A stretch of DNA of 64,000 bases from Emcibacter sp. (lineage in GTDB: Bacteria > Pseudomonadota > Alphaproteobacteria > Sphingomonadales > Emcibacteraceae), in contig JAJFIQ010000019.1 in NCBI GenBank assembly GCA_021774785.1, forward strand, positions 558,001 through 622,000. The letters are read 5' to 3'. How positions within the stretch are numbered: position 1 is the first letter of the stretch; each line of letters opens with the position of its first letter. The translations under genes and the position numbers were made by a program. Positions 1 through 64,000 of the stretch are shown in pieces. Under the pieces are notes generated by a model. It saw only the letters and a list, made by a program, of their open reading frames with translations. It ran no database searches and was not told the origin of the DNA.

Positions 1-10
1 TCTCACCGCT

Positions 11-2710
11 ATGGTGTGTTTTTTCACGGCTATATTTCAATTGGCACATGGGGCTAACACGATACAGTTGGATTATGAACGGTTTACACTGGATAACGGC
101 CTGACAGTGATTGTGCATGAAGACCATAAGGCACCAGTGGTATTTGTCGGGGTCTGGTATCATGTGGGTTCAAAAGACGAACCAAAAGGAAAAAGTGGCT
201 TTGCCCATTTGTTTGAGCATCTCATGTTTAACGGTACAGAAAATTATAACGCCGATTATTTCAAACCTTTGCAGGAAATTGGCGCTACAAGCATGAACGG
301 CACCACATGGCTGGATAGGACCAATTATTATCAAACCGTACCCACAGGGGGGCTTGAGCGCGCCCTATGGATGGAATCTGAACGTATGGGTCATCTATTG
401 GGTGCTATCAGTCAGGAAAAACTGGATGAACAGCGTGATGTGGTTAAAAACGAGAAAAGGCAAGGGGACAACCGCCCATACGCAATGGCAGAATACATGG
501 AATCAGAAGGACTATTCCCTGAAGACCACCCCTATCACCATTCCACTATTGGTTCTATGGAAGATCTGGAGAATGCAAGCCTTGACGATGTGAAGGGCTG
601 GTTCAAGAAATATTACGGGGCGACCAATGCGGTCATGGTTCTTGCAGGCGATATTGATCTTGCCATGGCAAAAACAATGATGGAAAAATATTTCGGTGAT
701 ATTGGCCCCGGTGTACCACTCAGCCGTAAAAAATCATTAGTGCCCGACCGGATACAAAATACGGCGGACATCATGTATGACAAAGTGCCACAGCCGCAGG
801 TTCGCTGGCTATGGGCGGTTCCAGGACGAACAGAGAAGGATACTGCCGAATTGGTTCTTGCCGGTGCTGTTTTAGGGACGGGAAAAAATTCCCGCCTGTA
901 TAAAAAACTTATTCATGATTCGCAGCTAGCTACCGCTGTATCCGTCAATGTTCAGAAATTTGAACTGGCCAGTATTTTCTCTATTTCTGTAACCATAAAG
1001 CCGGAAGCGGACATTGATCAGGTGAAAGCCATTGTAGACGACACCATGTCTGAATTTCTGAGAAAAGGCCCAAATAAAAAGGAACTTGTTCGGGTAAAGT
1101 CCATATTGGACGGGAGTGTGATCCGCCTGCTGGAATCTGTTTCCGGAAAAGGGCAAACACTGGCAAGAGGGCAGCTTTATGCTGATAACCCCAATTTTGT
1201 CAATACATCCCTTGACTGGATGAACGGGGCAAGTCGTAAGCAAGTAATGATGACGTCCCGGAAATGGCTAACGGATGGCTCATATCAGCTGATCATACTG
1301 CCTCATGGTGATCATAAAGCAGGTGAAGTCCTTGCTGACCGAAGCAAGATGCCGGATATGGCAAAAAATACACCCTTAATATTACCACCGTTACAGGAAG
1401 GCAGGCTCATGAACGGCATAAAGGTCGTTTTGGCTGAGCGACACACTATTCCGGTGATAGATATGAGTATACAGTTTCATGCCGGTACCGCATCCGATAC
1501 TAAGGGCAAGGAAGGTGCTGCAAATTATGCTTTTGGCCTTATGAATGAAGGCACTAAAAGCCTGACATCACTGGAAATGGCGAACAGGATTGAAATGCTG
1601 GGAGCCGATATTGGTTTTAATGTGGGGCAGGACACGTCCAATATTTCATTATCGGCACTGAAAAAGAATTTAAAGGAATCCATTGAACTATGGGCAGATG
1701 TGGTACAGAACCCAGGCTTCAGGTCTGAGGATTTTGAACGGGACCGGGGTATCCTATTGAACCGTCTGGAGCAAGCAAAGGTTAACCCGCAAGCAATTGC
1801 TATGTCACTTTTGGCCAAGAAAACATATGGCAATGACCACCCTTATAGTCTGCAGCGGCGGGGAACGGAACAATCTCTTACGGCCATGAAGCGGGAAGAT
1901 ATGTTTAATTTCATCAAGGACTGGATACGGCCTGATAATGCCACTATCTTTGTTGTTGGCGATACCACACTGGATGAAATCACACCTTACCTGGAGAAAA
2001 GCTATGGCAAATGGCGTACGCCAAAGTCATCAATGGGTAAAAAACATATCCCAAATGTTGATCCTGCACAAAGCCCGCGCATTTTTCTGGTAGATAAGCC
2101 GGGATCGCCACAAGCTACCATAATGGCCGGACAAATTGCGCCATCCATTAGTGATCCGCGTTACTTTGACCTGAACGCTGTGAATGAAATATTGGGTGGA
2201 AATTTCTCATCCCGCCTTAATATGAACCTGCGTGAAGACAAGGGATGGTCTTATGGCGCCTATAGTGGAATTATTCCCGCCACAGGGCCGGGTATGTTCG
2301 TTTTTGTGGCCCCAGTGCAGATTGACAAAACAGCTGAAGCCATGGGGGAAATTCTAAAAGAAGCCACCGAATTGCGTGGAACAGTCCCGCCCACAGAAGA
2401 GGAACTGGCACTGATGCGAAAGAATAAGGTGCTTACATTACCCGGAAGGTTTGAAAGTGCCCGTGCTTTGCTAGGTTATATCATGGATAATGATGTTAAG
2501 GGCAGGGATCATAAATATGCGGAAACCCTACCGGAAAAATATCAGGCCGTCACTGTCGATCTAATTCTAAAAACGGCTCAAGATATATTAAAGCCCGATG
2601 CATTGACATGGGTCGTTGTCGGTGACCTGAGTAAAATAGAACAGAATATACGGGATTTGAATATGGGTAAGGTTGAGGTTATTGATGCGGAAGGGAATTT
2701 ATTACGTTAA
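11..2710 (+). CDS. M16 family zinc metallopeptidase (pitrilysin/insulinase type), N-terminus possibly outside window
   Basis: Predicted periplasmic M16 protease of the two-domain (about 900 aa) type that degrades peptides inside a clamshell chamber. The inverted zinc motif HLFEH is at residues 66-70, with the third ligand probably a glutamate in the EQRDVVKNE stretch near 140-148. The second half (from about residue 450) is the usual inactive M16 domain that closes over the first. The N-terminus is a hydrophobic stretch ending in a signal-peptidase-like HGA/NT junction. It is short and lacks a basic n-region, and the frame stays open to the left edge, so the real start may lie before base 1. 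No gene upstream is visible; the flippase starts 88 bp downstream. Family assignment is firm; substrate unknown. Confidence 0.9.
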   Translation: MVCFFTAIFQLAHGANTIQLDYERFTLDNGLTVIVHEDHKAPVVFVGVWYHVGSKDEPKGKSGFAHLFEHLMFNGTENYNADYFKPLQEIGATSMNGTTWLDRTNYYQTVPTGGLERALWMESERMGHLLGAISQEKLDEQRDVVKNEKRQGDNRPYAMAEYMESEGLFPEDHPYHHSTIGSMEDLENASLDDVKGWFKKYYGATNAVMVLAGDIDLAMAKTMMEKYFGDIGPGVPLSRKKSLVPDRIQNTADIMYDKVPQPQVRWLWAVPGRTEKDTAELVLAGAVLGTGKNSRLYKKLIHDSQLATAVSVNVQKFELASIFSISVTIKPEADIDQVKAIVDDTMSEFLRKGPNKKELVRVKSILDGSVIRLLESVSGKGQTLARGQLYADNPNFVNTSLDWMNGASRKQVMMTSRKWLTDGSYQLIILPHGDHKAGEVLADRSKMPDMAKNTPLILPPLQEGRLMNGIKVVLAERHTIPVIDMSIQFHAGTASDTKGKEGAANYAFGLMNEGTKSLTSLEMANRIEMLGADIGFNVGQDTSNISLSALKKNLKESIELWADVVQNPGFRSEDFERDRGILLNRLEQAKVNPQAIAMSLLAKKTYGNDHPYSLQRRGTEQSLTAMKREDMFNFIKDWIRPDNATIFVVGDTTLDEITPYLEKSYGKWRTPKSSMGKKHIPNVDPAQSPRIFLVDKPGSPQATIMAGQIAPSISDPRYFDLNAVNEILGGNFSSRLNMNLREDKGWSYGAYSGIIPATGPGMFVFVAPVQIDKTAEAMGEILKEATELRGTVPPTEEELALMRKNKVLTLPGRFESARALLGYIMDNDVKGRDHKYAETLPEKYQAVTVDLILKTAQDILKPDALTWVVVGDLSKIEQNIRDLNMGKVEVIDAEGNLLR

Positions 2711-2798
2711 ATCACCCATATAGCAAACTTGATGTTACAGCGAAATCATGTATCTTTTCATGAGTTTACAAATTTTAGATTTGAATTGATCCTGAAGA

Positions 2799-4322
2799 AT
2801 GACGCCATCAGAAGATAAAGATAAAAAGGATATAGTAAAAGGAGCGGGGGTTAATTTCCTGGGCTTTATTATTCGGCTGAGTTCCAGACTTCCTTTTATA
2901 TTGCTGGTTATGGCTCTTTTTGGCAAAGAGCTATATGGGCGCTATATTTTCATTATTACTACCGTGGAGCTTGGCGCTGCTCTGGCAGTTTTTGGTTTTA
3001 AACGTTCTTTGTTCAAATTCATTCAGGATAAAAACTATAGCGAAGGCCATACATCAGAAGAAATCATCGTAGCCGCCCTATTATGTTCCTTTATGGTTGG
3101 TGTTTTAATGATCGGCGTTATAGCGCTGTCATCCGGTCAACTGGCCATCTGGTTTGATTACCCAGAAATGGTGCCGGGCCTGAGAAAACTTGCGCCCATT
3201 ATTTTAATTATATCTATGGTCGATATTTTGCTGGCGGGCACCCGGTTTTCCCGAAGCATGAAATATGAAATGATCGGCCGAAGCTTCGTCGAACCCTATG
3301 TTCTGTTGTTTAGCATGTTGGCTTTTTACTTCCTGGATTTTGGGGAGCAGGGGCTTTTGATGGCCTATGGCATGTCAATTTTCGCAGCTCTTTTGACAGC
3401 CTTTTGGGGGTGTGCAAGGTTGTTTAGTCTGAAAAATTTCCTAGCGGCACGTCCCCGCTTTTCTTTGTTGTGTAATATGTCGCGCTTTTCAGCCCCGACG
3501 GCTTTTCATGATCTGGCGCTATTGATCTTTATGCGGATGGATGTCTTTACCGTAAAATTCTTTTTTGCTGAGGGTATTCTGGGGATTTATAATGTAGCAC
3601 AACAAATCACCACATCTGTTGAGAAAATATATCAGAGCTTTTATCCCATACTGGCCCCTGTAATGGCTAAAAACCTTGTAGAAAAAGACTATAGTGTCGT
3701 TGAACGACAGATGGTGATGGTTAGCCGCTGGACATTAATGGTTCAATGCCTTCTGGTGGTGATTGCCATATTCTACGGCGAGGCATTCATGGGCCTGATT
3801 GCGGGCGAAGAAACAGAAAAAGCATTGTTGGTATCCAGTGGCATTGTTCTGGTATTCCTGATGATCGGGGAGACTGTGAATGGTGGGTTTGGCATGGCGG
3901 ATATGCCTATTCTTTACCGTTATCCCATATTTAACCCCGTCATATCAGTCATCATGGTTCCCCTATATGTGATTATAGCCGCCGTATTTGTTAGAGTTTT
4001 CAACTTTGGTGTAGAAGGTATCGCCATGGCACTTTGTTCAATATATTTCCTGATGAATTTAGCAAGAGTGATAATGGTTCGACGCCTTATGGGAATTAAT
4101 ATGTTGCAAGTGAGTTTGTTGAAAGTTATCTTAGCAACAGTGGGTTGTACAGTTTTGTTCAAGTTAATTCTTATTTCATTACCCCTTGATGTCCTATATG
4201 GGACGGGGAGTGTAATTGGCATTCCGCTTCTGATAACTATTTACGCTGTATCAATTTTTACTTTTTGCATGACAGCCAATGACAAGATTAAATTTTTTGC
4301 CCGATTGGCCCGCAAAGGATGA
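2799..4322 (+). CDS. Polysaccharide/oligosaccharide flippase (Wzx-like, MOP superfamily)
   Basis: A 507-aa protein with about 12-14 hydrophobic segments spread evenly, typical of lipid-linked oligosaccharide flippases of the MATE/MOP superfamily. It begins with a short charged cytoplasmic tail and then a GVNFLGFIIRLSSRLPF segment like the first helix of Wzx proteins. Such proteins move undecaprenyl-linked sugar units across the inner membrane. Its stop overlaps the ATG of the kelch gene in an ATGA junction, so the two are translationally coupled. It is over 23 kb from the exopolysaccharide cluster, so it may serve that pathway or another glycan; the sequence does not say which. Confidence 0.8.
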   Translation: MTPSEDKDKKDIVKGAGVNFLGFIIRLSSRLPFILLVMALFGKELYGRYIFIITTVELGAALAVFGFKRSLFKFIQDKNYSEGHTSEEIIVAALLCSFMVGVLMIGVIALSSGQLAIWFDYPEMVPGLRKLAPIILIISMVDILLAGTRFSRSMKYEMIGRSFVEPYVLLFSMLAFYFLDFGEQGLLMAYGMSIFAALLTAFWGCARLFSLKNFLAARPRFSLLCNMSRFSAPTAFHDLALLIFMRMDVFTVKFFFAEGILGIYNVAQQITTSVEKIYQSFYPILAPVMAKNLVEKDYSVVERQMVMVSRWTLMVQCLLVVIAIFYGEAFMGLIAGEETEKALLVSSGIVLVFLMIGETVNGGFGMADMPILYRYPIFNPVISVIMVPLYVIIAAVFVRVFNFGVEGIAMALCSIYFLMNLARVIMVRRLMGINMLQVSLLKVILATVGCTVLFKLILISLPLDVLYGTGSVIGIPLLITIYAVSIFTFCMTANDKIKFFARLARKG

Positions 4323-5416
4323 TCAAAAACTTAGTCATTATTGCTCTATTATTATCTGCTCTCTCTAGCAAGACTTGGGCGCAAGAACAGATTCTCATAA
4401 GAACTTTGCCAAATCTCCCTGTTGCAATGAGCAACAATGCCACGGCCATTATACATAGTGATAATGCGACGATTTTATTTTCTTTCAAGGGGTTGGGAAA
4501 GGGTAAACGCTGGCAGGATACGTCACTAGACAGCTTCGCTTTGACATTGGGTAATGATAATAGCTGGCGCAGGATAGCCCCCGTGCCTGGCGATGTGGGC
4601 GAACTGGCTGCAACGGCCATCACCCTTGGCGATAAAGTATATGTATTTGGCGGTTATACCGTAGCTGAGGATCATGCAGAGATTAGCGTTGCAAGGTCTT
4701 ATGAATATACACAAGAAACCAATGAATATACCCTAATTCCGGAAATTCCGGTTGCAGTAGATGATAGTGTGTCTTTCACGGTAGCGGATCGCTATATATA
4801 TCTGATTTCCGGCTGGCATAACTCTGGCAATGTCAATCTGTCTCAAGTATATGACACGATTGAGAAGCGCTGGTTTCAGGCTACACCCTATCCCGGCACG
4901 CCTGTATTTGGTCATGCCGGTGCCGCTGCTGGTGATAGGTTTGTGGTCTGTGACGGGGTTGAGAAAATTGTCCCCATTGAAGGCAGACATAAATATCAGG
5001 CGGTAAATAGCTGTTTCAAAGGCGAAGTGGACCCGATAAGGCCCCATGTCATTAAGTGGCGGCGCATCAAACCTCATCCGGGCAAACCACTCTACCGTAT
5101 GGCTGCCGGCGGGTTTAAGGGGCATAGAGACTGGATTGTTTTCGTTGGTGGGAGCGATAACCCCTATAATTATGATGGCATTGGCTATGATACTGTGCCT
5201 TCGGAGCCATCCGCATTGGTCATGGCCTTCTCATTGGATGACAGTAAGTGGTATAATGTTGGCATCCTAGAGCAAGCAAGTATGGACCATCGCGGGTTGC
5301 TGACATCAGGAAGTCAGTTTTTTATTGTAGGCGGCATGACCACTGGTCAAGAGGTCACTAACAATGTTATAGAATTCTGTCTAAGCGACCAAAACGGAAA
5401 ACTTTCCCCCTGCTAG
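4319..5416 (+). CDS. Secreted kelch-repeat (beta-propeller) protein
   Basis: A 365-aa exported protein. Residues 1-21 form a signal peptide with an SKTWA/QEQ cleavage site. The rest contains kelch-like blades marked by glycine pairs followed by aromatic residues (VYVFGGYTV, IYLISGWHN, IVFVGGSDN, FFIVGGMTT). It resembles the periplasmic kelch propellers related to N-acetylneuraminate mutarotase NanM, but I cannot assign a substrate. The start overlaps the flippase stop (ATGA), which points to a joint role in a surface glycan pathway. The alternative is a generic beta-propeller binding protein. Confidence 0.75.
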   Translation: MIKNLVIIALLLSALSSKTWAQEQILIRTLPNLPVAMSNNATAIIHSDNATILFSFKGLGKGKRWQDTSLDSFALTLGNDNSWRRIAPVPGDVGELAATAITLGDKVYVFGGYTVAEDHAEISVARSYEYTQETNEYTLIPEIPVAVDDSVSFTVADRYIYLISGWHNSGNVNLSQVYDTIEKRWFQATPYPGTPVFGHAGAAAGDRFVVCDGVEKIVPIEGRHKYQAVNSCFKGEVDPIRPHVIKWRRIKPHPGKPLYRMAAGGFKGHRDWIVFVGGSDNPYNYDGIGYDTVPSEPSALVMAFSLDDSKWYNVGILEQASMDHRGLLTSGSQFFIVGGMTTGQEVTNNVIEFCLSDQNGKLSPC

Positions 5417-5498
5417 GGTTTTCTTAATCATATGGGTTCATAGTTTAACGGTAGCGCAAAATGCGCCGTAAACTTGCAGAACAGCAGGAGATTTATAT

Positions 5499-6125
5499 AT
5501 GCTCGCCACAGGAGCCTTAAATAACACACAGCCACTCTTTTATCTGGCTGATTTTACCTATTCTCAAAACAATCAATATCAATTTACTGATAGTGATGGT
5601 CTACAGACTGGAAGCTTCAGTTCCGCTGTAACCATATCACTTTCCATTAGTGCCATCACTGTCACTACGGGATTGCTTTCGGCGGAACAGACAATTGATG
5701 ATACTGAACCGGATGACAATATACACCCTCGGGCAGGGGGTATTAAAAATGCATTGAGAAATTTACTCAAGGAACTGGATGAAAATGAAGGGCTGACAGG
5801 CAAGGTTGCCAAAAGGCTTTTCAAGCTAATCAGCACCCTTAATGCGGCCCGGGGAACAGATACTAAACTGGGTGAGCTTGATAAGGATTCTCGCGCAGAG
5901 GTACGATCTGCCCGCCAGCAGGTAAATGATTTCTTCCGGGAAAAACATTCTACGGTTTTAGTGAAAGAGGATTTGGCGAATTTCATTTCATTAGTTGCTA
6001 AACTCGAAACATTACGTGAATTTTCTTTGCGAACTGAGGACTTGCTAGCGGCTTTAAAGGGCGCGGAGAATAAAATTGAGGATGGGGAAGAACAACAGAC
6101 TCCTCTGATTGATATTAAAGCATGA
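5499..6125 (+). CDS. Hypothetical protein, 208 aa, no family recognised
   Basis: An ATG preceded by a CAGGAG ribosome binding site 7 bases upstream opens a 208-codon frame. Residues 1-60 are rich in Ser, Thr, Gln and Asn and look like beta strands. There is no signal peptide. From about residue 75 onward the protein is charged and mostly helical (Lys/Glu/Leu-rich), with an acidic GEEQQ tail. I recognise no motif. It converges on a single-domain response regulator only 19 bp away. A cytoplasmic adaptor or structural protein is possible, but nothing in the sequence shows function. Confidence 0.6.
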   Translation: MLATGALNNTQPLFYLADFTYSQNNQYQFTDSDGLQTGSFSSAVTISLSISAITVTTGLLSAEQTIDDTEPDDNIHPRAGGIKNALRNLLKELDENEGLTGKVAKRLFKLISTLNAARGTDTKLGELDKDSRAEVRSARQQVNDFFREKHSTVLVKEDLANFISLVAKLETLREFSLRTEDLLAALKGAENKIEDGEEQQTPLIDIKA

Positions 6126-6144
6126 TCAGACCATAAGATAAAAA

Positions 6145-6552
6145 CTACATGGCAAGGTCGACCGCTTTGGCGATTTCCATTTTCAGGTCTTCGGATGTTA
6201 CTGGTTTGGAGAGAACACTGACAGCCCCCACTTGTGTTGATACGCCATGTATGAAAGTATCTTTGTCACCTGTTAGAACAATAATTTTGACATCTCTTAT
6301 TTTTTGACGTTTTGACAGGCGAACTTTTTGACAAAATTCAAGGCCATCCATACCCTTCATATGCAGGTCGCATATTACTACATCCGGTGGCTCAACGGAC
6401 TCTTCCATAATTTTAAGCGCCTCACCGCCTTCTCTTGCTTCCTTAACCAATTTCATGCCGTTATTATTTAGCAAAGCACGGATAATAGAACGCATGGTTC
6501 GTTGATCATCAACAATTAGTACACTGATTATACTAAGAGGGTCTGTATTCAT
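6145..6552 (-). CDS. Single-domain response regulator (CheY-like receiver)
   Basis: A 135-aa stand-alone receiver domain. The acidic pair is in LIVDDQRTMRS, the phosphoacceptor Asp is in VVICDLHMKGMDG, the conserved Thr is in IVLTGDKD, and the Lys-Pro is in VLSKPVTSEDL. There is no output domain, so it would signal by protein-protein contact, as CheY-type or phosphorelay intermediates do. No kinase is adjacent; the hybrid kinase at 16133 is 10 kb away. It faces the unknown 208-aa gene convergently. An AT-rich leader with no other gene lies between its start and the tRNA. Confidence 0.85.
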   Translation of the reverse strand: MNTDPLSIISVLIVDDQRTMRSIIRALLNNNGMKLVKEAREGGEALKIMEESVEPPDVVICDLHMKGMDGLEFCQKVRLSKRQKIRDVKIIVLTGDKDTFIHGVSTQVGAVSVLSKPVTSEDLKMEIAKAVDLAM

Positions 6553-6697
6553 TTTACTCTCACTATTTATTATAATTATTATTATGATAACCCAATTAAG
6601 GAATATCCCAAAAAAATTACCTGTCCTTAAAATACTAACAGAGACTACCTTAAGAATATTAAAATAATATGTAGTAAGATATTATCAATCAGGAAAA

Positions 6698-6787
<90 letters not shown>

Positions 6788-6971
6788 GTGTTCAAAATAG
6801 TGGGGCTGAATAACTGTGAGAACAGGATTTAGCCGATCAAGATTAACAGGTCAAGAACTTAAACTATACTCATATAAAAAATGCCTTTATATTGTCATCA
6901 TTTACCGACATTATGCTTTAAATGAATTTTTAAGCTTGGGAGTATAATTTGTCAAAAAGGGTTGGTGAGGC

Positions 6972-8015
6972 GTGATCAAAAACAGTTTATTGGGAATTTT
7001 GCTATTATTCAGTTTTTTGGGTGGCTCAGTTTGGGCCAAAGAAAGAATTGTGCCAGACAACCCGCAGTCCTTTTCCGACTGGCTCATTGAGCTAAAAGTC
7101 GAGGCATTGAAAAATGACATTTCAGAGACAACATTTGACGCCGCTTTTGCAGGAATAGAGCCAAACCCGAAGGTTATCAAACTGGATCGCCATCAACCTG
7201 AATTCACCCAGACTTATTTTCAATATATTTCTAAACGGGTCAGCCAATCACGAATTAAAAACGGCAAGATAAAAGTTGTTGAAAATGCTGATTCTCTGAA
7301 CATAGTATCTGAGAAAATTGGTGTGCAGCAACGGTTCATTGCTGGTATATGGGGTATGGAAACCAATTATGGCAGCTATTCCGGCGGATATAACGTGATC
7401 AGATCACTGGCCACCCTTGCCTATGATATGAGGCGACCGACATATTTTCGTACCCAACTTATCAAGGCCCTGAATATTTTACAGGAAGGCCATGTTAATC
7501 CGGATGACTTTAAAGGATCATGGGCAGGTGCTATGGGGCAGGGGCAATTCATGCCGTCCAGCTTCTTTGCCTATGCCTATGACTTTGATAAGGATGGGAA
7601 AAAGGATATCTGGAATAATAAAGCGGATGTATTTGCTTCTATAGCCAATTATCTGAAAGAACATGGTTGGCAGTCTGAGCGAACATGGGGTCGGCAGGTA
7701 ATGTTACCCGATGATGCGAAAGGTCTGTTGGACAAAGTTCGCCAAACCGAAAAAGTTAAATATTGCCGCAGGGCTTTAAAGGATCACAGCAAACAATATA
7801 CGATGGAAGAATGGCAGGACATGGGGGTCAGAACAATTTATGGCAGTGACCTTCCTACCGTGGCAGACCCCGCTTTCAAGGCATCATTAATTATGCCGGC
7901 GGGTGCGGATGGACCGGCCTTTTTAACTTACAAAAATTTCAGAGCTATATTGAGCTATAATTGTTCCAACTTTTATGCCCTTGGGGTCAGCCTTTTAGCG
8001 GAAGAATTGAAATGA
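6972..8015 (+). CDS. Lytic murein transglycosylase, MltB/SLT_2 family
   Basis: A 347-aa enzyme expected to cleave the MurNAc-GlcNAc bond of peptidoglycan in the periplasm, forming 1,6-anhydroMurNAc. It starts with GTG and has a signal peptide (residues 1-22, ending SVWA/KE). The catalytic Glu is in GIWGMETNYGSYSG (E130), followed by the family signature SWAGAMGQGQFMPSSF. A DFDKDGKKDIW stretch is also typical of MltB relatives. There is no lipobox, so it is probably soluble. The stop overlaps the rlpA start (ATGA), forming a cell-wall operon with rlpA and the carboxypeptidase. Confidence 0.92.
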   Translation: MIKNSLLGILLLFSFLGGSVWAKERIVPDNPQSFSDWLIELKVEALKNDISETTFDAAFAGIEPNPKVIKLDRHQPEFTQTYFQYISKRVSQSRIKNGKIKVVENADSLNIVSEKIGVQQRFIAGIWGMETNYGSYSGGYNVIRSLATLAYDMRRPTYFRTQLIKALNILQEGHVNPDDFKGSWAGAMGQGQFMPSSFFAYAYDFDKDGKKDIWNNKADVFASIANYLKEHGWQSERTWGRQVMLPDDAKGLLDKVRQTEKVKYCRRALKDHSKQYTMEEWQDMGVRTIYGSDLPTVADPAFKASLIMPAGADGPAFLTYKNFRAILSYNCSNFYALGVSLLAEELK

Positions 8016-8842
8016 CACTCTTCCGTAAACTACTGATCATTATTTTCTGCACAACACTTGCTGCTTGTAGTTCCGCAAACCGCATATTTGAAAGCTCTGG
8101 CCCGCCAAACCCGACTTATAAAGTTGGCAAACCCTATAAGGTCGCCGGTAAAACCTATCGCCCGGAGGCCAATCCCCGTTATGACAGAACGGGTCTTGCA
8201 TCATGGTATGGCTCAAAATTTCATGGGCGGAAAACCGCTAATGGTGATGTTTTTAATATGAATGCCTTGACTGCGGCTCATACAACTTTGCCCATGCCAA
8301 GTCATGTGCGGGTGACCAATCTGGATAATGGACGATGGCTGATTTTGCTGGTTAATGACCGGGGGCCATTCGTTGGTGACCGGTTAATAGACGTGTCCCG
8401 CAGGGCTGCTCAACTACTGGGCTTTGAAAAGAAAGGCGTTACCAGAGTTCGTGTGCAGGCCGTCAATGGCCCGCGCGGCGGGTTACCAATGCAAAGACAG
8501 GCACAAAGGAAATCTCCTCCACATAAAAAGGCCGTTGTCGTCGTTAATAATGTTCAAAAGACAGTAAATGAAAAACCGCTTAGGACAAATGATGATGTCA
8601 ATGCCACTAGTAAAAAAATATATGTTCAGGTTGGGGCTTATTCAGATGAGAGAAACGCAAAAAAAATAGTTGGTGCCGTGCATCATATTAGCGATACAAA
8701 AATTGATACAGTGGATATAAACGGTCGAAATCTCTATCGTGTGCGGGTTGGACCGCATCCGACTGTGGAATTAGCTGAAATTATACTTGGCAGATTATTA
8801 TCATTGGGTCACAATACGGCTCGTATTATTAGGGACTATTAG
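8012..8842 (+). CDS. rlpA: RlpA-like septal lipoprotein with SPOR domain
   Basis: A 276-aa lipoprotein with the lipobox LAAC at residues 15-18, then a double-psi beta-barrel (RlpA) domain marked by GLASWYGSKFHGRKTANG and VNDRGPF, and a C-terminal SPOR domain beginning KIYVQVGAYS. RlpA proteins cleave or bind denuded peptidoglycan at the septum, and SPOR binds glycan strands lacking stem peptides. I chose the ATG at 8012 rather than an upstream in-frame codon. It overlaps the transglycosylase stop by 4 nt and puts the signal peptide at the very N-terminus. The D,D-carboxypeptidase follows after 9 bp. Confidence 0.93.
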   Translation: MTLFRKLLIIIFCTTLAACSSANRIFESSGPPNPTYKVGKPYKVAGKTYRPEANPRYDRTGLASWYGSKFHGRKTANGDVFNMNALTAAHTTLPMPSHVRVTNLDNGRWLILLVNDRGPFVGDRLIDVSRRAAQLLGFEKKGVTRVRVQAVNGPRGGLPMQRQAQRKSPPHKKAVVVVNNVQKTVNEKPLRTNDDVNATSKKIYVQVGAYSDERNAKKIVGAVHHISDTKIDTVDINGRNLYRVRVGPHPTVELAEIILGRLLSLGHNTARIIRDY

Positions 8843-8851
8843 AAATTTATC

Positions 8852-10009
8852 ATGAAAAATAAAATACTAAAAAGTTTTATCGGATTAGCATTAATAAGTT
8901 TTGGCGTAGCCACTGCACAATCTGCCCAGATCAAAACACAGGCAAAACACGCCATTATGGTTGAAGGAGCTACAGGAGCCGTACTTTTTGAGCATGAAGC
9001 CGATGTGACGATGCCACCGTCTTCCATGAGCAAACTGATGACCATTTACCTAACCTTTGAGCGGCTGCGGGACGGCAATATCCTGCTGGATGATGAATTT
9101 GAGGTAAGCGAAGCTATTTGGCGCAAATGGCGTTTGCAGGGCTCAACCATGTTCCTGAAGGCGGGACAGAAGGTCACTATTCGTGATCTGCTTATGGGGG
9201 TGATCGTCCAATCCGGTAATGATGCCTGTGCTGTTCTAGCCGAGGGCATGGCCGGTTCCGAAGAAGTTTTTGTTGAATGGAGCAATGAAAAGGCAGAAGA
9301 ACTGGGTATGAAGGATTCTCATTTTGCCAATGTGAATGGATGGCCTGATGAAGCACATTATATGTCTGTTCGCGATCTGGCAATTTTGTCTCAAAGACTG
9401 GTGACGGAATTTCCTGAATATTACACCATGTTCAAGGAAAAGAAATTTACCTTTAACGATATTTCACAGAACAATCGTAATCCACTTCTCTATAACATGT
9501 CATCCGCCGATGGTCTGAAAACAGGCCATACGGAAGGTGCTGGCTATGGACTTGCAGCGTCTGCTATCCAAGATGGCCGCCGCCTAGTTTTGGTGATTAA
9601 TGGGCTTAAAAGTAATCGTGCGCGTGCTCGGGAGGGTGAAAGGCTATTAAATTACGGTTTCAGGAATTTCAGTGTATATCCCTTGTTTAAAGCTGGGGAT
9701 ACTGTGGATAGTGCCAATGTCTGGCTTGGTAATGATGGTAAGGTTCCTTTGATTGTCGAAGAAGATGTAATTCTTTCCATTAGCCGTCAGGATCGGCGTA
9801 AAATGAAAGTCAAAATTGTTTATACCGGACCAATTCCGGCCCCCATTGTCAAGGGCCAGCCCATTGCTATGCTTGAAGTTTCTGCCAAAGATATGAAACC
9901 GGCAAAATTTCCACTTGTGGCTGGGGCGGATATTTCCAAGCTTGGCGGCGTGAGCCGCTTGAAAGCAGCCTTTAACTATCTTTTGATGGGATCAGCAGGC
10001 AGTGAATAA
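8852..10009 (+). CDS. D-alanyl-D-alanine carboxypeptidase (PBP5/6, peptidase S11)
   Basis: A 385-aa serine peptidase that trims the terminal D-Ala from peptidoglycan pentapeptides in the periplasm. It has a signal peptide (residues 1-25) and all three penicillin-binding motifs: SMSK at 58-61, SGN at 120-122 and KTG at 222-224. A C-terminal PBP5_C-like beta domain follows (about 275-365). The last residues (LKAAFNYLLMGS) resemble the amphipathic membrane anchor of DacA/DacC proteins. It is third in the mltB-like/rlpA/dac operon, and its end overlaps the GTG start of tmk by 8 nt, linking this operon to the tmk block. Confidence 0.93.
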   Translation: MKNKILKSFIGLALISFGVATAQSAQIKTQAKHAIMVEGATGAVLFEHEADVTMPPSSMSKLMTIYLTFERLRDGNILLDDEFEVSEAIWRKWRLQGSTMFLKAGQKVTIRDLLMGVIVQSGNDACAVLAEGMAGSEEVFVEWSNEKAEELGMKDSHFANVNGWPDEAHYMSVRDLAILSQRLVTEFPEYYTMFKEKKFTFNDISQNNRNPLLYNMSSADGLKTGHTEGAGYGLAASAIQDGRRLVLVINGLKSNRARAREGERLLNYGFRNFSVYPLFKAGDTVDSANVWLGNDGKVPLIVEEDVILSISRQDRRKMKVKIVYTGPIPAPIVKGQPIAMLEVSAKDMKPAKFPLVAGADISKLGGVSRLKAAFNYLLMGSAGSE

Positions 10010-10661
10010 AGGAAAATTCATTTCCTTTGAGGGCGGCGAAGGCACAGGCAAATCAACACAAGTTAAAATATTATACAATCACCTTATAACAAAGGGGATT
10101 GATGTTGTGCTGACGCGCGAGCCGGGTGGCGCGCCAGGGGCCGAAGAAATTCGCCAATTGCTGCTCACAGGTAATCCGGATAAATGGGTACCTATGACAG
10201 AGGTTCTATTATTTTATGCGGCACGTGTAGACCATTTGAATAATACCGTTCTTCCCGCTTTGAAAGCCGGGAAATGGGTTATAACAGACCGATATGCGGA
10301 TTCAACATTCGCATATCAAGGGGCCGGGCACGGCCTAGGCGCATCCGTGGTTCAGGAAATTCACCGTATAGCCACAAATAATTTCTGGCCGGATATGACT
10401 GTTCTTCTGGATATTGAGCCGGAAGCGGGATTAGGTCGGGCTAATATACGTGAAGCTGCCCTGTCCGAAGATAAGCGTGAAGACCGTTTTGAGAAAATGG
10501 AAGGTAGCTATCACCACCGGCTGCGTCAGGCATTCCTGGATATTGCGGGACATAATCTTGATCGTTTTCGGGTGATTTCAGCTGAGGGTTCAATTGACCA
10601 GGTGGCGGACCGTATTTGGCAGCAGGTGGCAACCACATTTGGTTTAGCGCATGGAAAGTGA
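10002..10661 (+). CDS. tmk: Thymidylate kinase
   Basis: A 219-aa enzyme that phosphorylates dTMP to dTDP with ATP. The P-loop is FEGGEGTGKST (residues 9-19), the dTMP-binding DRY motif is in WVITDRYADSTFAYQG, and the REPGG motif is in LTREPGGAPGAEEIR. Starts at GTG, inside the end of the carboxypeptidase gene. The 3' end overlaps holB by 11 nt. The tmk-holB order is conserved in alphaproteobacteria and many other bacteria. Confidence 0.96.
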   Translation: MNKGKFISFEGGEGTGKSTQVKILYNHLITKGIDVVLTREPGGAPGAEEIRQLLLTGNPDKWVPMTEVLLFYAARVDHLNNTVLPALKAGKWVITDRYADSTFAYQGAGHGLGASVVQEIHRIATNNFWPDMTVLLDIEPEAGLGRANIREAALSEDKREDRFEKMEGSYHHRLRQAFLDIAGHNLDRFRVISAEGSIDQVADRIWQQVATTFGLAHGK

Positions 10662-11736
10662 TTTCAACATACGAGGCCATGAGGGTTCCGAACAGATGTT
10701 TCTGGATGCGTATAATTCAGACCGGCTACATCATGCCTGGCTGATTACTGGCCCCCGTGGCATAGGCAAGGCGACCCTGGCCCATAAAATGGCCCGTTTT
10801 TTACTCCATAACCCACCAGAGGAAGGTGCGGGTCCAAGTCTATTCGGCGATTCCTTGGAAAAAGCACATTTGGATAAGCTTGATACCGATCCGAATTCCA
10901 CGATTAATATGGTTATCGATTCAGGCAGTCATGGTGATCTGGTCATCATTAAACGACAACCCAATGAGAAAACCGGCAAGTTGAAAGCCGAAATTGTTGT
11001 AGATGATGTGCGGAAATTGCAAAATTTCTTTGCCAAAACCTCACTGGAAGGGGGATGGCGTATTGCCATTATTGACAGTGCTGACGAAATGAACCGCAAT
11101 GCGGCAAACGCCTTACTGAAGGTATTGGAGGAACCACCAAAGAATGTGCTTCTTTTTTTACTAGCCCATTCGCCGGGAAAATTATTGCCCACTATCACAT
11201 CAAGATGTCGGCAACTACGCTTGAATCCGCTTGAGACTGAGACAGTAAGTGAAATTCTGACCAAACAATATCCGGACCTTAGTGCTGATGAAATAAACGG
11301 CTATGCCACATTAAGTGACGGCAGTCCGGGCTATGCCATTAACCTTGTGGAACATCAGGGGCTGGATTTATATATTCAGTTGTTGGAAATCTTATCTTCT
11401 CTTCCAAGGCTTGATATACCCTTGGCGCATAAGCTGGCGGGAAGTCTGAGTAACAAGAATGTCGAAAAGAAATATGCTTTATTCGGCGAGCTTCTGACAT
11501 CATTCATCAACCGTATGATCCGCCATATGGCTGCCTTGGAAAACAATCAATCAAGCCCTGTAAAGCCTGCGCTTACCGGTGAGCTAGACCTAATGGCTGA
11601 CCTTGGACAAAGATTACCCCTTGATCAGTGGGTCGACCTGTGGGAAAAGATAACCCACAAAATGGGCCGGGTGAATTTGGATCGAAAGCAAGTGATCCTT
11701 AATATCCTGACCCTGATAAGTCAAAGACTGAACTAG
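10651..11736 (+). CDS. holB: DNA polymerase III subunit delta'
   Basis: A 361-aa clamp-loader subunit of the AAA+ family. It has a P-loop-like GPRGIGKAT near residue 31, a NRNAANALLKVLEEPP stretch typical of the DnaX/HolB family, and the sensor motif TITSRCRQL. The C-terminal third is the helical collar that contacts the other clamp-loader subunits. The alphaproteobacterial form is longer than the E. coli one, as seen here. It lies between tmk (11-nt overlap) and metG (10 bp gap), the standard order. Confidence 0.95.
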   Translation: MESDFNIRGHEGSEQMFLDAYNSDRLHHAWLITGPRGIGKATLAHKMARFLLHNPPEEGAGPSLFGDSLEKAHLDKLDTDPNSTINMVIDSGSHGDLVIIKRQPNEKTGKLKAEIVVDDVRKLQNFFAKTSLEGGWRIAIIDSADEMNRNAANALLKVLEEPPKNVLLFLLAHSPGKLLPTITSRCRQLRLNPLETETVSEILTKQYPDLSADEINGYATLSDGSPGYAINLVEHQGLDLYIQLLEILSSLPRLDIPLAHKLAGSLSNKNVEKKYALFGELLTSFINRMIRHMAALENNQSSPVKPALTGELDLMADLGQRLPLDQWVDLWEKITHKMGRVNLDRKQVILNILTLISQRLN

Positions 11737-11746
11737 GGTATTTTAA

Positions 11747-13300
11747 ATGACGGCAAAACCAACCTTTTACATCACAACGCCCATCTATTACGTGAATGAT
11801 ATTCCCCATATCGGCCATGCCTATACAACGTTGGCCTGTGATGTGCTGGCCCGCTTCAAACGGCTGGATGGTTTTGATGTTATGTTCCTAACCGGAACTG
11901 ACGAGCATGGTCAAAAGGTGGAAAAATCTGCTGCGGCCAAGGGTAAAGACCCTCTGAAATTTTGTGATGAGGTGTCTGAGCGGTTTCGCGAACTGGCGAA
12001 ATTCATGAATATTTCCAATGATGACTTTGTTCGTACAACGGAACAACGCCATAAACTGGCCTGTCAGGATCTGTGGCGTAAGCTTGAGGCAAGCGGTAAT
12101 ATTTATCTGGATAAATATGCCGGATGGTATTCGGTACGCGATGAAGCCTATTACGCCGAAACAGAGTTAACAGAAGGCGAAGGTGGTGAAAAGCTAGCCC
12201 CAACGGGCGCTCCCGTGGAATGGGTGGAAGAAGAAAGCTATTTCTTCAAACTTTCCGCATGGGAAGATGCTCTGTTGAAATGGTATGAAAACATGCCGGA
12301 AACAGTCCTGCCCAAAAGCCGTAAGAATGAGGTGAAAAGCTTTGTTGAAGGGGGATTAAGGGATTTGTCCGTATCCCGCACCAGTTTTTCATGGGGAGTT
12401 CCCGTACCAGACAATGAAAAGCATATCATGTATGTGTGGATTGATGCCCTTACCAATTATATGACAGGTGTGGGCTATCCTGATGTGGGTAACGAAAAAT
12501 TCAAAAAATTCTGGCCTGCGGATATTAATATGGTGGGAAAGGATATTGTGCGTTTCCACGCGGTCTATTGGCCGGCTTTTCTGATGGCTGCGGGGATTGA
12601 ACCACCAAAGAGGGTCTTTGCCCATGGCTGGTGGACCAATGAAGGTCAGAAAATTTCCAAATCCCTTGGTAATGTCATTGACCCCTTTGAAATAGTTGAA
12701 GAATTTGGCCTAGATCAGGTCAGGTACTTCCTCATGCGCGAAGTTCCCTTTGGCAATGATGGTGACTTTTCCCAAATGGCCATGATTAATCGTATTAATT
12801 CGGACCTAGCCAATGATCTCGGCAATCTGGCGCAACGCTCCCTTAGTATGATTTTCAAGAATTGCGATGGAAAAATTCCTGATGTTAACGGGTTTACGTC
12901 TGAAGATGAAAAAATTCTAGCGGCAGCCGACAATTTACTGCCCCAGGTTCGGGAATTGATGGAACGCCAGAGCATAAACAAGGCCATAGAGGTCATTTGG
13001 AAAGTAGTAGGAGACTGTAACGTCTATTTCGCTGGGCAGCAGCCTTGGACATTAAAGAAAACAAACCCGGAGCGTATGGGAACAGTTCTTTATGTCACAG
13101 CAGAGGTCGTTCGTCAGATTGGTATTTTAATACGCTTCATCATGCCGGATTCTGGTCATAAATTACTTGATCAAATCAATATTGATCCAGATAAACGCGG
13201 ATTTGAACATCTGGGGTCGACAGGACGGCTCGTATCAGGAATAAGTCTGGATAAACCTGTAGGCGTATTCCCGCGCTATATAAAGGCGGAAGATAAATGA
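11747..13300 (+). CDS. metG: Methionyl-tRNA synthetase
   Basis: A 517-aa class I aminoacyl-tRNA synthetase charging tRNA-Met. The HIGH-type motif is PHIGHAY near residue 21, and the KMSKS-type motif is KISKSLGN near residue 302. The connecting peptide (GWYSVRDEAYY) lacks the CxxC zinc knuckles, so this is the short zinc-free form common in alphaproteobacteria. No C-terminal tRNA-binding OB domain is present. Its last codon overlaps the start of the tatD gene. Confidence 0.97.
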   Translation: MTAKPTFYITTPIYYVNDIPHIGHAYTTLACDVLARFKRLDGFDVMFLTGTDEHGQKVEKSAAAKGKDPLKFCDEVSERFRELAKFMNISNDDFVRTTEQRHKLACQDLWRKLEASGNIYLDKYAGWYSVRDEAYYAETELTEGEGGEKLAPTGAPVEWVEEESYFFKLSAWEDALLKWYENMPETVLPKSRKNEVKSFVEGGLRDLSVSRTSFSWGVPVPDNEKHIMYVWIDALTNYMTGVGYPDVGNEKFKKFWPADINMVGKDIVRFHAVYWPAFLMAAGIEPPKRVFAHGWWTNEGQKISKSLGNVIDPFEIVEEFGLDQVRYFLMREVPFGNDGDFSQMAMINRINSDLANDLGNLAQRSLSMIFKNCDGKIPDVNGFTSEDEKILAAADNLLPQVRELMERQSINKAIEVIWKVVGDCNVYFAGQQPWTLKKTNPERMGTVLYVTAEVVRQIGILIRFIMPDSGHKLLDQINIDPDKRGFEHLGSTGRLVSGISLDKPVGVFPRYIKAEDK

Positions 13301-14076
13301 TTGTCGATAGCCACTGCCATCTGAATTATGGCACCATGATGGAAGATATGGACGGCGTTATGGCACGGGCTGAAGAAGCAGGTGTTGAAACCATGCTGGC
13401 TATCAACGCACGTCTCAGTGAGTATGACGATGTTCTGGCTCTTGCCGAGAAATTTGATAATGTTTTTGCCACGGTCGGCAGTCACCCCCATGAAGCTGAG
13501 AAGGAGCCTGACGTTCAGGCTACTGAACTGATCGAAAAAGCCCAGCATAAAAAGATTATTGGTATCGGGGAAAGCGGCCTTGATTTCTATTATGAATATG
13601 CCCCGCGTGACCTTCAGGAAGCAAATTTTCGCGCACATATTGAGGCCTCACGACAGACGGGGTTGCCGTTGATCGTTCATGCCCGTGATGCAGACGATGA
13701 ATGCATCGCTATTTTACGGGATGAAATGGAGAAAGGGGTCTATCCGGCCGTAATCCATTGCTTTACAGCCACGCGTGCTTTTGCGGAAGCCAGTCTGGAA
13801 TTGGGTTTTTACATATCCATTTCCGGGATTGTGACCTTTAACAGTGCTAAAGAGCTTCAGGAAACTGCAAAAATCATCCCGCTGGACAGGTTACTGATAG
13901 AAACTGACGCACCTTACCTGTCACCGGTGCCAAAGCGTGGCAAACCAAATGAGCCATCATATGTGAAATATACCGCTGAGTTTATGTCCAAATTACGGGA
14001 AATTCCTTATGAAAAATTGGCAAAGGCGACGACTGACAATTTCTATAACCTCTTTACAAAGGCCACACGGCCATGA
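13297..14076 (+). CDS. TatD family metal-dependent hydrolase (YcfH-like DNase)
   Basis: A 259-aa TIM-barrel hydrolase. Metal ligands are visible in VDSHCHLN near the N-terminus, GESGLDFYYEY in the middle, IVHARDADDE, VIHCFTAT, and the late Asp in LIETDAPYLSP. TatD proteins act as 3'-5' exonucleases or D-aminoacyl-type hydrolases; the true substrate here is not evident. It overlaps metG by 4 nt and the MBL hydrolase by 4 nt, so all are co-translated. Confidence 0.94.
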   Translation: MIVDSHCHLNYGTMMEDMDGVMARAEEAGVETMLAINARLSEYDDVLALAEKFDNVFATVGSHPHEAEKEPDVQATELIEKAQHKKIIGIGESGLDFYYEYAPRDLQEANFRAHIEASRQTGLPLIVHARDADDECIAILRDEMEKGVYPAVIHCFTATRAFAEASLELGFYISISGIVTFNSAKELQETAKIIPLDRLLIETDAPYLSPVPKRGKPNEPSYVKYTAEFMSKLREIPYEKLAKATTDNFYNLFTKATRP

Positions 14077-14828
14077 AAGTAACAATTCTGGGCTGTGGGA
14101 CATCGACTGGAGTGCCGAAAATAGGCGGGAAATGGGGCGTTTGTGATCCGAATAACCCAAAAAACAGAAGACGCAGGTCATCTATTTTTATAGAGGACCA
14201 AAAGACAAGTATTCTGATCGATACAACGCCGGACCTGCGCGAACAATGTCTAGATGCAGGTATCACGCATATTGATGGCGTATTATACACCCATGACCAT
14301 GCGGACCATACTCACGGTATTGATGATTTGCGGGCTATCAAGCACATTATGAAGCGACGGGTCGAAGCCTACAGTAATATTCATACTATGACGGTTTTAA
14401 AACAACGCTTTGATTATATCTTTGCCAGCAAAGAAGGCTATCCCGCCATCCTGAACAGCAATGTGATTGAGGATGAGGAATTTAATATCGGTTCTATTCC
14501 TGTTCAACCATTTGATCTTATTCATGGCAATTCTATTACATTAGGTTTTCGTTTAAATAGAATGGCTTATACAACTGATCTTAATGCAATACCTGGAAAA
14601 AGTGAAAAATATCTTCAGGATCTTGACCTGTGGATTGTTGATACGTTACGACCTGAACCGCATCCGACCCATTCGCATCTAGAACAGACATTGGAATGGA
14701 TTGAAAAATTCAAACCCAAACACGCTATTTTAACCCATATGACATGGGATCTGGACTATGAGGTTTTAAAAAAAATGCTTCCTAAACATGTGGAACCTGC
14801 TTATGACGGCATGATCATAAAGGTTTGA
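14073..14828 (+). CDS. MBL-fold metallo-hydrolase (PhnP-like phosphodiesterase)
   Basis: A 251-aa metallo-beta-lactamase fold protein with the dinuclear metal motif THDHADHTHGIDD (HxHxDH) near residue 72. The N-terminal LGCGTSTGVPKIGG and the late ILTHMTWDLDY segment are characteristic of the PhnP-like group. Relatives hydrolyse cyclic phosphodiesters. Its place directly after tatD is conserved across alphaproteobacteria. The substrate is unknown. The ATG overlaps the tatD stop. Confidence 0.92.
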   Translation: MKVTILGCGTSTGVPKIGGKWGVCDPNNPKNRRRRSSIFIEDQKTSILIDTTPDLREQCLDAGITHIDGVLYTHDHADHTHGIDDLRAIKHIMKRRVEAYSNIHTMTVLKQRFDYIFASKEGYPAILNSNVIEDEEFNIGSIPVQPFDLIHGNSITLGFRLNRMAYTTDLNAIPGKSEKYLQDLDLWIVDTLRPEPHPTHSHLEQTLEWIEKFKPKHAILTHMTWDLDYEVLKKMLPKHVEPAYDGMIIKV

Positions 14829-14837
14829 TTTTTAAAC

Positions 14838-16067
14838 ATGCAATATAGTAACCGGAATATTTCTCTGCTTTTTATCAGTCAGGCCATAGCACTGACATCA
14901 ACCATTACCATGGTGACCTATTCGGCGTTGGTTGGTAAAATGCTTACCGATAGTGTTACAATGGCGACAATTCCGGCCGCAACAGGGCTGATTGCTGCGG
15001 CTTTAACCGCATATCCAGCATCCATGTTTATGAAAAGATTTGGTCGAAAGTGGGGCTTTCAATTGGGGGCTGTATTCGCCCTGCTATCTGGGTTGCTGGC
15101 TTATTATGGTATTTACAGTGCTAATTTTACAGTCTTTTGTTTTGGGGTAATGATCCACGGCATATTTCAGGCTTTTGCTGCATTTTACCGCTTCACGGCC
15201 ATGGAAGTTACACCACCCCACAAGCATAAGCAATCCGTTTCCTATGTTCTGGCCGGTGGTATGGTGGCAGCATTTGTCGCGCCCGGTGCGGCTCAGTTTT
15301 TTGAAGGAAATTTTTACCTGCCGATCCCTTATGCCGGAACATTCATTCTGGTTGTTGTATTAAGCTTCCTGACACAATTTATCCTTCTGTTTTTGAAATT
15401 TCCTCATAAAAATGTGGTTCAAAAGGAACAAAAAACGGAAGAGGGGACAAAACCTAGTTTAGGGCAGATACTACGACGACCAGCTTTCTTATGTGCAAGC
15501 CTTAATGCTGCAGGTGCATATCTCATTATGTCTTACGTCATGACGTCATCTCCCGTTCAAATCGTTGAATACTGTGGTTTTCAGATTACGGATGCGGCCA
15601 GTGTGATACAATGGCATGTAGCAGCCATGTTTATGCCGGCATTCTTTTCCGGTTCATTAATAGCTCGATTTGGCTCGGTTAAAATACTAATTACCGGTAT
15701 GATATGCCTTGCTACATCGGCGACATTTGCCGTGCAGGGGGTGGAGTTGATTAATTTTTATGGCTCCCTGGTATTGTTGGGACTTGGGTGGAATTTCATG
15801 TTCACATCTGGCACCACGTTGCTTGAGCGTGCATATTCCCCTGACGAAAAAGCCCATGTTCAGGGTATCAATGATTTTGTGGTTTACGGATTAACGGCAA
15901 CTTCAACACTGACGTCTGGTTATATGCTGGAAACCGTTGGCTGGGAAAATATGAATAAAATGGTTTTTTGCGTACTGGTATTATTACTTATCGTGACATT
16001 GTGGTACGTCGTGTCTGAGCGAAAAACTTTTGGAATAAAACATTCTGATATTAAGAAATCTTATTAA
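14838..16067 (+). CDS. MFS transporter
   Basis: A 409-aa inner-membrane protein with 12 predicted helices. The loop between helices 2 and 3 carries a motif-A-like FMKRFGRKWGFQLG, typical of major facilitator transporters. There is a short cytoplasmic loop with charged residues (KNVVQKEQKTEEG) between the two six-helix halves. Substrate cannot be told. It begins 9 bp after the MBL hydrolase gene and may be the last gene of that operon. The hybrid kinase follows after an AT-rich gap. Confidence 0.88.
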   Translation: MQYSNRNISLLFISQAIALTSTITMVTYSALVGKMLTDSVTMATIPAATGLIAAALTAYPASMFMKRFGRKWGFQLGAVFALLSGLLAYYGIYSANFTVFCFGVMIHGIFQAFAAFYRFTAMEVTPPHKHKQSVSYVLAGGMVAAFVAPGAAQFFEGNFYLPIPYAGTFILVVVLSFLTQFILLFLKFPHKNVVQKEQKTEEGTKPSLGQILRRPAFLCASLNAAGAYLIMSYVMTSSPVQIVEYCGFQITDAASVIQWHVAAMFMPAFFSGSLIARFGSVKILITGMICLATSATFAVQGVELINFYGSLVLLGLGWNFMFTSGTTLLERAYSPDEKAHVQGINDFVVYGLTATSTLTSGYMLETVGWENMNKMVFCVLVLLLIVTLWYVVSERKTFGIKHSDIKKSY

Positions 16068-16132
16068 CTTTAACTTAATAAGTATATTCTAATTTAAGCA
16101 AATCCATATCATATATATAAATGGGGCAAGTC

Positions 16133-19100
16133 ATGAATTTGCAGTATTCCACCGATGAAAATTTATTATTAACCGGCAAAAATTTTCCGTTTGCCATTGT
16201 ATTGATAGTGATTGCGATATCTACTTTGCCGGTAATATTGAATTTATTTGGTGCTAATTTTTCTTCTGAATTACATAGCTTTAATATCGGGAATCTTGCA
16301 TCTAAGAATATTCAAAAGCACGATCTTGACGATGAAATGTTCTTTGCTTTAAGGGGTGGGCTACAGCATGCATTATTGGAATGGAGTTCCGTCATCATTG
16401 CTTTGATGACTGTGCTGCTTTCCTTCATTCATTATCACAATAACAGGGAATTAACCGTTCCTATAATTGGCATCGCTCTAGTGAGTTCTGGCTTTATGGA
16501 TATGTTCCATACATTGGCCGCTATGCGGCTGATTGAAGGTGTTGCAGAAAACACAGACTTAATTCCCTTCACATGGGCTTTGTCACGTGGTTTCCATTCT
16601 ATAATTTTGGTTGTTGGTGTTTCAATAATACTTTTCTTGCCTAAGCAAAGAACATCGCTCAGTGGTTTAAGAATTGTCGGTGTCGTAAGTCTGTCCTTTA
16701 TTGGTATTGCCTACGCATTGGTTTACATGTCCGCTACAAGTTCCATCCTGCCACAAACACAGTTTCCAGATAGTTTGATCACGCGGCCTTATGATGCTGT
16801 TCCCTTATTTATTCTTATATTATCTGCCCCTTTATTCTGGCGTCTTCATAAACGAAAACCTACATTATTCACTGCCGCGCTGTTATTGGCCTTGGTACCG
16901 GATATTGCACTTGAAATCCATATGGCCTTTGGGTCATCAGCCCTATTTGATAACCATTTTAACATTGCTCATTTCCTGAAAATTATAGCTTATATCGTAC
17001 CATTTGTTGGTCTTATGCTGGATTATATATATGCATATACATTACTTGCTCAAGAGGCGGAGGAAAAACAACAGGCGCAGGAGGCCTTGTTAAAATCAAA
17101 GAAAATGGCTGAATCAACTTCGGTACGTATGGAGGCCATATTATCATCAGCTGCTGATGCTATCATCACCATAGACAAAAAGGGGTCCATTCTATCTTTC
17201 AATAAAGCCGCATGTGAAATATTTGGCTATAGAACCGGAGAGATATTGGGGAAAAATATTAAAATACTTATGGATGTTGAAAACCAGAAAGCACATGACA
17301 ACCATCTTGCGAATTACAGCAAAACTGGTGAAAAACATATGATTGACAACACGCGAGAAGAAATGGCAATCCGCAATAACGGTGAATTCTTTCCGATTGA
17401 TCTTTCTGTTTCCGAAGTAAAATCAGAAGGGGAGCATATTTACACCGCATTTATTCGTGACATAACCGAACGAAAGCAAGCAGAAAGAGACCTCAGGCTG
17501 GCCAAAGTGCAGGCAGAGGAAACATCAAAAATGAAGTCCGAATTCCTTGCTAATATGAGCCATGAAATACGAACACCAATGAATGGTGTTATCGGTACCA
17601 CAGGATTACTTCTGGATACTGAGCTAACCATAGAACAACGCCATTATGCGGAAACAACAATGGGTTCTGCAGACGCCCTTCTTGTCTTGATTAATGATAT
17701 TCTTGATTTTTCAAAAATTGAAGCGGGGAAAATGGACCTTGAAGATGTGGATTTCGATATTCAGACCTTAATGCAGGATATATTGGAGGCACAGGCGTTA
17801 AAATGTACAGAAAAAGATATTGAATTACTGTTCCATTTCGATAGTGATGTCATAAAAAATGTGACCGGTGATCCGGGCAGGGTGAGGCAAATCGTAACAA
17901 ACCTTCTCAGCAATGCAGCTAAATTTACTCAGAAAGGTTATATCGCCCTAAAAGTTTCCAGTCACAAACTTGATAATAAACTGGTTAAATTCCGACTTGA
18001 AGTGGAGGACACCGGAATTGGTATTGCCCACGATAAACAGAAACTTATTTTTGATAAATTTGATCAGGCAGATAATTCCACCACCCGCAAATTCGGCGGG
18101 ACCGGTCTTGGGCTTTCTATTTGCAAAAGCCTGGCGGGTCTTATGGGCGGAGAGATCGGACTTGATAGCGAATTCGGTAAGGGCTCTGCATTCTGGGTAA
18201 CCATAACCCTGAAACAAAATTCAAATAAAATAGATGTTTTTGACGATATAGACAAAAACATCATAGCCACTAGCAAAATACTTTCCGTCGACGACAGCAC
18301 CCTAGCCAATGAAATCATCCGTGATCAGTTAAAGCCATACGGCGGTGAAGTTATTTGCGTATCAACCGGGGCGGCAGCTTTACAGGAATTAAAAGACGCC
18401 GCAGGGAAGGGTGAGCCCTATGACTTGATCATTACCGATTATTGCATGCCGGAATTGAACGGGGAAATGCTGGCAAAAGTTATCAAATCTGATAAAGACA
18501 TTTCGGAAACTCTGATGGTCATAGTGACATCGGCTCCCGTTAGTGGCGATGGGCAAAAGATGAAAGAAATTGGATTTTCTGGTTATTTACTCAAGCCCTT
18601 GTTTCCTATGGAAATTATTAATATTATTTCTACAATTATTGGGGCATATAAGAAGGGTAAAAAAATTCCTCTCATTACTCGTCATAATCTCAAAAAAGGT
18701 GAAGAAGCTGAACAGCCTAAAATGACTTTTGACCATAAAAAAGTACTTCTAGCCGAAGATAATCCGGTTAATAAAATGATTGCAACTATCATTCTAGAAA
18801 ACCATGGTTGCATTGTTACACCGGCTGGAAATGGTATAGAGGCCTTGGAGATGTTTAACTTGCATAAGTTTGATCTCATATTCATGGACTGTCAAATGCC
18901 GGAGATGGGAGGGTTGGAAGCATCCACAAAAATACGCAAAATTGAGCATGAAAAAGACCTTGTTCAAACTCCAATAATTGCTTTCACCGCCAATGCCATG
19001 GATGGTGACCGGGAAGATTGCTTCACAGCAGGTATGGATGATTATATTTCAAAGCCTGTTGTCAAGGAATCCATGCAGAAAATACTCCGCAAGTGGTTTT

Positions 19101-19507
19101 CAGGAAATAAGAAACAATTGGAGACAGATATGAATGATGCATCAGCAGACCAAAGAAAACATGTCATAGACTATGATATTCTTGAGAATTTAAAAAATAT
19201 CACTAATGGTCAGCATATTTTAATTTTAAAGTCCTTTCTTGATATGTCCGATGTGACAATTCCAGCGATAAATGATGCCATTAAAAACAATGATGCCACA
19301 GCTTTGAAACGAGAAGCACATTATTTTAAGTCGTCAAGCCTGCAAATCGGTGCAGCCGGATTGAGTGATTTGATTATTGAACTTGAAAATTATGGTAAAA
19401 GTAACAACCTTATTGGTATAGAAGCATTATATGATAAATTTGTTTCACACTCTGAAGAGGTCATGTGCGAACTAAAGAATTATATTATTAATGAGAATGT
19501 CGCATAG
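16133..19507 (+). CDS. Hybrid sensor histidine kinase: membrane sensor - PAS - HisKA - HATPase - REC - REC - HPt
   Basis: A very large (1124 aa) sensor. The first 300 residues hold about eight membrane helices with the [11 protein letters not shown] and SRGFHS motifs of MASE3-like integral sensors. A short coiled coil, a PAS domain (about 325-445) and the kinase core follow. The phosphoacceptor His is in [15 protein letters not shown] (about residue 477), and the ATP-binding G boxes include DTGIGI and GGTGLGLSI. Receiver 1 has Asp in [13 protein letters not shown] and receiver 2 in [13 protein letters not shown]. The HPt His is in [10 protein letters not shown] near the C-terminus. I prefer the ATG at 16133, preceded by GGGG, over the one 12 bp upstream, which has no binding site. 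The full phosphorelay in one chain implies a separate output protein; none is adjacent. Confidence 0.9.
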
Positions 19508-19591
19508 CTGGCGGCCCAAATAATTATATAGTATGAAAAAAGCTAGTATAGAATAATATATATGACAACAAAAAATATTCCATAATATAAA

Positions 19592-19720
19592 TTATGCGCG
19601 GAATACTGTACGCTCAAATACCGGAATTCTGCAATAATTGCGTTCTTCTCCCCTATGTTCAACACCAGCTTTAATCAGTTCATCCTATTCAAAAGCCATT
19701 TCATCGCAAACGGCTTTGTT
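19592..19720 (-). pseudogene. Possible decayed coding remnant
   Basis: In the gap between the hybrid kinase and the RND pump, the minus strand reads as a protein-like string of 30 codons ending at a stop, including RGEERNYCRIPVFERTVFRA. One in-frame TAG separates it from 10 further protein-like codons ending CDEMAFE. The composition (Glu, Arg, hydrophobic anchors) is unlike chance AT-rich sequence. The ERxVFR pattern faintly recalls the C-terminal region of ParA-type ATPases, but this is only an impression. No start or upstream portion survives. It may be chance. Confidence 0.25.
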
Positions 19721-19777
19721 TTATAAATTTGACTGTTACCGTGATTATGGAAGATATCAGTGTAACAGGATAAAAAA

Positions 19778-22700
19778 ATGACCTGGACTCAAAAAAGCTT
19801 GCAAAATCCGGCTGCAGTGGCAGTGATCGTTGCTATAATATTCCTGTTCGGCGGATATAGCATAACAAAATTACCGGTACAGCTTTTCCCAAATATCGAA
19901 TATCCACAGCTTGGGATATTTACACCTTGGCGTTCTGCATCCCCTCTTGAAGTGGAATCAGAAATTACCGAGCCGCTGGAAGAAATATTACAGGGTATAC
20001 CCGGTCTGAAAGAAATGAGTGTATTTTCAAATCAGGGCGGTGCTTTTATCAGACTTGAATTCACCATGGAAGCAGATATGAATCGGGTTATGCTTGATGT
20101 CATAAGTCGGCTAAATAGGCTTCCCCCTCTGCCGGTTGATGCGGATAAGCCGATCCTGTTTATGGGTGGTGGCGGTGGTGCCAACGATACTTTAATTTAT
20201 TATTTTATGCAAAAGCTACCCGATAATCCGCGGGAAGTTACCGACTATATGACATTTGCCAATGACCGCATCATTCCGTTGTTTGAAGCAATACCGGGTG
20301 TTTCGCGTGTGAATAATCAGACCAACCTCGCCGATGAAGAGCTTCAGATCACATTTGACCCCTATAAAGCAGCTGAATTGGGCATAGATGTATCCAATAT
20401 GGCCAATATAGTCGGTCGCTCACGTGATTTATCCGGTGGTTTTATAGAAAATGGGCGCCACCGGTATACTTTGCGTTTTATGGGGCGGTATACGCCAGAT
20501 GACCTTAAAAACCTGGTATTGGAATGGCGGGACAGTGGGCCAATCAGATTGGGTGATGTCGCTGAAATTGGTGTAAAACGCGGTACGCAAACAGATATTG
20601 GTATTCAGAATGGCAACCCGGCCCTTTCACTACAAATTACCCGGGAAAGTGGGGCTAATGTTCTGGACACTATCAATAAAGTCAATACCTTGGCTGATAA
20701 ATTAAATGTAGGTATTTTAAAAGAAAATGGACTTTTCTTACAAAAATCCTTTGACCCGTCCGTTTTTATCACCCGTGCCACTGTGCTGTTGTCCAGTAAT
20801 TTGGTTATCGGTGTCATGTTTGCCATTGGTATATTATGGTGGTTCCTGCGACAATCGCGGGCAACATTAATCATTGCTATCACTATCCCAATCTGTCTGC
20901 TAACCACTTTTATAGTATTGCAGTTTGCCGGACGGTCCGTAAATGTTATTTCCCTTGCAGGGCTCGCCTTTGCCACGGGTATGGTTCTTGATGCGGCTAT
21001 CGTCGTTATGGAAAACGTCAGTCGATTACGCGAATCCGGGAAAGAAATCACGCAATCTTGTATAATTGGGGCCAGACAGGTCTGGGGTGCCCTTATCGCG
21101 TCGACCGCTACGACAGTAGCAATATTCTTGCCTGTGATGCTGTTAAAAGACGTTGAAGGGCAGTTATTTTCTGACCTTGCCCTGACTATTGCAATTGCGG
21201 TTAGTGTTTCCCTTTTTGTTGCGGTAACCGTGCTTCCCGTTGCGTTTAAATATTTTATGAAGGGTCACCTGCCCAAAGATAAAAATCAACAACTCTGGAT
21301 AAAAATGTCCAACGGTATCCTTAAGCTGACCAATACGCCGAAACGGCAATTCGGCTGGATATTCGGGTTAATTATAATTTCAGTTGCTGGAACATATATG
21401 ATGATACCAAAGCTGGATTATCTACCACCAGTCAAAAGGGACGCCGTTGATGTCTTTTTCCGGTTCCCTGCAGGCATGTCATCTGATGTACTGCTAAATG
21501 AAATAGTTCCAGTGTTGGTTAAAAGAATTGAACCCTATATGAAGGGTGAAAAGCAACCGGCCCTGAAAAATTATTACCTGATTAGCTTTAACGGGTCCAG
21601 AGGGGCCAGCATGGGAATCAGGGCAAAAGACCAGTCCCAAGTTAAAGAATTAGAACGCATTGTCCGCGAAGAAATTATAGTTGATTTACCAGACGTTTCT
21701 ACCTTTGCATCACAGGGAAATCTGTTTGGTGGATTTGGCAGTAACGGAAATATCGCCATACATCTCCAATCCTCCGTAGGGACGGCACTGGCAAGGGCAT
21801 CCATCAAGACCACACAGCTTGTAATGGATGCCCTGCCCGCTGCCCAGGTAAATCCGGAACAAAGCCCGGAACAGGCACAACCCTTACTCTCTATTGTCCC
21901 TAAAGACAGACGTATTCAAGAAATAGGCTGGACCCGAAATCAGCTTGGTCGCGTGGTACAGACCACGGGCAGTGGACTTTTTGTTGGTGAGTTTTTTGAC
22001 GGTGAGAAGCGGATGAATATCATTCTGAAGTCTTCTGATAATAACAGTCCGGAAGCCATCGCTGCTATGCCACTTGCGACACCAGACGGGGGCATTGTCC
22101 AGTTGGGTGAGTTGGCCAGATTTGATCAAACTGTTGGCCCACAACAGATAAAGCGCGTTAACGGGCGACGGACCATGACATTCAATGTATCGCCCCCACC
22201 CGATATGCCTTTGCAGGAAGCAATGGAAATTATCCGTCGTGATGTGGAACCACAATTGTTAAGTGAGTTGGGTGAAGGTGGTAGTGTTATTTATGGCGGC
22301 AGTGCCAATGGGCTAAAAAATGCCATTAGTAGTCTAGGCACTAACTTTCTGTTGGCCTTTGGCTTGCTTTTTATGATCCTTGCCGCCCTGTTTAAATCCC
22401 TGAAAGATGCCTCATTAGTGGTTATCAGCACACCCCTTGCCGCTGTTGGTGGCATTGCTGCTATTCAGATACTTGGAATTTTCACAAATCAGTCCCTGGA
22501 TCTCCTTACTATGATTGGTTTTATTATCCTGTTGGGATTAGTGGTCAATAACGCCATTCTCCTTGTAATACAGACCCGCACAGGGGAAGCAGAAGGACTT
22601 GAGCGAGAAGAGGCTGTCAGACAAGCCCTCAAATTACGTCTGAGACCTATTTTCATGAGCACATTAACCAGCATATTCGGAATGTTACCATTGCTAATGT

Positions 22701-22900
22701 TCCCCGGTGAAGGCAGTGGCATATATCGGGGGCTTGCTGCCAGTATTGTTGGCGGAATGACTGTAAGTACTATCTTTACCTTAATTTTGCTGCCAAGCTT
22801 ACTACAGCTTGGCAAAAAAGCACAAAGCCCCAAGTTGGTGATTGATAACAAAAGTGGGAAATTTTCCCTGGAAGACAGACTTGTAGGAGTCGGAGAATGA
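19778..22900 (+). CDS. Efflux RND transporter permease subunit
   Basis: A 1040-aa inner-membrane pump of the hydrophobe/amphiphile RND class, with 12 helices and two large periplasmic domains. The N-terminal PVQLFPNIEYPQLGIFTPW region is canonical. The proton-relay helix carries GMVLDAAIVVMENV, with the first Asp of the usual Asp pair kept and the second replaced by Ala, as in several subfamilies. The second repeat has GLVVNNAILLVIQT. It overlaps the adaptor gene by 4 nt. The permease-before-adaptor order and the LytS/LytTR genes behind them are notable. No outer-membrane channel gene is present here. Confidence 0.93.
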   Translation: MTWTQKSLQNPAAVAVIVAIIFLFGGYSITKLPVQLFPNIEYPQLGIFTPWRSASPLEVESEITEPLEEILQGIPGLKEMSVFSNQGGAFIRLEFTMEADMNRVMLDVISRLNRLPPLPVDADKPILFMGGGGGANDTLIYYFMQKLPDNPREVTDYMTFANDRIIPLFEAIPGVSRVNNQTNLADEELQITFDPYKAAELGIDVSNMANIVGRSRDLSGGFIENGRHRYTLRFMGRYTPDDLKNLVLEWRDSGPIRLGDVAEIGVKRGTQTDIGIQNGNPALSLQITRESGANVLDTINKVNTLADKLNVGILKENGLFLQKSFDPSVFITRATVLLSSNLVIGVMFAIGILWWFLRQSRATLIIAITIPICLLTTFIVLQFAGRSVNVISLAGLAFATGMVLDAAIVVMENVSRLRESGKEITQSCIIGARQVWGALIASTATTVAIFLPVMLLKDVEGQLFSDLALTIAIAVSVSLFVAVTVLPVAFKYFMKGHLPKDKNQQLWIKMSNGILKLTNTPKRQFGWIFGLIIISVAGTYMMIPKLDYLPPVKRDAVDVFFRFPAGMSSDVLLNEIVPVLVKRIEPYMKGEKQPALKNYYLISFNGSRGASMGIRAKDQSQVKELERIVREEIIVDLPDVSTFASQGNLFGGFGSNGNIAIHLQSSVGTALARASIKTTQLVMDALPAAQVNPEQSPEQAQPLLSIVPKDRRIQEIGWTRNQLGRVVQTTGSGLFVGEFFDGEKRMNIILKSSDNNSPEAIAAMPLATPDGGIVQLGELARFDQTVGPQQIKRVNGRRTMTFNVSPPPDMPLQEAMEIIRRDVEPQLLSELGEGGSVIYGGSANGLKNAISSLGTNFLLAFGLLFMILAALFKSLKDASLVVISTPLAAVGGIAAIQILGIFTNQSLDLLTMIGFIILLGLVVNNAILLVIQTRTGEAEGLEREEAVRQALKLRLRPIFMSTLTSIFGMLPLLMFPGEGSGIYRGLAASIVGGMTVSTIFTLILLPSLLQLGKKAQSPKLVIDNKSGKFSLEDRLVGVGE

Positions 22901-23967
22901 CTATTCAAAATAAATCCGTAAAATTTTTTGTTTCACTATTGATAATTTCAATTATCTCTACATTCGCACAGGCCCAGAGTGAGCCAAAATCACCACCAAA
23001 GAAAAAGGTGCGTGTTGCAGAAGCAACCATGACACAAATGGCCCCTACTCTGGAGGTTCCCGGTAGTGTCGTCAGTCTTCATAACTCACGATTAGCCGCA
23101 GAAACCGCCGCTACAGTGGACTGGGTAGCAGAAGTTGGTACTTATGTGGAACAAGGGAAACCTGTTGTGCGCTTAAATCAGCGTTTATTGCAATTGGATT
23201 TGGTCAATAGTGAAGCCGATATTAAAAGAATTGAGGCCCGTTTGAATTTTCGCGCTAAGGATGTTAAACGCCTTACAAAACTACTCAATAGCCAGAGTAT
23301 TCCTGAAAGCCGGTATGACGAAGCGGTTTCAAATCAAGCCGTATTGGAACAAGAATTGAGACAGGCAGCTGCACGACGTGACCGGATAGATTACCTGTTG
23401 GAGAAATCAATTATTAAAGCACCAGTTTCCGGCTGGGTTGTAGAACGGTTTATCTCTATTGGTGAATATGTTCAAACAGGTTCACAAGTGGTACGGTTTG
23501 TTGATAGTCAAAATACTGAAATAAGTGTTCAGGCACCGTTGAAACTCGTTTCAAACTTGAAACAGGGTATGGAAATATCTGTAAGTTACGGTGATCAAAT
23601 CATTGAAACACCAATCCGTGCCATCATCCCTATTGGTGACAATGTAAGCCGTATGGTAGAAATTCGGGTAGAAAATCCGGAAAATATGTGGATCATTGGG
23701 GCTGCTGTTCGGGTAAGCTTGCCAAAATCCATTGCAAAAAATGTACTAACAGTTCCAAGAGATGCCTTGATTATCCGTGCTGGACAAAGTTATATTTACA
23801 AAGTTGCGCAAGGTGGTAAAACTGAACGTGTGAATATTCGTACAGGTGCAAGCAATGCCACATATATTGAAGTCACGGGAAGCCTGTCCGAAGGTGACCA
23901 GGTGATCACACGTGGTGGTGAAACTTTGCGCCCCGGGCAGGATGTAGAAATACTTCCTACAAGTTAA
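22897..23967 (+). CDS. RND efflux periplasmic adaptor (HlyD/MFP family)
   Basis: A 356-aa membrane-fusion protein that bridges the RND permease and an outer-membrane channel. It has a signal peptide (residues 1-25, ending TFAQA/QS), then a biotinyl-lipoyl half (VDWVAEVGTYVEQGKPVVRL) and a helical hairpin (about 90-150). The second lipoyl half (SIIKAPVSGWVVERFISIGEYVQ, split across the hairpin) precedes beta-barrel and membrane-proximal domains. There is no lipobox Cys. The start overlaps the permease stop (ATGA), so the stoichiometric partners are co-translated. The LytS kinase begins 8 bp later. Confidence 0.93.
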   Translation: MTIQNKSVKFFVSLLIISIISTFAQAQSEPKSPPKKKVRVAEATMTQMAPTLEVPGSVVSLHNSRLAAETAATVDWVAEVGTYVEQGKPVVRLNQRLLQLDLVNSEADIKRIEARLNFRAKDVKRLTKLLNSQSIPESRYDEAVSNQAVLEQELRQAAARRDRIDYLLEKSIIKAPVSGWVVERFISIGEYVQTGSQVVRFVDSQNTEISVQAPLKLVSNLKQGMEISVSYGDQIIETPIRAIIPIGDNVSRMVEIRVENPENMWIIGAAVRVSLPKSIAKNVLTVPRDALIIRAGQSYIYKVAQGGKTERVNIRTGASNATYIEVTGSLSEGDQVITRGGETLRPGQDVEILPTS

Positions 23968-23975
23968 GGTGTCTT

Positions 23976-25097
23976 TTGGATAAAAAACTAAAAAACCTGA
24001 TTGAACATAAGGAAAAATTGTTCTGGAGTCTTCAAATTCTTGGTTGGATCGCTTATTGCGCGGCCCGAACCCTGAATGCCTATGCACTAGGGGAAAAACC
24101 GGAATTTATTTATGCTGTCATGATGGGTGTTATCGGTGGTTTTTGGATTACAATCGGACTACGCCACATATATCAGTATTTAAGGCAATCTAACCTGTCT
24201 TCAATTGCCCTACTCATTTCAACTATATTGTGTATTGCCATCAGTTCAATGCTGTTTTCATTCGTTGAAGTCTGGTCAATGAATCAGTTATATGACCCGG
24301 ATTGGACAATGCAGGGTCTTGGTTTCTTATACCGAACACTTTATGACACTTTTGTTTTGATGGCTTGGACTGGCCTATATTTTGTCATCAACAATCATTT
24401 TCAGCTTCAACAACAAAAAGAAATGTATCTGGCCGCTTCTGCACAGGCCCATCAGGCCCAGCTAAAAATGCTGCGCTATCAATTGAACCCCCATTTCCTG
24501 TTCAATACGCTCAATGCAATTTCCACTTTGGTTTTGGATAAACAATCCAAAGAAGCCAATGGTATGCTAACAAAACTTAGCGCCTTTCTAAGATTCAGTC
24601 TTGTCAGCCAACCCATGCAAAAAACCACATTGGAAGAAGAAATTTATGCCCTTTCGCTTTATCTTGATATTGAAAGGGTACGATTTCAGGAACGTCTGAA
24701 AATTATTATCGACGTTTCAGAAGAAGCTAAATCAGCCTTAATACCCAGTTTGCTGTTGCAGCCCCTTGTGGAAAATTCTATAAAATATGCCATAAACCCT
24801 AAAGTGGATGGTGGAACCATCACAATTAAGGCCGTTATTAAGGATAAAAGGCTTAATATTACCCTATCAGACGATGGTCCTGGATTTACCAAAAATAAAT
24901 CCAGTGAAATTGACCAACATTCAAGTGGTGTTGGAATTGCAAATACAAAAGAAAGACTGGCAAAGTTATATCCAGGTGAAAGTCGCTTTAGTATTGTTAG
25001 CCAAGAAGGGAAAGGGGTAACCATCAAAATTAATTTACCCTGTGAATATACCCCCGGTGAAAATAGCAATGAACCATATGCGGAGGTTGCGCAATGA
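23976..25097 (+). CDS. LytS-type sensor histidine kinase (His_kinase family)
   Basis: A 373-aa membrane kinase starting at TTG. Four hydrophobic segments cover residues 15-140. The phosphoacceptor region LRYQLNPHFLFNTLNAIS is the hallmark of the LytS/YehU family. A HATPase domain follows with LLLQPLVENSIKYAI and SDDGPGF and GVGIANTKERL boxes. It ends in an ATGA overlap with the LytTR regulator. Position directly behind an RND pump suggests that it senses envelope conditions or a pump substrate, but that is inference. Confidence 0.92.
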   Translation: MDKKLKNLIEHKEKLFWSLQILGWIAYCAARTLNAYALGEKPEFIYAVMMGVIGGFWITIGLRHIYQYLRQSNLSSIALLISTILCIAISSMLFSFVEVWSMNQLYDPDWTMQGLGFLYRTLYDTFVLMAWTGLYFVINNHFQLQQQKEMYLAASAQAHQAQLKMLRYQLNPHFLFNTLNAISTLVLDKQSKEANGMLTKLSAFLRFSLVSQPMQKTTLEEEIYALSLYLDIERVRFQERLKIIIDVSEEAKSALIPSLLLQPLVENSIKYAINPKVDGGTITIKAVIKDKRLNITLSDDGPGFTKNKSSEIDQHSSGVGIANTKERLAKLYPGESRFSIVSQEGKGVTIKINLPCEYTPGENSNEPYAEVAQ

Positions 25098-25909
25098 GTG
25101 AAAAAAAGATTAGAACTTTGTTGGTTGATGATGAACCACTAGCCCTTCGTGGACTGCAGCTGCGATTAGCAGAATATGATGATATAGAGATCATCGGAAC
25201 CTGTGCCAATGGTCGTGAAGCAATCAAGAAAATTCGCGCTGAACGCCCGGCCCTTGTATTTCTTGATATCCAAATGCCAGGATTTGACGGTTTTGCAGTC
25301 GTAAAGGCACTAGCCAAAGAAGAAATGCCATTAGTAGTTTTTGCTACCGCATTTGACCAATATGCGATCAAAGCCTTTGAAACTCACGCTCAGGACTATT
25401 TGCTGAAGCCCATTGAAGAAGAACGTCTGAAAGAAGCCATCTTAAAAATTCGCGACTTAATACAGGAAAGAATTACCATTGAGCAAAATGCCAAGCTCAT
25501 TAACCTGATTAGATCTATGGATAACCCGCCTACCCTTGAATTATCAGAAATAATTAACTCTAATGATATGACCATAGAGAATAATTACGAATCCTTCCTG
25601 CATATAAAGGATCGGGGTCAAATAACACGGGTGAATATTACCACTGTTGAATGGATTGATGCGGCTGGCGACTATATGTGTCTGCATGCTGAGGGTAAAA
25701 CCCATATTTTAAGGGAAACTATGAAAAATATGGAAAAAAGGCTAAACCCGGAATTATTTCAGAGAGTTCACCGCTCTACGATAATAAATATTTCCAAAGT
25801 CAAAGAACTTCAGCCGACCAACGGTGGGAAGTATCAAATTACTTTGGAAAGTGGTGCAGAACTACAAGTGAGCCGCAATTACCGCGATGTATTAGCCAGA
25901 TTTCTTTAG
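25094..25909 (+). CDS. LytTR-family response regulator
   Basis: A 271-aa regulator with an N-terminal receiver: acidic residues in LLVDDEPLALR, phosphoacceptor Asp in LVFLDIQMPGFDG, Lys in YLLKPIEEERL. The C-terminal LytTR DNA-binding domain is at about residues 165-270, with signature stretches VEWIDAAGDYMCLHAEG and FQRVHRSTIINISKVKEL. It pairs with the overlapping LytS kinase. LytTR proteins usually bind direct repeats upstream of targets; I did not find an obvious pair in front of the pump. Confidence 0.93.
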   Translation: MSEKKIRTLLVDDEPLALRGLQLRLAEYDDIEIIGTCANGREAIKKIRAERPALVFLDIQMPGFDGFAVVKALAKEEMPLVVFATAFDQYAIKAFETHAQDYLLKPIEEERLKEAILKIRDLIQERITIEQNAKLINLIRSMDNPPTLELSEIINSNDMTIENNYESFLHIKDRGQITRVNITTVEWIDAAGDYMCLHAEGKTHILRETMKNMEKRLNPELFQRVHRSTIINISKVKELQPTNGGKYQITLESGAELQVSRNYRDVLARFL

Positions 25910-25970
25910 GGCCATTACGACCAAGCCAACACCCTAACCTAAATTGTAAACAGGCCTTTATATTTTAGAA

Positions 25971-27557
25971 TTATTTCATTTTCGGAAGTTTGCCAACTCT
26001 GTCTTTATTGGATTTCTTTAATTCCATAACGGCCAATTTAAGTTTATCTCGGTTTTCAGCGTTACCACCGCTACGATCAATACCTTTTTCCCTAATGTTT
26101 TTCAGTATATTATCCAGCTCAGTAGACAATGAAATAAAGCGCTCAAGAAGCATGCCTGAGGCATTAGAAATAGTTCCAAGATCCTTTGCGCTACTATGAA
26201 GGTCTTTCAATATACCTTCTTTATCACTAACGGCTGTCTCTAGGGCTTTGTGTTTATCATCTAATTTATTAAGGCTGGTTTCCATAAATATTGCAAGCTC
26301 TCCATAAGTATCTTGAACCTTTGTGGTCAAAGTGGAAACAATTTTTTCAGTGCCCTTCTGTGTCGTTTTTTCACTATTACTAAGTACTTTCTGCATCTCG
26401 GCCAGATGTTTACTGATGGCTGCTATCTGTTTATCCATCTGTTTGGAAAATTGCGTATTGGCATCAGTAAATTGCTTTTTCATAAGATTAGCCGTATGTG
26501 CCGTATCTTTAAGGGTTTTATTCAGGCTTCCAATATCTGTCCCGGATTTCTTTTCCATATTGTCAAAAAAACTGACGAGTGTTTTTGACAATATGTTGTC
26601 CAGTTTCTTTTCCTGTTCAACAGCTAAGACTTTAACGGCTCTTGCAATATCTTTCATTGGCTTGTCCAAACAACTTTGCAGCATATCTTCAAACTGCTCT
26701 GATGCGGAATTACTGGTGAGAAGGCTGTTAATATCCTGTTGCCATTCATTTTGGTGAAATACGCCGTTTATCATCCGTGCCAAGCTGCGGGCGCTCTGGG
26801 ATAAAACAAGGTCAACCAGATACGCAAGCCCCAAAATAATTACAGAGGTAGCCAGAAGGTACAAGAAAGCCATTATCCCCGGCTGCAATGCCGTTAATAG
26901 GGCCATTTCTCCTTTCCCTTGTACAAAAGAAAAAGAAATTATCGAAATCCCAATACATATAATCCCTGACCCAATCATTATCCGGGCAAATACCGTAAAA
27001 AAACCCAAAAATAAGTGATCAATTACCAGACTATCCACGTTAAAAATGGCACCAGCCGGAACAGTGGCCCTGACTGGAGAAATTGTAAGTTTTTCATTTT
27101 TACTATTACTGGCGTTTTTTTTAATGATACGAATATTTTTCAGAGCTTCAGCTTTTACCTCTTCTTCTGGACCCTGAATAAGGTAAGGCCCGTATGAGAG
27201 GGCCAGCTTTTCAATGAACCCTAGCCCCTTAAACTGGGACAAGAAAGTTTTCTTGTTGGTTCTTTTTGTTGCATTGCTGATTAAAGGTAAAGTCGCAATG
27301 ATACGTTTTGCAGAAAATATATGATACCAGACATAGGATATTGGGAAAACTATATATAATAGGAAAAACGATAGTCCAAACAAGCTGACGAAACCGGCAA
27401 AAGTGACAAGCTCGCTATTCTGTAACATACGGGTAAATTCTCGCGGCAGATTACCCGAAGCAACCATTCCTACCAAGTTAGGTAATGATTGATAATAAAC
27501 ATACGTCAGCACTATGGAAATTATACCCATGATAAAAAATATTAAGTTTTTTGACAC
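25971..27557 (-). CDS. Membrane protein with MotA/ZorA-like layout and long cytoplasmic coiled coil
   Basis: A 528-aa protein. Two N-terminal helices (about 5-24 and 51-73) are followed by a soluble segment, two more helices (about 185-211 and 226-250) and then roughly 280 residues of almost continuous amphipathic helix rich in Lys, Glu, Thr and Leu. The four-helix plus long-tail layout is like ZorA and other MotA/TolQ/ExbB relatives, but no partner with an OmpA/MotB-like domain is near. I favour the GTG at 27557, preceded by GAGGG at 7 bases, over a TTG 36 bp upstream. It is divergent from a glycosyltransferase and beside the exopolysaccharide locus. Family not confirmed. Confidence 0.65.
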   Translation of the reverse strand: MSKNLIFFIMGIISIVLTYVYYQSLPNLVGMVASGNLPREFTRMLQNSELVTFAGFVSLFGLSFFLLYIVFPISYVWYHIFSAKRIIATLPLISNATKRTNKKTFLSQFKGLGFIEKLALSYGPYLIQGPEEEVKAEALKNIRIIKKNASNSKNEKLTISPVRATVPAGAIFNVDSLVIDHLFLGFFTVFARIMIGSGIICIGISIISFSFVQGKGEMALLTALQPGIMAFLYLLATSVIILGLAYLVDLVLSQSARSLARMINGVFHQNEWQQDINSLLTSNSASEQFEDMLQSCLDKPMKDIARAVKVLAVEQEKKLDNILSKTLVSFFDNMEKKSGTDIGSLNKTLKDTAHTANLMKKQFTDANTQFSKQMDKQIAAISKHLAEMQKVLSNSEKTTQKGTEKIVSTLTTKVQDTYGELAIFMETSLNKLDDKHKALETAVSDKEGILKDLHSSAKDLGTISNASGMLLERFISLSTELDNILKNIREKGIDRSGGNAENRDKLKLAVMELKKSNKDRVGKLPKMK

Positions 27558-27680
27558 AACAGTACCCTCTTGCTTTATGCCCTTGAGTATCAAGGGAAAT
27601 AACTTATTGTTACATTTCTTTGAAAAATAAGTAATTTTATTTTATTTTAGCGAATTAAAGATAATATGCCACCTTCCTAG

Positions 27681-28859
27681 GTGCAAATTCAAAAGAAAAA
27701 AATGACGAAATCGACAGAAATCAACAATATAGAAAAAATACCCCATATTTTTCACGTGATTCCAACCTTTGTTCATGGTGGTGTTCCAATACGAATATCA
27801 TATTTAATGAATCATTTTGGACAAAAAGCACGTCATTCTTTGTTATCTACCGACCATGTCTATGCATGTACATCTCGATTGAATGAAAATGTGAACTACG
27901 AAATTCCGGATATTCATGATGCGGATAAAGGCAATTTCCTGAAGCGCATATGGAATTACCATAAAATACTTGATAAAATGAAGCCCGATTTGCTTCTTAC
28001 CTATCATTGGGGTTCCTCGGAATGGGCTTTTGCTAATAGCCTTAAGCCGGTTTGCCCACATTTTCATCTTGAAAGCGGCTTTGGTCCAGATGAAGCAGCG
28101 GGTACCATTCCGCGCCGTAATTATTTTCGTCGTCTTGCCCTAAGAAATATCGAAGGGATTGTTGTTCCTTCACATACCTTGATTGACATATGTAAATCAG
28201 ACTGGAAAATTCCAGATCATAAAATCCGCTATATTCCAAATGGGGTTGATTGCGCGTTATATGCCTCTGAACCTCAAGATGGAATAATACCATGCTTCAA
28301 AAAACAGGATAATGAAGTTGTCATTGGAACCATGACACCACTACGACCAGAAAAAAACCTGTCCCGTCTTATCAAATCCTTTCATAGTCTTGTACAGGCA
28401 TATCCCGACCAGAAATTCAGCCTGATTATTATGGGAGAAGGAAATCAGCGAAAAAGGCTTGAAAAATTGATCACTGATATTGGCCTTCAAGATAATATCT
28501 ATCTTCCCGGACATATTGATGACCCAGCCCATGCATTAGGCTGGCTTGATTTTTATGCCATATCATCTGATACCGAACAAATGCCCAATGCCCTTAACCA
28601 GGCCATGGCAGCAAGTCTTCCCATCGTCGGTTTAGATGTGGGAGATATTAAATTCATGATGCCGGATAAGAACAAACCATTCATTGTTCCCGCTGGTGAT
28701 GATAAAGCATTTACAGAGGCTATGATGGTGTTGGCAACGAATGGGGATTTAAGAGAGCAAATTGGTCAAACAAATAAAATACATGTGAAAAATAATTTTG
28801 ATCAGGATCATATGTTTAAAGCATATGCTAAAATTTGGGGTGTTAATCCTGTGGATTAG
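27681..28859 (+). CDS. Glycosyltransferase, GT4-like (GT-B fold)
   Basis: A 392-aa cytoplasmic glycosyltransferase with the features of the GT4 family: a glycine-rich N-terminal loop (FVHGGVPIR), the acceptor segment HLESGFGPDEA, the linker IRYIPNGVDCALY, and a donor-binding C-terminal Rossmann domain. The latter includes IGTMTPLRPEKNLSRLIKSF and the EQMPNALNQAMAASLPIVG motif. Starts at GTG, with a possible alternative ATG at 27702; neither has a strong binding site. It is the only gene of the EPS locus between 27.7 and 41.9 kb on the plus strand, and its 3' end overlaps the next glycosyltransferase by 17 bp tail to tail. Confidence 0.87.
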   Translation: MQIQKKKMTKSTEINNIEKIPHIFHVIPTFVHGGVPIRISYLMNHFGQKARHSLLSTDHVYACTSRLNENVNYEIPDIHDADKGNFLKRIWNYHKILDKMKPDLLLTYHWGSSEWAFANSLKPVCPHFHLESGFGPDEAAGTIPRRNYFRRLALRNIEGIVVPSHTLIDICKSDWKIPDHKIRYIPNGVDCALYASEPQDGIIPCFKKQDNEVVIGTMTPLRPEKNLSRLIKSFHSLVQAYPDQKFSLIIMGEGNQRKRLEKLITDIGLQDNIYLPGHIDDPAHALGWLDFYAISSDTEQMPNALNQAMAASLPIVGLDVGDIKFMMPDKNKPFIVPAGDDKAFTEAMMVLATNGDLREQIGQTNKIHVKNNFDQDHMFKAYAKIWGVNPVD

Positions 28860-30048
28860 TAATCCGTTCGAAAACGGCTGAATAATTAGCAACACTATTT
28901 TTCCAGTTTCTCACATCTTCAACATATTTTCGCCCCTCAGATGTCATTTGCGGCCAGCTTTCTTTATTTTTTAAGAGATCGATTACGGTTTTAGCCAAGG
29001 CAAGGGAATTATCGGGCTTGAATAGTACTCCGGTTTTACCATCTTCAATTAATTCATTATGACCGCCAATATCAGAAGCCGCCACCAGTTTATGCTGTGC
29101 CATGGCCTCCAAAGGCTTCAGCGGTGTTACCAGGTCGGTCAAGCGCATTTTTTTCCGAGGATAAACAAATATATCCACTTGATTATAGTAATCCTGTACC
29201 TTGTCATGGGGTACCCGCCCGGTAAACATAACATTGTCCTGAATACCAAATAATTTAGTGAGCTCCTTAAGGTCTTCATCTTCTGGGCCGCCGCCCACAA
29301 GCAGTAACTTTACATTTGGTACTTCCCTCAGGATTACCGGCAGACTTTCCAATAATATTTCCAGACCTTCATAATTATAAAATGAGCCGATAAATCCAAG
29401 CGTTACAGCCCCATCCAAACCAAGTTTGGTTCTAAGTTCAGTGTTCAGGTTATTTGTTTTCTGAAAATTTGTGATATCAACAGCGTTGGGAATGAGGGTT
29501 ATTTTCTCTATGGGAACCCCGCGCGCAACCAAATCTTTTCGTAGCCCCTCGCATATGCAGGTTACGGCGGTTGCTTTGCTCATAACATGGATTTCCAGAA
29601 AGCGGGACAGCTTATATTTCAAACTACCTTCAATAGTGGTTCCGTGACTGACTGCGGCATCTTCCCATAGTCCCCGCTGCTCATATAATACGGGAAGATT
29701 ATACTTTTTTCCTGCCCATACCGCCGCCAAGCCGTTCAGGGCCGGTGAATGGGCTTGCAATACATCGGGTTTTTCTTTTTCAATTACTTCACATAATCGG
29801 CGATATAACGCCCGCATAAGAAACCATTCACCAATCATCGGCAGTTTAATTAAGATATTGGAGAAAGTTCGATAAAACTTTTTGCCGTCATGAATTTCTT
29901 CGGCGGCTGTGGGAGACGGATGCTTTGGCGACGTCACATGTATTGTCTGCCAACCTATTTTTTTCTGCTCTTTCAATATATAATTTGTGCGAAAAACATA
30001 GCCTGAAAATACGGGTAGTGAATGATCAAGTACGTGTAATATTTTCAT
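28843..30048 (-). CDS. PEP-CTERM/XrtA-system glycosyltransferase (TIGR04063-like, GT4)
   Basis: A 401-aa GT4 enzyme of the type found specifically in exosortase A exopolysaccharide clusters. It starts MKILHVLDHSLP, followed by the Gly-Tyr-x-Arg loop (SGYVFRTNYIL). It contains ERGLWEDAAV, ITLIPNAVDITNF, a LGFIGSFYNYEGL donor loop and the strongly conserved FVYPRKKMRLTDLVTPLKPLEAMA. I chose the ATG at 30048, with AGGA 6 bases upstream, over an ATG 21 bp earlier that overlaps the gmhB stop but has no binding site. It is the last gene of the long minus-strand operon. The acceptor and sugar are unknown; the heptose genes upstream make a heptose donor plausible. Confidence 0.9.
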   Translation of the reverse strand: MKILHVLDHSLPVFSGYVFRTNYILKEQKKIGWQTIHVTSPKHPSPTAAEEIHDGKKFYRTFSNILIKLPMIGEWFLMRALYRRLCEVIEKEKPDVLQAHSPALNGLAAVWAGKKYNLPVLYEQRGLWEDAAVSHGTTIEGSLKYKLSRFLEIHVMSKATAVTCICEGLRKDLVARGVPIEKITLIPNAVDITNFQKTNNLNTELRTKLGLDGAVTLGFIGSFYNYEGLEILLESLPVILREVPNVKLLLVGGGPEDEDLKELTKLFGIQDNVMFTGRVPHDKVQDYYNQVDIFVYPRKKMRLTDLVTPLKPLEAMAQHKLVAASDIGGHNELIEDGKTGVLFKPDNSLALAKTVIDLLKNKESWPQMTSEGRKYVEDVRNWKNSVANYSAVFERITNPQD

Positions 30049-30065
30049 TATTTTTCCTGCCTGGA

Positions 30066-30617
30066 TCATTTATCTTTTAAATATTGTGTAATATCAGATA
30101 ATTCAGTAAATTTTTTAATGTTATTACTCATATCTGCTTCCTCATTACTCAGGACATTAAAAAAGAGCAAAGTTGCGACTTTTGCCCTTCTGCCCGCCTC
30201 CATATCCGACATTTTATCACCTATAATAATTGAATTTTTCAAATCAATATCATGGTCAACACAAGCGGACAGTATCATACCCGGCTCAGGTTTGCGGTGA
30301 TTACAGGCTTTCTTGTATTTGCCAAATCCATCCACATGATGTGGACAGAAATAATAGTCCAGAATTTTGATACCCCGCTTCGTGAATTGTCCCAACATCC
30401 ATTCCATAACGCGTTGAAATTGTTCTTCATCATAATGGCCTTTTGCGATGCCGGCCTGATTGGTAATGATGATGATTTGGTAGCCAAGATCACAGGCCAA
30501 GGTACATAAATCAAAAATACCATCAACAAATTGTATTTCATCAATGACATGGGGGTGCCCAGTATCCACATTTATCACCCCGTCCCGGTCAAGAAATAAT
30601 ATTTTTCTAGCTGACAT
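30066..30617 (-). CDS. gmhB: D-glycero-D-manno-heptose 1,7-bisphosphate 7-phosphatase
   Basis: A 183-aa HAD-IIIA phosphatase. The nucleophile loop is FLDRDGVIN near residue 9. The IIITNQAGIAKGHY motif and the zinc-type CPHHVDGFGKYKKAC loop match the GmhB/histidinol-phosphatase group, and IGDKMSDMEAG gives the late acidic residues. It removes the 7-phosphate from heptose 1,7-bisphosphate. With HddA and HddC beside it, the alpha anomer route to GDP-heptose is expected. It abuts hddC with no gap. Confidence 0.93.
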   Translation of the reverse strand: MSARKILFLDRDGVINVDTGHPHVIDEIQFVDGIFDLCTLACDLGYQIIIITNQAGIAKGHYDEEQFQRVMEWMLGQFTKRGIKILDYYFCPHHVDGFGKYKKACNHRKPEPGMILSACVDHDIDLKNSIIIGDKMSDMEAGRRAKVATLLFFNVLSNEEADMSNNIKKFTELSDITQYLKDK

Positions 30618-31319
30618 TCAGGACAATTCTCCTATTTCTTTCAGAAAATCGGCGGTTCTGTTGTAATCTTCAGGAACGCCCATATCGATAAAAGTGGTAT
30701 CAGACATGAAACCCAATGGATTAATTTTCTGTATCTGTGCCTCAACGAAGTCCTGTTCAAAGGAAAATTTTTCAGGGAGATCAAAATTATCCATCAAATT
30801 TCTTTCAATAAGATAGACACCGGCATTTACCCATCCGGCTTCATTCTCGCTGGAGCTTTCAAACCCGATAATATGGTTGTCCTTTAGTATAGCCCGGCCA
30901 TAACGATCATTTTGTTCAAGATATCTTAGTGCCATGGACATGCTTGCCCCATGTTTTTTATGATTTTCTTCTACTATCCGATAATCCAAAGCTAGAAACG
31001 TATCACCATTAAGGACAAATACTCTGTCCTGTTGGCATTTTCTTAAGCCGTTTAAAATTGCCCCACCCGTACCTAAAGGTTCGTCCTCAATGGCAAAGGA
31101 TATATCCACACCAAAGGAATTTTTTCTGAAATAATCAATAATTATATTGCCTTTGTAACCAACCGAAAAAACGATATGGGTAATTCCCTGTTTTATAACG
31201 TAATGAACCAGATGATGTAAGAAGGGTTTATCTGCAACAAGTGCCATAGGCTTGGGCACGTCAGAAACAATCGACCGCAACCGCTCCCCAAGTCCGCCCG
31301 CTAGAATAATGGCTTCCAT
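30618..31319 (-). CDS. hddC: D-glycero-alpha-D-manno-heptose 1-phosphate guanylyltransferase (HddC-like)
   Basis: A 233-aa sugar nucleotidyltransferase with the nucleotide-binding signature AIILAGGLGERLRS at the N-terminus, PKPMALVADKPFLHHL, and a metal-binding VLNGDTF. It would join heptose 1-phosphate to GMP to give GDP-heptose. The ATG at 31319 lies 1 base before the gmhA stop is complete on the other side, and the protein then begins MEAIILAGG as in relatives. An ATG 54 bp upstream would run deep into gmhA. Specificity for heptose is inferred from the neighbouring gmhA, hddA and gmhB; the sequence alone fits several NDP-sugar enzymes. Confidence 0.88.
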   Translation of the reverse strand: MEAIILAGGLGERLRSIVSDVPKPMALVADKPFLHHLVHYVIKQGITHIVFSVGYKGNIIIDYFRKNSFGVDISFAIEDEPLGTGGAILNGLRKCQQDRVFVLNGDTFLALDYRIVEENHKKHGASMSMALRYLEQNDRYGRAILKDNHIIGFESSSENEAGWVNAGVYLIERNLMDNFDLPEKFSFEQDFVEAQIQKINPLGFMSDTTFIDMGVPEDYNRTADFLKEIGELS

Positions 31320-31320
31320 A

Positions 31321-31902
31321 TCAGCTTTCCGTAAAAATTTGTTTTTCGGCATAGGCACAGATGGAATGCCCAATCAGAATATGAGCTTCCTGAATTTTCT
31401 GAGTAACATCAGAGGGAACACAAATAGAATAATCACATAAAGCTTTCATGTCGCCCCCATGTGATCCCGTAAGGGCTATGGATATGACCCCCTTCTCCTT
31501 TGCTGCTATCAATGCTTTAACCAGATTTACCGACCGCCCTGACGTTGAAATTCCGATGAATATATCGCCCACAACACCATGCGCTAGTACCTGCCGTTCA
31601 AAAACCTTGTCAAAGCCATAATCATTGCCGATAGCAGTCAGAATTGAGCTGTCCGTCGTTAACGCCATTCCCGGAAGACCGGGTCTGTCCATGCAAAATT
31701 TCCCAACCAATTCAGCGGCTAAATGCTGTGAATCAGCGGCACTTCCACCATTACCGGCAAACATTACTTTGTTTCCCGCTTTTAGCGCCTTAGTCATAAC
31801 TTCACCAACATCTGAAATGGTTGACATCAGTTGTTCATCAGCACCAATCTTATTCAAAATTGAAATTGAATCGCTGATTTCCTGTTGCATATATCTCTTC
31901 AT
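31321..31902 (-). CDS. gmhA: Phosphoheptose isomerase
   Basis: A 193-aa SIS-fold enzyme that converts sedoheptulose 7-phosphate to D-glycero-D-manno-heptose 7-phosphate. The signature FAGNGGSAADSQHLAAELVGKF is split around the substrate Ser, and FIGISTSGRSVNLVKAL holds the second phosphate-binding loop. I chose the ATG at 31902: it overlaps the hddA stop as ATGA and has GGAGG a few bases upstream. First committed step of the heptose branch encoded here. Confidence 0.94.
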   Translation of the reverse strand: MKRYMQQEISDSISILNKIGADEQLMSTISDVGEVMTKALKAGNKVMFAGNGGSAADSQHLAAELVGKFCMDRPGLPGMALTTDSSILTAIGNDYGFDKVFERQVLAHGVVGDIFIGISTSGRSVNLVKALIAAKEKGVISIALTGSHGGDMKALCDYSICVPSDVTQKIQEAHILIGHSICAYAEKQIFTES

Positions 31903-32927
31903 TCTATCCTCCACCCTTGCGTACCACTTTTAGTAAAACTGCATTCCACTGCATATCCTGGATGATTTTCCAAAGCTCTGAGCACATCCATTTTTCTTTC
32001 TGGATTAACGATGAACATAAAAAAGCCCCCACCCCCGGCTCCAGACACTTTCCCAGCTTTTGCGCCGGAATTCAGAGCTGCCTGATATATTGCATCCAGA
32101 TTTGAATTGGTAACCTTTGCTGCGGTTCTCTTTTTGGCCAACCATGCCCGGTTCAACCCTTCGGCAAAGGCATCAATATTGCCCCGTAGCAAATTTTCCT
32201 TCATGCTTATGGCCGCTGTTTTGATTTCCTGTAAGGCAAGGATCGCTTGATCCTTATTATCACTTACATTTTTGGATTGCTGTTTAATGATGACTTCTGA
32301 ATCACGGGAAACATTGGTATAGAACAGCACCAGTGAGGATTCAAATTCTGATAAAATCCAGTTCTTAATACGTAAGGGATTCACAATAACCCGGTTATCG
32401 GCATGAAATTCCATAAAATTAAAGCCACCAAAGGTTGCCGCATATTGATCTTGTCGGCCACCGTCAAGTTTTGCATCCTGTCGTTCTATCTCAAAAGCAA
32501 GTTGTGCTATTTCATATTCACCAAGCGGTAAGTTTAAATATTCTACAAATGCCTTTACCATGGCAACGACCATGGTGGAGGATGAGCCCAACCCCGAACC
32601 GGGCGGGGCCTGACAATATGTGGTCATACGCAGTGCAATTGGCCGACCGTCGAGGAAGTCCCTAATAATTCTGTTATAGACCGCCTTGTGCAGTATAAGG
32701 TCTCCAGCTACCTCATATTCTGATCGAATATCGGATTCAAATTTTTTCTGAAGATCAGAGGCCACAAAAATAACTTTGCCAACATCCAGCGGTTCCAATG
32801 TAGCATAAGCATACATATTGATTGTAGCATTTAAGACATGTCCCCCATAGTGATCACAAAAGGGGGAAACATCTGTTCCGCCTCCGGCCAATCCCAACCG
32901 CAAAGGTGCTCTGGCTCTAACTAACAT
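31899..32927 (-). CDS. hddA: D-glycero-alpha-D-manno-heptose 7-phosphate kinase (GHMP family)
   Basis: A 342-aa GHMP kinase. It starts with RARAPLRLGLAGGGTDVSPF, the fold's first strand and loop. The ATP-binding motif PPGSGLGSSSTM lies near residue 110, and the C-terminal GKVSGAGGGGFFMF is motif 3. HddA phosphorylates C1 of heptose 7-phosphate in the alpha configuration for GDP-heptose, in contrast to the beta-specific HldE of LPS synthesis. It is coupled to gmhA by an ATGA overlap and lies 31 bp after the upstream glycosyltransferase. Confidence 0.92.
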   Translation of the reverse strand: MLVRARAPLRLGLAGGGTDVSPFCDHYGGHVLNATINMYAYATLEPLDVGKVIFVASDLQKKFESDIRSEYEVAGDLILHKAVYNRIIRDFLDGRPIALRMTTYCQAPPGSGLGSSSTMVVAMVKAFVEYLNLPLGEYEIAQLAFEIERQDAKLDGGRQDQYAATFGGFNFMEFHADNRVIVNPLRIKNWILSEFESSLVLFYTNVSRDSEVIIKQQSKNVSDNKDQAILALQEIKTAAISMKENLLRGNIDAFAEGLNRAWLAKKRTAAKVTNSNLDAIYQAALNSGAKAGKVSGAGGGGFFMFIVNPERKMDVLRALENHPGYAVECSFTKSGTQGWRIE

Positions 32928-32958
32928 TTCTATGTTTCCTTTTTTGCAACCGTCTGTT

Positions 32959-34167
32959 CTATTTATTAATTAACTTCAAAAGGTTACCATATTGTTCAAA
33001 TTTGGATTGCCAGGAATATTTTTCTTCCACGCATTTGCGGGCTTGTTGAGCCATATCCACAGGTTGTTTTCCATTCAAGATATCAAAAATGCAATTGGCA
33101 AATGATTGTTCATCTTTAGCCAGCAACAATTCTTTACCGGGTTCCGCATCAATCCCTTCCAAGGCGAAGGGTGTTACGACCGTAATTTTGCTCATTGCCA
33201 TGGCCTCCAAAACTTTGTTTTGTATTCCCCGGGCAATGCGTAATGGAGCCACTGCTGCGGCCGCATGAGAGACATAAGGCCGCACATCAGGCACCCTACC
33301 CGTAACGAATACCTTGTCATGCTTCCCAAGGGCCTTAACTTCCTCTGACGGTGAGGAACCGACAATATAGAAACATACTTCCGGTATTTCTTGCCAAACT
33401 ATGGGAAGAACATTTCGAACCAACCATGTCACAGCATCAACATTCGGTTTATAATCCATCACACCGGTAAAAACCAGATAGGGGCTGTCCTTCTTCGATG
33501 GGTTTTCAAAGTGATGGCTATGGTCGAAATAATCTAAATCCACACCGTTAGGAATGGAATGTGATTTGCCCAGACTTTCCGGAGCCAGCCTATCAAAGAG
33601 ATCAACCTCATTTTGTGTAACAAATACACTGGCATCAGTATTTAACGCAACGTTCCTATCAAATTTCAAAAGTTTTTTTGCTTCCCTGGCGTAAATCCAT
33701 TTCATAGGGAAGCTGCTTTTCTTTACATATTGCACCCATTTATCGGAATCCACATCGGCAAAGTCCATTACCCTTATATGGGGAAGCTGATACCGTCCTA
33801 TAATATATTGTGCCATTGCCGAAGAAAAAATAATGAGAATGTCAGGCTTTATTTTATCAATCGCCTCATCGACCCATTTTTGAAATTTCTTTCTATAAAA
33901 AAATGCAGTGGACAGTGGCTCGCCTCTGATCATACCACCAAGCATTCTCATGTAGGACATTCTTTTATTTAGCCCAATAAAACAACTGGTTCTACACAGT
34001 TTTTCTAGGTTTTTGACATATTGCCAGTCATTTTTATCATCGACGAAACACCCGAGATGAATCTCATCTTTCTCACTCCAGCGTTTAATAAACTGAAATG
34101 GGCGTATTTTTTCACCTTTATTGGGTGGAAAAGGAATACGTTGCGTTAATACTAAAATTTTTGCCAT
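32959..34167 (-). CDS. PEP-CTERM/XrtA-system glycosyltransferase (TIGR03087-like)
   Basis: A 402-aa GT-B enzyme that opens with LVLTQRIPFPPNKGEKIRPF, the hallmark of the exosortase-associated family (sugar transferase, PEP-CTERM/EpsH1 type). The donor domain contains LVFTGVMDYKPNVDAVTWL, VFVTGRVPDVRPY and the late AVAPLRIARGIQNKVLEAMAM. It is cytoplasmic and expected to extend the lipid-linked EPS repeat unit. The gene follows prsT by 49 bp and precedes hddA by 31 bp on the minus strand, within the long EPS operon. Confidence 0.91.
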   Translation of the reverse strand: MAKILVLTQRIPFPPNKGEKIRPFQFIKRWSEKDEIHLGCFVDDKNDWQYVKNLEKLCRTSCFIGLNKRMSYMRMLGGMIRGEPLSTAFFYRKKFQKWVDEAIDKIKPDILIIFSSAMAQYIIGRYQLPHIRVMDFADVDSDKWVQYVKKSSFPMKWIYAREAKKLLKFDRNVALNTDASVFVTQNEVDLFDRLAPESLGKSHSIPNGVDLDYFDHSHHFENPSKKDSPYLVFTGVMDYKPNVDAVTWLVRNVLPIVWQEIPEVCFYIVGSSPSEEVKALGKHDKVFVTGRVPDVRPYVSHAAAAVAPLRIARGIQNKVLEAMAMSKITVVTPFALEGIDAEPGKELLLAKDEQSFANCIFDILNGKQPVDMAQQARKCVEEKYSWQSKFEQYGNLLKLINK

Positions 34168-34216
34168 TTACAATTTGTTCTTGTTAGAAAATTTCTATTC
34201 AACTACTAAAATTAAA

Positions 34217-36997
34217 TTATTTTAATAGTTTTTTAAGAAGGCTTTTAGCCTCTTCCATGCCATCAAAAATGCTGCCGGAACCGACAACCGTTTCCAGTTC
34301 CCGTCTGGCAGCATTAACGCTTCCCGAATTATTTAGCGCGACCGCAAGATGATAACGAACCTCCATCATTTTAGGGTCTTTTGATATAGCCTTTTTCAGG
34401 AGTTCCAATCCTCTGTCATTGTCACCCTGTTGAACCAATATCCAAGCATATGTATCGATAAATGAAGCCTCATTTGGAAATAGGTTATAGGCTTGATCTG
34501 CGGCTTTAAGTGCCTTTTCATCCTCACCGACCTGGCTATACAGCCAAGCAATATTATTAAGTGCAATAGGATTTTCCGCATTCTGCGCCAGAATTATCTC
34601 ATACTGCTCAATAGATTTTTTATGTTCTTGAACCCGTAGATAATATCCGGCCAATATATGACGGACTGCCAGATCACCTTGTTTTTCTGACAACCATGAA
34701 TGCATTAAACCTAATGCCTTATCAGTCTGGTCATTGGCAATATGCGCCCGAGCCAAATCAACCGTAAAACGGCTACCCTTGGCGCCCAATTCAGATGCTT
34801 TTAAAAAAATTTCCAATGACTCAGCATTTCTCCCCTGCATGGCGAGTAACCTACCTTCCAAAACATAGGACACAGCATTCTTATTGTTGATTTCCCTCAA
34901 CAAATCGATATAACGTTGCGCCTTATTAAATTTTTTGTCAGATGATTCCAAACCCACTAAGTCAATTAATAATGTGGACTTATTCTCAGTCATCAACAGG
35001 GCCTTTTCAAAGGTTTTTCGAGCCGCGGCCGTGTCACGGGATCTTAACTGAGCCCGCCCCAAAATTTGATAAGCATCAGCGTTATCAACTAGAATTGCTG
35101 CCATATGCTCAAAATTCACAACAGCTGAAGCCGTATCATTTCTTAGCAAATCAATATTTCCACTGGCTTCAAAGCCAGCTGCCTGATCTGGGAAATCGAT
35201 TATTATCTGTTGAGCCACAGCCTTAGCATGGTCAAATTTTTTCTGAAGAAGGAAGAATTCTGAAAATTCAATTCGAATACGAAGATTATTTGGCGCGGCT
35301 TCACTTATTCGTCGATAATAATCCTCAGCAGAAACATAGTCTTTATTCTTTTTGTATATACGGGCTAGCGCAATCATTGCACCGGCATGGTCTTTATTTG
35401 CCTTCAGAATATCCTGATAAACTGTAACAGCCTTAGCCTCGTTACCTTCAGCCAGCTCCAGTTGGGCCAAATTCATTAAAGCAGAATAGTAAGTGGGAGA
35501 AACCTCCAACGCCTTTTCAAAGAAACTTCTGGCTTGTTGTTTTTTCCCCTGCCCCAAAAATGCAGCACCCTTCAGGTTATATCCAATCGGATTATCCGTG
35601 GATTGCTTTATCAACATATCCGCGCTAGCAATGGCCGCTTCAAAATTCTTTTCACGCAATGAAATAAGAGTCATAAATACGGCGGCCTGCTTCGAATTGG
35701 GGTCTTTTTCCAGTATCTCCTGTAGATTTGACTGAGCTGCTCTTGCATCACCAGCGGCAAACCTGCTAAGGGCTAGTTGTGTTTTTAATTTATTTTCTTC
35801 CGGTTTAATTTTCACGGCTTTTTCAAAAAATTCAGTCCCCTGTTCATATTTACCAAGCTTCATATTGGCACTGCCCAATAATGCATAAACGACTGATCCG
35901 GCTTTTCCATCCTCCACAATGGGCATTAAAACCTTTACGGCCTGTGCTGGGTCATTTTTGCGCAGCAAAGATGCCCCGAGAAGGCGGCGGGCTACAACAT
36001 TATCAGGTGAGATTTTAATCAGTTTATTTAGGAAATAAATGGCCTGAGCATAACTCTGCCTGCTGTAGTTCATCACCCCTCTTAATATCAAGGCACCGGG
36101 AAAATTGTCTAGTGCCTGCCCGGATGCATTCAAAAACTCTTCTGCTTTTGTCATTTCATTTTTTTGAGCATAGATAACGGCAGATAAATAATTGGCAAGG
36201 GGGTGGTTCGGTATAATGGAAAAAATAAGATCAATTTTTTCCAATGCTTCATCAGGTCTTTTTAAATCAAAATAGATTGCTGCAACTTTAAATAATGCTG
36301 AAATATTTTTGGGATCATATTCCAATGCTTGTTCAAAAAATGGTAATGACTTGTCCGGGCCAAATTTTAGATTTAACAGTTCGCCTTTCAGGATCAGCCC
36401 TTTGACACTCTTTGGATTCAATGCAAGAACTTCGTTTATCTTATTTTCTGCCTTTCCCATTTTTTTCTTGAAATAATAAATTTGGGCAATAGCAATTGCA
36501 ATATTGTCATTTTTCCCTTTTAATTTTTCTCCTTTTTCGTAATAGCTAAGGGCCTTATCAAGATCGTTCAGCCCTTGATGGGCATTACCAATAATAAGGT
36601 ATGCTTCACCTTTTCTGTCCGCATCTACCACATCTTCATTAAGCGTATCCAATACCATTTGATACTGACGCTGTAATAATCTTGTTTTGCTCAAATTTAT
36701 TATAAGTTTTGCTGGTTCCATACCCAAGTCAATGGCACGCAAATATTCTTTTTCTGCAGAAGCGGCATTTCGGGCCTGAAGATATAAATCTGCCAGAGTG
36801 ACTCTGATTTGAGGATTTTTTGGTTCAGCAATAATAGCATTTTTCATCTGAATAATGGCAGCATTTACATCACCTTTTTTAACATATTCTTGTGCATCCT
36901 TGATATAGGAGGCACTCTTGTCACCACTTACTGCTGCAAAGCTGTGCAAAGATGTTCCCATAAATAATGCAATTGAAAATATTGCTATGTATTTCAT
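34217..36997 (-). CDS. prsT: XrtA/PEP-CTERM system TPR-repeat protein PrsT (copy 1)
   Basis: About 926 aa built almost entirely of tetratricopeptide repeats (roughly 20 units, with recurring A-x-x-x-A, Y-x-x-A and P-N/P-D elements at 34-residue spacing). The N-terminal unit AQEYVKKGDVNAAIIQMKNAI matches the PrsT family. I place the start at 36997: it has GAGG upstream and gives a clean signal peptide (MKYIAIFSIALFMG...SFAA). An ATG 42 bp earlier lacks a binding site and would put 14 polar residues before the signal. There is no lipobox Cys, unlike the second copy at 45550. PrsT is thought to act in the envelope in exopolysaccharide or PEP-CTERM handling. It follows prsR in the operon. Confidence 0.9.
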   Translation of the reverse strand: MKYIAIFSIALFMGTSLHSFAAVSGDKSASYIKDAQEYVKKGDVNAAIIQMKNAIIAEPKNPQIRVTLADLYLQARNAASAEKEYLRAIDLGMEPAKLIINLSKTRLLQRQYQMVLDTLNEDVVDADRKGEAYLIIGNAHQGLNDLDKALSYYEKGEKLKGKNDNIAIAIAQIYYFKKKMGKAENKINEVLALNPKSVKGLILKGELLNLKFGPDKSLPFFEQALEYDPKNISALFKVAAIYFDLKRPDEALEKIDLIFSIIPNHPLANYLSAVIYAQKNEMTKAEEFLNASGQALDNFPGALILRGVMNYSRQSYAQAIYFLNKLIKISPDNVVARRLLGASLLRKNDPAQAVKVLMPIVEDGKAGSVVYALLGSANMKLGKYEQGTEFFEKAVKIKPEENKLKTQLALSRFAAGDARAAQSNLQEILEKDPNSKQAAVFMTLISLREKNFEAAIASADMLIKQSTDNPIGYNLKGAAFLGQGKKQQARSFFEKALEVSPTYYSALMNLAQLELAEGNEAKAVTVYQDILKANKDHAGAMIALARIYKKNKDYVSAEDYYRRISEAAPNNLRIRIEFSEFFLLQKKFDHAKAVAQQIIIDFPDQAAGFEASGNIDLLRNDTASAVVNFEHMAAILVDNADAYQILGRAQLRSRDTAAARKTFEKALLMTENKSTLLIDLVGLESSDKKFNKAQRYIDLLREINNKNAVSYVLEGRLLAMQGRNAESLEIFLKASELGAKGSRFTVDLARAHIANDQTDKALGLMHSWLSEKQGDLAVRHILAGYYLRVQEHKKSIEQYEIILAQNAENPIALNNIAWLYSQVGEDEKALKAADQAYNLFPNEASFIDTYAWILVQQGDNDRGLELLKKAISKDPKMMEVRYHLAVALNNSGSVNAARRELETVVGSGSIFDGMEEAKSLLKKLLK

Positions 36998-37074
36998 TTT
37001 TTTTGCCTCATTTGAAATCCCAAAATTTGCTTTTTTCATAATAATTTCAATGTCTTTTGGAGAATAATAATATT

Positions 37075-38430
37075 TTATATTGTCAAATTATATTGTTTTA
37101 TCAGGCCATAAAATGTAGGCCTGCTGATCCCTAACATTTTTGCGGCTCTGCTGACATTTCCACTTGCCTGTGCCATCGCGTTATTAATAGCTTTTATATC
37201 GGCATTTTCTCTAACAACTTTTAAATTTAAGATATCCAGTTCATCTTCTTCAAGGTTAAGCTCCATATCTTCCGAAGTAATTTTACTTCCATCACACATG
37301 ATAACTGATCTCTTTATTCTATTTTCCAACTCACGAACATTTCCCGGCCAGCCATAAGAAGCAATGGACGTCAAGGCATCTTGAGTAAAACCCTTAATTT
37401 GTTTTTTAAGTTCATTATTGAATTTGGTTAGAAACGTTTTTGCCAGAAGTATAGAATCGCCCTCCCGCTCTTTTAGTGGAGGAACAGTGATGGTAATTTC
37501 ACTTAAACGGTAAAAAAGATCTTCCCTGAATTTGCCTTCCGTAATATCACTTTCCAGATTTTGATGAGTAGCGCATACAACCCGGACATCAACCGGAATT
37601 TCCTTACGCCCCCCAATACGTTCAATCACCCGTTCTTGCAAAAATCGAAGAAGTTTAACTTGTAGTGAAAACTGAAGATCACCAATTTCATCCAGAAACA
37701 GCGTTCCCCCTTCGGATAATTCAATTTTTCCTTTGGTTTGCTTGACGGCGCCCGTAAAAGACCCTTTTTCGTAACCAAACAATTCACTTTCAAGTAAATT
37801 TTCAGGTATAGCGGCGCAATTTATCGCAATGAATTTTCCATGCTTTCTATCACTAAGGTCATGGACGGCCCGCGCAAGAAGCTCTTTACCTGTTCCACTC
37901 GCACCTAACAATAAAACCGATACATTCGCCGGAGCAACACGCTCCACCATGTCACAGACTTTATACATATTTGGACAGCCCGTGATCAAGCCTCCAAATC
38001 GGACAGATTGGTTGCTATCTAATAAGCGCTTGTTTTCTTCCTCCAGATCATAAAGCCTGAATGCTCTATCCACAATTAATCCAAGCTGATCAGGGTCAAC
38101 CGGCTTTTGATAAAAATCATAGGCACCCAGAGAAATAGCCTTCAATGCGCTTTCATGAGCCCCATGGCCGCTGGCTACAATAATTTTTGTATTGGGAGCG
38201 ATTGCCAGAATTTTTTCCAGCGTATCAAATCCCACAGATGTACCGTCAGGATCAGGTGGCAAGCCGAGGTCTAATGTGACTACTGAGGGCTGTTCTGCCT
38301 CCAATGCTTTTATAGCGGCTTGTTGCTCTCCCACTATCGTTGCGTTATAGTCTTCAAAATTCCATTTATATTGCCTTTGAAGACCAGGATCATCCTCAAT
38401 AATGAGTAAATTTCTTTTTTCTTCATTCAT
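37075..38430 (-). CDS. prsR: PEP-CTERM system sigma-54-dependent response regulator PrsR
   Basis: A 451-aa NtrC-type activator. The receiver has its acceptor Asp in SVVTLDLGLPPDPDG. The central AAA+ domain shows the Walker A GASGTGKELLA, the sigma-54 contact loop as GSFTGA (Ser replacing the commoner Ala), the Walker B GGTLFLDEIGDL and the GWPGNVRELENR segment. A Fis-type helix-turn-helix closes the protein (NAMAQASGNVSRAAKMLGIS). PrsR proteins are known from exosortase A loci and are thought to activate PEP-CTERM genes. It overlaps prsK by 4 nt. Its likely target sites lie at 42267 and 42410 (see there). Confidence 0.93.
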   Translation of the reverse strand: MNEEKRNLLIIEDDPGLQRQYKWNFEDYNATIVGEQQAAIKALEAEQPSVVTLDLGLPPDPDGTSVGFDTLEKILAIAPNTKIIVASGHGAHESALKAISLGAYDFYQKPVDPDQLGLIVDRAFRLYDLEEENKRLLDSNQSVRFGGLITGCPNMYKVCDMVERVAPANVSVLLLGASGTGKELLARAVHDLSDRKHGKFIAINCAAIPENLLESELFGYEKGSFTGAVKQTKGKIELSEGGTLFLDEIGDLQFSLQVKLLRFLQERVIERIGGRKEIPVDVRVVCATHQNLESDITEGKFREDLFYRLSEITITVPPLKEREGDSILLAKTFLTKFNNELKKQIKGFTQDALTSIASYGWPGNVRELENRIKRSVIMCDGSKITSEDMELNLEEDELDILNLKVVRENADIKAINNAMAQASGNVSRAAKMLGISRPTFYGLIKQYNLTI

Positions 38431-40523
38431 TGCCCACTCCCCTCAACCAAACGCATATAAACCTTCATAGTAGTTCCTACGCCTTTTTCGCTTTTTACGC
38501 CAAGCTTTCCACCTAAACGCTTAATCATTTCACGGCTTTCATATGCACCAATGCCATATCCCTTTTTTTTCGTTGACCTGAATGGTCTGAATAATTCGTT
38601 CTTTATGAAGTCCTGTTCCATCCCGTGACCATTATCTTTCACTTTTATTATTGCAAAACCACCTTCACGTGTTAACTCTAGCTCAAGTTTTATATTGTCT
38701 TGTTCACAGGCCTCTTTGGCATTTTCAATGAGGTGCATAAAAATTGTCTCTACGCTTTCCTTGTCAGCATAAATTTCAATGTTATTTTCCTGCTTATTAA
38801 AAATGATATTTAAGCCGCTTTTTCCGTAATTTTTAACAACTTGTTCCATAATCTCGTTAATGTTTAGACTTTCATCCATTTTTCCCTTTGAGGGTTCCTG
38901 AACTACAGTGATACGTGAGAGCAAATTATTCATTTTTGCAACAGAATCTTGAACCGTTAAGACCATATCTTTTTGAAATTCCGGATTATCAGAATGTTTT
39001 TCCGCATTTTTTACGATAAGAGACAACTGACTCGTTAAATTTTTAATATCATGAACAACAAAAGCAAATTTACGATTAAAAGATTCAAATTCGCGAGATT
39101 CAGCAAGTGCCATTTCCGCAATCTGCTCCGCGAGATAACTGGCCAGTTGGCGACCAATGGTTTTAAGCAAATCCGTACTCTCCCAGTTCAGATTGCTTTT
39201 CACGCGCGGCTGAAGCAAAATAACAATCCCTACCAATTTTCCTAAATGGTTTAATGGCAAAACGAGCCAATATTGTGAATTGTTTAATAACCATTCCGGA
39301 ACTGGAAGGTTGTGTTGTTTTATTTTGCCTTCTACTATTTCATTATTCAGGTCAACAACCCACTCTTGCTTTTCAAGAAACTTGATAAATTTATCATCCG
39401 ATTGTAACTCGTGTTCGATATCATATCGGAAATTCCATTTTGCCGCTAGTTGATAAACATCTGGTTGTTCACATAACCATAGAGCACCACCAGAACTGTC
39501 CATCACGTCTGCCAGTGTTTTAATGACACGTTCCCGCAGGCCATAATGTTCATCTGTTGCGGATATTGTATTAATAAATTTTAGCCATTCATCCCTGTAA
39601 TCATATCGATATTGGAAAAAATGCTTTGACAATAAAACCTGTGTTAATGCCCTGAATCTTCCTGAGGTGATAAAAATAACCAGCCCCATAAGAGCCATTA
39701 ATATGAATGTAACCTGAAGTATATTACTCCATTTACCGCCAAAATTTTGCAGAAAAAAACCTGCTGCCGACATACCAATCAGGTAGGCACCTGTCCCAAT
39801 CAGCGTGATAGTATGAAAAGCGACCTTTCGGGATACTTGAACATTTAATTTCCATGTTGGGTTTCTGGTGGCGGCAACAGCGATGATCGGGATTATCAGA
39901 AAATTCACCATTCCCCGAGCTTGATATAATTTCATTCCAATCCCAGTGAAAAGAAGTATATCGGCATATAAAAGAAAATCATATATATAGAGTGCGGCAA
40001 CCGACAACAGCAATAATTTAATTCCCCACAATTGCTCTTTTGCAGAATTACGATAGAGATTTTCAATGAGTAGGAAAATAATAATACATTGAATTAAGCC
40101 ATTATAAATTTGATATTTTATGGGAAATTCATGTTTTACAATACTGGCAAAAAATCCTGTGTTCACAAGACTTAAAACCAGTGAAATTGATAGAAAAAAA
40201 GTTAAATATAATAATAATTTCTTTCCATAATTCTCGTTACCTTGCATCTTCCATATTCGTGATAATAAAAATGCGAAAAAGATAATCCAGGCTGCACCTC
40301 GTAAAGTTTCCAGAAAAGGCAGATATTTAATAATCTCACCCATATCCAGAAAGGCATATCCCGTCGCCAGCAACCATATGGCACTACTTATAAGCGCAGA
40401 TGTCAGCCACAAGCCTTCATATCGATTTTCTTTATTGATTATGAGGTAAGCAGCAAGTGCTAGATAAGCCAGCCCCGCAAGAACAAAAGTAATAAAGCCA
40501 ATATCGCTAAACTCTTTTTCCAT
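38427..40523 (-). CDS. prsK: PEP-CTERM system histidine kinase PrsK
   Basis: A 698-aa sensor kinase. About eight membrane helices in the first 280 residues are typical of PrsK, then a GAF-like domain (about 320-460) precedes the kinase core. The phosphoacceptor is in FAFVVHDIKNLTSQL (HDIKN type). ATP-binding boxes are HLIENAKEA, VKDNGHGM and KGYGIGAYES. The partner PrsR overlaps it by 4 nt (ATGA). It follows the priming sugar transferase by 9 bp. The signal is unknown for the family. Confidence 0.93.
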   Translation of the reverse strand: MEKEFSDIGFITFVLAGLAYLALAAYLIINKENRYEGLWLTSALISSAIWLLATGYAFLDMGEIIKYLPFLETLRGAAWIIFFAFLLSRIWKMQGNENYGKKLLLYLTFFLSISLVLSLVNTGFFASIVKHEFPIKYQIYNGLIQCIIIFLLIENLYRNSAKEQLWGIKLLLLSVAALYIYDFLLYADILLFTGIGMKLYQARGMVNFLIIPIIAVAATRNPTWKLNVQVSRKVAFHTITLIGTGAYLIGMSAAGFFLQNFGGKWSNILQVTFILMALMGLVIFITSGRFRALTQVLLSKHFFQYRYDYRDEWLKFINTISATDEHYGLRERVIKTLADVMDSSGGALWLCEQPDVYQLAAKWNFRYDIEHELQSDDKFIKFLEKQEWVVDLNNEIVEGKIKQHNLPVPEWLLNNSQYWLVLPLNHLGKLVGIVILLQPRVKSNLNWESTDLLKTIGRQLASYLAEQIAEMALAESREFESFNRKFAFVVHDIKNLTSQLSLIVKNAEKHSDNPEFQKDMVLTVQDSVAKMNNLLSRITVVQEPSKGKMDESLNINEIMEQVVKNYGKSGLNIIFNKQENNIEIYADKESVETIFMHLIENAKEACEQDNIKLELELTREGGFAIIKVKDNGHGMEQDFIKNELFRPFRSTKKKGYGIGAYESREMIKRLGGKLGVKSEKGVGTTMKVYMRLVEGSGQ

Positions 40524-40532
40524 CTAATAACC

Positions 40533-41921
40533 TTATCTCACGCCATCAGGCCATAATATGACACGTACAGTTTGTATAAGAATAAGAAAATCAAGGAACG
40601 AAGAATAATTCTTGATATAATAAAGGTCATACTCCAATTTACGTTTTGTATCTTCTTCCGAAGCACCATATGGATAATTAAGCTGTGCCCAACCCGTAAT
40701 TCCCGGTTTAACACGGTGCCGTTCCCTGTATAGAGGTATGGTTTCTTCAAATTGATCAACAAAAAAGGGGCGTTCCGGACGAGGCCCTACAAAACTCATC
40801 GCACCCATAAGAACATTGAATATCTGTGGAATCTCATCTATTCTTGATGCTCGTATCACACGACCAACCGGGGTTACACGGACATCATTCTTGTCCGCCC
40901 ATTTAGGAATGCCATCTTCCTCCGCATTAATAGTCATGCTTCTAAATTTCAGCACATTAAATATTTTTCCATTCATCCCAACTCTCTCCTGACGATAGAA
41001 TACAGGGCCTTTGCTGGTAATTTTCACGACGAAAGAGGTTATAATCAAAATAGGGAGACTCAGAATTAACAACAGCAGGCTGGCCGTCACATCAAATAGT
41101 CGTTTTAGAATAAGGTCGAAATCACCCACCCCCTCAAATCCATCAGAAAAAATCATCCAACTTAGGTTAAGATTATTCAAACTAACGGTTCCAGATTGAC
41201 GTTCGATAAAAGTTGTTGCTTCAATGATATGGCACCCTTTCATTTTGCAATCTAAAAGATCATCAATCGGCAGGGCACCGCGTCTTTCTTCAATAGCAAC
41301 GACGATTTCCTGTACAGAAAAATCTGTTACATATTCTTTCAGTGAATGCTCTTTGTTGTAGTCTTTGGCATTTTGAATTTTGTTTTCGGTATCATTAACA
41401 CGTAAAAAACATACAAATTCCACATCGTTTGATCCAATAGTGCCACATGTCCGCACCATATCTGCTCGTTCCCCTGCCCCTAATACAAGAACCCTCCTCT
41501 TCAGCCTTCTCAAATCAACAATACGCGTATAAATATAGCGATTTACTAAAAGCCCCACGAATGCAAAGAGCAATGCATAAACTAATACACTTCGCCATAA
41601 TTCTATATTTGGAAACATATAGAGCATGACTGAGAGAACAATAAAAGATAACCCCAAACTAGTCGTCAGACGAATTACCGTAACCCTTAAATCTCGACAA
41701 GCATCAAGCTGATAGAGTCCCGTGGCCAGCAATACAATGTAAACCACGAATGCAAAGGAAAAAACCTCAATAGCATAAAAGGAAAATGCAGGTATGCTGA
41801 GTTCAGCCTGTGTATAACGAAGATTTACCCCACCCCAAATTGCCCCAATCAGAATGAAACCTTCTAATAGCCCCAATATAAACAAAGACTTAGGAATATA
41901 ATGTCTAAATATTCTTATCAT
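40533..41921 (-). CDS. XrtA/PEP-CTERM system priming sugar transferase (TIGR03013/EpsB-like)
   Basis: A 462-aa polyisoprenyl-phosphate sugar-1-phosphate transferase that would start the EPS repeat unit on undecaprenyl phosphate. Four N-terminal helices, a central Rossmann-like CoA-binding segment (RRVLVLGAGERADMVRTCG) and one more helix precede the catalytic domain. The latter has KRLFDVTASLLLL, VLKFRSMTINAEEDG, SRIDEIPQIFNVL and SFVGPRPERPFFV. First gene of the minus-strand EPS operon; its upstream region of 700 bp is shared with the divergent PEP-CTERM gene. Confidence 0.93.
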   Translation of the reverse strand: MIRIFRHYIPKSLFILGLLEGFILIGAIWGGVNLRYTQAELSIPAFSFYAIEVFSFAFVVYIVLLATGLYQLDACRDLRVTVIRLTTSLGLSFIVLSVMLYMFPNIELWRSVLVYALLFAFVGLLVNRYIYTRIVDLRRLKRRVLVLGAGERADMVRTCGTIGSNDVEFVCFLRVNDTENKIQNAKDYNKEHSLKEYVTDFSVQEIVVAIEERRGALPIDDLLDCKMKGCHIIEATTFIERQSGTVSLNNLNLSWMIFSDGFEGVGDFDLILKRLFDVTASLLLLILSLPILIITSFVVKITSKGPVFYRQERVGMNGKIFNVLKFRSMTINAEEDGIPKWADKNDVRVTPVGRVIRASRIDEIPQIFNVLMGAMSFVGPRPERPFFVDQFEETIPLYRERHRVKPGITGWAQLNYPYGASEEDTKRKLEYDLYYIKNYSSFLDFLILIQTVRVILWPDGVR

Positions 41922-42266
41922 ATTTTATTTGTGCCTTTAAACGACCGCAACAAATCTTGTGGCGGATTGCTATTAATCCACATCAAAATGCTGGACCTCC
42001 CTTTTCAAACACACATTAGTGCTAATTCATGAATAAAGCATTTCTAAAACCTTATTAAGGTCTTAACAAAGAGCATAAAATTCATTTTAATACATGATAT
42101 TAACCATATTTATTCTAGAATACAGGTGAAAAACATAATATCCCTTGGAAAATATTATTTCGTGTCATGCCAGAAATACCCAAACCACGGAAATATAACG
42201 ATTTTAACAATTACTAAAAATCAAAAGAATACTTGAAAGAACTTACTATGATGGCTGTAATTCTGC

Positions 42267-42287
42267 AGTGTCAGATTTCTTTACACT
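42267..42287 (+). promoter_or_regulatory. Candidate PrsR binding site (distal copy)
   Basis: AGTGT, 11 bases, ACACT: an inverted repeat whose spacer begins CAGATTT. The same 21-bp sequence recurs 143 bp downstream with one mismatch. Its centre is about 260 bp before the inferred transcription start, within the range of enhancer sites for NtrC-type activators. PrsR, the only sigma-54 activator in the window, is encoded nearby. Confidence 0.65.
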
Positions 42288-42409
42288 TTTACGGTTTCTT
42301 GGGAGATTTTCAAACAAAATCATAACCTATTGTTTTTAATGATAAATTTTATCTTTGCAACAGAAAACCATTCACTTCTCTTACCCTTTCTTATTCCATT
42401 AGTGGTAAT

Positions 42410-42430
42410 AGTGTCAGATTTTTTTACACT
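42410..42430 (+). promoter_or_regulatory. Candidate PrsR binding site (proximal copy)
   Basis: Second copy of the AGTGT-N11-ACACT dyad, differing from the distal copy only at one spacer base (T for C). Its centre is about 120 bp before the inferred start, the usual place for a sigma-54 enhancer. Repetition of spacer as well as half-sites argues for a specific operator rather than chance. Confidence 0.7.
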
Positions 42431-42513
42431 TATTGTTAAAATACATAATTTTCAGGGACAAAATATACTATTAATATAACTAATGCATTGTTACTATTGA
42501 TCTTTTTTAAAAT

Positions 42514-42529
42514 TGGCACAGCATGTGCA
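42514..42529 (+). promoter_or_regulatory. Sigma-54 (-24/-12) promoter of the PEP-CTERM gene
   Basis: TGGCACAGCATGTGCA matches the RpoN consensus: TGGCAC at -24, then exact spacing to the GC of the -12 element (GTGCA for TTGCA). Transcription would start near 42540, leaving a leader of about 95 nt. This agrees with the known sigma-54/PrsR dependence proposed for PEP-CTERM genes. Confidence 0.85.
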
Positions 42530-42634
42530 TATTATACTAGCGAACGATCTGGTTTAGATAACTTGGGATGTTCTGAACCAATCGGATAAATATTTTTCGA
42601 TTTAGAATTTTTTAAAGTCTGAAAGGACAATAAG

Positions 42635-43411
42635 ATGAAAAAATTACTTTTAACAGTCGCTGCAATGCTAGGCATGAGTGTTCCTGTTGCTCAGGCGGGA
42701 CCGATTAATGTTGGTGGCGTTATATTCGACGCTGGCTCGATTTTCGAATTTGCCAATATTCAGGAAACTGCACCATTATCTGTTGGTGAAGAGTTGAAGG
42801 GTTTTGGTATTGTAACCCAGATCAATGGTCACTTAAATACTGGTGACTTATGTGTTGGTTGTGAATTAACATTCGTTTTTGATAGTTTTTTCGTAACGTC
42901 TCTAGGTGATGGGGATGATTTCGTTTTCTCTGGAGGATCAATTCGTTTCTATGTTGACTTCACACCGGATTATAGTATTTTTGATGCATCAAAAGCGGAT
43001 AATGACGGTGCTCTCTGGTTGGAACTTGCTGGTCATTCAATTACAAACACTAATTCTGGTCTTACCGGCACACTTATTTCAGAAAATGCAACACTTGACC
43101 CAACAGCCGGTAATAATTTTGGCCGTGGTGCCTTTGATGCTGTAGGTGGTATGGCTATGGGCAACTTTAATACCAATACGATTGATGATACAAGTATATT
43201 TGCTCCTAACCCTTATACTGTTAATGGCACAAATGCTGATTTCTTATTTACATCCAGCTTTCAAATTTCATCATTTCCGCTTAACCCTTCTTTCCCTGTT
43301 ACTGGTACAGGCGAGCTTAGAGGAAATGCGATACCAGAACCTGCGGGTCTTGGGTTGTTAGGATTTGGTTTAGTAGGACTTGGTTTGGTGGCACGCCGCC
43401 GTCGGTCTTAA
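42635..43411 (+). CDS. PEP-CTERM sorting domain-containing secreted protein
   Basis: A 258-aa exosortase substrate. The signal peptide spans residues 1-21 (KKLLLTVAAMLGM...AQA). A beta-rich Asn/Gly/Thr/Phe-rich body carries a single CVGC pair at 73-76. The C-terminal sorting signal has the PEP motif at 234-236, a Gly/Leu helix and an ARRRRS tail. Exosortase is expected to cleave near the PEP motif and release or anchor the protein at the surface. The start has AAAGGAC upstream. It has its own sigma-54 promoter with two upstream dyads, and a strong terminator follows. The body belongs to no family I recognise. Confidence 0.93.
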   Translation: MKKLLLTVAAMLGMSVPVAQAGPINVGGVIFDAGSIFEFANIQETAPLSVGEELKGFGIVTQINGHLNTGDLCVGCELTFVFDSFFVTSLGDGDDFVFSGGSIRFYVDFTPDYSIFDASKADNDGALWLELAGHSITNTNSGLTGTLISENATLDPTAGNNFGRGAFDAVGGMAMGNFNTNTIDDTSIFAPNPYTVNGTNADFLFTSSFQISSFPLNPSFPVTGTGELRGNAIPEPAGLGLLGFGLVGLGLVARRRRS

Positions 43412-43441
43412 AGACTACTACAACAGAATATTATATAAATT

Positions 43442-43472
43442 GCGGGCTCCATTGTGGGGCCCGCTTTTTTTT
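43442..43472 (+). terminator. Intrinsic terminator after the PEP-CTERM gene
   Basis: GCGGGCTCC, loop ATTGT, GGGGCCCGC: a 9-bp stem with one G-T wobble, followed by eight T. It sits 30 bp after the stop and isolates the gene as a single-cistron unit before the convergent ThiF/nitroreductase operon. Confidence 0.93.
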
Positions 43473-43544
43473 GCCTTTAAGGCTAGAAAAAGCCAACATA
43501 AACAAATAACCAATATAAAATAGATGTGAATAAATTCAGCCGTT

Positions 43545-45539
43545 TCAAAGAAACAGGTTTTGGATTTTTTTGCGAATTGATCGCTCCGGACTACGCTTTT
43601 TCCCCGGATAACCCACTCTGCCCGAGAATATAACATCCCCCATTCTACCACCCAACAGGCTATCGAAATCATGCCCTAGTCTGATGGCCTTATTTGCAAG
43701 GGATTTCTGTCCATTCGAAAAATCAATTTCCTTATCAGCGTAATAGCTAAAGCAGATGGTCGCCATGGAAGGTTGCAGCACAAGCCCCTGTTTTGTTGCC
43801 TGAAGCCAAAAACGTTGCAGTTTTTCCCCTGCTTGAAGTATTTCGGCAAGGTCTTTCTTGCCGCCCTTTTTCCACAAAAGAGCAAAATGTCCCGCACACT
43901 TATAGCCCGGCAGGATATCCATTTGCAGTCGTGCGAGAATAGTACCCCCTAGGTATTTATTCATGAAATCCATTTGAGACCAGTTTTGCATGGCTCGTTT
44001 CATAATCATTAGACTGAAATTATCCATACCCACGGCCCCAGCAGGCACTTTGTCACGGCTGTCTCCCGCGTTCCAGTCAATAATTTTCTGATGCACCTTA
44101 AAACAGGCCTTCATACGAAGCCGAATATCGGTTGCCCTAGCATTCAGACGGGCAAAACTTATCTTTTGTGCCGGTGTATCAAACCATACTATATCAAACA
44201 GATCTTCTATTTCATCCGAAAGAATATTTTTTGTGACATCATCCATTACCTTTGTCTGGTAAGAAAACCTGTTCACAGACCTTAAAGGCACATAATCCAG
44301 TAGAGGGTCTCTTTTTTCTTCTTTGAGTTTCCTGAAATTCACGTCTATTTTTTGTGCTCGACCATCCCACACCACATCTTCATGTAATTTCCACCGTAAT
44401 GACAGGCCATATGATGCTGCCGCCATCTTCATGGTTTCCAGCATCATACCAACGGAAAGATACGTCGGACGCCCCTGTTCAAATTCATAGGGGTTATTAT
44501 TTTCGATCTCAGGCAGATGAATGATTAATTTTCTTTCGCTTTTAATCTCAAAGCGCCAGGGTTGTACATTGTCGCCACTGGGTGCCCAGCGAGCCAGGTC
44601 TATAATTCCCTCCATGATAGACATGGACACTGCATTACTTTTATATACTGAAGCTTGCGAAAGTTTCGAATAGAGTTTGCGACCAATATAATATTTAAGC
44701 CGTTGTATGGGGTTTGCATTGCCAAAGGGTATATAACCCTTTCGCAAAACACCCCGATAGGCATCATAAAGCTGATAATGGGGTGCAGCCTTAACCTCGC
44801 CTCTGGAAAGAAGTACTTTAAGTGCTTCTGTCACCAGAAGGCCGGTGCTCAATTGTATGCCCATGGGAGTTGAGGGGACTTTCTGATTTTTCATATCCAC
44901 ATAGCTCGGATCGACCAGATATTCCCGGTGAAGAGGACGCGGCGTAAGACCAATCAGGAATTTAATGTATCTTTCTTCTTCGGTATCATGATCAGACATT
45001 TTGAAATAATCTTCAAAACTCATCCTGTCGGGAAGAAAAGTAAGTATCGCTGCCCCCATGCCCACTGGCGCACAGGTTATAGCAGGAATGGAAAGCTCAT
45101 GACACCGTTTGAAAACAGCGCGCCTGACATCCAATGCAAAAAAATCAAATCCATCGACAAGTAAGTCTACTCCTTCGAGAAACTCATCAATGTTACTTTC
45201 GCCAGATGCGTTAGATATACCTTTTCCAAAAGATTTAATTTCTAAATCCGGGTTAATGTCTATAGCCATCTCAGCCATAACATCAACTTTCTGCCGGCCC
45301 ACTGTAGACATAAAGGCGCCGGTCTGGCGGTTGAAATTTGCCTGTTCAAAAATATCCATGTCCGAAATATGAAATTTTGAAACGCCGAGGCGCGTCAGTG
45401 CAATAAGATATGCGCCCCCTACACCGCCCATTCCGGGAATGGCAATTTTTTTGTTTTGAAGCTGCAGTTGCTCACCTTTTGTAAGCCAACCTAAATTTCT
45501 CGAAAAAGCATCCGCATAAGAAAAATTTGATGAAGTCAT
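43545..45539 (-). CDS. E1-like (ThiF/MoeB) adenylyltransferase fused to nitroreductase-like domain
   Basis: A 664-aa fusion. Residues 1-285 are an E1-like activating domain: the nucleotide loop is GMGGVGG near 37, the Arg-finger NFNRQ near 88, and the catalytic-type DGFDFF is in the canonical place. The CxxC zinc pairs of MoeB/ThiF are missing. Residues about 310-600 match a nitroreductase fold (ARWAPSGDNVQPWRFEI, SVGMMLETMKMAAASYGL, LGRxx late), which binds FMN. Similar two-domain proteins are sometimes called MoeY; their role is not established. It ends an operon with a PEP-CTERM acyltransferase and PrsT copy 2. I infer activation of a carboxylate followed by a redox step on the same or a linked product. 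Confidence 0.82.
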   Translation of the reverse strand: MTSSNFSYADAFSRNLGWLTKGEQLQLQNKKIAIPGMGGVGGAYLIALTRLGVSKFHISDMDIFEQANFNRQTGAFMSTVGRQKVDVMAEMAIDINPDLEIKSFGKGISNASGESNIDEFLEGVDLLVDGFDFFALDVRRAVFKRCHELSIPAITCAPVGMGAAILTFLPDRMSFEDYFKMSDHDTEEERYIKFLIGLTPRPLHREYLVDPSYVDMKNQKVPSTPMGIQLSTGLLVTEALKVLLSRGEVKAAPHYQLYDAYRGVLRKGYIPFGNANPIQRLKYYIGRKLYSKLSQASVYKSNAVSMSIMEGIIDLARWAPSGDNVQPWRFEIKSERKLIIHLPEIENNNPYEFEQGRPTYLSVGMMLETMKMAAASYGLSLRWKLHEDVVWDGRAQKIDVNFRKLKEEKRDPLLDYVPLRSVNRFSYQTKVMDDVTKNILSDEIEDLFDIVWFDTPAQKISFARLNARATDIRLRMKACFKVHQKIIDWNAGDSRDKVPAGAVGMDNFSLMIMKRAMQNWSQMDFMNKYLGGTILARLQMDILPGYKCAGHFALLWKKGGKKDLAEILQAGEKLQRFWLQATKQGLVLQPSMATICFSYYADKEIDFSNGQKSLANKAIRLGHDFDSLLGGRMGDVIFSGRVGYPGKKRSPERSIRKKIQNLFL

Positions 45540-45549
45540 AGACTCTTAA

Positions 45550-48375
45550 TCACTCCGTTGTCAATTTCTCCAGTAAATCAAAGGCTTCTATTTGCCCCTC
45601 AAAAGGCCTTCCATCACGCTTTAAATCTTTCAGAATTTCTATGGCCTCTGTAGTTTGTCCATCTTTTACAAGTGCAATAACAAGATGATATTTGAACATA
45701 AGGTTATTGGGCGCATTATCAACGGCCTTTTTATATTGTCGTATGGCACCACTGACTTGCCCTTTGGCAAGGAGAATTTCCGCCTCTGTATCTAGATAGT
45801 CTGCAAAGTTTGGGTTAATCTCACGTGCTTTGCGTATTGTAGATAGCGCTTCATCAAGGTTATCCATTTTATAGTATGACCATGCTAAGTTGTTAAGAAT
45901 ACGCGGCTGAGTAGGATAAGACTTCAGTACAAAGTTATATTTTTCAATAGCTTTTTTGAAGTTTTCCAATTCAATATAGAAATTTCCTAGCGTAGATGTC
46001 GTAACCATATCATTGGGATGTTTCTGGATCCAACCTTCCATCAAATTTATGGCAGTTTCGATTTTTCCAGAAAGCCTATAAGCCGCTACAAGTTCTTGTA
46101 AGGCTGCGGTGCTTTTCCCATTTTGAAAACTTTTATCAAAATAAAATATCGCTTTCTCATAGTCTTTATTTACAATTTTTACACGCCCCCTGAGAGAGGA
46201 AAAATCAACATCATTATTGTAATCAGCTTTTACTTCGGAAAGGATATCATCCACTTTCTGCCAATTACCTTTTGCTGCTTCTGCCTTGGCAAGAAAAATT
46301 TTAGCTCTATCGTCGTCGGACTTAAGTGACAGTATTTTCTGGGCCACTGCATCCAGTTTCACATAATCCTTGTTGGCATCGTAGGCTGAGGCCAGAAACA
46401 TTAATGCGGCATAATTATTTTGTTTTTCTTTGACAAGTTTTTCAAAAGTTCGAGCTGCAGAATCAAATTGATTCAGAGCCATCTGTGCCTTTCCCCTAAC
46501 CTCAAATAGTCCTGCCGATTTTGGGAATAGCGGCATAATTTTATCACTAACCGTAAGAGTCTTCTCAGGCTGGTTGGATACCAGATAATGACGCGCCAAG
46601 TGAAGCACTGGCATATGGGCATTGGGGTCCAATTCAACAGATTTTTTTAATAATTCAATTGCTTCATCATTGTTACCAGACCTTAATTTAAGTAAATACA
46701 TGTCATATGTGGATTGCGCATCAGTCGGATGTAATTTTAAATATTGTGAGTGAACTTCCTGTGCTTTTTCCAATGCATTATTTTTCAGATGTATAGAAGT
46801 CGCCAACCGTGATGCCGCCTGATTGCCAGGGTCCTGAGCCAGAATCTCTTTAAAAGAAGTTAGTGCTTGCTGCAAGTCACCCTTTTTATATAGGGCCGTC
46901 CCCTCACATAATAGGCCGTTTACATTTTTTGGGTCAATTTTCTGAATCTCACGACAATTTACAATAGCTTCATCATACCTACTGGCAATGATCAATATTC
47001 TGGCGCGCTGCATTTTACGAAGATAGTCGTCTGTAACACCCTCCAGGGCCTTCTCCATTTCCCTCAAGCCGTCTTCAATTTCTCCTTCAGATATTTTCAT
47101 TAAAGCAAGCTTTCGGCGGCTTTCAATTTGTTGGGGGTTTTCTTCCAATGATTGTTCCAAATGTAGACGGGCTTGTTCGATATCACCCTTCTGTAATTCG
47201 TAACTTGCCAGAATATTCAGAAATTTTTCTTTCTTTTCAGCTTCGCCACTCATATCTTTCAGTGTTACGTAGGCCTCCTCATTTCTGTTCATACGGACTT
47301 GCAATGTAACCAAAAGTTCTTTGGCACGTAAGTCATCAGGTATAGCGTCCAGATATTGTTGAATATATGAGTAGCTCTGTTCATTTTCATCAAGGGCAAA
47401 TGTGGCCATTGCTGCGATGAATATCGTCCTAGTGTCACTCGGTGCCATTATTAATGCTTTTTCAGCAAAAATTTTGGCATCTGAATAATTTTGACTAACA
47501 ATGGAATATATTGCCGATACATAATTCACTAGGCCATTTTCAGGAGCAACTTTCCTAAATTTTAGCAACGTATCGCCAACGCCTTCGGACTTACCATTAA
47601 TAATCTTTACCCATACCAAATATATTTCATTGATATAAAAACTGGGGTAATACTCGACAAGTCTACTATAATAGCCCTCAACCGCGTCAAAATCCTTCGC
47701 AAACCAGCTACGTCCAGCTTTTAGCTGTAACAATTCCATATCATTTGGCAGAATATCCTCAGCAAGTGCGATATATTTATCCGTATTATCAATATCTTTT
47801 TTAAGAAAACTGATCCGCGCTTTTCCCACAAGAGCGCGCATGTTACCAGGCGTCGTCAGAAGAACTTCATCAAAATAATCTTCGGCTGTCTTAATCTCCC
47901 CTTTGCCAAGATGCGCGGAACCTAAAAAATTTCTTTTACCGAGCGAAATTAGAGTCACACTATCAGAGTCATATGAAATTTTTTCAATAATGAGGTCGAA
48001 CTTGCGCTGAAGTAACCAGCTTTCTGCAAGCGGAAGAATAGTGATACTTTCATCAATCCCCAATGTTGCAGATTTTTTAATTTCATTTTCAGCCGCAAAA
48101 CCCATGCCAAGTTCAAGATAAACCCTGCCAAGTAAAAAACGGGCATCCTTACTATCTGGGTATGTAATTAATGCATTTTTCAGCTCAATGACTGCTGCCT
48201 TTAAATTGCCATCGGATTGCCAGTTGAGCGCGCGCTCCATACGTTCTTCCAGACTTACCTTGCTTTCCCCCCCACAGGCAGAAAGCAATAAAGTCGCCGT
48301 AATAACAATAAGAAGCCCCACAATGGCTTGTCTACTCATAGAAATAATTTTAAAAAAAACTTGAGTTAACAACAT
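45550..48375 (-). CDS. prsT: XrtA/PEP-CTERM system TPR-repeat lipoprotein PrsT (copy 2)
   Basis: A 941-aa TPR protein with about 20 repeats. The signal peptide ends at the lipobox LLSAC (Cys34) followed by GGES, so it is a lipoprotein with no Asp at +2, suggesting outer-membrane sorting. The first repeat (RALNWQSDGNLKAAVIELKNALI) is the PrsT signature. The start at 48375 has GAGGA 6 bases upstream; a later ATG at 48339 has none. It differs clearly from copy 1 at 34217 in sequence and in anchoring. It lies 10 bp before the ThiF/nitroreductase gene and 51 bp after the acyltransferase gene. Confidence 0.91.
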   Translation of the reverse strand: MLLTQVFFKIISMSRQAIVGLLIVITATLLLSACGGESKVSLEERMERALNWQSDGNLKAAVIELKNALITYPDSKDARFLLGRVYLELGMGFAAENEIKKSATLGIDESITILPLAESWLLQRKFDLIIEKISYDSDSVTLISLGKRNFLGSAHLGKGEIKTAEDYFDEVLLTTPGNMRALVGKARISFLKKDIDNTDKYIALAEDILPNDMELLQLKAGRSWFAKDFDAVEGYYSRLVEYYPSFYINEIYLVWVKIINGKSEGVGDTLLKFRKVAPENGLVNYVSAIYSIVSQNYSDAKIFAEKALIMAPSDTRTIFIAAMATFALDENEQSYSYIQQYLDAIPDDLRAKELLVTLQVRMNRNEEAYVTLKDMSGEAEKKEKFLNILASYELQKGDIEQARLHLEQSLEENPQQIESRRKLALMKISEGEIEDGLREMEKALEGVTDDYLRKMQRARILIIASRYDEAIVNCREIQKIDPKNVNGLLCEGTALYKKGDLQQALTSFKEILAQDPGNQAASRLATSIHLKNNALEKAQEVHSQYLKLHPTDAQSTYDMYLLKLRSGNNDEAIELLKKSVELDPNAHMPVLHLARHYLVSNQPEKTLTVSDKIMPLFPKSAGLFEVRGKAQMALNQFDSAARTFEKLVKEKQNNYAALMFLASAYDANKDYVKLDAVAQKILSLKSDDDRAKIFLAKAEAAKGNWQKVDDILSEVKADYNNDVDFSSLRGRVKIVNKDYEKAIFYFDKSFQNGKSTAALQELVAAYRLSGKIETAINLMEGWIQKHPNDMVTTSTLGNFYIELENFKKAIEKYNFVLKSYPTQPRILNNLAWSYYKMDNLDEALSTIRKAREINPNFADYLDTEAEILLAKGQVSGAIRQYKKAVDNAPNNLMFKYHLVIALVKDGQTTEAIEILKDLKRDGRPFEGQIEAFDLLEKLTTE

Positions 48376-48426
48376 ATTTTCCTCACTTCAGATTGATTTT
48401 TTCATTCTTAAAGTTTTGTGTAATTA

Positions 48427-49239
48427 TTAATTCACATAAGGACCGCGATACGGCCAAAGCTGACCATAATCCGTAATAACCGCCCAAATTTCATGATGTG
48501 TTTCATATATTTTGTCGAGCACAGCACTAATTTCATTATATAATGTTCTGCGACGCCCATGGTATTCCACCAATTCCCCTACGGGAATAAAATAAATGCC
48601 GAGTTTTCTTAGCAACCTCTGTAAAGTTGGCTCGATGACAACAGACCAGTGCGTGATATCATGGTCAATGCTCATCCTGACAATCGCCTTCATCAGTCCA
48701 AGTGTAATATGGGGAATGACACGTTGTGGGTTATTCCGCTCACCTATATTTTCCTCAATACCGGGAATATGTGTATCATAGTGTCTTTTGCGAAATTGCT
48801 TGGAGATAGAAAATCGTGAAATTTCAGCGGTTCTGTTTCGTGGAAGTATCTTTTCACTCAGTTTTGCCAAATCATTGGAAACATTAAAGGCTGGCAAAGG
48901 TTCCTGCAGCACTTCATTAGGCGGCAATATCAGTCTGACTGTTCCTGCCATAATTCCGGTTCTCTTATGAATAAGAAGGCTTGAAATGGACCTATCATCA
49001 TAGATATCCCTTTCCAGGTGATCAACAAACTGTTTCTTGTCTTCAAAACCTGTTTCTACACAATAAACTTGATATCGCAGTTTAAAACACTCCTCAAGAA
49101 GAGCTGGTGTATCTGCGGCAATAACGTCAAAAAGCATATTATAGTCTTTTACTAACTTTATATCCCCGTTTGGGGGTTTATCACAGTTTTTAGCCTTTGA
49201 AAGCTGATTCTTCATAATTATGCGTAGTCCTTTAAGCAT
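48427..49239 (-). CDS. PEP-CTERM/exosortase system-associated acyltransferase (N-acyl amino acid synthase type)
   Basis: A 270-aa GNAT-like enzyme of the exosortase-associated acyltransferase family (TIGR03694-like). The core LLEECFKLRYQVYCVETGFED is the family signature and resembles acyl-homoserine-lactone synthases. A later HWSVVIEPTLQRLLRKLGIYF segment is conserved too. Relatives from environmental DNA make long-chain N-acyl amino acids, notably N-acyl tyrosines, from acyl-ACP. First gene of the minus-strand operon with PrsT copy 2 and the ThiF/nitroreductase fusion. An ATG 24 bp inside, with AAAGGA upstream, is an alternative start. No sigma-54 site found in front. Confidence 0.88.
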   Translation of the reverse strand: MLKGLRIIMKNQLSKAKNCDKPPNGDIKLVKDYNMLFDVIAADTPALLEECFKLRYQVYCVETGFEDKKQFVDHLERDIYDDRSISSLLIHKRTGIMAGTVRLILPPNEVLQEPLPAFNVSNDLAKLSEKILPRNRTAEISRFSISKQFRKRHYDTHIPGIEENIGERNNPQRVIPHITLGLMKAIVRMSIDHDITHWSVVIEPTLQRLLRKLGIYFIPVGELVEYHGRRRTLYNEISAVLDKIYETHHEIWAVITDYGQLWPYRGPYVN

Positions 49240-49469
49240 GGTTGCAAAAGTATATATAGCATACCGTTAAGGAAAGGTTTATTGATGAATCATAAACAAT
49301 TGATATTTTGGGCATATTTTCAGAATTAACTGTTAGTTTACTATAATATAGTCCTGAAAAACATGTCCAGATTATATTTTATTTTTATTGAATAAATACA
49401 GACTTGAAAAACAGATACAAGTAATTACATTGACCCATAAATAATAAAATCCGAAAAACGAGATTCGTC

Positions 49470-50450
49470 GTGGAGTATTTTTCTGTAATTAGTGGACTTA
49501 TTCTTCTGGTAATTGCCGGAGACAAGTTGGTTGAAGGCTCTGTAGTTATCGCAGAGCGGCTAGATATTAGTAAGCTTGTCATTGGCATAACAGTAGTGTC
49601 TTTCGGCACCTCAGCACCAGAATTAGTAGTTGGAATTGATGCCGCGCTTTCCGGTGCAGCCGAAATAGCACTGGGAAATGTCGTTGGTAGTAATATCGCC
49701 AATGTTCTTTTGGTTCTTGGAATACCGGCTCTTTTTTATCCTTTTATATGTGACGATAAAGAAATAAGACATAGTCTCTTTTATATGATGCTAGCCACGC
49801 TTTTATTTATCCTCTTGGCCTACTTCGGGCCACTTCATATCTGGCAGGGCATTGTCATGGTATCCCTGCTCATTATATTTCTTTATTATTCCGTTAGACG
49901 TGCTAAGAGCAATATTAGAATTCTAAAGCATGATATTGATTTTGCTGAAAGAGCACTCGAGGACGTGGAGCCTAAAAGCGATGAAGAAACACCATTATCA
50001 AGGGCTGTATTTGCCACAATATTTGGATTGACTGGCCTTGTATTAGGCGCCCATATTCTTGTGGACGGGGCAATAGTCATTGCCAAGACATTGGGAATTT
50101 CTGAAGCTGTAATCGGACTAACCATAGTAGCTATAGGAACATCTCTTCCAGAATTGGTTACCTCCCTCATGGCTGCGCGAAACAAGCATGGGGATGTCGC
50201 TATGGGGAACATCATTGGCAGTAATCTCTTTAATATTCTGGCCATTATGGGAATCACATCAATGGTGGCACCAATTAATGTTCCTGAGCAATTCTTCCGT
50301 CTGGATTTTCCTATTATGGTAGCTGCTTCCCTGATTTTGATTCCCATAGCCATGGGAAAGATCAAAATCAATCGCCCTTTGGGTGTAGTTTTTACTGTAA
50401 CTTATATTCTCTATCTCCTTTTCCTTGGCGTGCAATCAAATCTTATTTGA
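49470..50450 (+). CDS. Calcium/sodium antiporter (CaCA family, YrbG-like)
   Basis: A 326-aa inner-membrane exchanger starting at GTG, with about ten helices. The two inverted alpha repeats are clear: GTSAPELVVGIDAAL with GNVVGSNIANVLLVLG in the first half, and GTSLPELVTSLMAA with GNIIGSNLFNILAIMG in the second. The acidic residues of GTSxPE coordinate cations. A charged cytoplasmic loop lies between the halves. It diverges from the acyltransferase operon. Confidence 0.93.
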   Translation: MEYFSVISGLILLVIAGDKLVEGSVVIAERLDISKLVIGITVVSFGTSAPELVVGIDAALSGAAEIALGNVVGSNIANVLLVLGIPALFYPFICDDKEIRHSLFYMMLATLLFILLAYFGPLHIWQGIVMVSLLIIFLYYSVRRAKSNIRILKHDIDFAERALEDVEPKSDEETPLSRAVFATIFGLTGLVLGAHILVDGAIVIAKTLGISEAVIGLTIVAIGTSLPELVTSLMAARNKHGDVAMGNIIGSNLFNILAIMGITSMVAPINVPEQFFRLDFPIMVAASLILIPIAMGKIKINRPLGVVFTVTYILYLLFLGVQSNLI

Positions 50451-50523
50451 TTGCCAAAGATGCCTTTTCATACTAACTAATGGGAAACTACAGTTTACCA
50501 CTAATAAAACGGATTAAGGTATC

Positions 50524-50925
50524 ATGAAAGCAAGTAACTTGACCCCCCTTAAATTTGCAGATGCGTCACGTTCAGTACGCCATGTTTTTATTCGTGATCT
50601 GATATTGGAAAGCTACATCGGGGTCTATAACCATGAAAAAGACAACAGCCAGAAAATCCGAGTGAATGTGGATTTGTCTGTCGTTGAAAATACCCAAAAA
50701 CTGGATGATAATATTAACAATGTTGTCTGTTATGAAAAAATTGCAACCGCTATTGAAACAATCGTCAAATCTGGTCACGTCCATCTGGTGGAAACTTTGG
50801 CAGAAAATATCGCGGAAATGAATTTACAGGACCCCAGAATTTCCTGCGTACGTGTACGTGTAGAAAAACTTGAAGCTATTAAAAATACAACCAGTGTTGG
50901 AATTGAAATCGAACGATACCGTTAA
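50524..50925 (+). CDS. folB: Dihydroneopterin aldolase
   Basis: A 133-aa folate-pathway enzyme that releases glycolaldehyde from dihydroneopterin. Signature residues are VFIRDLILESYIGVYNHEK near the N-terminus, the catalytic-type VVCYEKIATAI and the Glu in HLVETLAENIA, and a VRVRVEKLEAIKNTTSVGI C-terminus that is standard for FolB. About 15 extra residues precede the usual start. It follows the antiporter by 73 bp and stands alone; other fol genes are not in the window. Confidence 0.92.
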   Translation: MKASNLTPLKFADASRSVRHVFIRDLILESYIGVYNHEKDNSQKIRVNVDLSVVENTQKLDDNINNVVCYEKIATAIETIVKSGHVHLVETLAENIAEMNLQDPRISCVRVRVEKLEAIKNTTSVGIEIERYR

Positions 50926-51413
50926 TGACATATAATTTAATCCTTATGTTGTATCATCTCTTTTTAAGAAAAAACCTTCAATTATCACTATTTAGCAGAT
51001 TTCCACCCTCACTTGTACACAGAAGTACTGGTTAAACCTGTTTCTATCCCGAAACAACTGTATCAATAGAGAGATTTCTTTTTAAAAGCGTCTTGACTTT
51101 ATATTAATCTATATAATTCAATAAGTTATAGAAAATGCCTATTTTTTAGGCAAAAAGCTAAAACCCCAATGTTCCTGCGCTTTATTGTATTTGACACAAA
51201 AGATATACACTGACTTATCCACAAGATTAGTGGATATTTTTTTTACGAATCCAAAGCATATGCTTTAGCCTTTGATTCCTAACGATTTTTATTTTTTGTT
51301 AACCATATTTTTTTACTGAAATTCAGGAGCGCTAGATATTTGATATATTTGTCATTGAGAAGTTTGTGATTTTTTCGCATGATGTTGCAAATATAATTAT
51401 TCATGAGAAAAGT
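50926..51413. other. Intergenic region with hairpins upstream of uvrC
   Basis: About 490 bp without a credible gene. It contains a TTGACT/TATAAT pair at 51093-51117 with a short 13-bp spacing, a hairpin at 51136-51152, a terminator-like hairpin at 51216-51244, and a palindrome at 51253-51266 nested in a longer dyad. It could hold a small RNA or uvrC leader. Confidence 0.5.
51216..51244 (+). terminator. Terminator-like hairpin upstream of uvrC
   Basis: TATCCAC, loop AAGATTA, GTGGATA: a perfect 7-bp stem followed by eight T. It lies about 290 bp beyond folB and 170 bp before uvrC. It may end folB transcription, end a small RNA starting near 51124, or attenuate uvrC. Confidence 0.6.
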
Positions 51414-53258
51414 ATGGTCGAAGGCGTTGATATCATAAAAAAATATGTCACAAACCTACCCGGTAAACCAGGGGTTTATCGCATGATGGACGCCCAGGAA
51501 AAAGTACTTTACGTGGGCAAGGCCAAAAGCCTTAAAACAAGGGTTTCCAATTATACTAATCTCACTGGCCTGCCCTACCGTATTGCGCGCATGGTCACAG
51601 AAACCCAGTCAATGGAATTTACCACCACTCATACCGAAGTAGAAGCACTTCTCCTTGAAGCAAATATGATCAAGCGTTTAAAGCCACTCTATAACATTCT
51701 ACTGCGCGATGATAAGTCTTTTCCCTATATCCTGATAGATACAACACACCCGGCACCTCAGGTTAAAAAACATCGCGGCGCAAAAAAAAAGGAAGGTTAT
51801 TACTTTGGACCCTTTGCTTCGGTAAAGGCCGTTAATCACAGTCTTCATATACTACAAAAAGCTTTTTTTCTCAGGACCTGTTCCGACGGTGTTTACAATT
51901 CCCGCACCCGGCCTTGCCTGCTCTACCAAATCAATCGTTGTGCCGGACCATGTGTAGAAAAAATTTCTCTTGTTGATTATAAAAAACTGGTTCAGTCCGC
52001 CCATGATTTTCTGGACGGGAAAAGCCACCGTATCAAACAGAAACTTACCGACAAGATGGAAAAGGCCAGCCATGAGACTGCTTATGAAACTGCCGCCATC
52101 TATCGGGACAGATTGAAGGCTCTGGCCACAGTTCAGTCCCGACAAGATACTGGTCAAGGACATGTAGAAGAAGCAGATATCATCGCAGGCTACCAGCAAG
52201 GCGGACAATCTTGTATTCAGGTATTTTTCTTTCGAGCCGGACAAAACTGGGGAAATAAGGCATATTTCCCACGCCATCACAAAGATCAGGAGATGGAAGA
52301 TGTGTTGCCAGCCTTTATAGCGCAATTTTATGATAACAAACCCCCGCCCAAGATTATTTTGGTTAACTGCCATATCGCTCAAATTGATTTACTTCAGGAG
52401 GCTTTAGGTATCAAGGCCAAACATAAAGTGAAAATATCCATGCCACAGCGCGGTGATAAGTTAAACTTAATTAAAATGGTCGAAAAGAATGCTCAGGAAG
52501 CACTAGAAAGACGTTTAGCCGAAAAATCCTCCCAAAAGAAACTTCTGGAAGCCGTGTCAGAAAGATTTAATCTGGATGGGCCACCTAACCGCATTGAAAT
52601 TTATGATAACAGCCATATTTCCGGTACCAATGCTATCGGTGCCATGGTGGTTTCCTGCCCTGATGGCTTTGACAAAGGCAGCTACCGTAAATTTAACATA
52701 AAATCTACAGACATCACACCCGGCGATGACTATGGCATGATGCGCGAGGTGATGACCCGACGTTTTAAGCGTCAATTAAAAGAAGACCCTGATCGATCAA
52801 GCCACACTTGGCCCGACCTGTTAATCATTGACGGTGGTAAAGGACAGTTATCAGCCGTGCAGCAGGTTATGGTTGATTTGGGTTTGGAAGATATTCCACT
52901 TGTCTCTATTGCCAAAGGCCCTGATCGTAATGCTGGACGTGAAGACTTCTATCTTCCGGGCATTACCCCCTTCAAAATGCCTGTCAACGATCCTGCCCTG
53001 TATTTCCTACAAAGATTGCGGGATGAGGCTCACCGCTTTGCCATCGGTAGTCACAGACAACAAAGAGCCAAAACCATGTATAAATCCATACTGGATGATA
53101 TGCCCGGAATAGGCCCGAGCCGTAAAAAAGCTCTGCTTATGCATTTTGGGTCTGCCAAGGCCGTGGAAGGTGCGGCCCTATCCGATCTTGAAACTGTTAA
53201 CGGCATCAGCCGTGTGCTGGCAAAAAATATTTATAATTATTTTCACGAAAATGATTAA
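51414..53258 (+). CDS. uvrC: Excinuclease ABC subunit C
   Basis: A nuclease of about 614 aa that makes the 3' and 5' cuts in nucleotide excision repair. It has an N-terminal GIY-YIG domain (PGKPGVYRMMDAQEKVLYVG), a Cys-bearing loop (RTRPCLLYQINRCAGPC), a UVR motif for UvrB binding (about 195-230) and an RNase H-like UvrC_C with YDNSHISGTNAIGAMV and LLIIDGGKGQL. Tandem helix-hairpin-helix motifs (DMPGIGPSRKKALLMHFGS) close the protein. I chose the ATG at 51414, where family similarity begins; a GTG 48 bp upstream is possible. pgsA, moaD and moaE follow, a standard alphaproteobacterial order. Confidence 0.95.
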   Translation: MVEGVDIIKKYVTNLPGKPGVYRMMDAQEKVLYVGKAKSLKTRVSNYTNLTGLPYRIARMVTETQSMEFTTTHTEVEALLLEANMIKRLKPLYNILLRDDKSFPYILIDTTHPAPQVKKHRGAKKKEGYYFGPFASVKAVNHSLHILQKAFFLRTCSDGVYNSRTRPCLLYQINRCAGPCVEKISLVDYKKLVQSAHDFLDGKSHRIKQKLTDKMEKASHETAYETAAIYRDRLKALATVQSRQDTGQGHVEEADIIAGYQQGGQSCIQVFFFRAGQNWGNKAYFPRHHKDQEMEDVLPAFIAQFYDNKPPPKIILVNCHIAQIDLLQEALGIKAKHKVKISMPQRGDKLNLIKMVEKNAQEALERRLAEKSSQKKLLEAVSERFNLDGPPNRIEIYDNSHISGTNAIGAMVVSCPDGFDKGSYRKFNIKSTDITPGDDYGMMREVMTRRFKRQLKEDPDRSSHTWPDLLIIDGGKGQLSAVQQVMVDLGLEDIPLVSIAKGPDRNAGREDFYLPGITPFKMPVNDPALYFLQRLRDEAHRFAIGSHRQQRAKTMYKSILDDMPGIGPSRKKALLMHFGSAKAVEGAALSDLETVNGISRVLAKNIYNYFHEND

Positions 53259-53329
53259 CTATTGGCAGGACTGGCTTGATAGCCTATAACTATTTCAAGA
53301 AAATAAATTACTATTGCAAGTGTAATTAT

Positions 53330-53881
53330 ATGTATAATTTTGCCAATTTATTGACATTCTCCCGCATCCTGATGATACCTCTGATTGTTGGCTCCTTTTA
53401 TCTTGAGGGCGACAAGGCAAACTGGATAGGTTTTGCCATATTTACTATTGCCGGTATTACTGATTTCTTTGACGGATATATTGCCCGAAAATATAATATG
53501 ACCACAGCGTTGGGTAAATTTATGGACCCCATAGCCGATAAACTGCTCATCGCAGCCGCATTGCTGATGATGGTTGCTTTTGACAGGATAGCGGGTTGGA
53601 CAGTCATAGCGGCTGTTGTCATCCTCTGTCGGGAATTTGTTGTTTCAGGCCTGCGGGAATTTCTTGCGGAATTGAAGGTTAGCGTCCCTGTGTCCATTCT
53701 TGCCAAATGGAAAACAACACTGCAAATAGTTGCCCTCGGATTTTTACTGGTGGGGGAAGCCGCACCAGACTTTATTGATGCTGTTTTGATTGGCAATATT
53801 TGTTTATGGGTTGCGGCCATACTAACCCTTTATACTGGATATGATTATCTGAAATCCGGTCTTCGTCATATGATGGAGTGA
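53330..53881 (+). CDS. pgsA: CDP-diacylglycerol-glycerol-3-phosphate 3-phosphatidyltransferase
   Basis: A 183-aa inner-membrane enzyme making phosphatidylglycerol phosphate. The CDP-alcohol phosphatidyltransferase motif is in DFFDGYIARKYN, then MTTALGKFMDPIADK, giving all conserved Asp residues. Four or more helices are predicted. I start it at the ATG at 53330, which gives the family's NLLTFSRILMIPL N-terminus. A TTG at 53276 with AGGA upstream would add 18 residues. It lies 71 bp after uvrC and 6 bp before moaD. Confidence 0.93.
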   Translation: MYNFANLLTFSRILMIPLIVGSFYLEGDKANWIGFAIFTIAGITDFFDGYIARKYNMTTALGKFMDPIADKLLIAAALLMMVAFDRIAGWTVIAAVVILCREFVVSGLREFLAELKVSVPVSILAKWKTTLQIVALGFLLVGEAAPDFIDAVLIGNICLWVAAILTLYTGYDYLKSGLRHMME

Positions 53882-53887
53882 ATTATT

Positions 53888-54139
53888 ATGGAAATATTTT
53901 ATTTTGCGCGGATTCGGGAAAATATTGGCCAGTCATCTGAAACGATTTCCTTACCGGAAAAAGCCAAGGACGTTAATGGCCTGATTGAGCATTTATGTGA
54001 TCAGGGAGAAAATTATCAGATTGCCTTTGAAAATGATGCCGCACTCAGGGTCGCTGTCAACCAGACCTATGTGAATTTTGACCATCCCCTTCAGGATAGT
54101 GATGAAGTCGCCTTCTTTCCCCCCATGACCGGAGGATAA
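53888..54139 (+). CDS. moaD: Molybdopterin synthase sulfur-carrier subunit
   Basis: An 83-aa ubiquitin-like protein ending in the GG tail (FFPPMTGG) that is adenylated and thiocarboxylated by MoeB. It then donates sulfur to cyclic pyranopterin phosphate. The opening IFYFARIRENIG is typical. It is 8 bp before moaE. No canonical moeB is in the window; the ThiF fusion at 43545 is a distant E1 relative but lacks zinc knuckles and has a different context. Confidence 0.94.
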   Translation: MEIFYFARIRENIGQSSETISLPEKAKDVNGLIEHLCDQGENYQIAFENDAALRVAVNQTYVNFDHPLQDSDEVAFFPPMTGG

Positions 54140-54147
54140 ATTTAGTC

Positions 54148-54600
54148 ATGAAAATTCTGGTTCAGGATCAAGATTTTGATATTGCCACGGAAATTAAAGA
54201 ACTAAGCCGTGAGCGTACGGATATTGGGGCAATTGTAACTTTCACCGGATTGGTTCGGGACTTTCATGGTGAAAATAAAGTCAACCAAATGACTTTAGAA
54301 CATTTCCCCGGCATGGCAGAAAAACAACTGGCAACCATATGCGAGGAAGCGTTTGAACGCTGGCCATTGCAGGGGGCAACAGTCATCCACCGCTATGGCC
54401 CGCTTGCCCCCGGCGATCAGATCGTTCTAGTGATAACCCTATCAGCCCATAGGGGGGCCGCATTTGAAGCCGCAGAATTCATCATGGACTGGCTCAAAAC
54501 AGACGCGCCTTTTTGGAAAAAAGAACAAACAAATGGGGGTGATCATTGGGTAGACTCAAAAGTATCAGATGAAGAAAAGTGTAAAAAATGGCAAAAATAG
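54148..54600 (+). CDS. moaE: Molybdopterin synthase catalytic subunit
   Basis: A 150-aa partner of MoaD forming the heterotetrameric molybdopterin synthase. Visible are GAIVTFTGLVRDFH, the HRYGPLAPGDQIVLV strand and the catalytic Lys pair in APFWKKEQTNGGDHWVDS. Last gene of the uvrC-pgsA-moaD-moaE run; the stop is followed by an AT-rich gap and a decayed gene. Confidence 0.95.
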   Translation: MKILVQDQDFDIATEIKELSRERTDIGAIVTFTGLVRDFHGENKVNQMTLEHFPGMAEKQLATICEEAFERWPLQGATVIHRYGPLAPGDQIVLVITLSAHRGAAFEAAEFIMDWLKTDAPFWKKEQTNGGDHWVDSKVSDEEKCKKWQK

Positions 54601-54675
54601 GTTCTAAAACTGTCGGTTTTCTTTACAGTTTCGCACATATAAAATTAGCAAATTTCCCTAAACATATGAAATAAT

Positions 54676-55276
54676 TATATTTTCCATTACTGTTACGATG
54701 GGCCAGCAATTTCTTGCTAGGCATAACCAATGGTCTTGTTCTGCGGTTTATTATTCCTGTTGTGGGTTTGGCGTTCGCAACTTTTGTACCCCACTATTCT
54801 GGGCCTTTCATAAAATACATCATTCCGACCCAGACTATGATTTTACCACCAGTTTCAGGTTTCACCCTTTAGAAACCTTAATTAGCACAGTAAACACTCT
54901 TGTCATTATTTTATTATTAGGCATGCCGGTAATGAGCATCATTATTTTTGAATTACTCACTATATGCATTAACTATTTTGTACACACCAACATTAAACTG
55001 CCTGTGAGGGCTGAAAAGATTATGCGCAGTATGTTTGTAACCCCAAACATGCACCGTATTCATCATTCGGCTTATGAATTCCACACTAACAGTAATTATA
55101 GCATCATATTCCCCTATTGGGATTATCTGTGGAATACATATACGCCGGTGGATGCTGTAGATCAGAAGAATATGGCAGTTGGCCTTCTGGATTGCCAAGA
55201 TAAAAAGCATCTCAATATTTTTTGGTTATTGGTTCTGCCGTTTATTCCAAAAAAACAGGAAAGCAGCAATTCATAA
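54676..55276 (+). pseudogene. Decayed sterol desaturase/fatty acid hydroxylase family gene
   Basis: The 3' part (from about 54790) reads in frame as PLFWAFHKIHHSDPDYDFTT, then HTNIKLPVRAEKIMR and MHRIHHSAYEFHTNSNYS, the second and third His boxes of the diiron hydroxylase family. Upstream the frame from 54698 gives nonsense. A different frame (54676-54785) reads LLLRWASNFLLGITNGLVLR, then FIIPVVGLAFATF, the normal family N-terminal region. Between them about 30 residues, including the first His box (HRxxH), are missing, and a frame change occurs near 54779-54791. A TAA precedes the upstream piece. So the gene has lost its start and core metal ligands. Confidence 0.8.
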
Positions 55277-55353
55277 TTATCCCTTTGATCTCTCGTTTGT
55301 TTTCTGCGACACTCGCCGCCAGAAAACAACAACCATCACTCTGGGGATACAGA

Positions 55354-57018
55354 ATGAACAAATCACTGAAAGTTTTATTGGCGGCCGTTTCTGCAACGAC
55401 ACTATTTACAATAACTGGCTGCGAAAAAGCAGAACAAGAAGTGGCAAAGCATTTTACCTGGGCTTCTGAAGCCTCAAAAAGCCGGGCTTCTATCTATACG
55501 GATTATACCCTGACGGCTGATATAAGCCATTTAAGTGACAACCAGAAACAGATGATAAGCCTATTAATTGATGCATCGGTCATCATGGATGACCTCTATT
55601 GGCGGCAGGCATATGGTGATAAGGACAGTTTGCTGTCCTCTATATCCGATGATGATATATTGAGTTTTGTCCAGAAAAATTATGGTCCATGGGATCGACT
55701 GGATGGTGACAAACCTTTTCTGAAAGATGTGGGTGAGAAACCGCTAGGGGCCAACCTATATCCTGCTGATATAACTAAAAAGGAATTTGAGGCCTTCGCC
55801 CACCCTGACAAGATAGGGCTTTATTCCGTATTGCGACGTGATGATGCTGGACAGCTAACCATTATCCCCTATCACGAACTTTACAAGACTGATTTGATTA
55901 AAGCCGCTGACCTGCTTAGGTTTGCAGCTGCTTATGCCGAAAATGAAGAATTCAAAAATTATCTTTTCCTTAGGGCCGATGCTCTTATCAGCGATGATTA
56001 CCAGCCCAGCGATTTTGCCTGGATGGACATGAAAACTAATCCTGTAGAGTTAGTGATTGGGGCCATTGAAACCTATGAAGACCTGCTATATGGCTACCGA
56101 ACCGCTTATGAAGCCTATGTCCTGATCAAAGACCCTGTATGGAGCGAAAGATTAGCAAAATTTGCCGCGGTATTACCGGAACTGCAAAAGGGCCTGCCCG
56201 TTGATGATGCCTATAAGGCGGAAACGCCCGGTACAGATTCCGACCTCAACGCCTATGATGTCATATATTACGGTGGACATTCCAACGCCGGATCAAAGAC
56301 CATAGCCATTAATCTACCCAATGACGAACAGGTCCAACTTAAGAAAGGTACGCGGCGTTTGCAGTTGAAAAATGCCATGCAGGCAAAATTTGACAAAATC
56401 CTTATACCCATTGCCGATGCATTAATAGCACCAGAGCAACGCAAGCATATTACTTTCAATGCCTTCTTCTCCAACACCATGTTCCATGAGGTTTCCCACG
56501 GCCTGGGCATTAAGGAAACATTGACCGGTAAGGGGCCGGTGCGTTTGGCGCTCAAGGATGCCGCTTCTTCTTTTGAAGAAGGGAAAGCTGATATTCTCGG
56601 CCTCTATATGATCAAGAAGCTATATGAAAAAGGGGACATTACAGAAGGTGTGATGATGGATTACTATGTTACTTTTGTGACCAGCATTTTCCGCTCCAGC
56701 CGTTTTGGAGCCTCCTCCGCCCATGGCAAAGCCAATATGGTTCGCTTTAATTATTTTCTGGAAATGGGTGCTTTTGTCAAGAATGATGAAGGTTTTTATG
56801 TGATTAATCAGGATAAATTTGATCTGGCCATGGATAGCCTCGGTAACCTGCTGCTGACCATACAGGGTGACGGCGATTACGAACGTGCCAAAGAACTTAT
56901 GAAAACTATGGGCGTGATGAGCGCAACATTAAAATCTGACCTCGACCGTCTGAAGACAGCAAATATTCCTGTGGACATCAATTTCATTCAGGGTAAACAA
57001 ATTTTAGGTTTGAACTAA
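55354..57018 (+). CDS. Lipoprotein zinc hydrolase, peptidase M49 (dipeptidyl peptidase III)-like
   Basis: A 554-aa protein with a signal peptide and lipobox TITGC (Cys24), so it is anchored in the envelope. The zinc motif is FHEVSHGLG (His378-His382), one residue shorter than the HEXXGH of classic DPP III. The second motif SFEEGKADILGLY (Glu408-Glu409) supplies the third ligand, as in M49. Relatives in bacteria are annotated as Zn-dependent hydrolases of the DPP III family. I chose the ATG at 55354 because it puts the lipobox at the right distance; an earlier ATG at 55222 lies within the decayed hydroxylase gene. nnrU follows after 23 bp. Confidence 0.82.
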   Translation: MNKSLKVLLAAVSATTLFTITGCEKAEQEVAKHFTWASEASKSRASIYTDYTLTADISHLSDNQKQMISLLIDASVIMDDLYWRQAYGDKDSLLSSISDDDILSFVQKNYGPWDRLDGDKPFLKDVGEKPLGANLYPADITKKEFEAFAHPDKIGLYSVLRRDDAGQLTIIPYHELYKTDLIKAADLLRFAAAYAENEEFKNYLFLRADALISDDYQPSDFAWMDMKTNPVELVIGAIETYEDLLYGYRTAYEAYVLIKDPVWSERLAKFAAVLPELQKGLPVDDAYKAETPGTDSDLNAYDVIYYGGHSNAGSKTIAINLPNDEQVQLKKGTRRLQLKNAMQAKFDKILIPIADALIAPEQRKHITFNAFFSNTMFHEVSHGLGIKETLTGKGPVRLALKDAASSFEEGKADILGLYMIKKLYEKGDITEGVMMDYYVTFVTSIFRSSRFGASSAHGKANMVRFNYFLEMGAFVKNDEGFYVINQDKFDLAMDSLGNLLLTIQGDGDYERAKELMKTMGVMSATLKSDLDRLKTANIPVDINFIQGKQILGLN

Positions 57019-57041
57019 TATATTAAAGTAAGGGCGTAACT

Positions 57042-57605
57042 ATGTGTATATATTTAATAATTGGTGTAATATTATTTGGTTTAACACATCTGTATCCAGC
57101 GGTTTCTGTAAACCACAGACGGGCAGTTATCAGAAAAATAGGCGTAGGGCCCTATAAAGGAATATATTCTCTTTTTATCCTTTTTTCGCTATTCATGATT
57201 GTCTATGGCTGGCGAACCAGCCCATCAGTAGAGATGTATAGCCCACCGGAATGGGGGCCTTTTGCAACGCAAATACTAATGTATCCGGTACTATTTCTTT
57301 TCATATCCGCCAGTATTGGGGGCAATATTAAACAGATCATTCGCCACCCGCAGTTAAGCTCAATAACACTCTGGGGACTTGCACACTTGCTGGCCAATGG
57401 TGAAAGCCGCGCAATTGTTCTTTTTGGAACATTTGCGATTTGGTCACTGACCCAAATATCCCTTACCAATCGCCGGGATGGTGCGTGGCAGAAACCAGAA
57501 GAATTGCCCCTCGCCCATGATATCAAGGCCGGTGTTATTGCTCTAGTTGTTTATATAGCATTGTTATATGGCCACAGTTATTTCACGGATATATCACTGA
57601 TATAA
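57042..57605 (+). CDS. NnrU family membrane protein
   Basis: A 187-aa inner-membrane protein with five or six helices. The start IYLIIGVILFGLTHLYPAV, the RRAVIRKIGVGPYKGIYSL loop and the WGLAHLLANGESRAIVLFG segment match the NnrU family. NnrU was first linked to denitrification regulons but is widespread in organisms lacking them, and its function is uncertain. It sits between the M49-like lipoprotein and a DUF6491-like protein; no denitrification genes are present. Confidence 0.9.
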   Translation: MCIYLIIGVILFGLTHLYPAVSVNHRRAVIRKIGVGPYKGIYSLFILFSLFMIVYGWRTSPSVEMYSPPEWGPFATQILMYPVLFLFISASIGGNIKQIIRHPQLSSITLWGLAHLLANGESRAIVLFGTFAIWSLTQISLTNRRDGAWQKPEELPLAHDIKAGVIALVVYIALLYGHSYFTDISLI

Positions 57606-57673
57606 TTCATTCATAACTGGTTCAGCTAGAATTTTCTATAATCATGCCATCGTTAATAACTGGTGAGGTTGTA

Positions 57674-58117
57674 ATGAAAATTCGTACAATAGGCTATCTA
57701 ACATGTTTCATTCTGCTGATTGCAGGAATTACGGCTATTGCGGAAGAAACCAAACCCATAGCCCTGAATGAAAAAGAGTATCAGGCCTTTATTACAGATT
57801 TTGACCGGGCTAAGGACTGTATCTATTCCGGTACAGTTTATAATTGGGAAATATTGGACAATCAGCGGTTCATTTTTTATGTACCAACCAAAAGCAAGCC
57901 CTATTTTATTAAGCTAACCATACCGTCACATGAGCTAAAATATGCCCAACAAATTGGTATCCAATCAACATTTGATGATCGCTTATGTCCTTATGGCGGT
58001 AATGCCCTGTATATTGACGGTACGCGTTACACTATAGAGTCCATAAAAAAGCTGGATAAAACAACCGCAAAACAGCTCATAACTTATATAAAAGAGAAGA
58101 AAAAGGACAACAATTAA
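57674..58117 (+). CDS. DUF6491-like exported protein
   Basis: A 147-aa protein with an N-terminal signal peptide (MKIRTIGYLTCFILLIAGI...AIA). Two Cys (in KDCIYSG and DRLCPYGG) probably form a disulfide. The pattern Cys-Ile, a Trp-x-x-Leu-Asp strand, then YFIKLTIPSHELKYAQ and LCPYGGNALYI resembles DUF6491 proteins of alphaproteobacteria. I chose the ATG at 57674, with GGTGAGG upstream; an in-frame ATG 30 bp earlier is weaker. The function is not known. It converges with the formyltransferase 52 bp away. Confidence 0.72.
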   Translation: MKIRTIGYLTCFILLIAGITAIAEETKPIALNEKEYQAFITDFDRAKDCIYSGTVYNWEILDNQRFIFYVPTKSKPYFIKLTIPSHELKYAQQIGIQSTFDDRLCPYGGNALYIDGTRYTIESIKKLDKTTAKQLITYIKEKKKDNN

Positions 58118-58169
58118 ACAAATTAAATTCCCCTGTGGGCGCAAAGCTTTTCTTATATTTATTTGTTAT

Positions 58170-58925
58170 TTATTTTCCCAACTGCTCAAATAATTTTGAA
58201 ATTTTATTATCATCACTATTAATTCTGTTGATTAGCTTCCTGGCGTTTGTAGGAGATGCTTTTATAGCAAGTCGCAATAGGTCCATCCAATTGACATTAT
58301 TATTGGTTCTTATTTTCTCAATTTCGTCAACAATGGCGAGTTTTGCTCTGATATTCTGGTTTTCTTCATCATATTTATCAAGGTATTCAGCAATTTTGAC
58401 GGACCAGTCATTCAAGTCGTCCGGAAGGTCAGAATTTTGATGATATGATCCAAACCCCCTTTGTATATCAACTTTGTAATCACCATCAAGAATGTGATCT
58501 ATATTATCCATGAAAAGCTTTTCAAGCTCACCTCTTAGCCGAAAATATGTTGTACTAAAGGTATCTTCCCCTTGATCAAAATTAATATATTTTTGATAAC
58601 AAATTGGCCCCGTATCAACACCCTTACTTATTTCATGGATGCTTACACCACTTGGTGTATTATCTATAAATGACCAAAAATTTGGGTCACTTCCCCGATT
58701 ATAAGGTAAATAAGAAAGATGAAGGTTTAGGGCCGGACGTTTCAGGGTTGCTAATGAGGATTCACATAAAATATGTTGATAACCGTAGCTAATCACAAGG
58801 TCATAAGCTGAAAAGTCAGTGACATTCTCCTCGCAGTGTTCAATGTTACTAACACAGGATTTGCCATCTATCATTTTGATAAGATTGGTTTCTTTTTCCC
58901 CATACCCCAAGAATAGAAGTCGCAT
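58170..58925 (-). CDS. Formyltransferase family protein (sugar N-formyltransferase-like)
   Basis: A 251-aa enzyme of the formyl-transferase fold. The catalytic triad pattern is clear: Asn and His in LNLHLSYLPYNRGSDP, and Asp in SKGVDTGPICYQ. These residues transfer a formyl group from N10-formyl-THF to an amine. It lacks the C-terminal domain of methionyl-tRNA formyltransferase, so an amino-sugar nucleotide is the likely acceptor. It is the third gene after glmU and glmS on the minus strand, 34 bp behind glmS, and may be co-transcribed. No aminotransferase for a dideoxy amino sugar is adjacent. Confidence 0.82.
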   Translation of the reverse strand: MRLLFLGYGEKETNLIKMIDGKSCVSNIEHCEENVTDFSAYDLVISYGYQHILCESSLATLKRPALNLHLSYLPYNRGSDPNFWSFIDNTPSGVSIHEISKGVDTGPICYQKYINFDQGEDTFSTTYFRLRGELEKLFMDNIDHILDGDYKVDIQRGFGSYHQNSDLPDDLNDWSVKIAEYLDKYDEENQNIRAKLAIVDEIEKIRTNNNVNWMDLLRLAIKASPTNARKLINRINSDDNKISKLFEQLGK

Positions 58926-58959
58926 GTATTCCCCGCTTATTATTCAATTACCGAATATT

Positions 58960-60786
58960 CTATTCAACCGTTACTGATTTCGCAAGGTTTCTTGGTTGAT
59001 CTACATCTGTACCTTTTGCAATGGCGACATGATATGCCAGTAATTGTACCGGTATGGAATAAAGTATTGGCGTTACAAATTCATCGAGCATTGGCAATGC
59101 AATAGTCGCTATGGCGTCCTGTCCATCGGTCTTGGCACCCCTTTCATCCGTTATGAAAATCACTTTGCCTTTGCGGGCAATAACTTCCTGCATATTAGAC
59201 GCCGTTTTCTCATATAAACGCCCACTTGGGGCAATAACGATAATCGGAACATGTTCATCAATAAGGGCGATAGGTCCATGCTTCATCTCACCCGCCGCAT
59301 AGCCTTCTGCGTGAATATAGGAAATTTCCTTTAATTTAAGCGCCCCTTCCATGGCGATGGGGAATTCCAAACCGCGTGCAAGGTAAATCACATCCCGCGC
59401 TTTCGCCACGTCATCGGCCAAGACTTTAATGGCTTCTTCATGGTTTAATACGTCCGCCATACGTGCAGGCGCCTCGGTAAGAGCAATACAGAGTCTGGCT
59501 TCTTCTGCGGCATCTATTTCACCACGGGCTTTGGCGGTAGCTATGGCGACACAGGCCAGCACAGCAAGCTGGCAGGTGAATGCTTTGGTGGAGGCAACCC
59601 CCACTTCCGGCCCCGCATGGGTATGCAATACAATATCAGATTCACGCTCCATAGAGCTTTGTGACACGTTCAATATACTCAGGATATGCTGCCCCTGTGA
59701 TTTTGCATAACGCAGAGCGGCCAGAGTATCGGCAGTTTCACCGGACTGGGAAATAAAAATAGCCAGGCCATTTTCTGGCATGATGGCTTCCCGATAACGG
59801 AATTCAGATGCAACATCCACTTCCACATTTATCCTGGCCTTTTGCTCTAACCAATATTTTGCTACCTGCCCTGCATAGAATGATGTACCACAGGCAATAA
59901 TCGTAACCCGTTCTACTGTTGACAGATCAAAGGGCATTTCCGGTAATTTGACGTGCCCATGAATGGGGTCAATCAAGGTGCCAAGGGTTTGTCCAACCAC
60001 GGTTGGTTGTTCCTGAATTTCTTTCATCATGAAATGGCGGTAGTTACCCTTGTCAATCATGCCACTCGCTGCGGAAACGGCATTGATCTTGCGATTGACT
60101 TCCTTGTTATCATCATCATAGATACAGGCTGAATTATGTGTTAATTCAACCCTGTCACCCTCTTCCAAATAAGTTATTTTATTGCTAAGGTGAGACAAGG
60201 CAATCGCATCAGAACCAAGATACATTTCACCGTCACCATAGCCCAAAACCAGTGGGCTTCCTTTCCGGGCACCAATGAGCAGGTCATTGTCGCCTTCGAA
60301 TATGATAGCCAAGGCAAATGCTCCATCAAGATGCTTTAATGCCGCTGCTGCGGCCGCTCTCGGTGCCAAACCCTGATCCAGAAAATCAGTAATCAAATGA
60401 ACAATAACTTCGGTATCGGTTTCTGTTTCCAGAATATGACCTTTTCCTGTTAATTCTTCGCGTAATTCTCTAAAATTCTCGATAATGCCATTATGAACAA
60501 CCGCGACCTTTTCTGTTTTATGGGGGTGAGCATTCGCCACAGTTGGTGCACCATGCGTCGCCCAGCGGGTATGTCCGATGCCAATATCACCCACCATTGC
60601 ATCCTTCTGCAATATATTTTCAAGATTAACCAGTTTACCTTGTGCCCGACGACGGGCAAGTTTATTGCCATCATCTAGCGTTGCAATACCCGCAGAATCA
60701 TAACCCCTATATTCCAAACTCCGAAGCCCAGCAAGGATTCGTGGCGTGACGGCCTGTTTACCAATAATTCCAATAATTCCGCACAT
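58960..60786 (-). CDS. glmS: Glutamine-fructose-6-phosphate aminotransferase (isomerizing)
   Basis: A 608-aa enzyme making glucosamine 6-phosphate from fructose 6-phosphate and glutamine. The N-terminal amidotransferase starts MCGIIGIIG with the catalytic Cys2, and GYDSAGIA and GHTRWATHG follow. The second half has two SIS domains (ACGTSFYAGQVAKYW, ISQSGETADTLAAL, GRGLEFPIAMEGALKLKE-type). The end DQPRNLAKSVTVE is the standard C-terminus with the catalytic Lys. It follows glmU by 15 bp, so both are on one transcript. No glmS ribozyme fits in that gap. Confidence 0.97.
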   Translation of the reverse strand: MCGIIGIIGKQAVTPRILAGLRSLEYRGYDSAGIATLDDGNKLARRRAQGKLVNLENILQKDAMVGDIGIGHTRWATHGAPTVANAHPHKTEKVAVVHNGIIENFRELREELTGKGHILETETDTEVIVHLITDFLDQGLAPRAAAAAALKHLDGAFALAIIFEGDNDLLIGARKGSPLVLGYGDGEMYLGSDAIALSHLSNKITYLEEGDRVELTHNSACIYDDDNKEVNRKINAVSAASGMIDKGNYRHFMMKEIQEQPTVVGQTLGTLIDPIHGHVKLPEMPFDLSTVERVTIIACGTSFYAGQVAKYWLEQKARINVEVDVASEFRYREAIMPENGLAIFISQSGETADTLAALRYAKSQGQHILSILNVSQSSMERESDIVLHTHAGPEVGVASTKAFTCQLAVLACVAIATAKARGEIDAAEEARLCIALTEAPARMADVLNHEEAIKVLADDVAKARDVIYLARGLEFPIAMEGALKLKEISYIHAEGYAAGEMKHGPIALIDEHVPIIVIAPSGRLYEKTASNMQEVIARKGKVIFITDERGAKTDGQDAIATIALPMLDEFVTPILYSIPVQLLAYHVAIAKGTDVDQPRNLAKSVTVE

Positions 60787-60801
60787 ATTTTTCCCCTGTA
60801 T

Positions 60802-62142
60802 CTATTTTTTTTCTTGGTTCTTACGAAATGTTGCGGCCCAGCCACCAATTTCTTTTTGTTTGGCCCGTGTCACCACTAGCGCATCACCGGACACGCCACG
60901 GGTCACAACGCTTCCCGCCCCGACAATTGCACCTTCACCTATTTTTACCGGAGCAACCAATGCCGTATTGGACCCGATGAAGGCACCTTTACCAATTTCT
61001 GTTAATGACTTGTTGTAGCCATCATAATTACAGGTGATAGTACCCGCTCCTATATTAGCCTTGGCACCGATAATGGCATCACCGATATAGCTCAGGTGGC
61101 TCACTTTCGCGCTGGCTTCAATAGTTGATTTTTTCACTTCAACAAAATTTCCGATTTTTGCACCGGTGCCAATATCTGCCATTGGTCTAAGCCGTGCATA
61201 TGGACCCACCGTTGCCCCATTACGAATGGTGGCCCCTTCAAAATGACAAAATCCTTTTATGGTCACATTATCTTCAACCACAACATTGGGGGCAAAAATT
61301 ACATTAGGTTCAACAGTCACATCCGTACCTATTATGGTATCATAGCTGAAATATACCGATGATGGATCAAGTAGTGTCACACCGTCATCCATAAATTTTT
61401 GACGTTTTGCGGCTTGAAAAAGTGCCTCGGCCTCGGCCAATTCACTGCGGGAATTAATACCGATAACTTCTGCTTCGCTTGCCACTGATACGGCACAGTC
61501 AAGCCCCTGTGCTTTTGCGATAGCCACTATATCAGTAAGATAAAACTCGCCTGCCGCATTATTATTTTGCAATTGATCCAGCAAATCAAACATTACAGAG
61601 CCATCAACAGCCATTATACCGGAATTACACAGCGTAATTGCTCTTTGCGCTTCACTGGCATCCTTATGCTCAACAATGGCCGTTAAAGACCCCTGCTCAT
61701 CAAGCTCAAGACGGCCGTATGATTTGGTATCCTCAGGTTCAAAGCCCAAAACAACAACGGCTGGCCGGGCAGTTCCCTGCCGTACATTGATCAAATCCTG
61801 TAACGTGGCAACAGATAACATGGGCACATCACCATATAAGACCAACACATTGCCGGAAAAACCGCGCAGTTGATCACTGGTTACCTGCACAGCATGCCCT
61901 GTTCCATGTTGCGGCTCCTGCACTACAATTTCTGCATCATTTCCAACAGATTTCTCGACCTGCTCCTTACCTGCACCAACCACAATTACTCTACGGCTTG
62001 GGGTTAATGCCTCTAATGTATCCATTAAATGGTGCAACATAGGCCGTCCGCCAAGCGGGTGTAAGACCTTATGCAAAGCAGATTTCATGCGGGTTCCCTT
62101 GCCCGCGGCCAGTATAACAACCGCTAATTCTGTTTCAGACAT
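60802..62142 (-). CDS. glmU: Bifunctional UDP-N-acetylglucosamine pyrophosphorylase / glucosamine-1-phosphate N-acetyltransferase
   Basis: A 446-aa enzyme for the last two steps to UDP-GlcNAc. The N-terminal pyrophosphorylase begins VVILAAGKGTRMKSALHKVLHPLGG and has VLYGDVPM. The C-terminal left-handed beta-helix is marked by hexapeptide repeats (GATIRNGATVGPYARLRPMADIG) and ITCNYDGYNK near the acetyl-CoA site. First gene of the glmU-glmS-formyltransferase run; gph is divergent 118 bp away, the conserved alphaproteobacterial layout. Confidence 0.97.
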   Translation of the reverse strand: MSETELAVVILAAGKGTRMKSALHKVLHPLGGRPMLHHLMDTLEALTPSRRVIVVGAGKEQVEKSVGNDAEIVVQEPQHGTGHAVQVTSDQLRGFSGNVLVLYGDVPMLSVATLQDLINVRQGTARPAVVVLGFEPEDTKSYGRLELDEQGSLTAIVEHKDASEAQRAITLCNSGIMAVDGSVMFDLLDQLQNNNAAGEFYLTDIVAIAKAQGLDCAVSVASEAEVIGINSRSELAEAEALFQAAKRQKFMDDGVTLLDPSSVYFSYDTIIGTDVTVEPNVIFAPNVVVEDNVTIKGFCHFEGATIRNGATVGPYARLRPMADIGTGAKIGNFVEVKKSTIEASAKVSHLSYIGDAIIGAKANIGAGTITCNYDGYNKSLTEIGKGAFIGSNTALVAPVKIGEGAIVGAGSVVTRGVSGDALVVTRAKQKEIGGWAATFRKNQEKK

Positions 62143-62260
62143 AGTATTATTTCTCTTTCCCCATTATGAACTTGCTATATAACTCTAATAATCGTTTTTC
62201 AATCAACGTGCCACAATTATACTAATAATATGACAAGATAATTAACAATAAGAGTATTTT

Positions 62261-62941
62261 ATGTCCAACAAGCCCACAGGCATTATTTTTGATCTGGACG
62301 GCACATTAGTTGACAGTGCCCGCGACCTTACCGGAGCACTCAATCATGTATTACGACAGGCTAAAAGACCGGAAATGGAAATTTCCCAGGTTCGCCATAT
62401 GGTTGGGGACGGGGCAAGGGCCTTGATCATTAAAGGATTCTCAGAAACCGGAATATTGCCCGATAAAGATGGAATTGATTTTATCTTGGAGAATTTTCTG
62501 GAATTCTACAGAGAAAATATTGCCGTGCAGACTATCATTTTCCCGGGCGCACTGAAAGTAATTGAAAAATTAGCCCACATGAATATCCCGCTAGGTCTAT
62601 GTACTAATAAGCCTATTAAACTAACCGAAAAATTAATGACTGAAATTGGACTTTCCGAATATTTTACTGCTGTCGTTGGAGGCGATAGTTTTGAATATCG
62701 CAAACCCGACCCGCGTCACTTGACGTCCGCGCTGGATTTGATGAAAAGCCCGTTTGAGAGGGCCATAATGGTTGGTGATTCTAACAATGATATTTTGGCT
62801 GCAAGGGCCGCCAACATACCTGTTATCTGTGTGTCTTTTGGCTATAGTAAAATACCGGTAGCTGACCTAAATCCTGATATAATCATTGATCACTATGCTG
62901 ATTTTTTCAACGCCCTTACGGAAATATCAAAACGGCGGTAA
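62261..62941 (+). CDS. gph: Phosphoglycolate phosphatase (HAD superfamily)
   Basis: A 226-aa HAD phosphatase. The nucleophile motif FDLDGTLVDSA is near residue 10, LCTNKP is motif II, the Lys of motif III is in FEYRKPDP, and motif IV is MVGDSNNDILAA. The helical cap inserts after motif I. It removes phosphate from 2-phosphoglycolate formed during DNA repair or photorespiration-like reactions. It is divergent from glmU. Its 3' end overlaps the nucleotidyltransferase gene by 49 bp tail to tail. Confidence 0.93.
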   Translation: MSNKPTGIIFDLDGTLVDSARDLTGALNHVLRQAKRPEMEISQVRHMVGDGARALIIKGFSETGILPDKDGIDFILENFLEFYRENIAVQTIIFPGALKVIEKLAHMNIPLGLCTNKPIKLTEKLMTEIGLSEYFTAVVGGDSFEYRKPDPRHLTSALDLMKSPFERAIMVGDSNNDILAARAANIPVICVSFGYSKIPVADLNPDIIIDHYADFFNALTEISKRR

Positions 62942-63987
62942 AGCTTTCGTGTCAAATGCGTCGCCAGCATTACTGGTGGCATGCGCAACAAGTGAGAACG
63001 CATATAGAGCCCGTTGGTAGCTAAGTAATCCGATAGTTTTGAACGATTTTCACCAAAAGGAACCATTACCCGAAATATCATCATATCCATTAGCTTTCTA
63101 ATTAATGGTCCCGGTGCAGATTTTTGTGCCCTTATCATAACGTTATCGGGGATATTTGTATTCAGGAAGTATTTGCAATAATGTAAACAATAAAATACGG
63201 GTCTGCTGAAATTCAACTCCTCTGCCCGGTCCATAAAACGTTGCCAAAAGTCAGGGTCCAGGCTGAACTCTTTGATCATGTCACTTTGTTCCAACAAATT
63301 ACGTAAACTTGCTTTTACGGTTCCATCAACAAATTGATGAACGATACTATGAAGCAGCATATCCTCACGACATAATAGATATATATTATCTTCCAATTGT
63401 TCTGCGGCGTTAATAATCGTGTCAATATTTGGGGAAAGCTTATTGGTTACCTGCAATATGGTGTGATGGACATCTACTTCCACCATTCTGTCCGGGTGCA
63501 GAAGTGGTGGTAATTCATGACCCCATTCCCGGTAATATAACTGATCATATTCGCTCATGGTCTGGCTACCATAACCGGCTATAAATAAATGATTTTCCAC
63601 AATATCCAGATTTTTCTTTGCCACGAGAATATCGATATCAACACTGGTCCGGCCAGCGGCACAATTAAGCCCTTTGGCTATATAGGCACTGCCCTTAACA
63701 AGAATGATCTTTTCTTCAAATTCGAATAAAGCGCGTCGGATCCGGTTGACTTCCCACATGATTTTTCGTTGTCCGGATTCGGCTTCAATTTTTGCATTTA
63801 TAAATATTTTTTGAACTTTACTGGGCAGTTTTTCCAATAATCCTAATTCACTGGCATCATTGGCCAATCGACCGCGTAATTTTAACATTTGAGCTTCAAA
63901 TAGAACGCTGTTCCAGCCTTTAATATCAAGGTCCAGCATAGTCACTGGGTTCTTTAATACCTTCAAAAGGAGGTTATTCTTCATCAT
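62893..63987 (-). CDS. Nucleotidyltransferase family protein (PF14907-like)
   Basis: A 364-aa protein of the uncharacterised nucleotidyltransferase family often found in exosortase/PEP-CTERM and polysaccharide loci. The catalytic strand-loop is LVKGSAYIAKGL, with the metal pair in RTSVDIDILV (DxD). A helical half follows with HSIVHQFVDGTVKASLRN, matching the His/Asp/Asn residues of relatives. The start is 13 bp from the right edge, so its operon continues outside. The substrate is unknown. It overlaps gph convergently by 49 bp, longer than usual. Confidence 0.83.
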   Translation of the reverse strand: MMKNNLLLKVLKNPVTMLDLDIKGWNSVLFEAQMLKLRGRLANDASELGLLEKLPSKVQKIFINAKIEAESGQRKIMWEVNRIRRALFEFEEKIILVKGSAYIAKGLNCAAGRTSVDIDILVAKKNLDIVENHLFIAGYGSQTMSEYDQLYYREWGHELPPLLHPDRMVEVDVHHTILQVTNKLSPNIDTIINAAEQLEDNIYLLCREDMLLHSIVHQFVDGTVKASLRNLLEQSDMIKEFSLDPDFWQRFMDRAEELNFSRPVFYCLHYCKYFLNTNIPDNVMIRAQKSAPGPLIRKLMDMMIFRVMVPFGENRSKLSDYLATNGLYMRSHLLRMPPVMLATHLTRKLYRRFDISVRALKKSA

Positions 63988-64000
63988 GGTAAATTCTCAT

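Follow-up and report, generated by a model that had tools for sequence, protein, structure and literature searches.

What do an N-acyl amino acid synthase (NAS), a second PrsT-type lipoprotein (PrsT2) and a ThiF-nitroreductase fusion, encoded side by side in an exosortase locus of Emcibacter sp., make together? PEP-CTERM/exosortase-linked N-acyl amino acid synthases were reportedly found by Craig in 2011; a TIGR03694-type NAS within an exosortase locus is common to those and to the present case, which adds the ThiF/oxidase and PrsT2, with counts of both. Analysis of the window (the whole stretch of 64,000 nucleotides) and of related loci suggests, with a probability of roughly 0.74 and on the strength of sequence, structure models and analogy, that the cluster encodes an OxzAB-type pathway housed within an exopolysaccharide locus of the XrtA/PEP-CTERM kind. 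By analogy with known systems, the product of the three genes is most likely an amino acid that bears a fatty-acid tail and has been closed into a ring, a class of compound that was new in 2021. In the genomes surveyed, the ring-closing enzyme is found mainly where exosortase is present, as part of a still little-understood machinery that sorts proteins to the cell surface.

The cluster and its surroundings

The NAS, PrsT2 and fusion genes form one cluster on the minus strand with intergenic gaps of 51 and 10 bp (Table 1); the first-pass annotation, which had described a co-directional acyltransferase, PrsT paralogue and E1-like/nitroreductase fusion, was correct to the base. The triple recurs on a single contig in eight genomes of the window's family (G000, G002, G009, G012, G013, G016, G017, G018; PrsT candidates scored at up to eight per genome, G014 outside the count) and is therefore not a chance arrangement; in G015, of the same family, it is consistent with two contig ends. 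The arrangement is narrower than the first-pass annotation supposed: among the loci examined, no other family places a PrsT gene between those of the two enzymes; outside the family the NAS and fusion genes often adjoin directly, or NAS and PrsT genes occur without a fusion.

Table 1. Features of the cluster and its surroundings (positions in the window)
Feature	Coordinates	Strand	Basis or remark
Main PrsT, beside PrsR and PrsK	34217..37039	-	TIGR02917 607 bits
PrsR sigma-54 response regulator	37075..38430	-	TIGR02915 682 bits
PrsK histidine kinase	38427..40523	-	TIGR02916 658 bits
TIGR03013 XrtA-system sugar transferase	40533..41921	-	533 bits
Motif-1-like site (predicted PrsR), first copy	42268..42288	+	upstream of PEP-CTERM gene
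Motif-1-like site (predicted PrsR), second copy	42411..42431	+	upstream of PEP-CTERM gene
Sigma-54-like -24/-12 site	42514..42528	+	one mismatch
PEP-CTERM protein, convergent neighbour	42635..43411	+	PF07589 22.4 bits vs cut-off 20.7; PepA-like, below cut-off
ThiF-like cyclase fused to flavin-dependent oxidase, OxzB/TrzS-like	43545..45539	-	664 aa; profiles + model
PrsT2, second PrsT-type TPR lipoprotein	45550..48375	-	941 aa; TIGR02917 520 bits
NAS, OxzA/NasY-like (TIGR03694)	48427..49239	-	270 aa; profile match + structure model

The exosortase gene lies at 633633-634379 of contig G000:C11, 26-30 kb from the cluster genes. The two motif-1-like sites are the only ones in the genome at up to three mismatches; control of the cluster by motif 1 was rejected, as no copy lies near the NAS gene at that threshold. 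One-mismatch sigma-54-like matches occur in the window at chance frequency (6 against 5.1 expected), while the spacing of the tabulated site fits the published arrangement. Scans for sigma-70 promoters (25 against 17.4 in shuffles) and terminators (7 against 5.0) were set aside.

The NAS scores 234.7 bits against TIGR03694 (PEP-CTERM/exosortase acyltransferase; curated cut-off 111.95) and, with an exosortase in the genome, belongs to that family; its FeeM and autoinducer-synthase Pfam matches are barely above the cut-offs (29.4 vs 27 and 24.4 vs 24 bits). Its structure model (pLDDT 82) is matched by Foldseek to LasI (1ro5), BjaI (5w8e) and FeeM (2g0b).

PrsT2 clears the TIGR02917 cut-off of 312 bits and shows a lipobox, LLLSAC. 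Unlike the main PrsT, which adjoins PrsR, it is not a neighbour of PrsK or PrsR. In the tree (a quick one with some long branches and uneven composition, duplicate loci and PrsT reading frames under 750 residues being left out) it groups with PrsTs whose genes adjoin an NAS, in a clade of 11 rows (SH-aLRT 96) that is separate from the PrsKR-linked PrsT; members of this clade stand beside NAS genes in two families, with the fusion present or absent. PrsT adjacency as a universal part of the system was rejected, the tree requiring at least six changes of the NAS/ThiF-linked label.

Domains and fold of the fusion

The fusion carries a ThiF domain (PF00899, 127 bits, residues 13-263) followed by a nitroreductase domain (PF00881, 32.8 bits, from residue 299), the order of ThiF and nitroreductase-superfamily flavin oxidase in a single protein that characterizes OxzAB and TrzAS; as there, an NAS is encoded in the same operon-like cluster, with the PrsT2 gene intervening here. 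It scores 380.6 bits against NF006077/PRK08223 (cut-off 266). In the structure model (pLDDT 85) residues 5-276 match AclA (9egb), MoeB and ThiF at Z ~24, and the oxidase half, residues 305-664, matches Acg (2ymv) at Z 25.7. A literature search on AclA yielded nothing of use among the matches listed.

The ThiF residues G36, G38, G39, G41, D60, D62, N70, R71, Q72, K84 and D129 are invariant in 18 fusions and are kept, except for one D60E, in 16 ThiF proteins of the phylum-wide sample described below; the fusion thus has the nucleotide-site residues expected of an OxzAB/TrzAS-type synthetase, including the Asp of the VDGxD stretch. In the oxidase half a RWxPSxDNxQPW stretch, R473 and Q589 are conserved in the 18 fusions, the numbering being the fusion's own and independent of that of TrzS (D217, R540, Q651).

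By sequence, the nearest solved ThiF relatives are TcdA enzymes. TcdA, the ct6A-forming dehydratase, carries out ATP-dependent ring closure of N-carbamoyl threonine on tRNA. ATP-dependent ring closure on an N-acyl-type amino acid would be common to both; TcdA differs in its tRNA substrate and in acting without an oxidase.

Association of ThiF with exosortase and NAS

Among relatives, exosortase accompanies 18 of 19 fusions against a background of 60/80 (one-sided p = 0.048), a contrast too weak alone; a sample of 397 Pseudomonadota genomes was therefore taken. There, exosortase is present in 17/18 ThiF-positive and 80/379 ThiF-negative genomes (p = 1.8e-10), some exosortase matches being weak though above cut-off (e.g., G472, 34.8 bits; G211, 58 bits). 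The sample includes kin (the 18 ThiF genomes represent 12 genera); by genus the figures are 11/12 with ThiF against 60/220 (p = 1e-5). ThiF was called with profile A1 at E <= 1e-60, which favors the window's subgroup and places distant oxazolone enzymes, such as those of mycobacteria, outside the count. Where the two genes share a contig (14 cases), ThiF and exosortase are no more than 50 kb apart in 12.

In a second set, 50 of 80 loci, exosortase was found in 46; the other 30 had been dropped before the result (6 from the window's genus, 4 already sampled and 20 others, mostly on short MAG contigs). The expectation that the synteny would be restricted to exosortase-positive genomes largely holds, with exceptions and with a high background among relatives; a fusion occurring mostly without acyltransferase or exosortase genes was not the pattern of the genomes surveyed. 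Beyond the window's genus, 44 loci have 5 kb or more of sequence on each side; 21 of them contain an XrtA-system marker, and in 23 none appears in the sequence covered. Passages of PMC8776678, PMC3226654, PMC4897644 and PMC4886054 have no bearing on a ThiF-exosortase link.

Each of the 18 ThiF-positive genomes in the sample has an NAS gene within ~5 kb of ThiF; 16 of these NAS are of TIGR03694 type and 2 of FeeM type. Across the 80 loci, 30 have no NAS within 1.5 kb: in 7 of these the upstream sequence stops short of 1.5 kb, 4 are triples of the window's own genus with PrsT2 between, 3 have an NAS 2 to 7 kb off, and 16 (6 of them Janthinobacterium) have none in the sequence covered. TIGR03694 matches at 1e-10 occur in 45/397 genomes, or 38 after setting aside 7 under the curated cut-off. 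ThiF is absent from 12 of 28 genomes with both NAS and exosortase, and the pathway is therefore optional.

For 11 of the 18 ThiF-positive genomes of the phylum sample the search turned up no flavin oxidase to match; the conserved step thus looks to be cyclization rather than oxidation. At the other extreme, a Nitratidesulfovibrio plasmid joins NAS (FeeM), ThiF and nitroreductase oxidase in one protein inside an exosortase locus; the plasmid search for relatives returned four records, three from Nitratidesulfovibrio and one from Bdellovibrio (ThiF part only).

Proposed pathway

From family and fold, the NAS would acylate the amine of a probably aromatic amino acid, with ACP or CoA supplying the fatty acyl group. 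By the precedent of TrzS and OxzB, the ThiF domain would then adenylate the carboxylate, allowing the amide oxygen to close a five-membered oxazol-5(4H)-one (azlactone) ring, and the FMN oxidase domain would desaturate the alpha-beta bond using O2. The product would be an N-acyl oxazolone, which may hydrolyse open to an N-acyl dehydro-amino acid. More speculatively, PrsT2 might have a role at the envelope, handling the lipid or else the polysaccharide machinery that it serves.

Activation of the carboxylate followed by oxidation of an N-acyl amino acid has been shown for TrzS and reported for OxzB (PMC12856293, PMC10404671), making it probable by analogy that the fusion works as the first-pass annotation had guessed; the small molecule that it took to be new would belong to a class already described, as is the enzyme pair (OxzAB, TrzAS). 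OxzAB of Pseudoalteromonas rubra (de Rond 2021, as cited in PMC10404671 and PMC12856293) is likewise a proteobacterial pair of an NAS and a single ThiF-flavin-oxidase (nitroreductase) fusion, making N-acyl oxazolones; the likeness is one of published architecture, and here PrsT2 stands between the two genes and the cluster lies inside an XrtA locus. TrzAS (Rv1356c/Rv1355c) of mycolic-acid bacteria has the same two-protein architecture and product class, and Acg 2ymv is the nearest oxidase structure reported for TrzS too; however, the fusion, at 123.8 bits, is far under the cut-off of 476 of the Rv1355c family NF005901 and is not a member. The same three activities are known or predicted for TyzABC (M. 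tuberculosis) and the stieleriacine, kyonggic and thalassotalic acid clusters, but there ThiF and oxidase are separate proteins.

Alternative readings

The ring might be an intermediate only, the released product being an open N-acyl dehydro-amino acid, like stieleriacines and kyonggic and thalassotalic acids. We regard this as possible but well short of even odds. Published NAS-ThiF-nitroreductase clusters of Stieleria, Massilia and Thalassotalea gave open dehydrotyrosines and no oxazolone, and a 2020 paper drew the stieleriacine route via a ring; however, OxzAB, TyzABC and TrzAS are all reported to give oxazolones, the open forms may be artefacts of work-up in acid or methanol, in which the ring opens, and the separate ThiF and oxidase of the open-acid clusters are fused here.

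A role for the NAS product as a diffusible signal, comparable to acyl-homoserine lactones and tuned by the fusion, seems unlikely; it comports with the NAS fold, nearest to LasI, BjaI and FeeM, and with a likeness noted in published discussion, but it is not an exclusive alternative.

Still less probable is use of the azlactone as an activated acyl donor. Polysaccharide, a PEP-CTERM protein or another lipid would then open the ring through an amine or hydroxyl of its own and so gain an N-acyl-aminoacyl group. Azlactones acylate readily when saturated, whereas a desaturated oxazolone is a weaker acyl donor. Retention of ThiF and NAS in the 11 genomes without detected oxidase, the tight exosortase link and the published loss of the distinct polysaccharide band in a Methylomonas LW13 NAS mutant favor such a role; however, neither an acyl acceptor nor a dedicated transferase came to light, and impaired growth may explain the band's absence, since growth in the gradient was lost in this mutant too. 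Equally doubtful is the broader idea that exosortase loci own azlactone chemistry, with saturated azlactone as a conserved currency that would lipid-anchor surface polysaccharide or, as the first-pass annotation had also raised, sorted proteins, and an oxidase turning it into stable oxazolone in some lineages.

Modification of a ribosomal peptide, as by the E1-like and nitroreductase-type partners of azole-forming pathways, shares the E1-like fold but finds no support and is highly improbable, the NAS pairing (18/18) and the FeeM-ThiF-oxidase fusion pointing to a small molecule.

Implications

The NAS and ThiF-flavin-oxidase chemistry and the parts of the stieleriacine, kyonggic and thalassotalic acid clusters are known already; the ThiF-exosortase tie, the form without detected oxidase and the single NAS-ThiF-oxidase protein go beyond prior knowledge. 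The role of NAS in exosortase loci, a question that dates from the 2011 report of their linkage, becomes testable through the predicted azlactone/oxazolone product, the cyclase that marks exosortase genomes, the oxidase-less form and the three-in-one fusion. If the OxzAB-type reading is true, it would tie oxazolone lipids, for which published work calls the physiological role unresolved, to biofilm matrix assembly.

The NAS-PrsT2-fusion cluster and its surroundings

ORF calling finds exactly the three co-directional reading frames that the first-pass annotation had claimed, separated by 51 and 10 bp and all on the minus strand: an N-acyl amino acid synthase (NAS), a second PrsT lipoprotein (PrsT2) and a fusion of an OxzB-type ThiF cyclase to a nitroreductase-type flavin oxidase. 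The fusion exceeds the cut-off of PRK08223 (NF006077), a ThiF family bearing no functional name, and reaches none of the NCBIfam cut-offs of the PRK14851, PRK14852 and Rv1355c fusion families. The cluster belongs to the PEP-CTERM region: to its left within the window lie a TIGR03013 transferase, PrsK, PrsR, the main PrsT and two XrtA-system glycosyltransferases, and past the window's right end lie exosortase (26-30 kb from the three genes), FemAB, deacetylase, ATPase, tyrosine autokinase, chain-length and outer-membrane genes. Close relatives bearing names include Emcibacter MAGs.

Features of the cluster, its region and related loci (G, genome; L, named locus)
Feature	Location	Strand	Remarks
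TIGR03694 acyltransferase (NAS)	48427-49239	-	234.7 bits; cut-off 111.95 (NCBIfam)
PrsT TIGR02917 (PrsT2)	45550-48375	-	520 bits; cut-off 312
ThiF + nitroreductase fusion	43545-45539	-	NCBIfam/Pfam matches
GTGTCAGATTTYTTTACACTT, two exact copies	within 42268-42528	+	upstream of PEP-CTERM gene
GDP-heptose-type genes (HddA, GmhA, HddC, GmhB like)	30066-32927	-	within PEP-CTERM region; most under equivalog cut-offs
Third PrsT-type gene	G000:C19:564199-566880		window genome, another contig
MMPL/HAE3-type transporters	L149:8373-10733, L150:8287-10587, L151:5412-7796		beside NAS in congeners without fusion
FeeM-ThiF-nitroreductase protein	L202:14077-17001		Nitratidesulfovibrio plasmid bearing exosortase locus
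Sedimenticola ORF	L085:7669-8979		upstream of fusion; weak TIGR03694 match (28.6 bits) and CRP-like match

The GDP-heptose-type genes suggest heptose in the glycan. A sigma-54-like site lies 82 bases after the second GTGTCAGATTTYTTTACACTT copy and 106 bases ahead of the PEP-CTERM start, matching the motif 1/motif 2 arrangement of Haft 2006; the whole genome holds no further GTGTCAGATTTYTTTACACTT copy at up to three mismatches.

Identity of the enzymes

In the structure model of the fusion (pLDDT 85) the relative placement of the two domains is unsure because pTM is 0.57. Residues 5-276, the ThiF half, match AclA (9egb, Z 24.2), MoeB (1jw9, 23.9) and ThiF (1zud, 23.7), with TcdA enzymes the nearest solved structures by sequence, and residues 305-664, the oxidase half, match Acg (2ymv, Z 25.7, rmsd 3.2 over 296 residues); the NAS model (pLDDT 82) matches LasI, BjaI and FeeM. 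The arrangement of NAS and fusion is that of OxzAB and TrzAS, reported makers of N-acyl oxazolones, and by architecture the window's enzymes are a member of that kind, with activity predicted. According to the TrzAS (2025) and TyzABC (2023) papers, which also describe OxzAB (2021), NAS acts first, a ThiF domain then closes the ring in an ATP-dependent step, and a flavin oxidase finally desaturates, O2-dependently (PMC12856293, PMC10404671). The earlier proposal that the fusion could activate an N-acyl amino acid and then oxidise it is therefore right by published chemistry, and already in print.

A single 974-residue protein on Nitratidesulfovibrio vulgaris plasmid NZ_CP116248.1 matches FeeM at 150 bits, ThiF at 167 and nitroreductase at 37.5, and links the three predicted activities directly. 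PEP-CTERM genes and a TPR protein that exceeds the PrsT cut-off lie nearby, and the same plasmid carries an exosortase at a distance of about 27 kb.

PrsT2 and neighbouring genes

In the window's family NAS, PrsT2 and fusion form one unit, on one contig in eight genomes and spread over two in G015 (G014 was left undecided). In other families of the order the fusion directly adjoins NAS, followed in G038, G064 and G033 by TIGR03013-PrsK genes. One more family, comprising G034, G046, G051 and, with its locus at the end of a contig, G040, has PrsT2 next to NAS, and no fusion was found there. In a quick tree, PrsT2 of the window's and G034/G046/G051 families forms a single clade (11 rows, SH-aLRT 96) separate from PrsKR-linked PrsT; NAS- or ThiF-linked PrsTs of other lineages sit outside it, which implies more than one origin for such linkage.

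G011, G010 and G007, three congeners that lack the fusion and whose NAS is only 30-31% identical to that of the window, carry between NAS and TIGR03013 a transporter of the MMPL/HAE3 type, a class known for moving lipids. This transporter, together with mmpL9 adjoining the M. tuberculosis tyz genes, suggests that the pathway product may be handled at the envelope.

Pairing of the cyclase with NAS

TIGR03694 NAS is present in all 19 relatives carrying the fusion and in 16/18 ThiF genomes of the phylum sample, the other two (G326, G377) having a FeeM-type NAS adjoining ThiF; NAS of either type lies within about 5 kb of ThiF in 18/18. Among 80 named loci, 50 have NAS within 1.5 kb (39 TIGR03694 type, 11 FeeM type); the remaining 30 comprise seven with <1.5 kb of upstream sequence, four own-genus triples, three with NAS 2 to 7 kb off and 16, six of them Janthinobacterium, with no NAS found in the locus sequence examined.

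In Janthinobacterium (L098, L099, L100, L111, L112, L115) ThiF and oxidase are separate neighbouring ORFs, with two exosortases per genome. The Sedimenticola ORF is possibly a NAS under cyclic-nucleotide control.

Association with exosortase

A 2011 study, cited in several later papers, reportedly linked NAS to exosortase. In the phylum sample (397 Pseudomonadota genomes, completeness >=90%), OxzB-type ThiF (profile A1, E <= 1e-60) occurs in 18 genomes and exosortase (PF09721) in 97, the latter in 17/18 ThiF-positive vs 80/379 other genomes (p = 1.8e-10), or 11/12 vs 60/220 by genus (p = 1e-5). Among 38 genomes with TIGR03694 NAS over cut-off, ThiF is found in 16/28 with exosortase vs 0/10 without (p = 0.0014). 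Where ThiF and exosortase share a contig (14 cases), 12 pairs are <=50 kb apart (3 to 45 kb) and two are distant (0.37 Mb in G018, >1 Mb in G211); in three genomes they are on different contigs. In a second set of 50 genomes, reached via the named loci, exosortase is present in 46, a few by weak matches, and was not found in those of L089, L101 (Undibacterium pigrum), L108 (Fluoribacter gormanii) and L120. Among 99 relatives it occurs in 18/19 with the fusion, against a background already of 60/80.

Restriction to exosortase-positive genomes, which the first-pass annotation named as a result that would support its idea, largely holds at genome level (17/18 and 46/50). The fusion is not always within an exosortase locus: among 44 loci from other genera that have >=5 kb of sequence on each side, an XrtA-system marker is present in 21 and absent from the examined sequence in 23. 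The converse fails, as 80 exosortase genomes of the phylum sample lack OxzB-type ThiF.

The 2020 stieleriacine paper postulates that a ring forms on the way to the product, in analogy to what tRNA threonylcarbamoyladenosine dehydratase does, and that there is a functional connection with protein sorting associated with exopolysaccharide; its 2025 follow-up compares NAS, ThiF and nitroreductase clusters. Two UBA/THIF proteins appear amid PEP-CTERM genes in a table of a Rubrivivax biofilm locus. When an exosortase-type NAS was disrupted in Methylomonas LW13, the strain lost its distinct polysaccharide band and its growth in a gradient system; complementation restored both, and planktonic growth was unharmed. 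A bolder reading, in which the azlactone (the ring-closed N-acyl amino acid) would be an acyl donor for the matrix, is improbable. Literature on exosortase/oxazolone and PEP-CTERM/ThiF yielded no statement of a ThiF-exosortase association, though the 2011 NAS-linkage and 2021 OxzAB papers might contain one.

The oxidase as a probably optional part

Profile A3 (the oxidase half, E <= 1e-5) matches strongly in 6/18 ThiF genomes of the phylum sample (G000, G018, G105, G376, G377, G401) and weakly in G368, adjoining its ThiF, and G350, elsewhere in the genome; ten have no match, or 11 if G350 is counted absent, and a more diverged oxidase might escape A3. Nucleotide-site residues are kept in the 16 ThiFs examined, bar one D60E, and the gene order in G350 and G364 is exosortase, PrsT, ThiF, NAS. 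As far as literature searches reach, the form without a detected oxidase, the count-based tie of cyclase to exosortase, the PrsT2 clade and the three-in-one fusion within an exosortase locus are new. The conserved step travelling with exosortase thus looks like NAS plus cyclase, with the oxidase as an optional addition.
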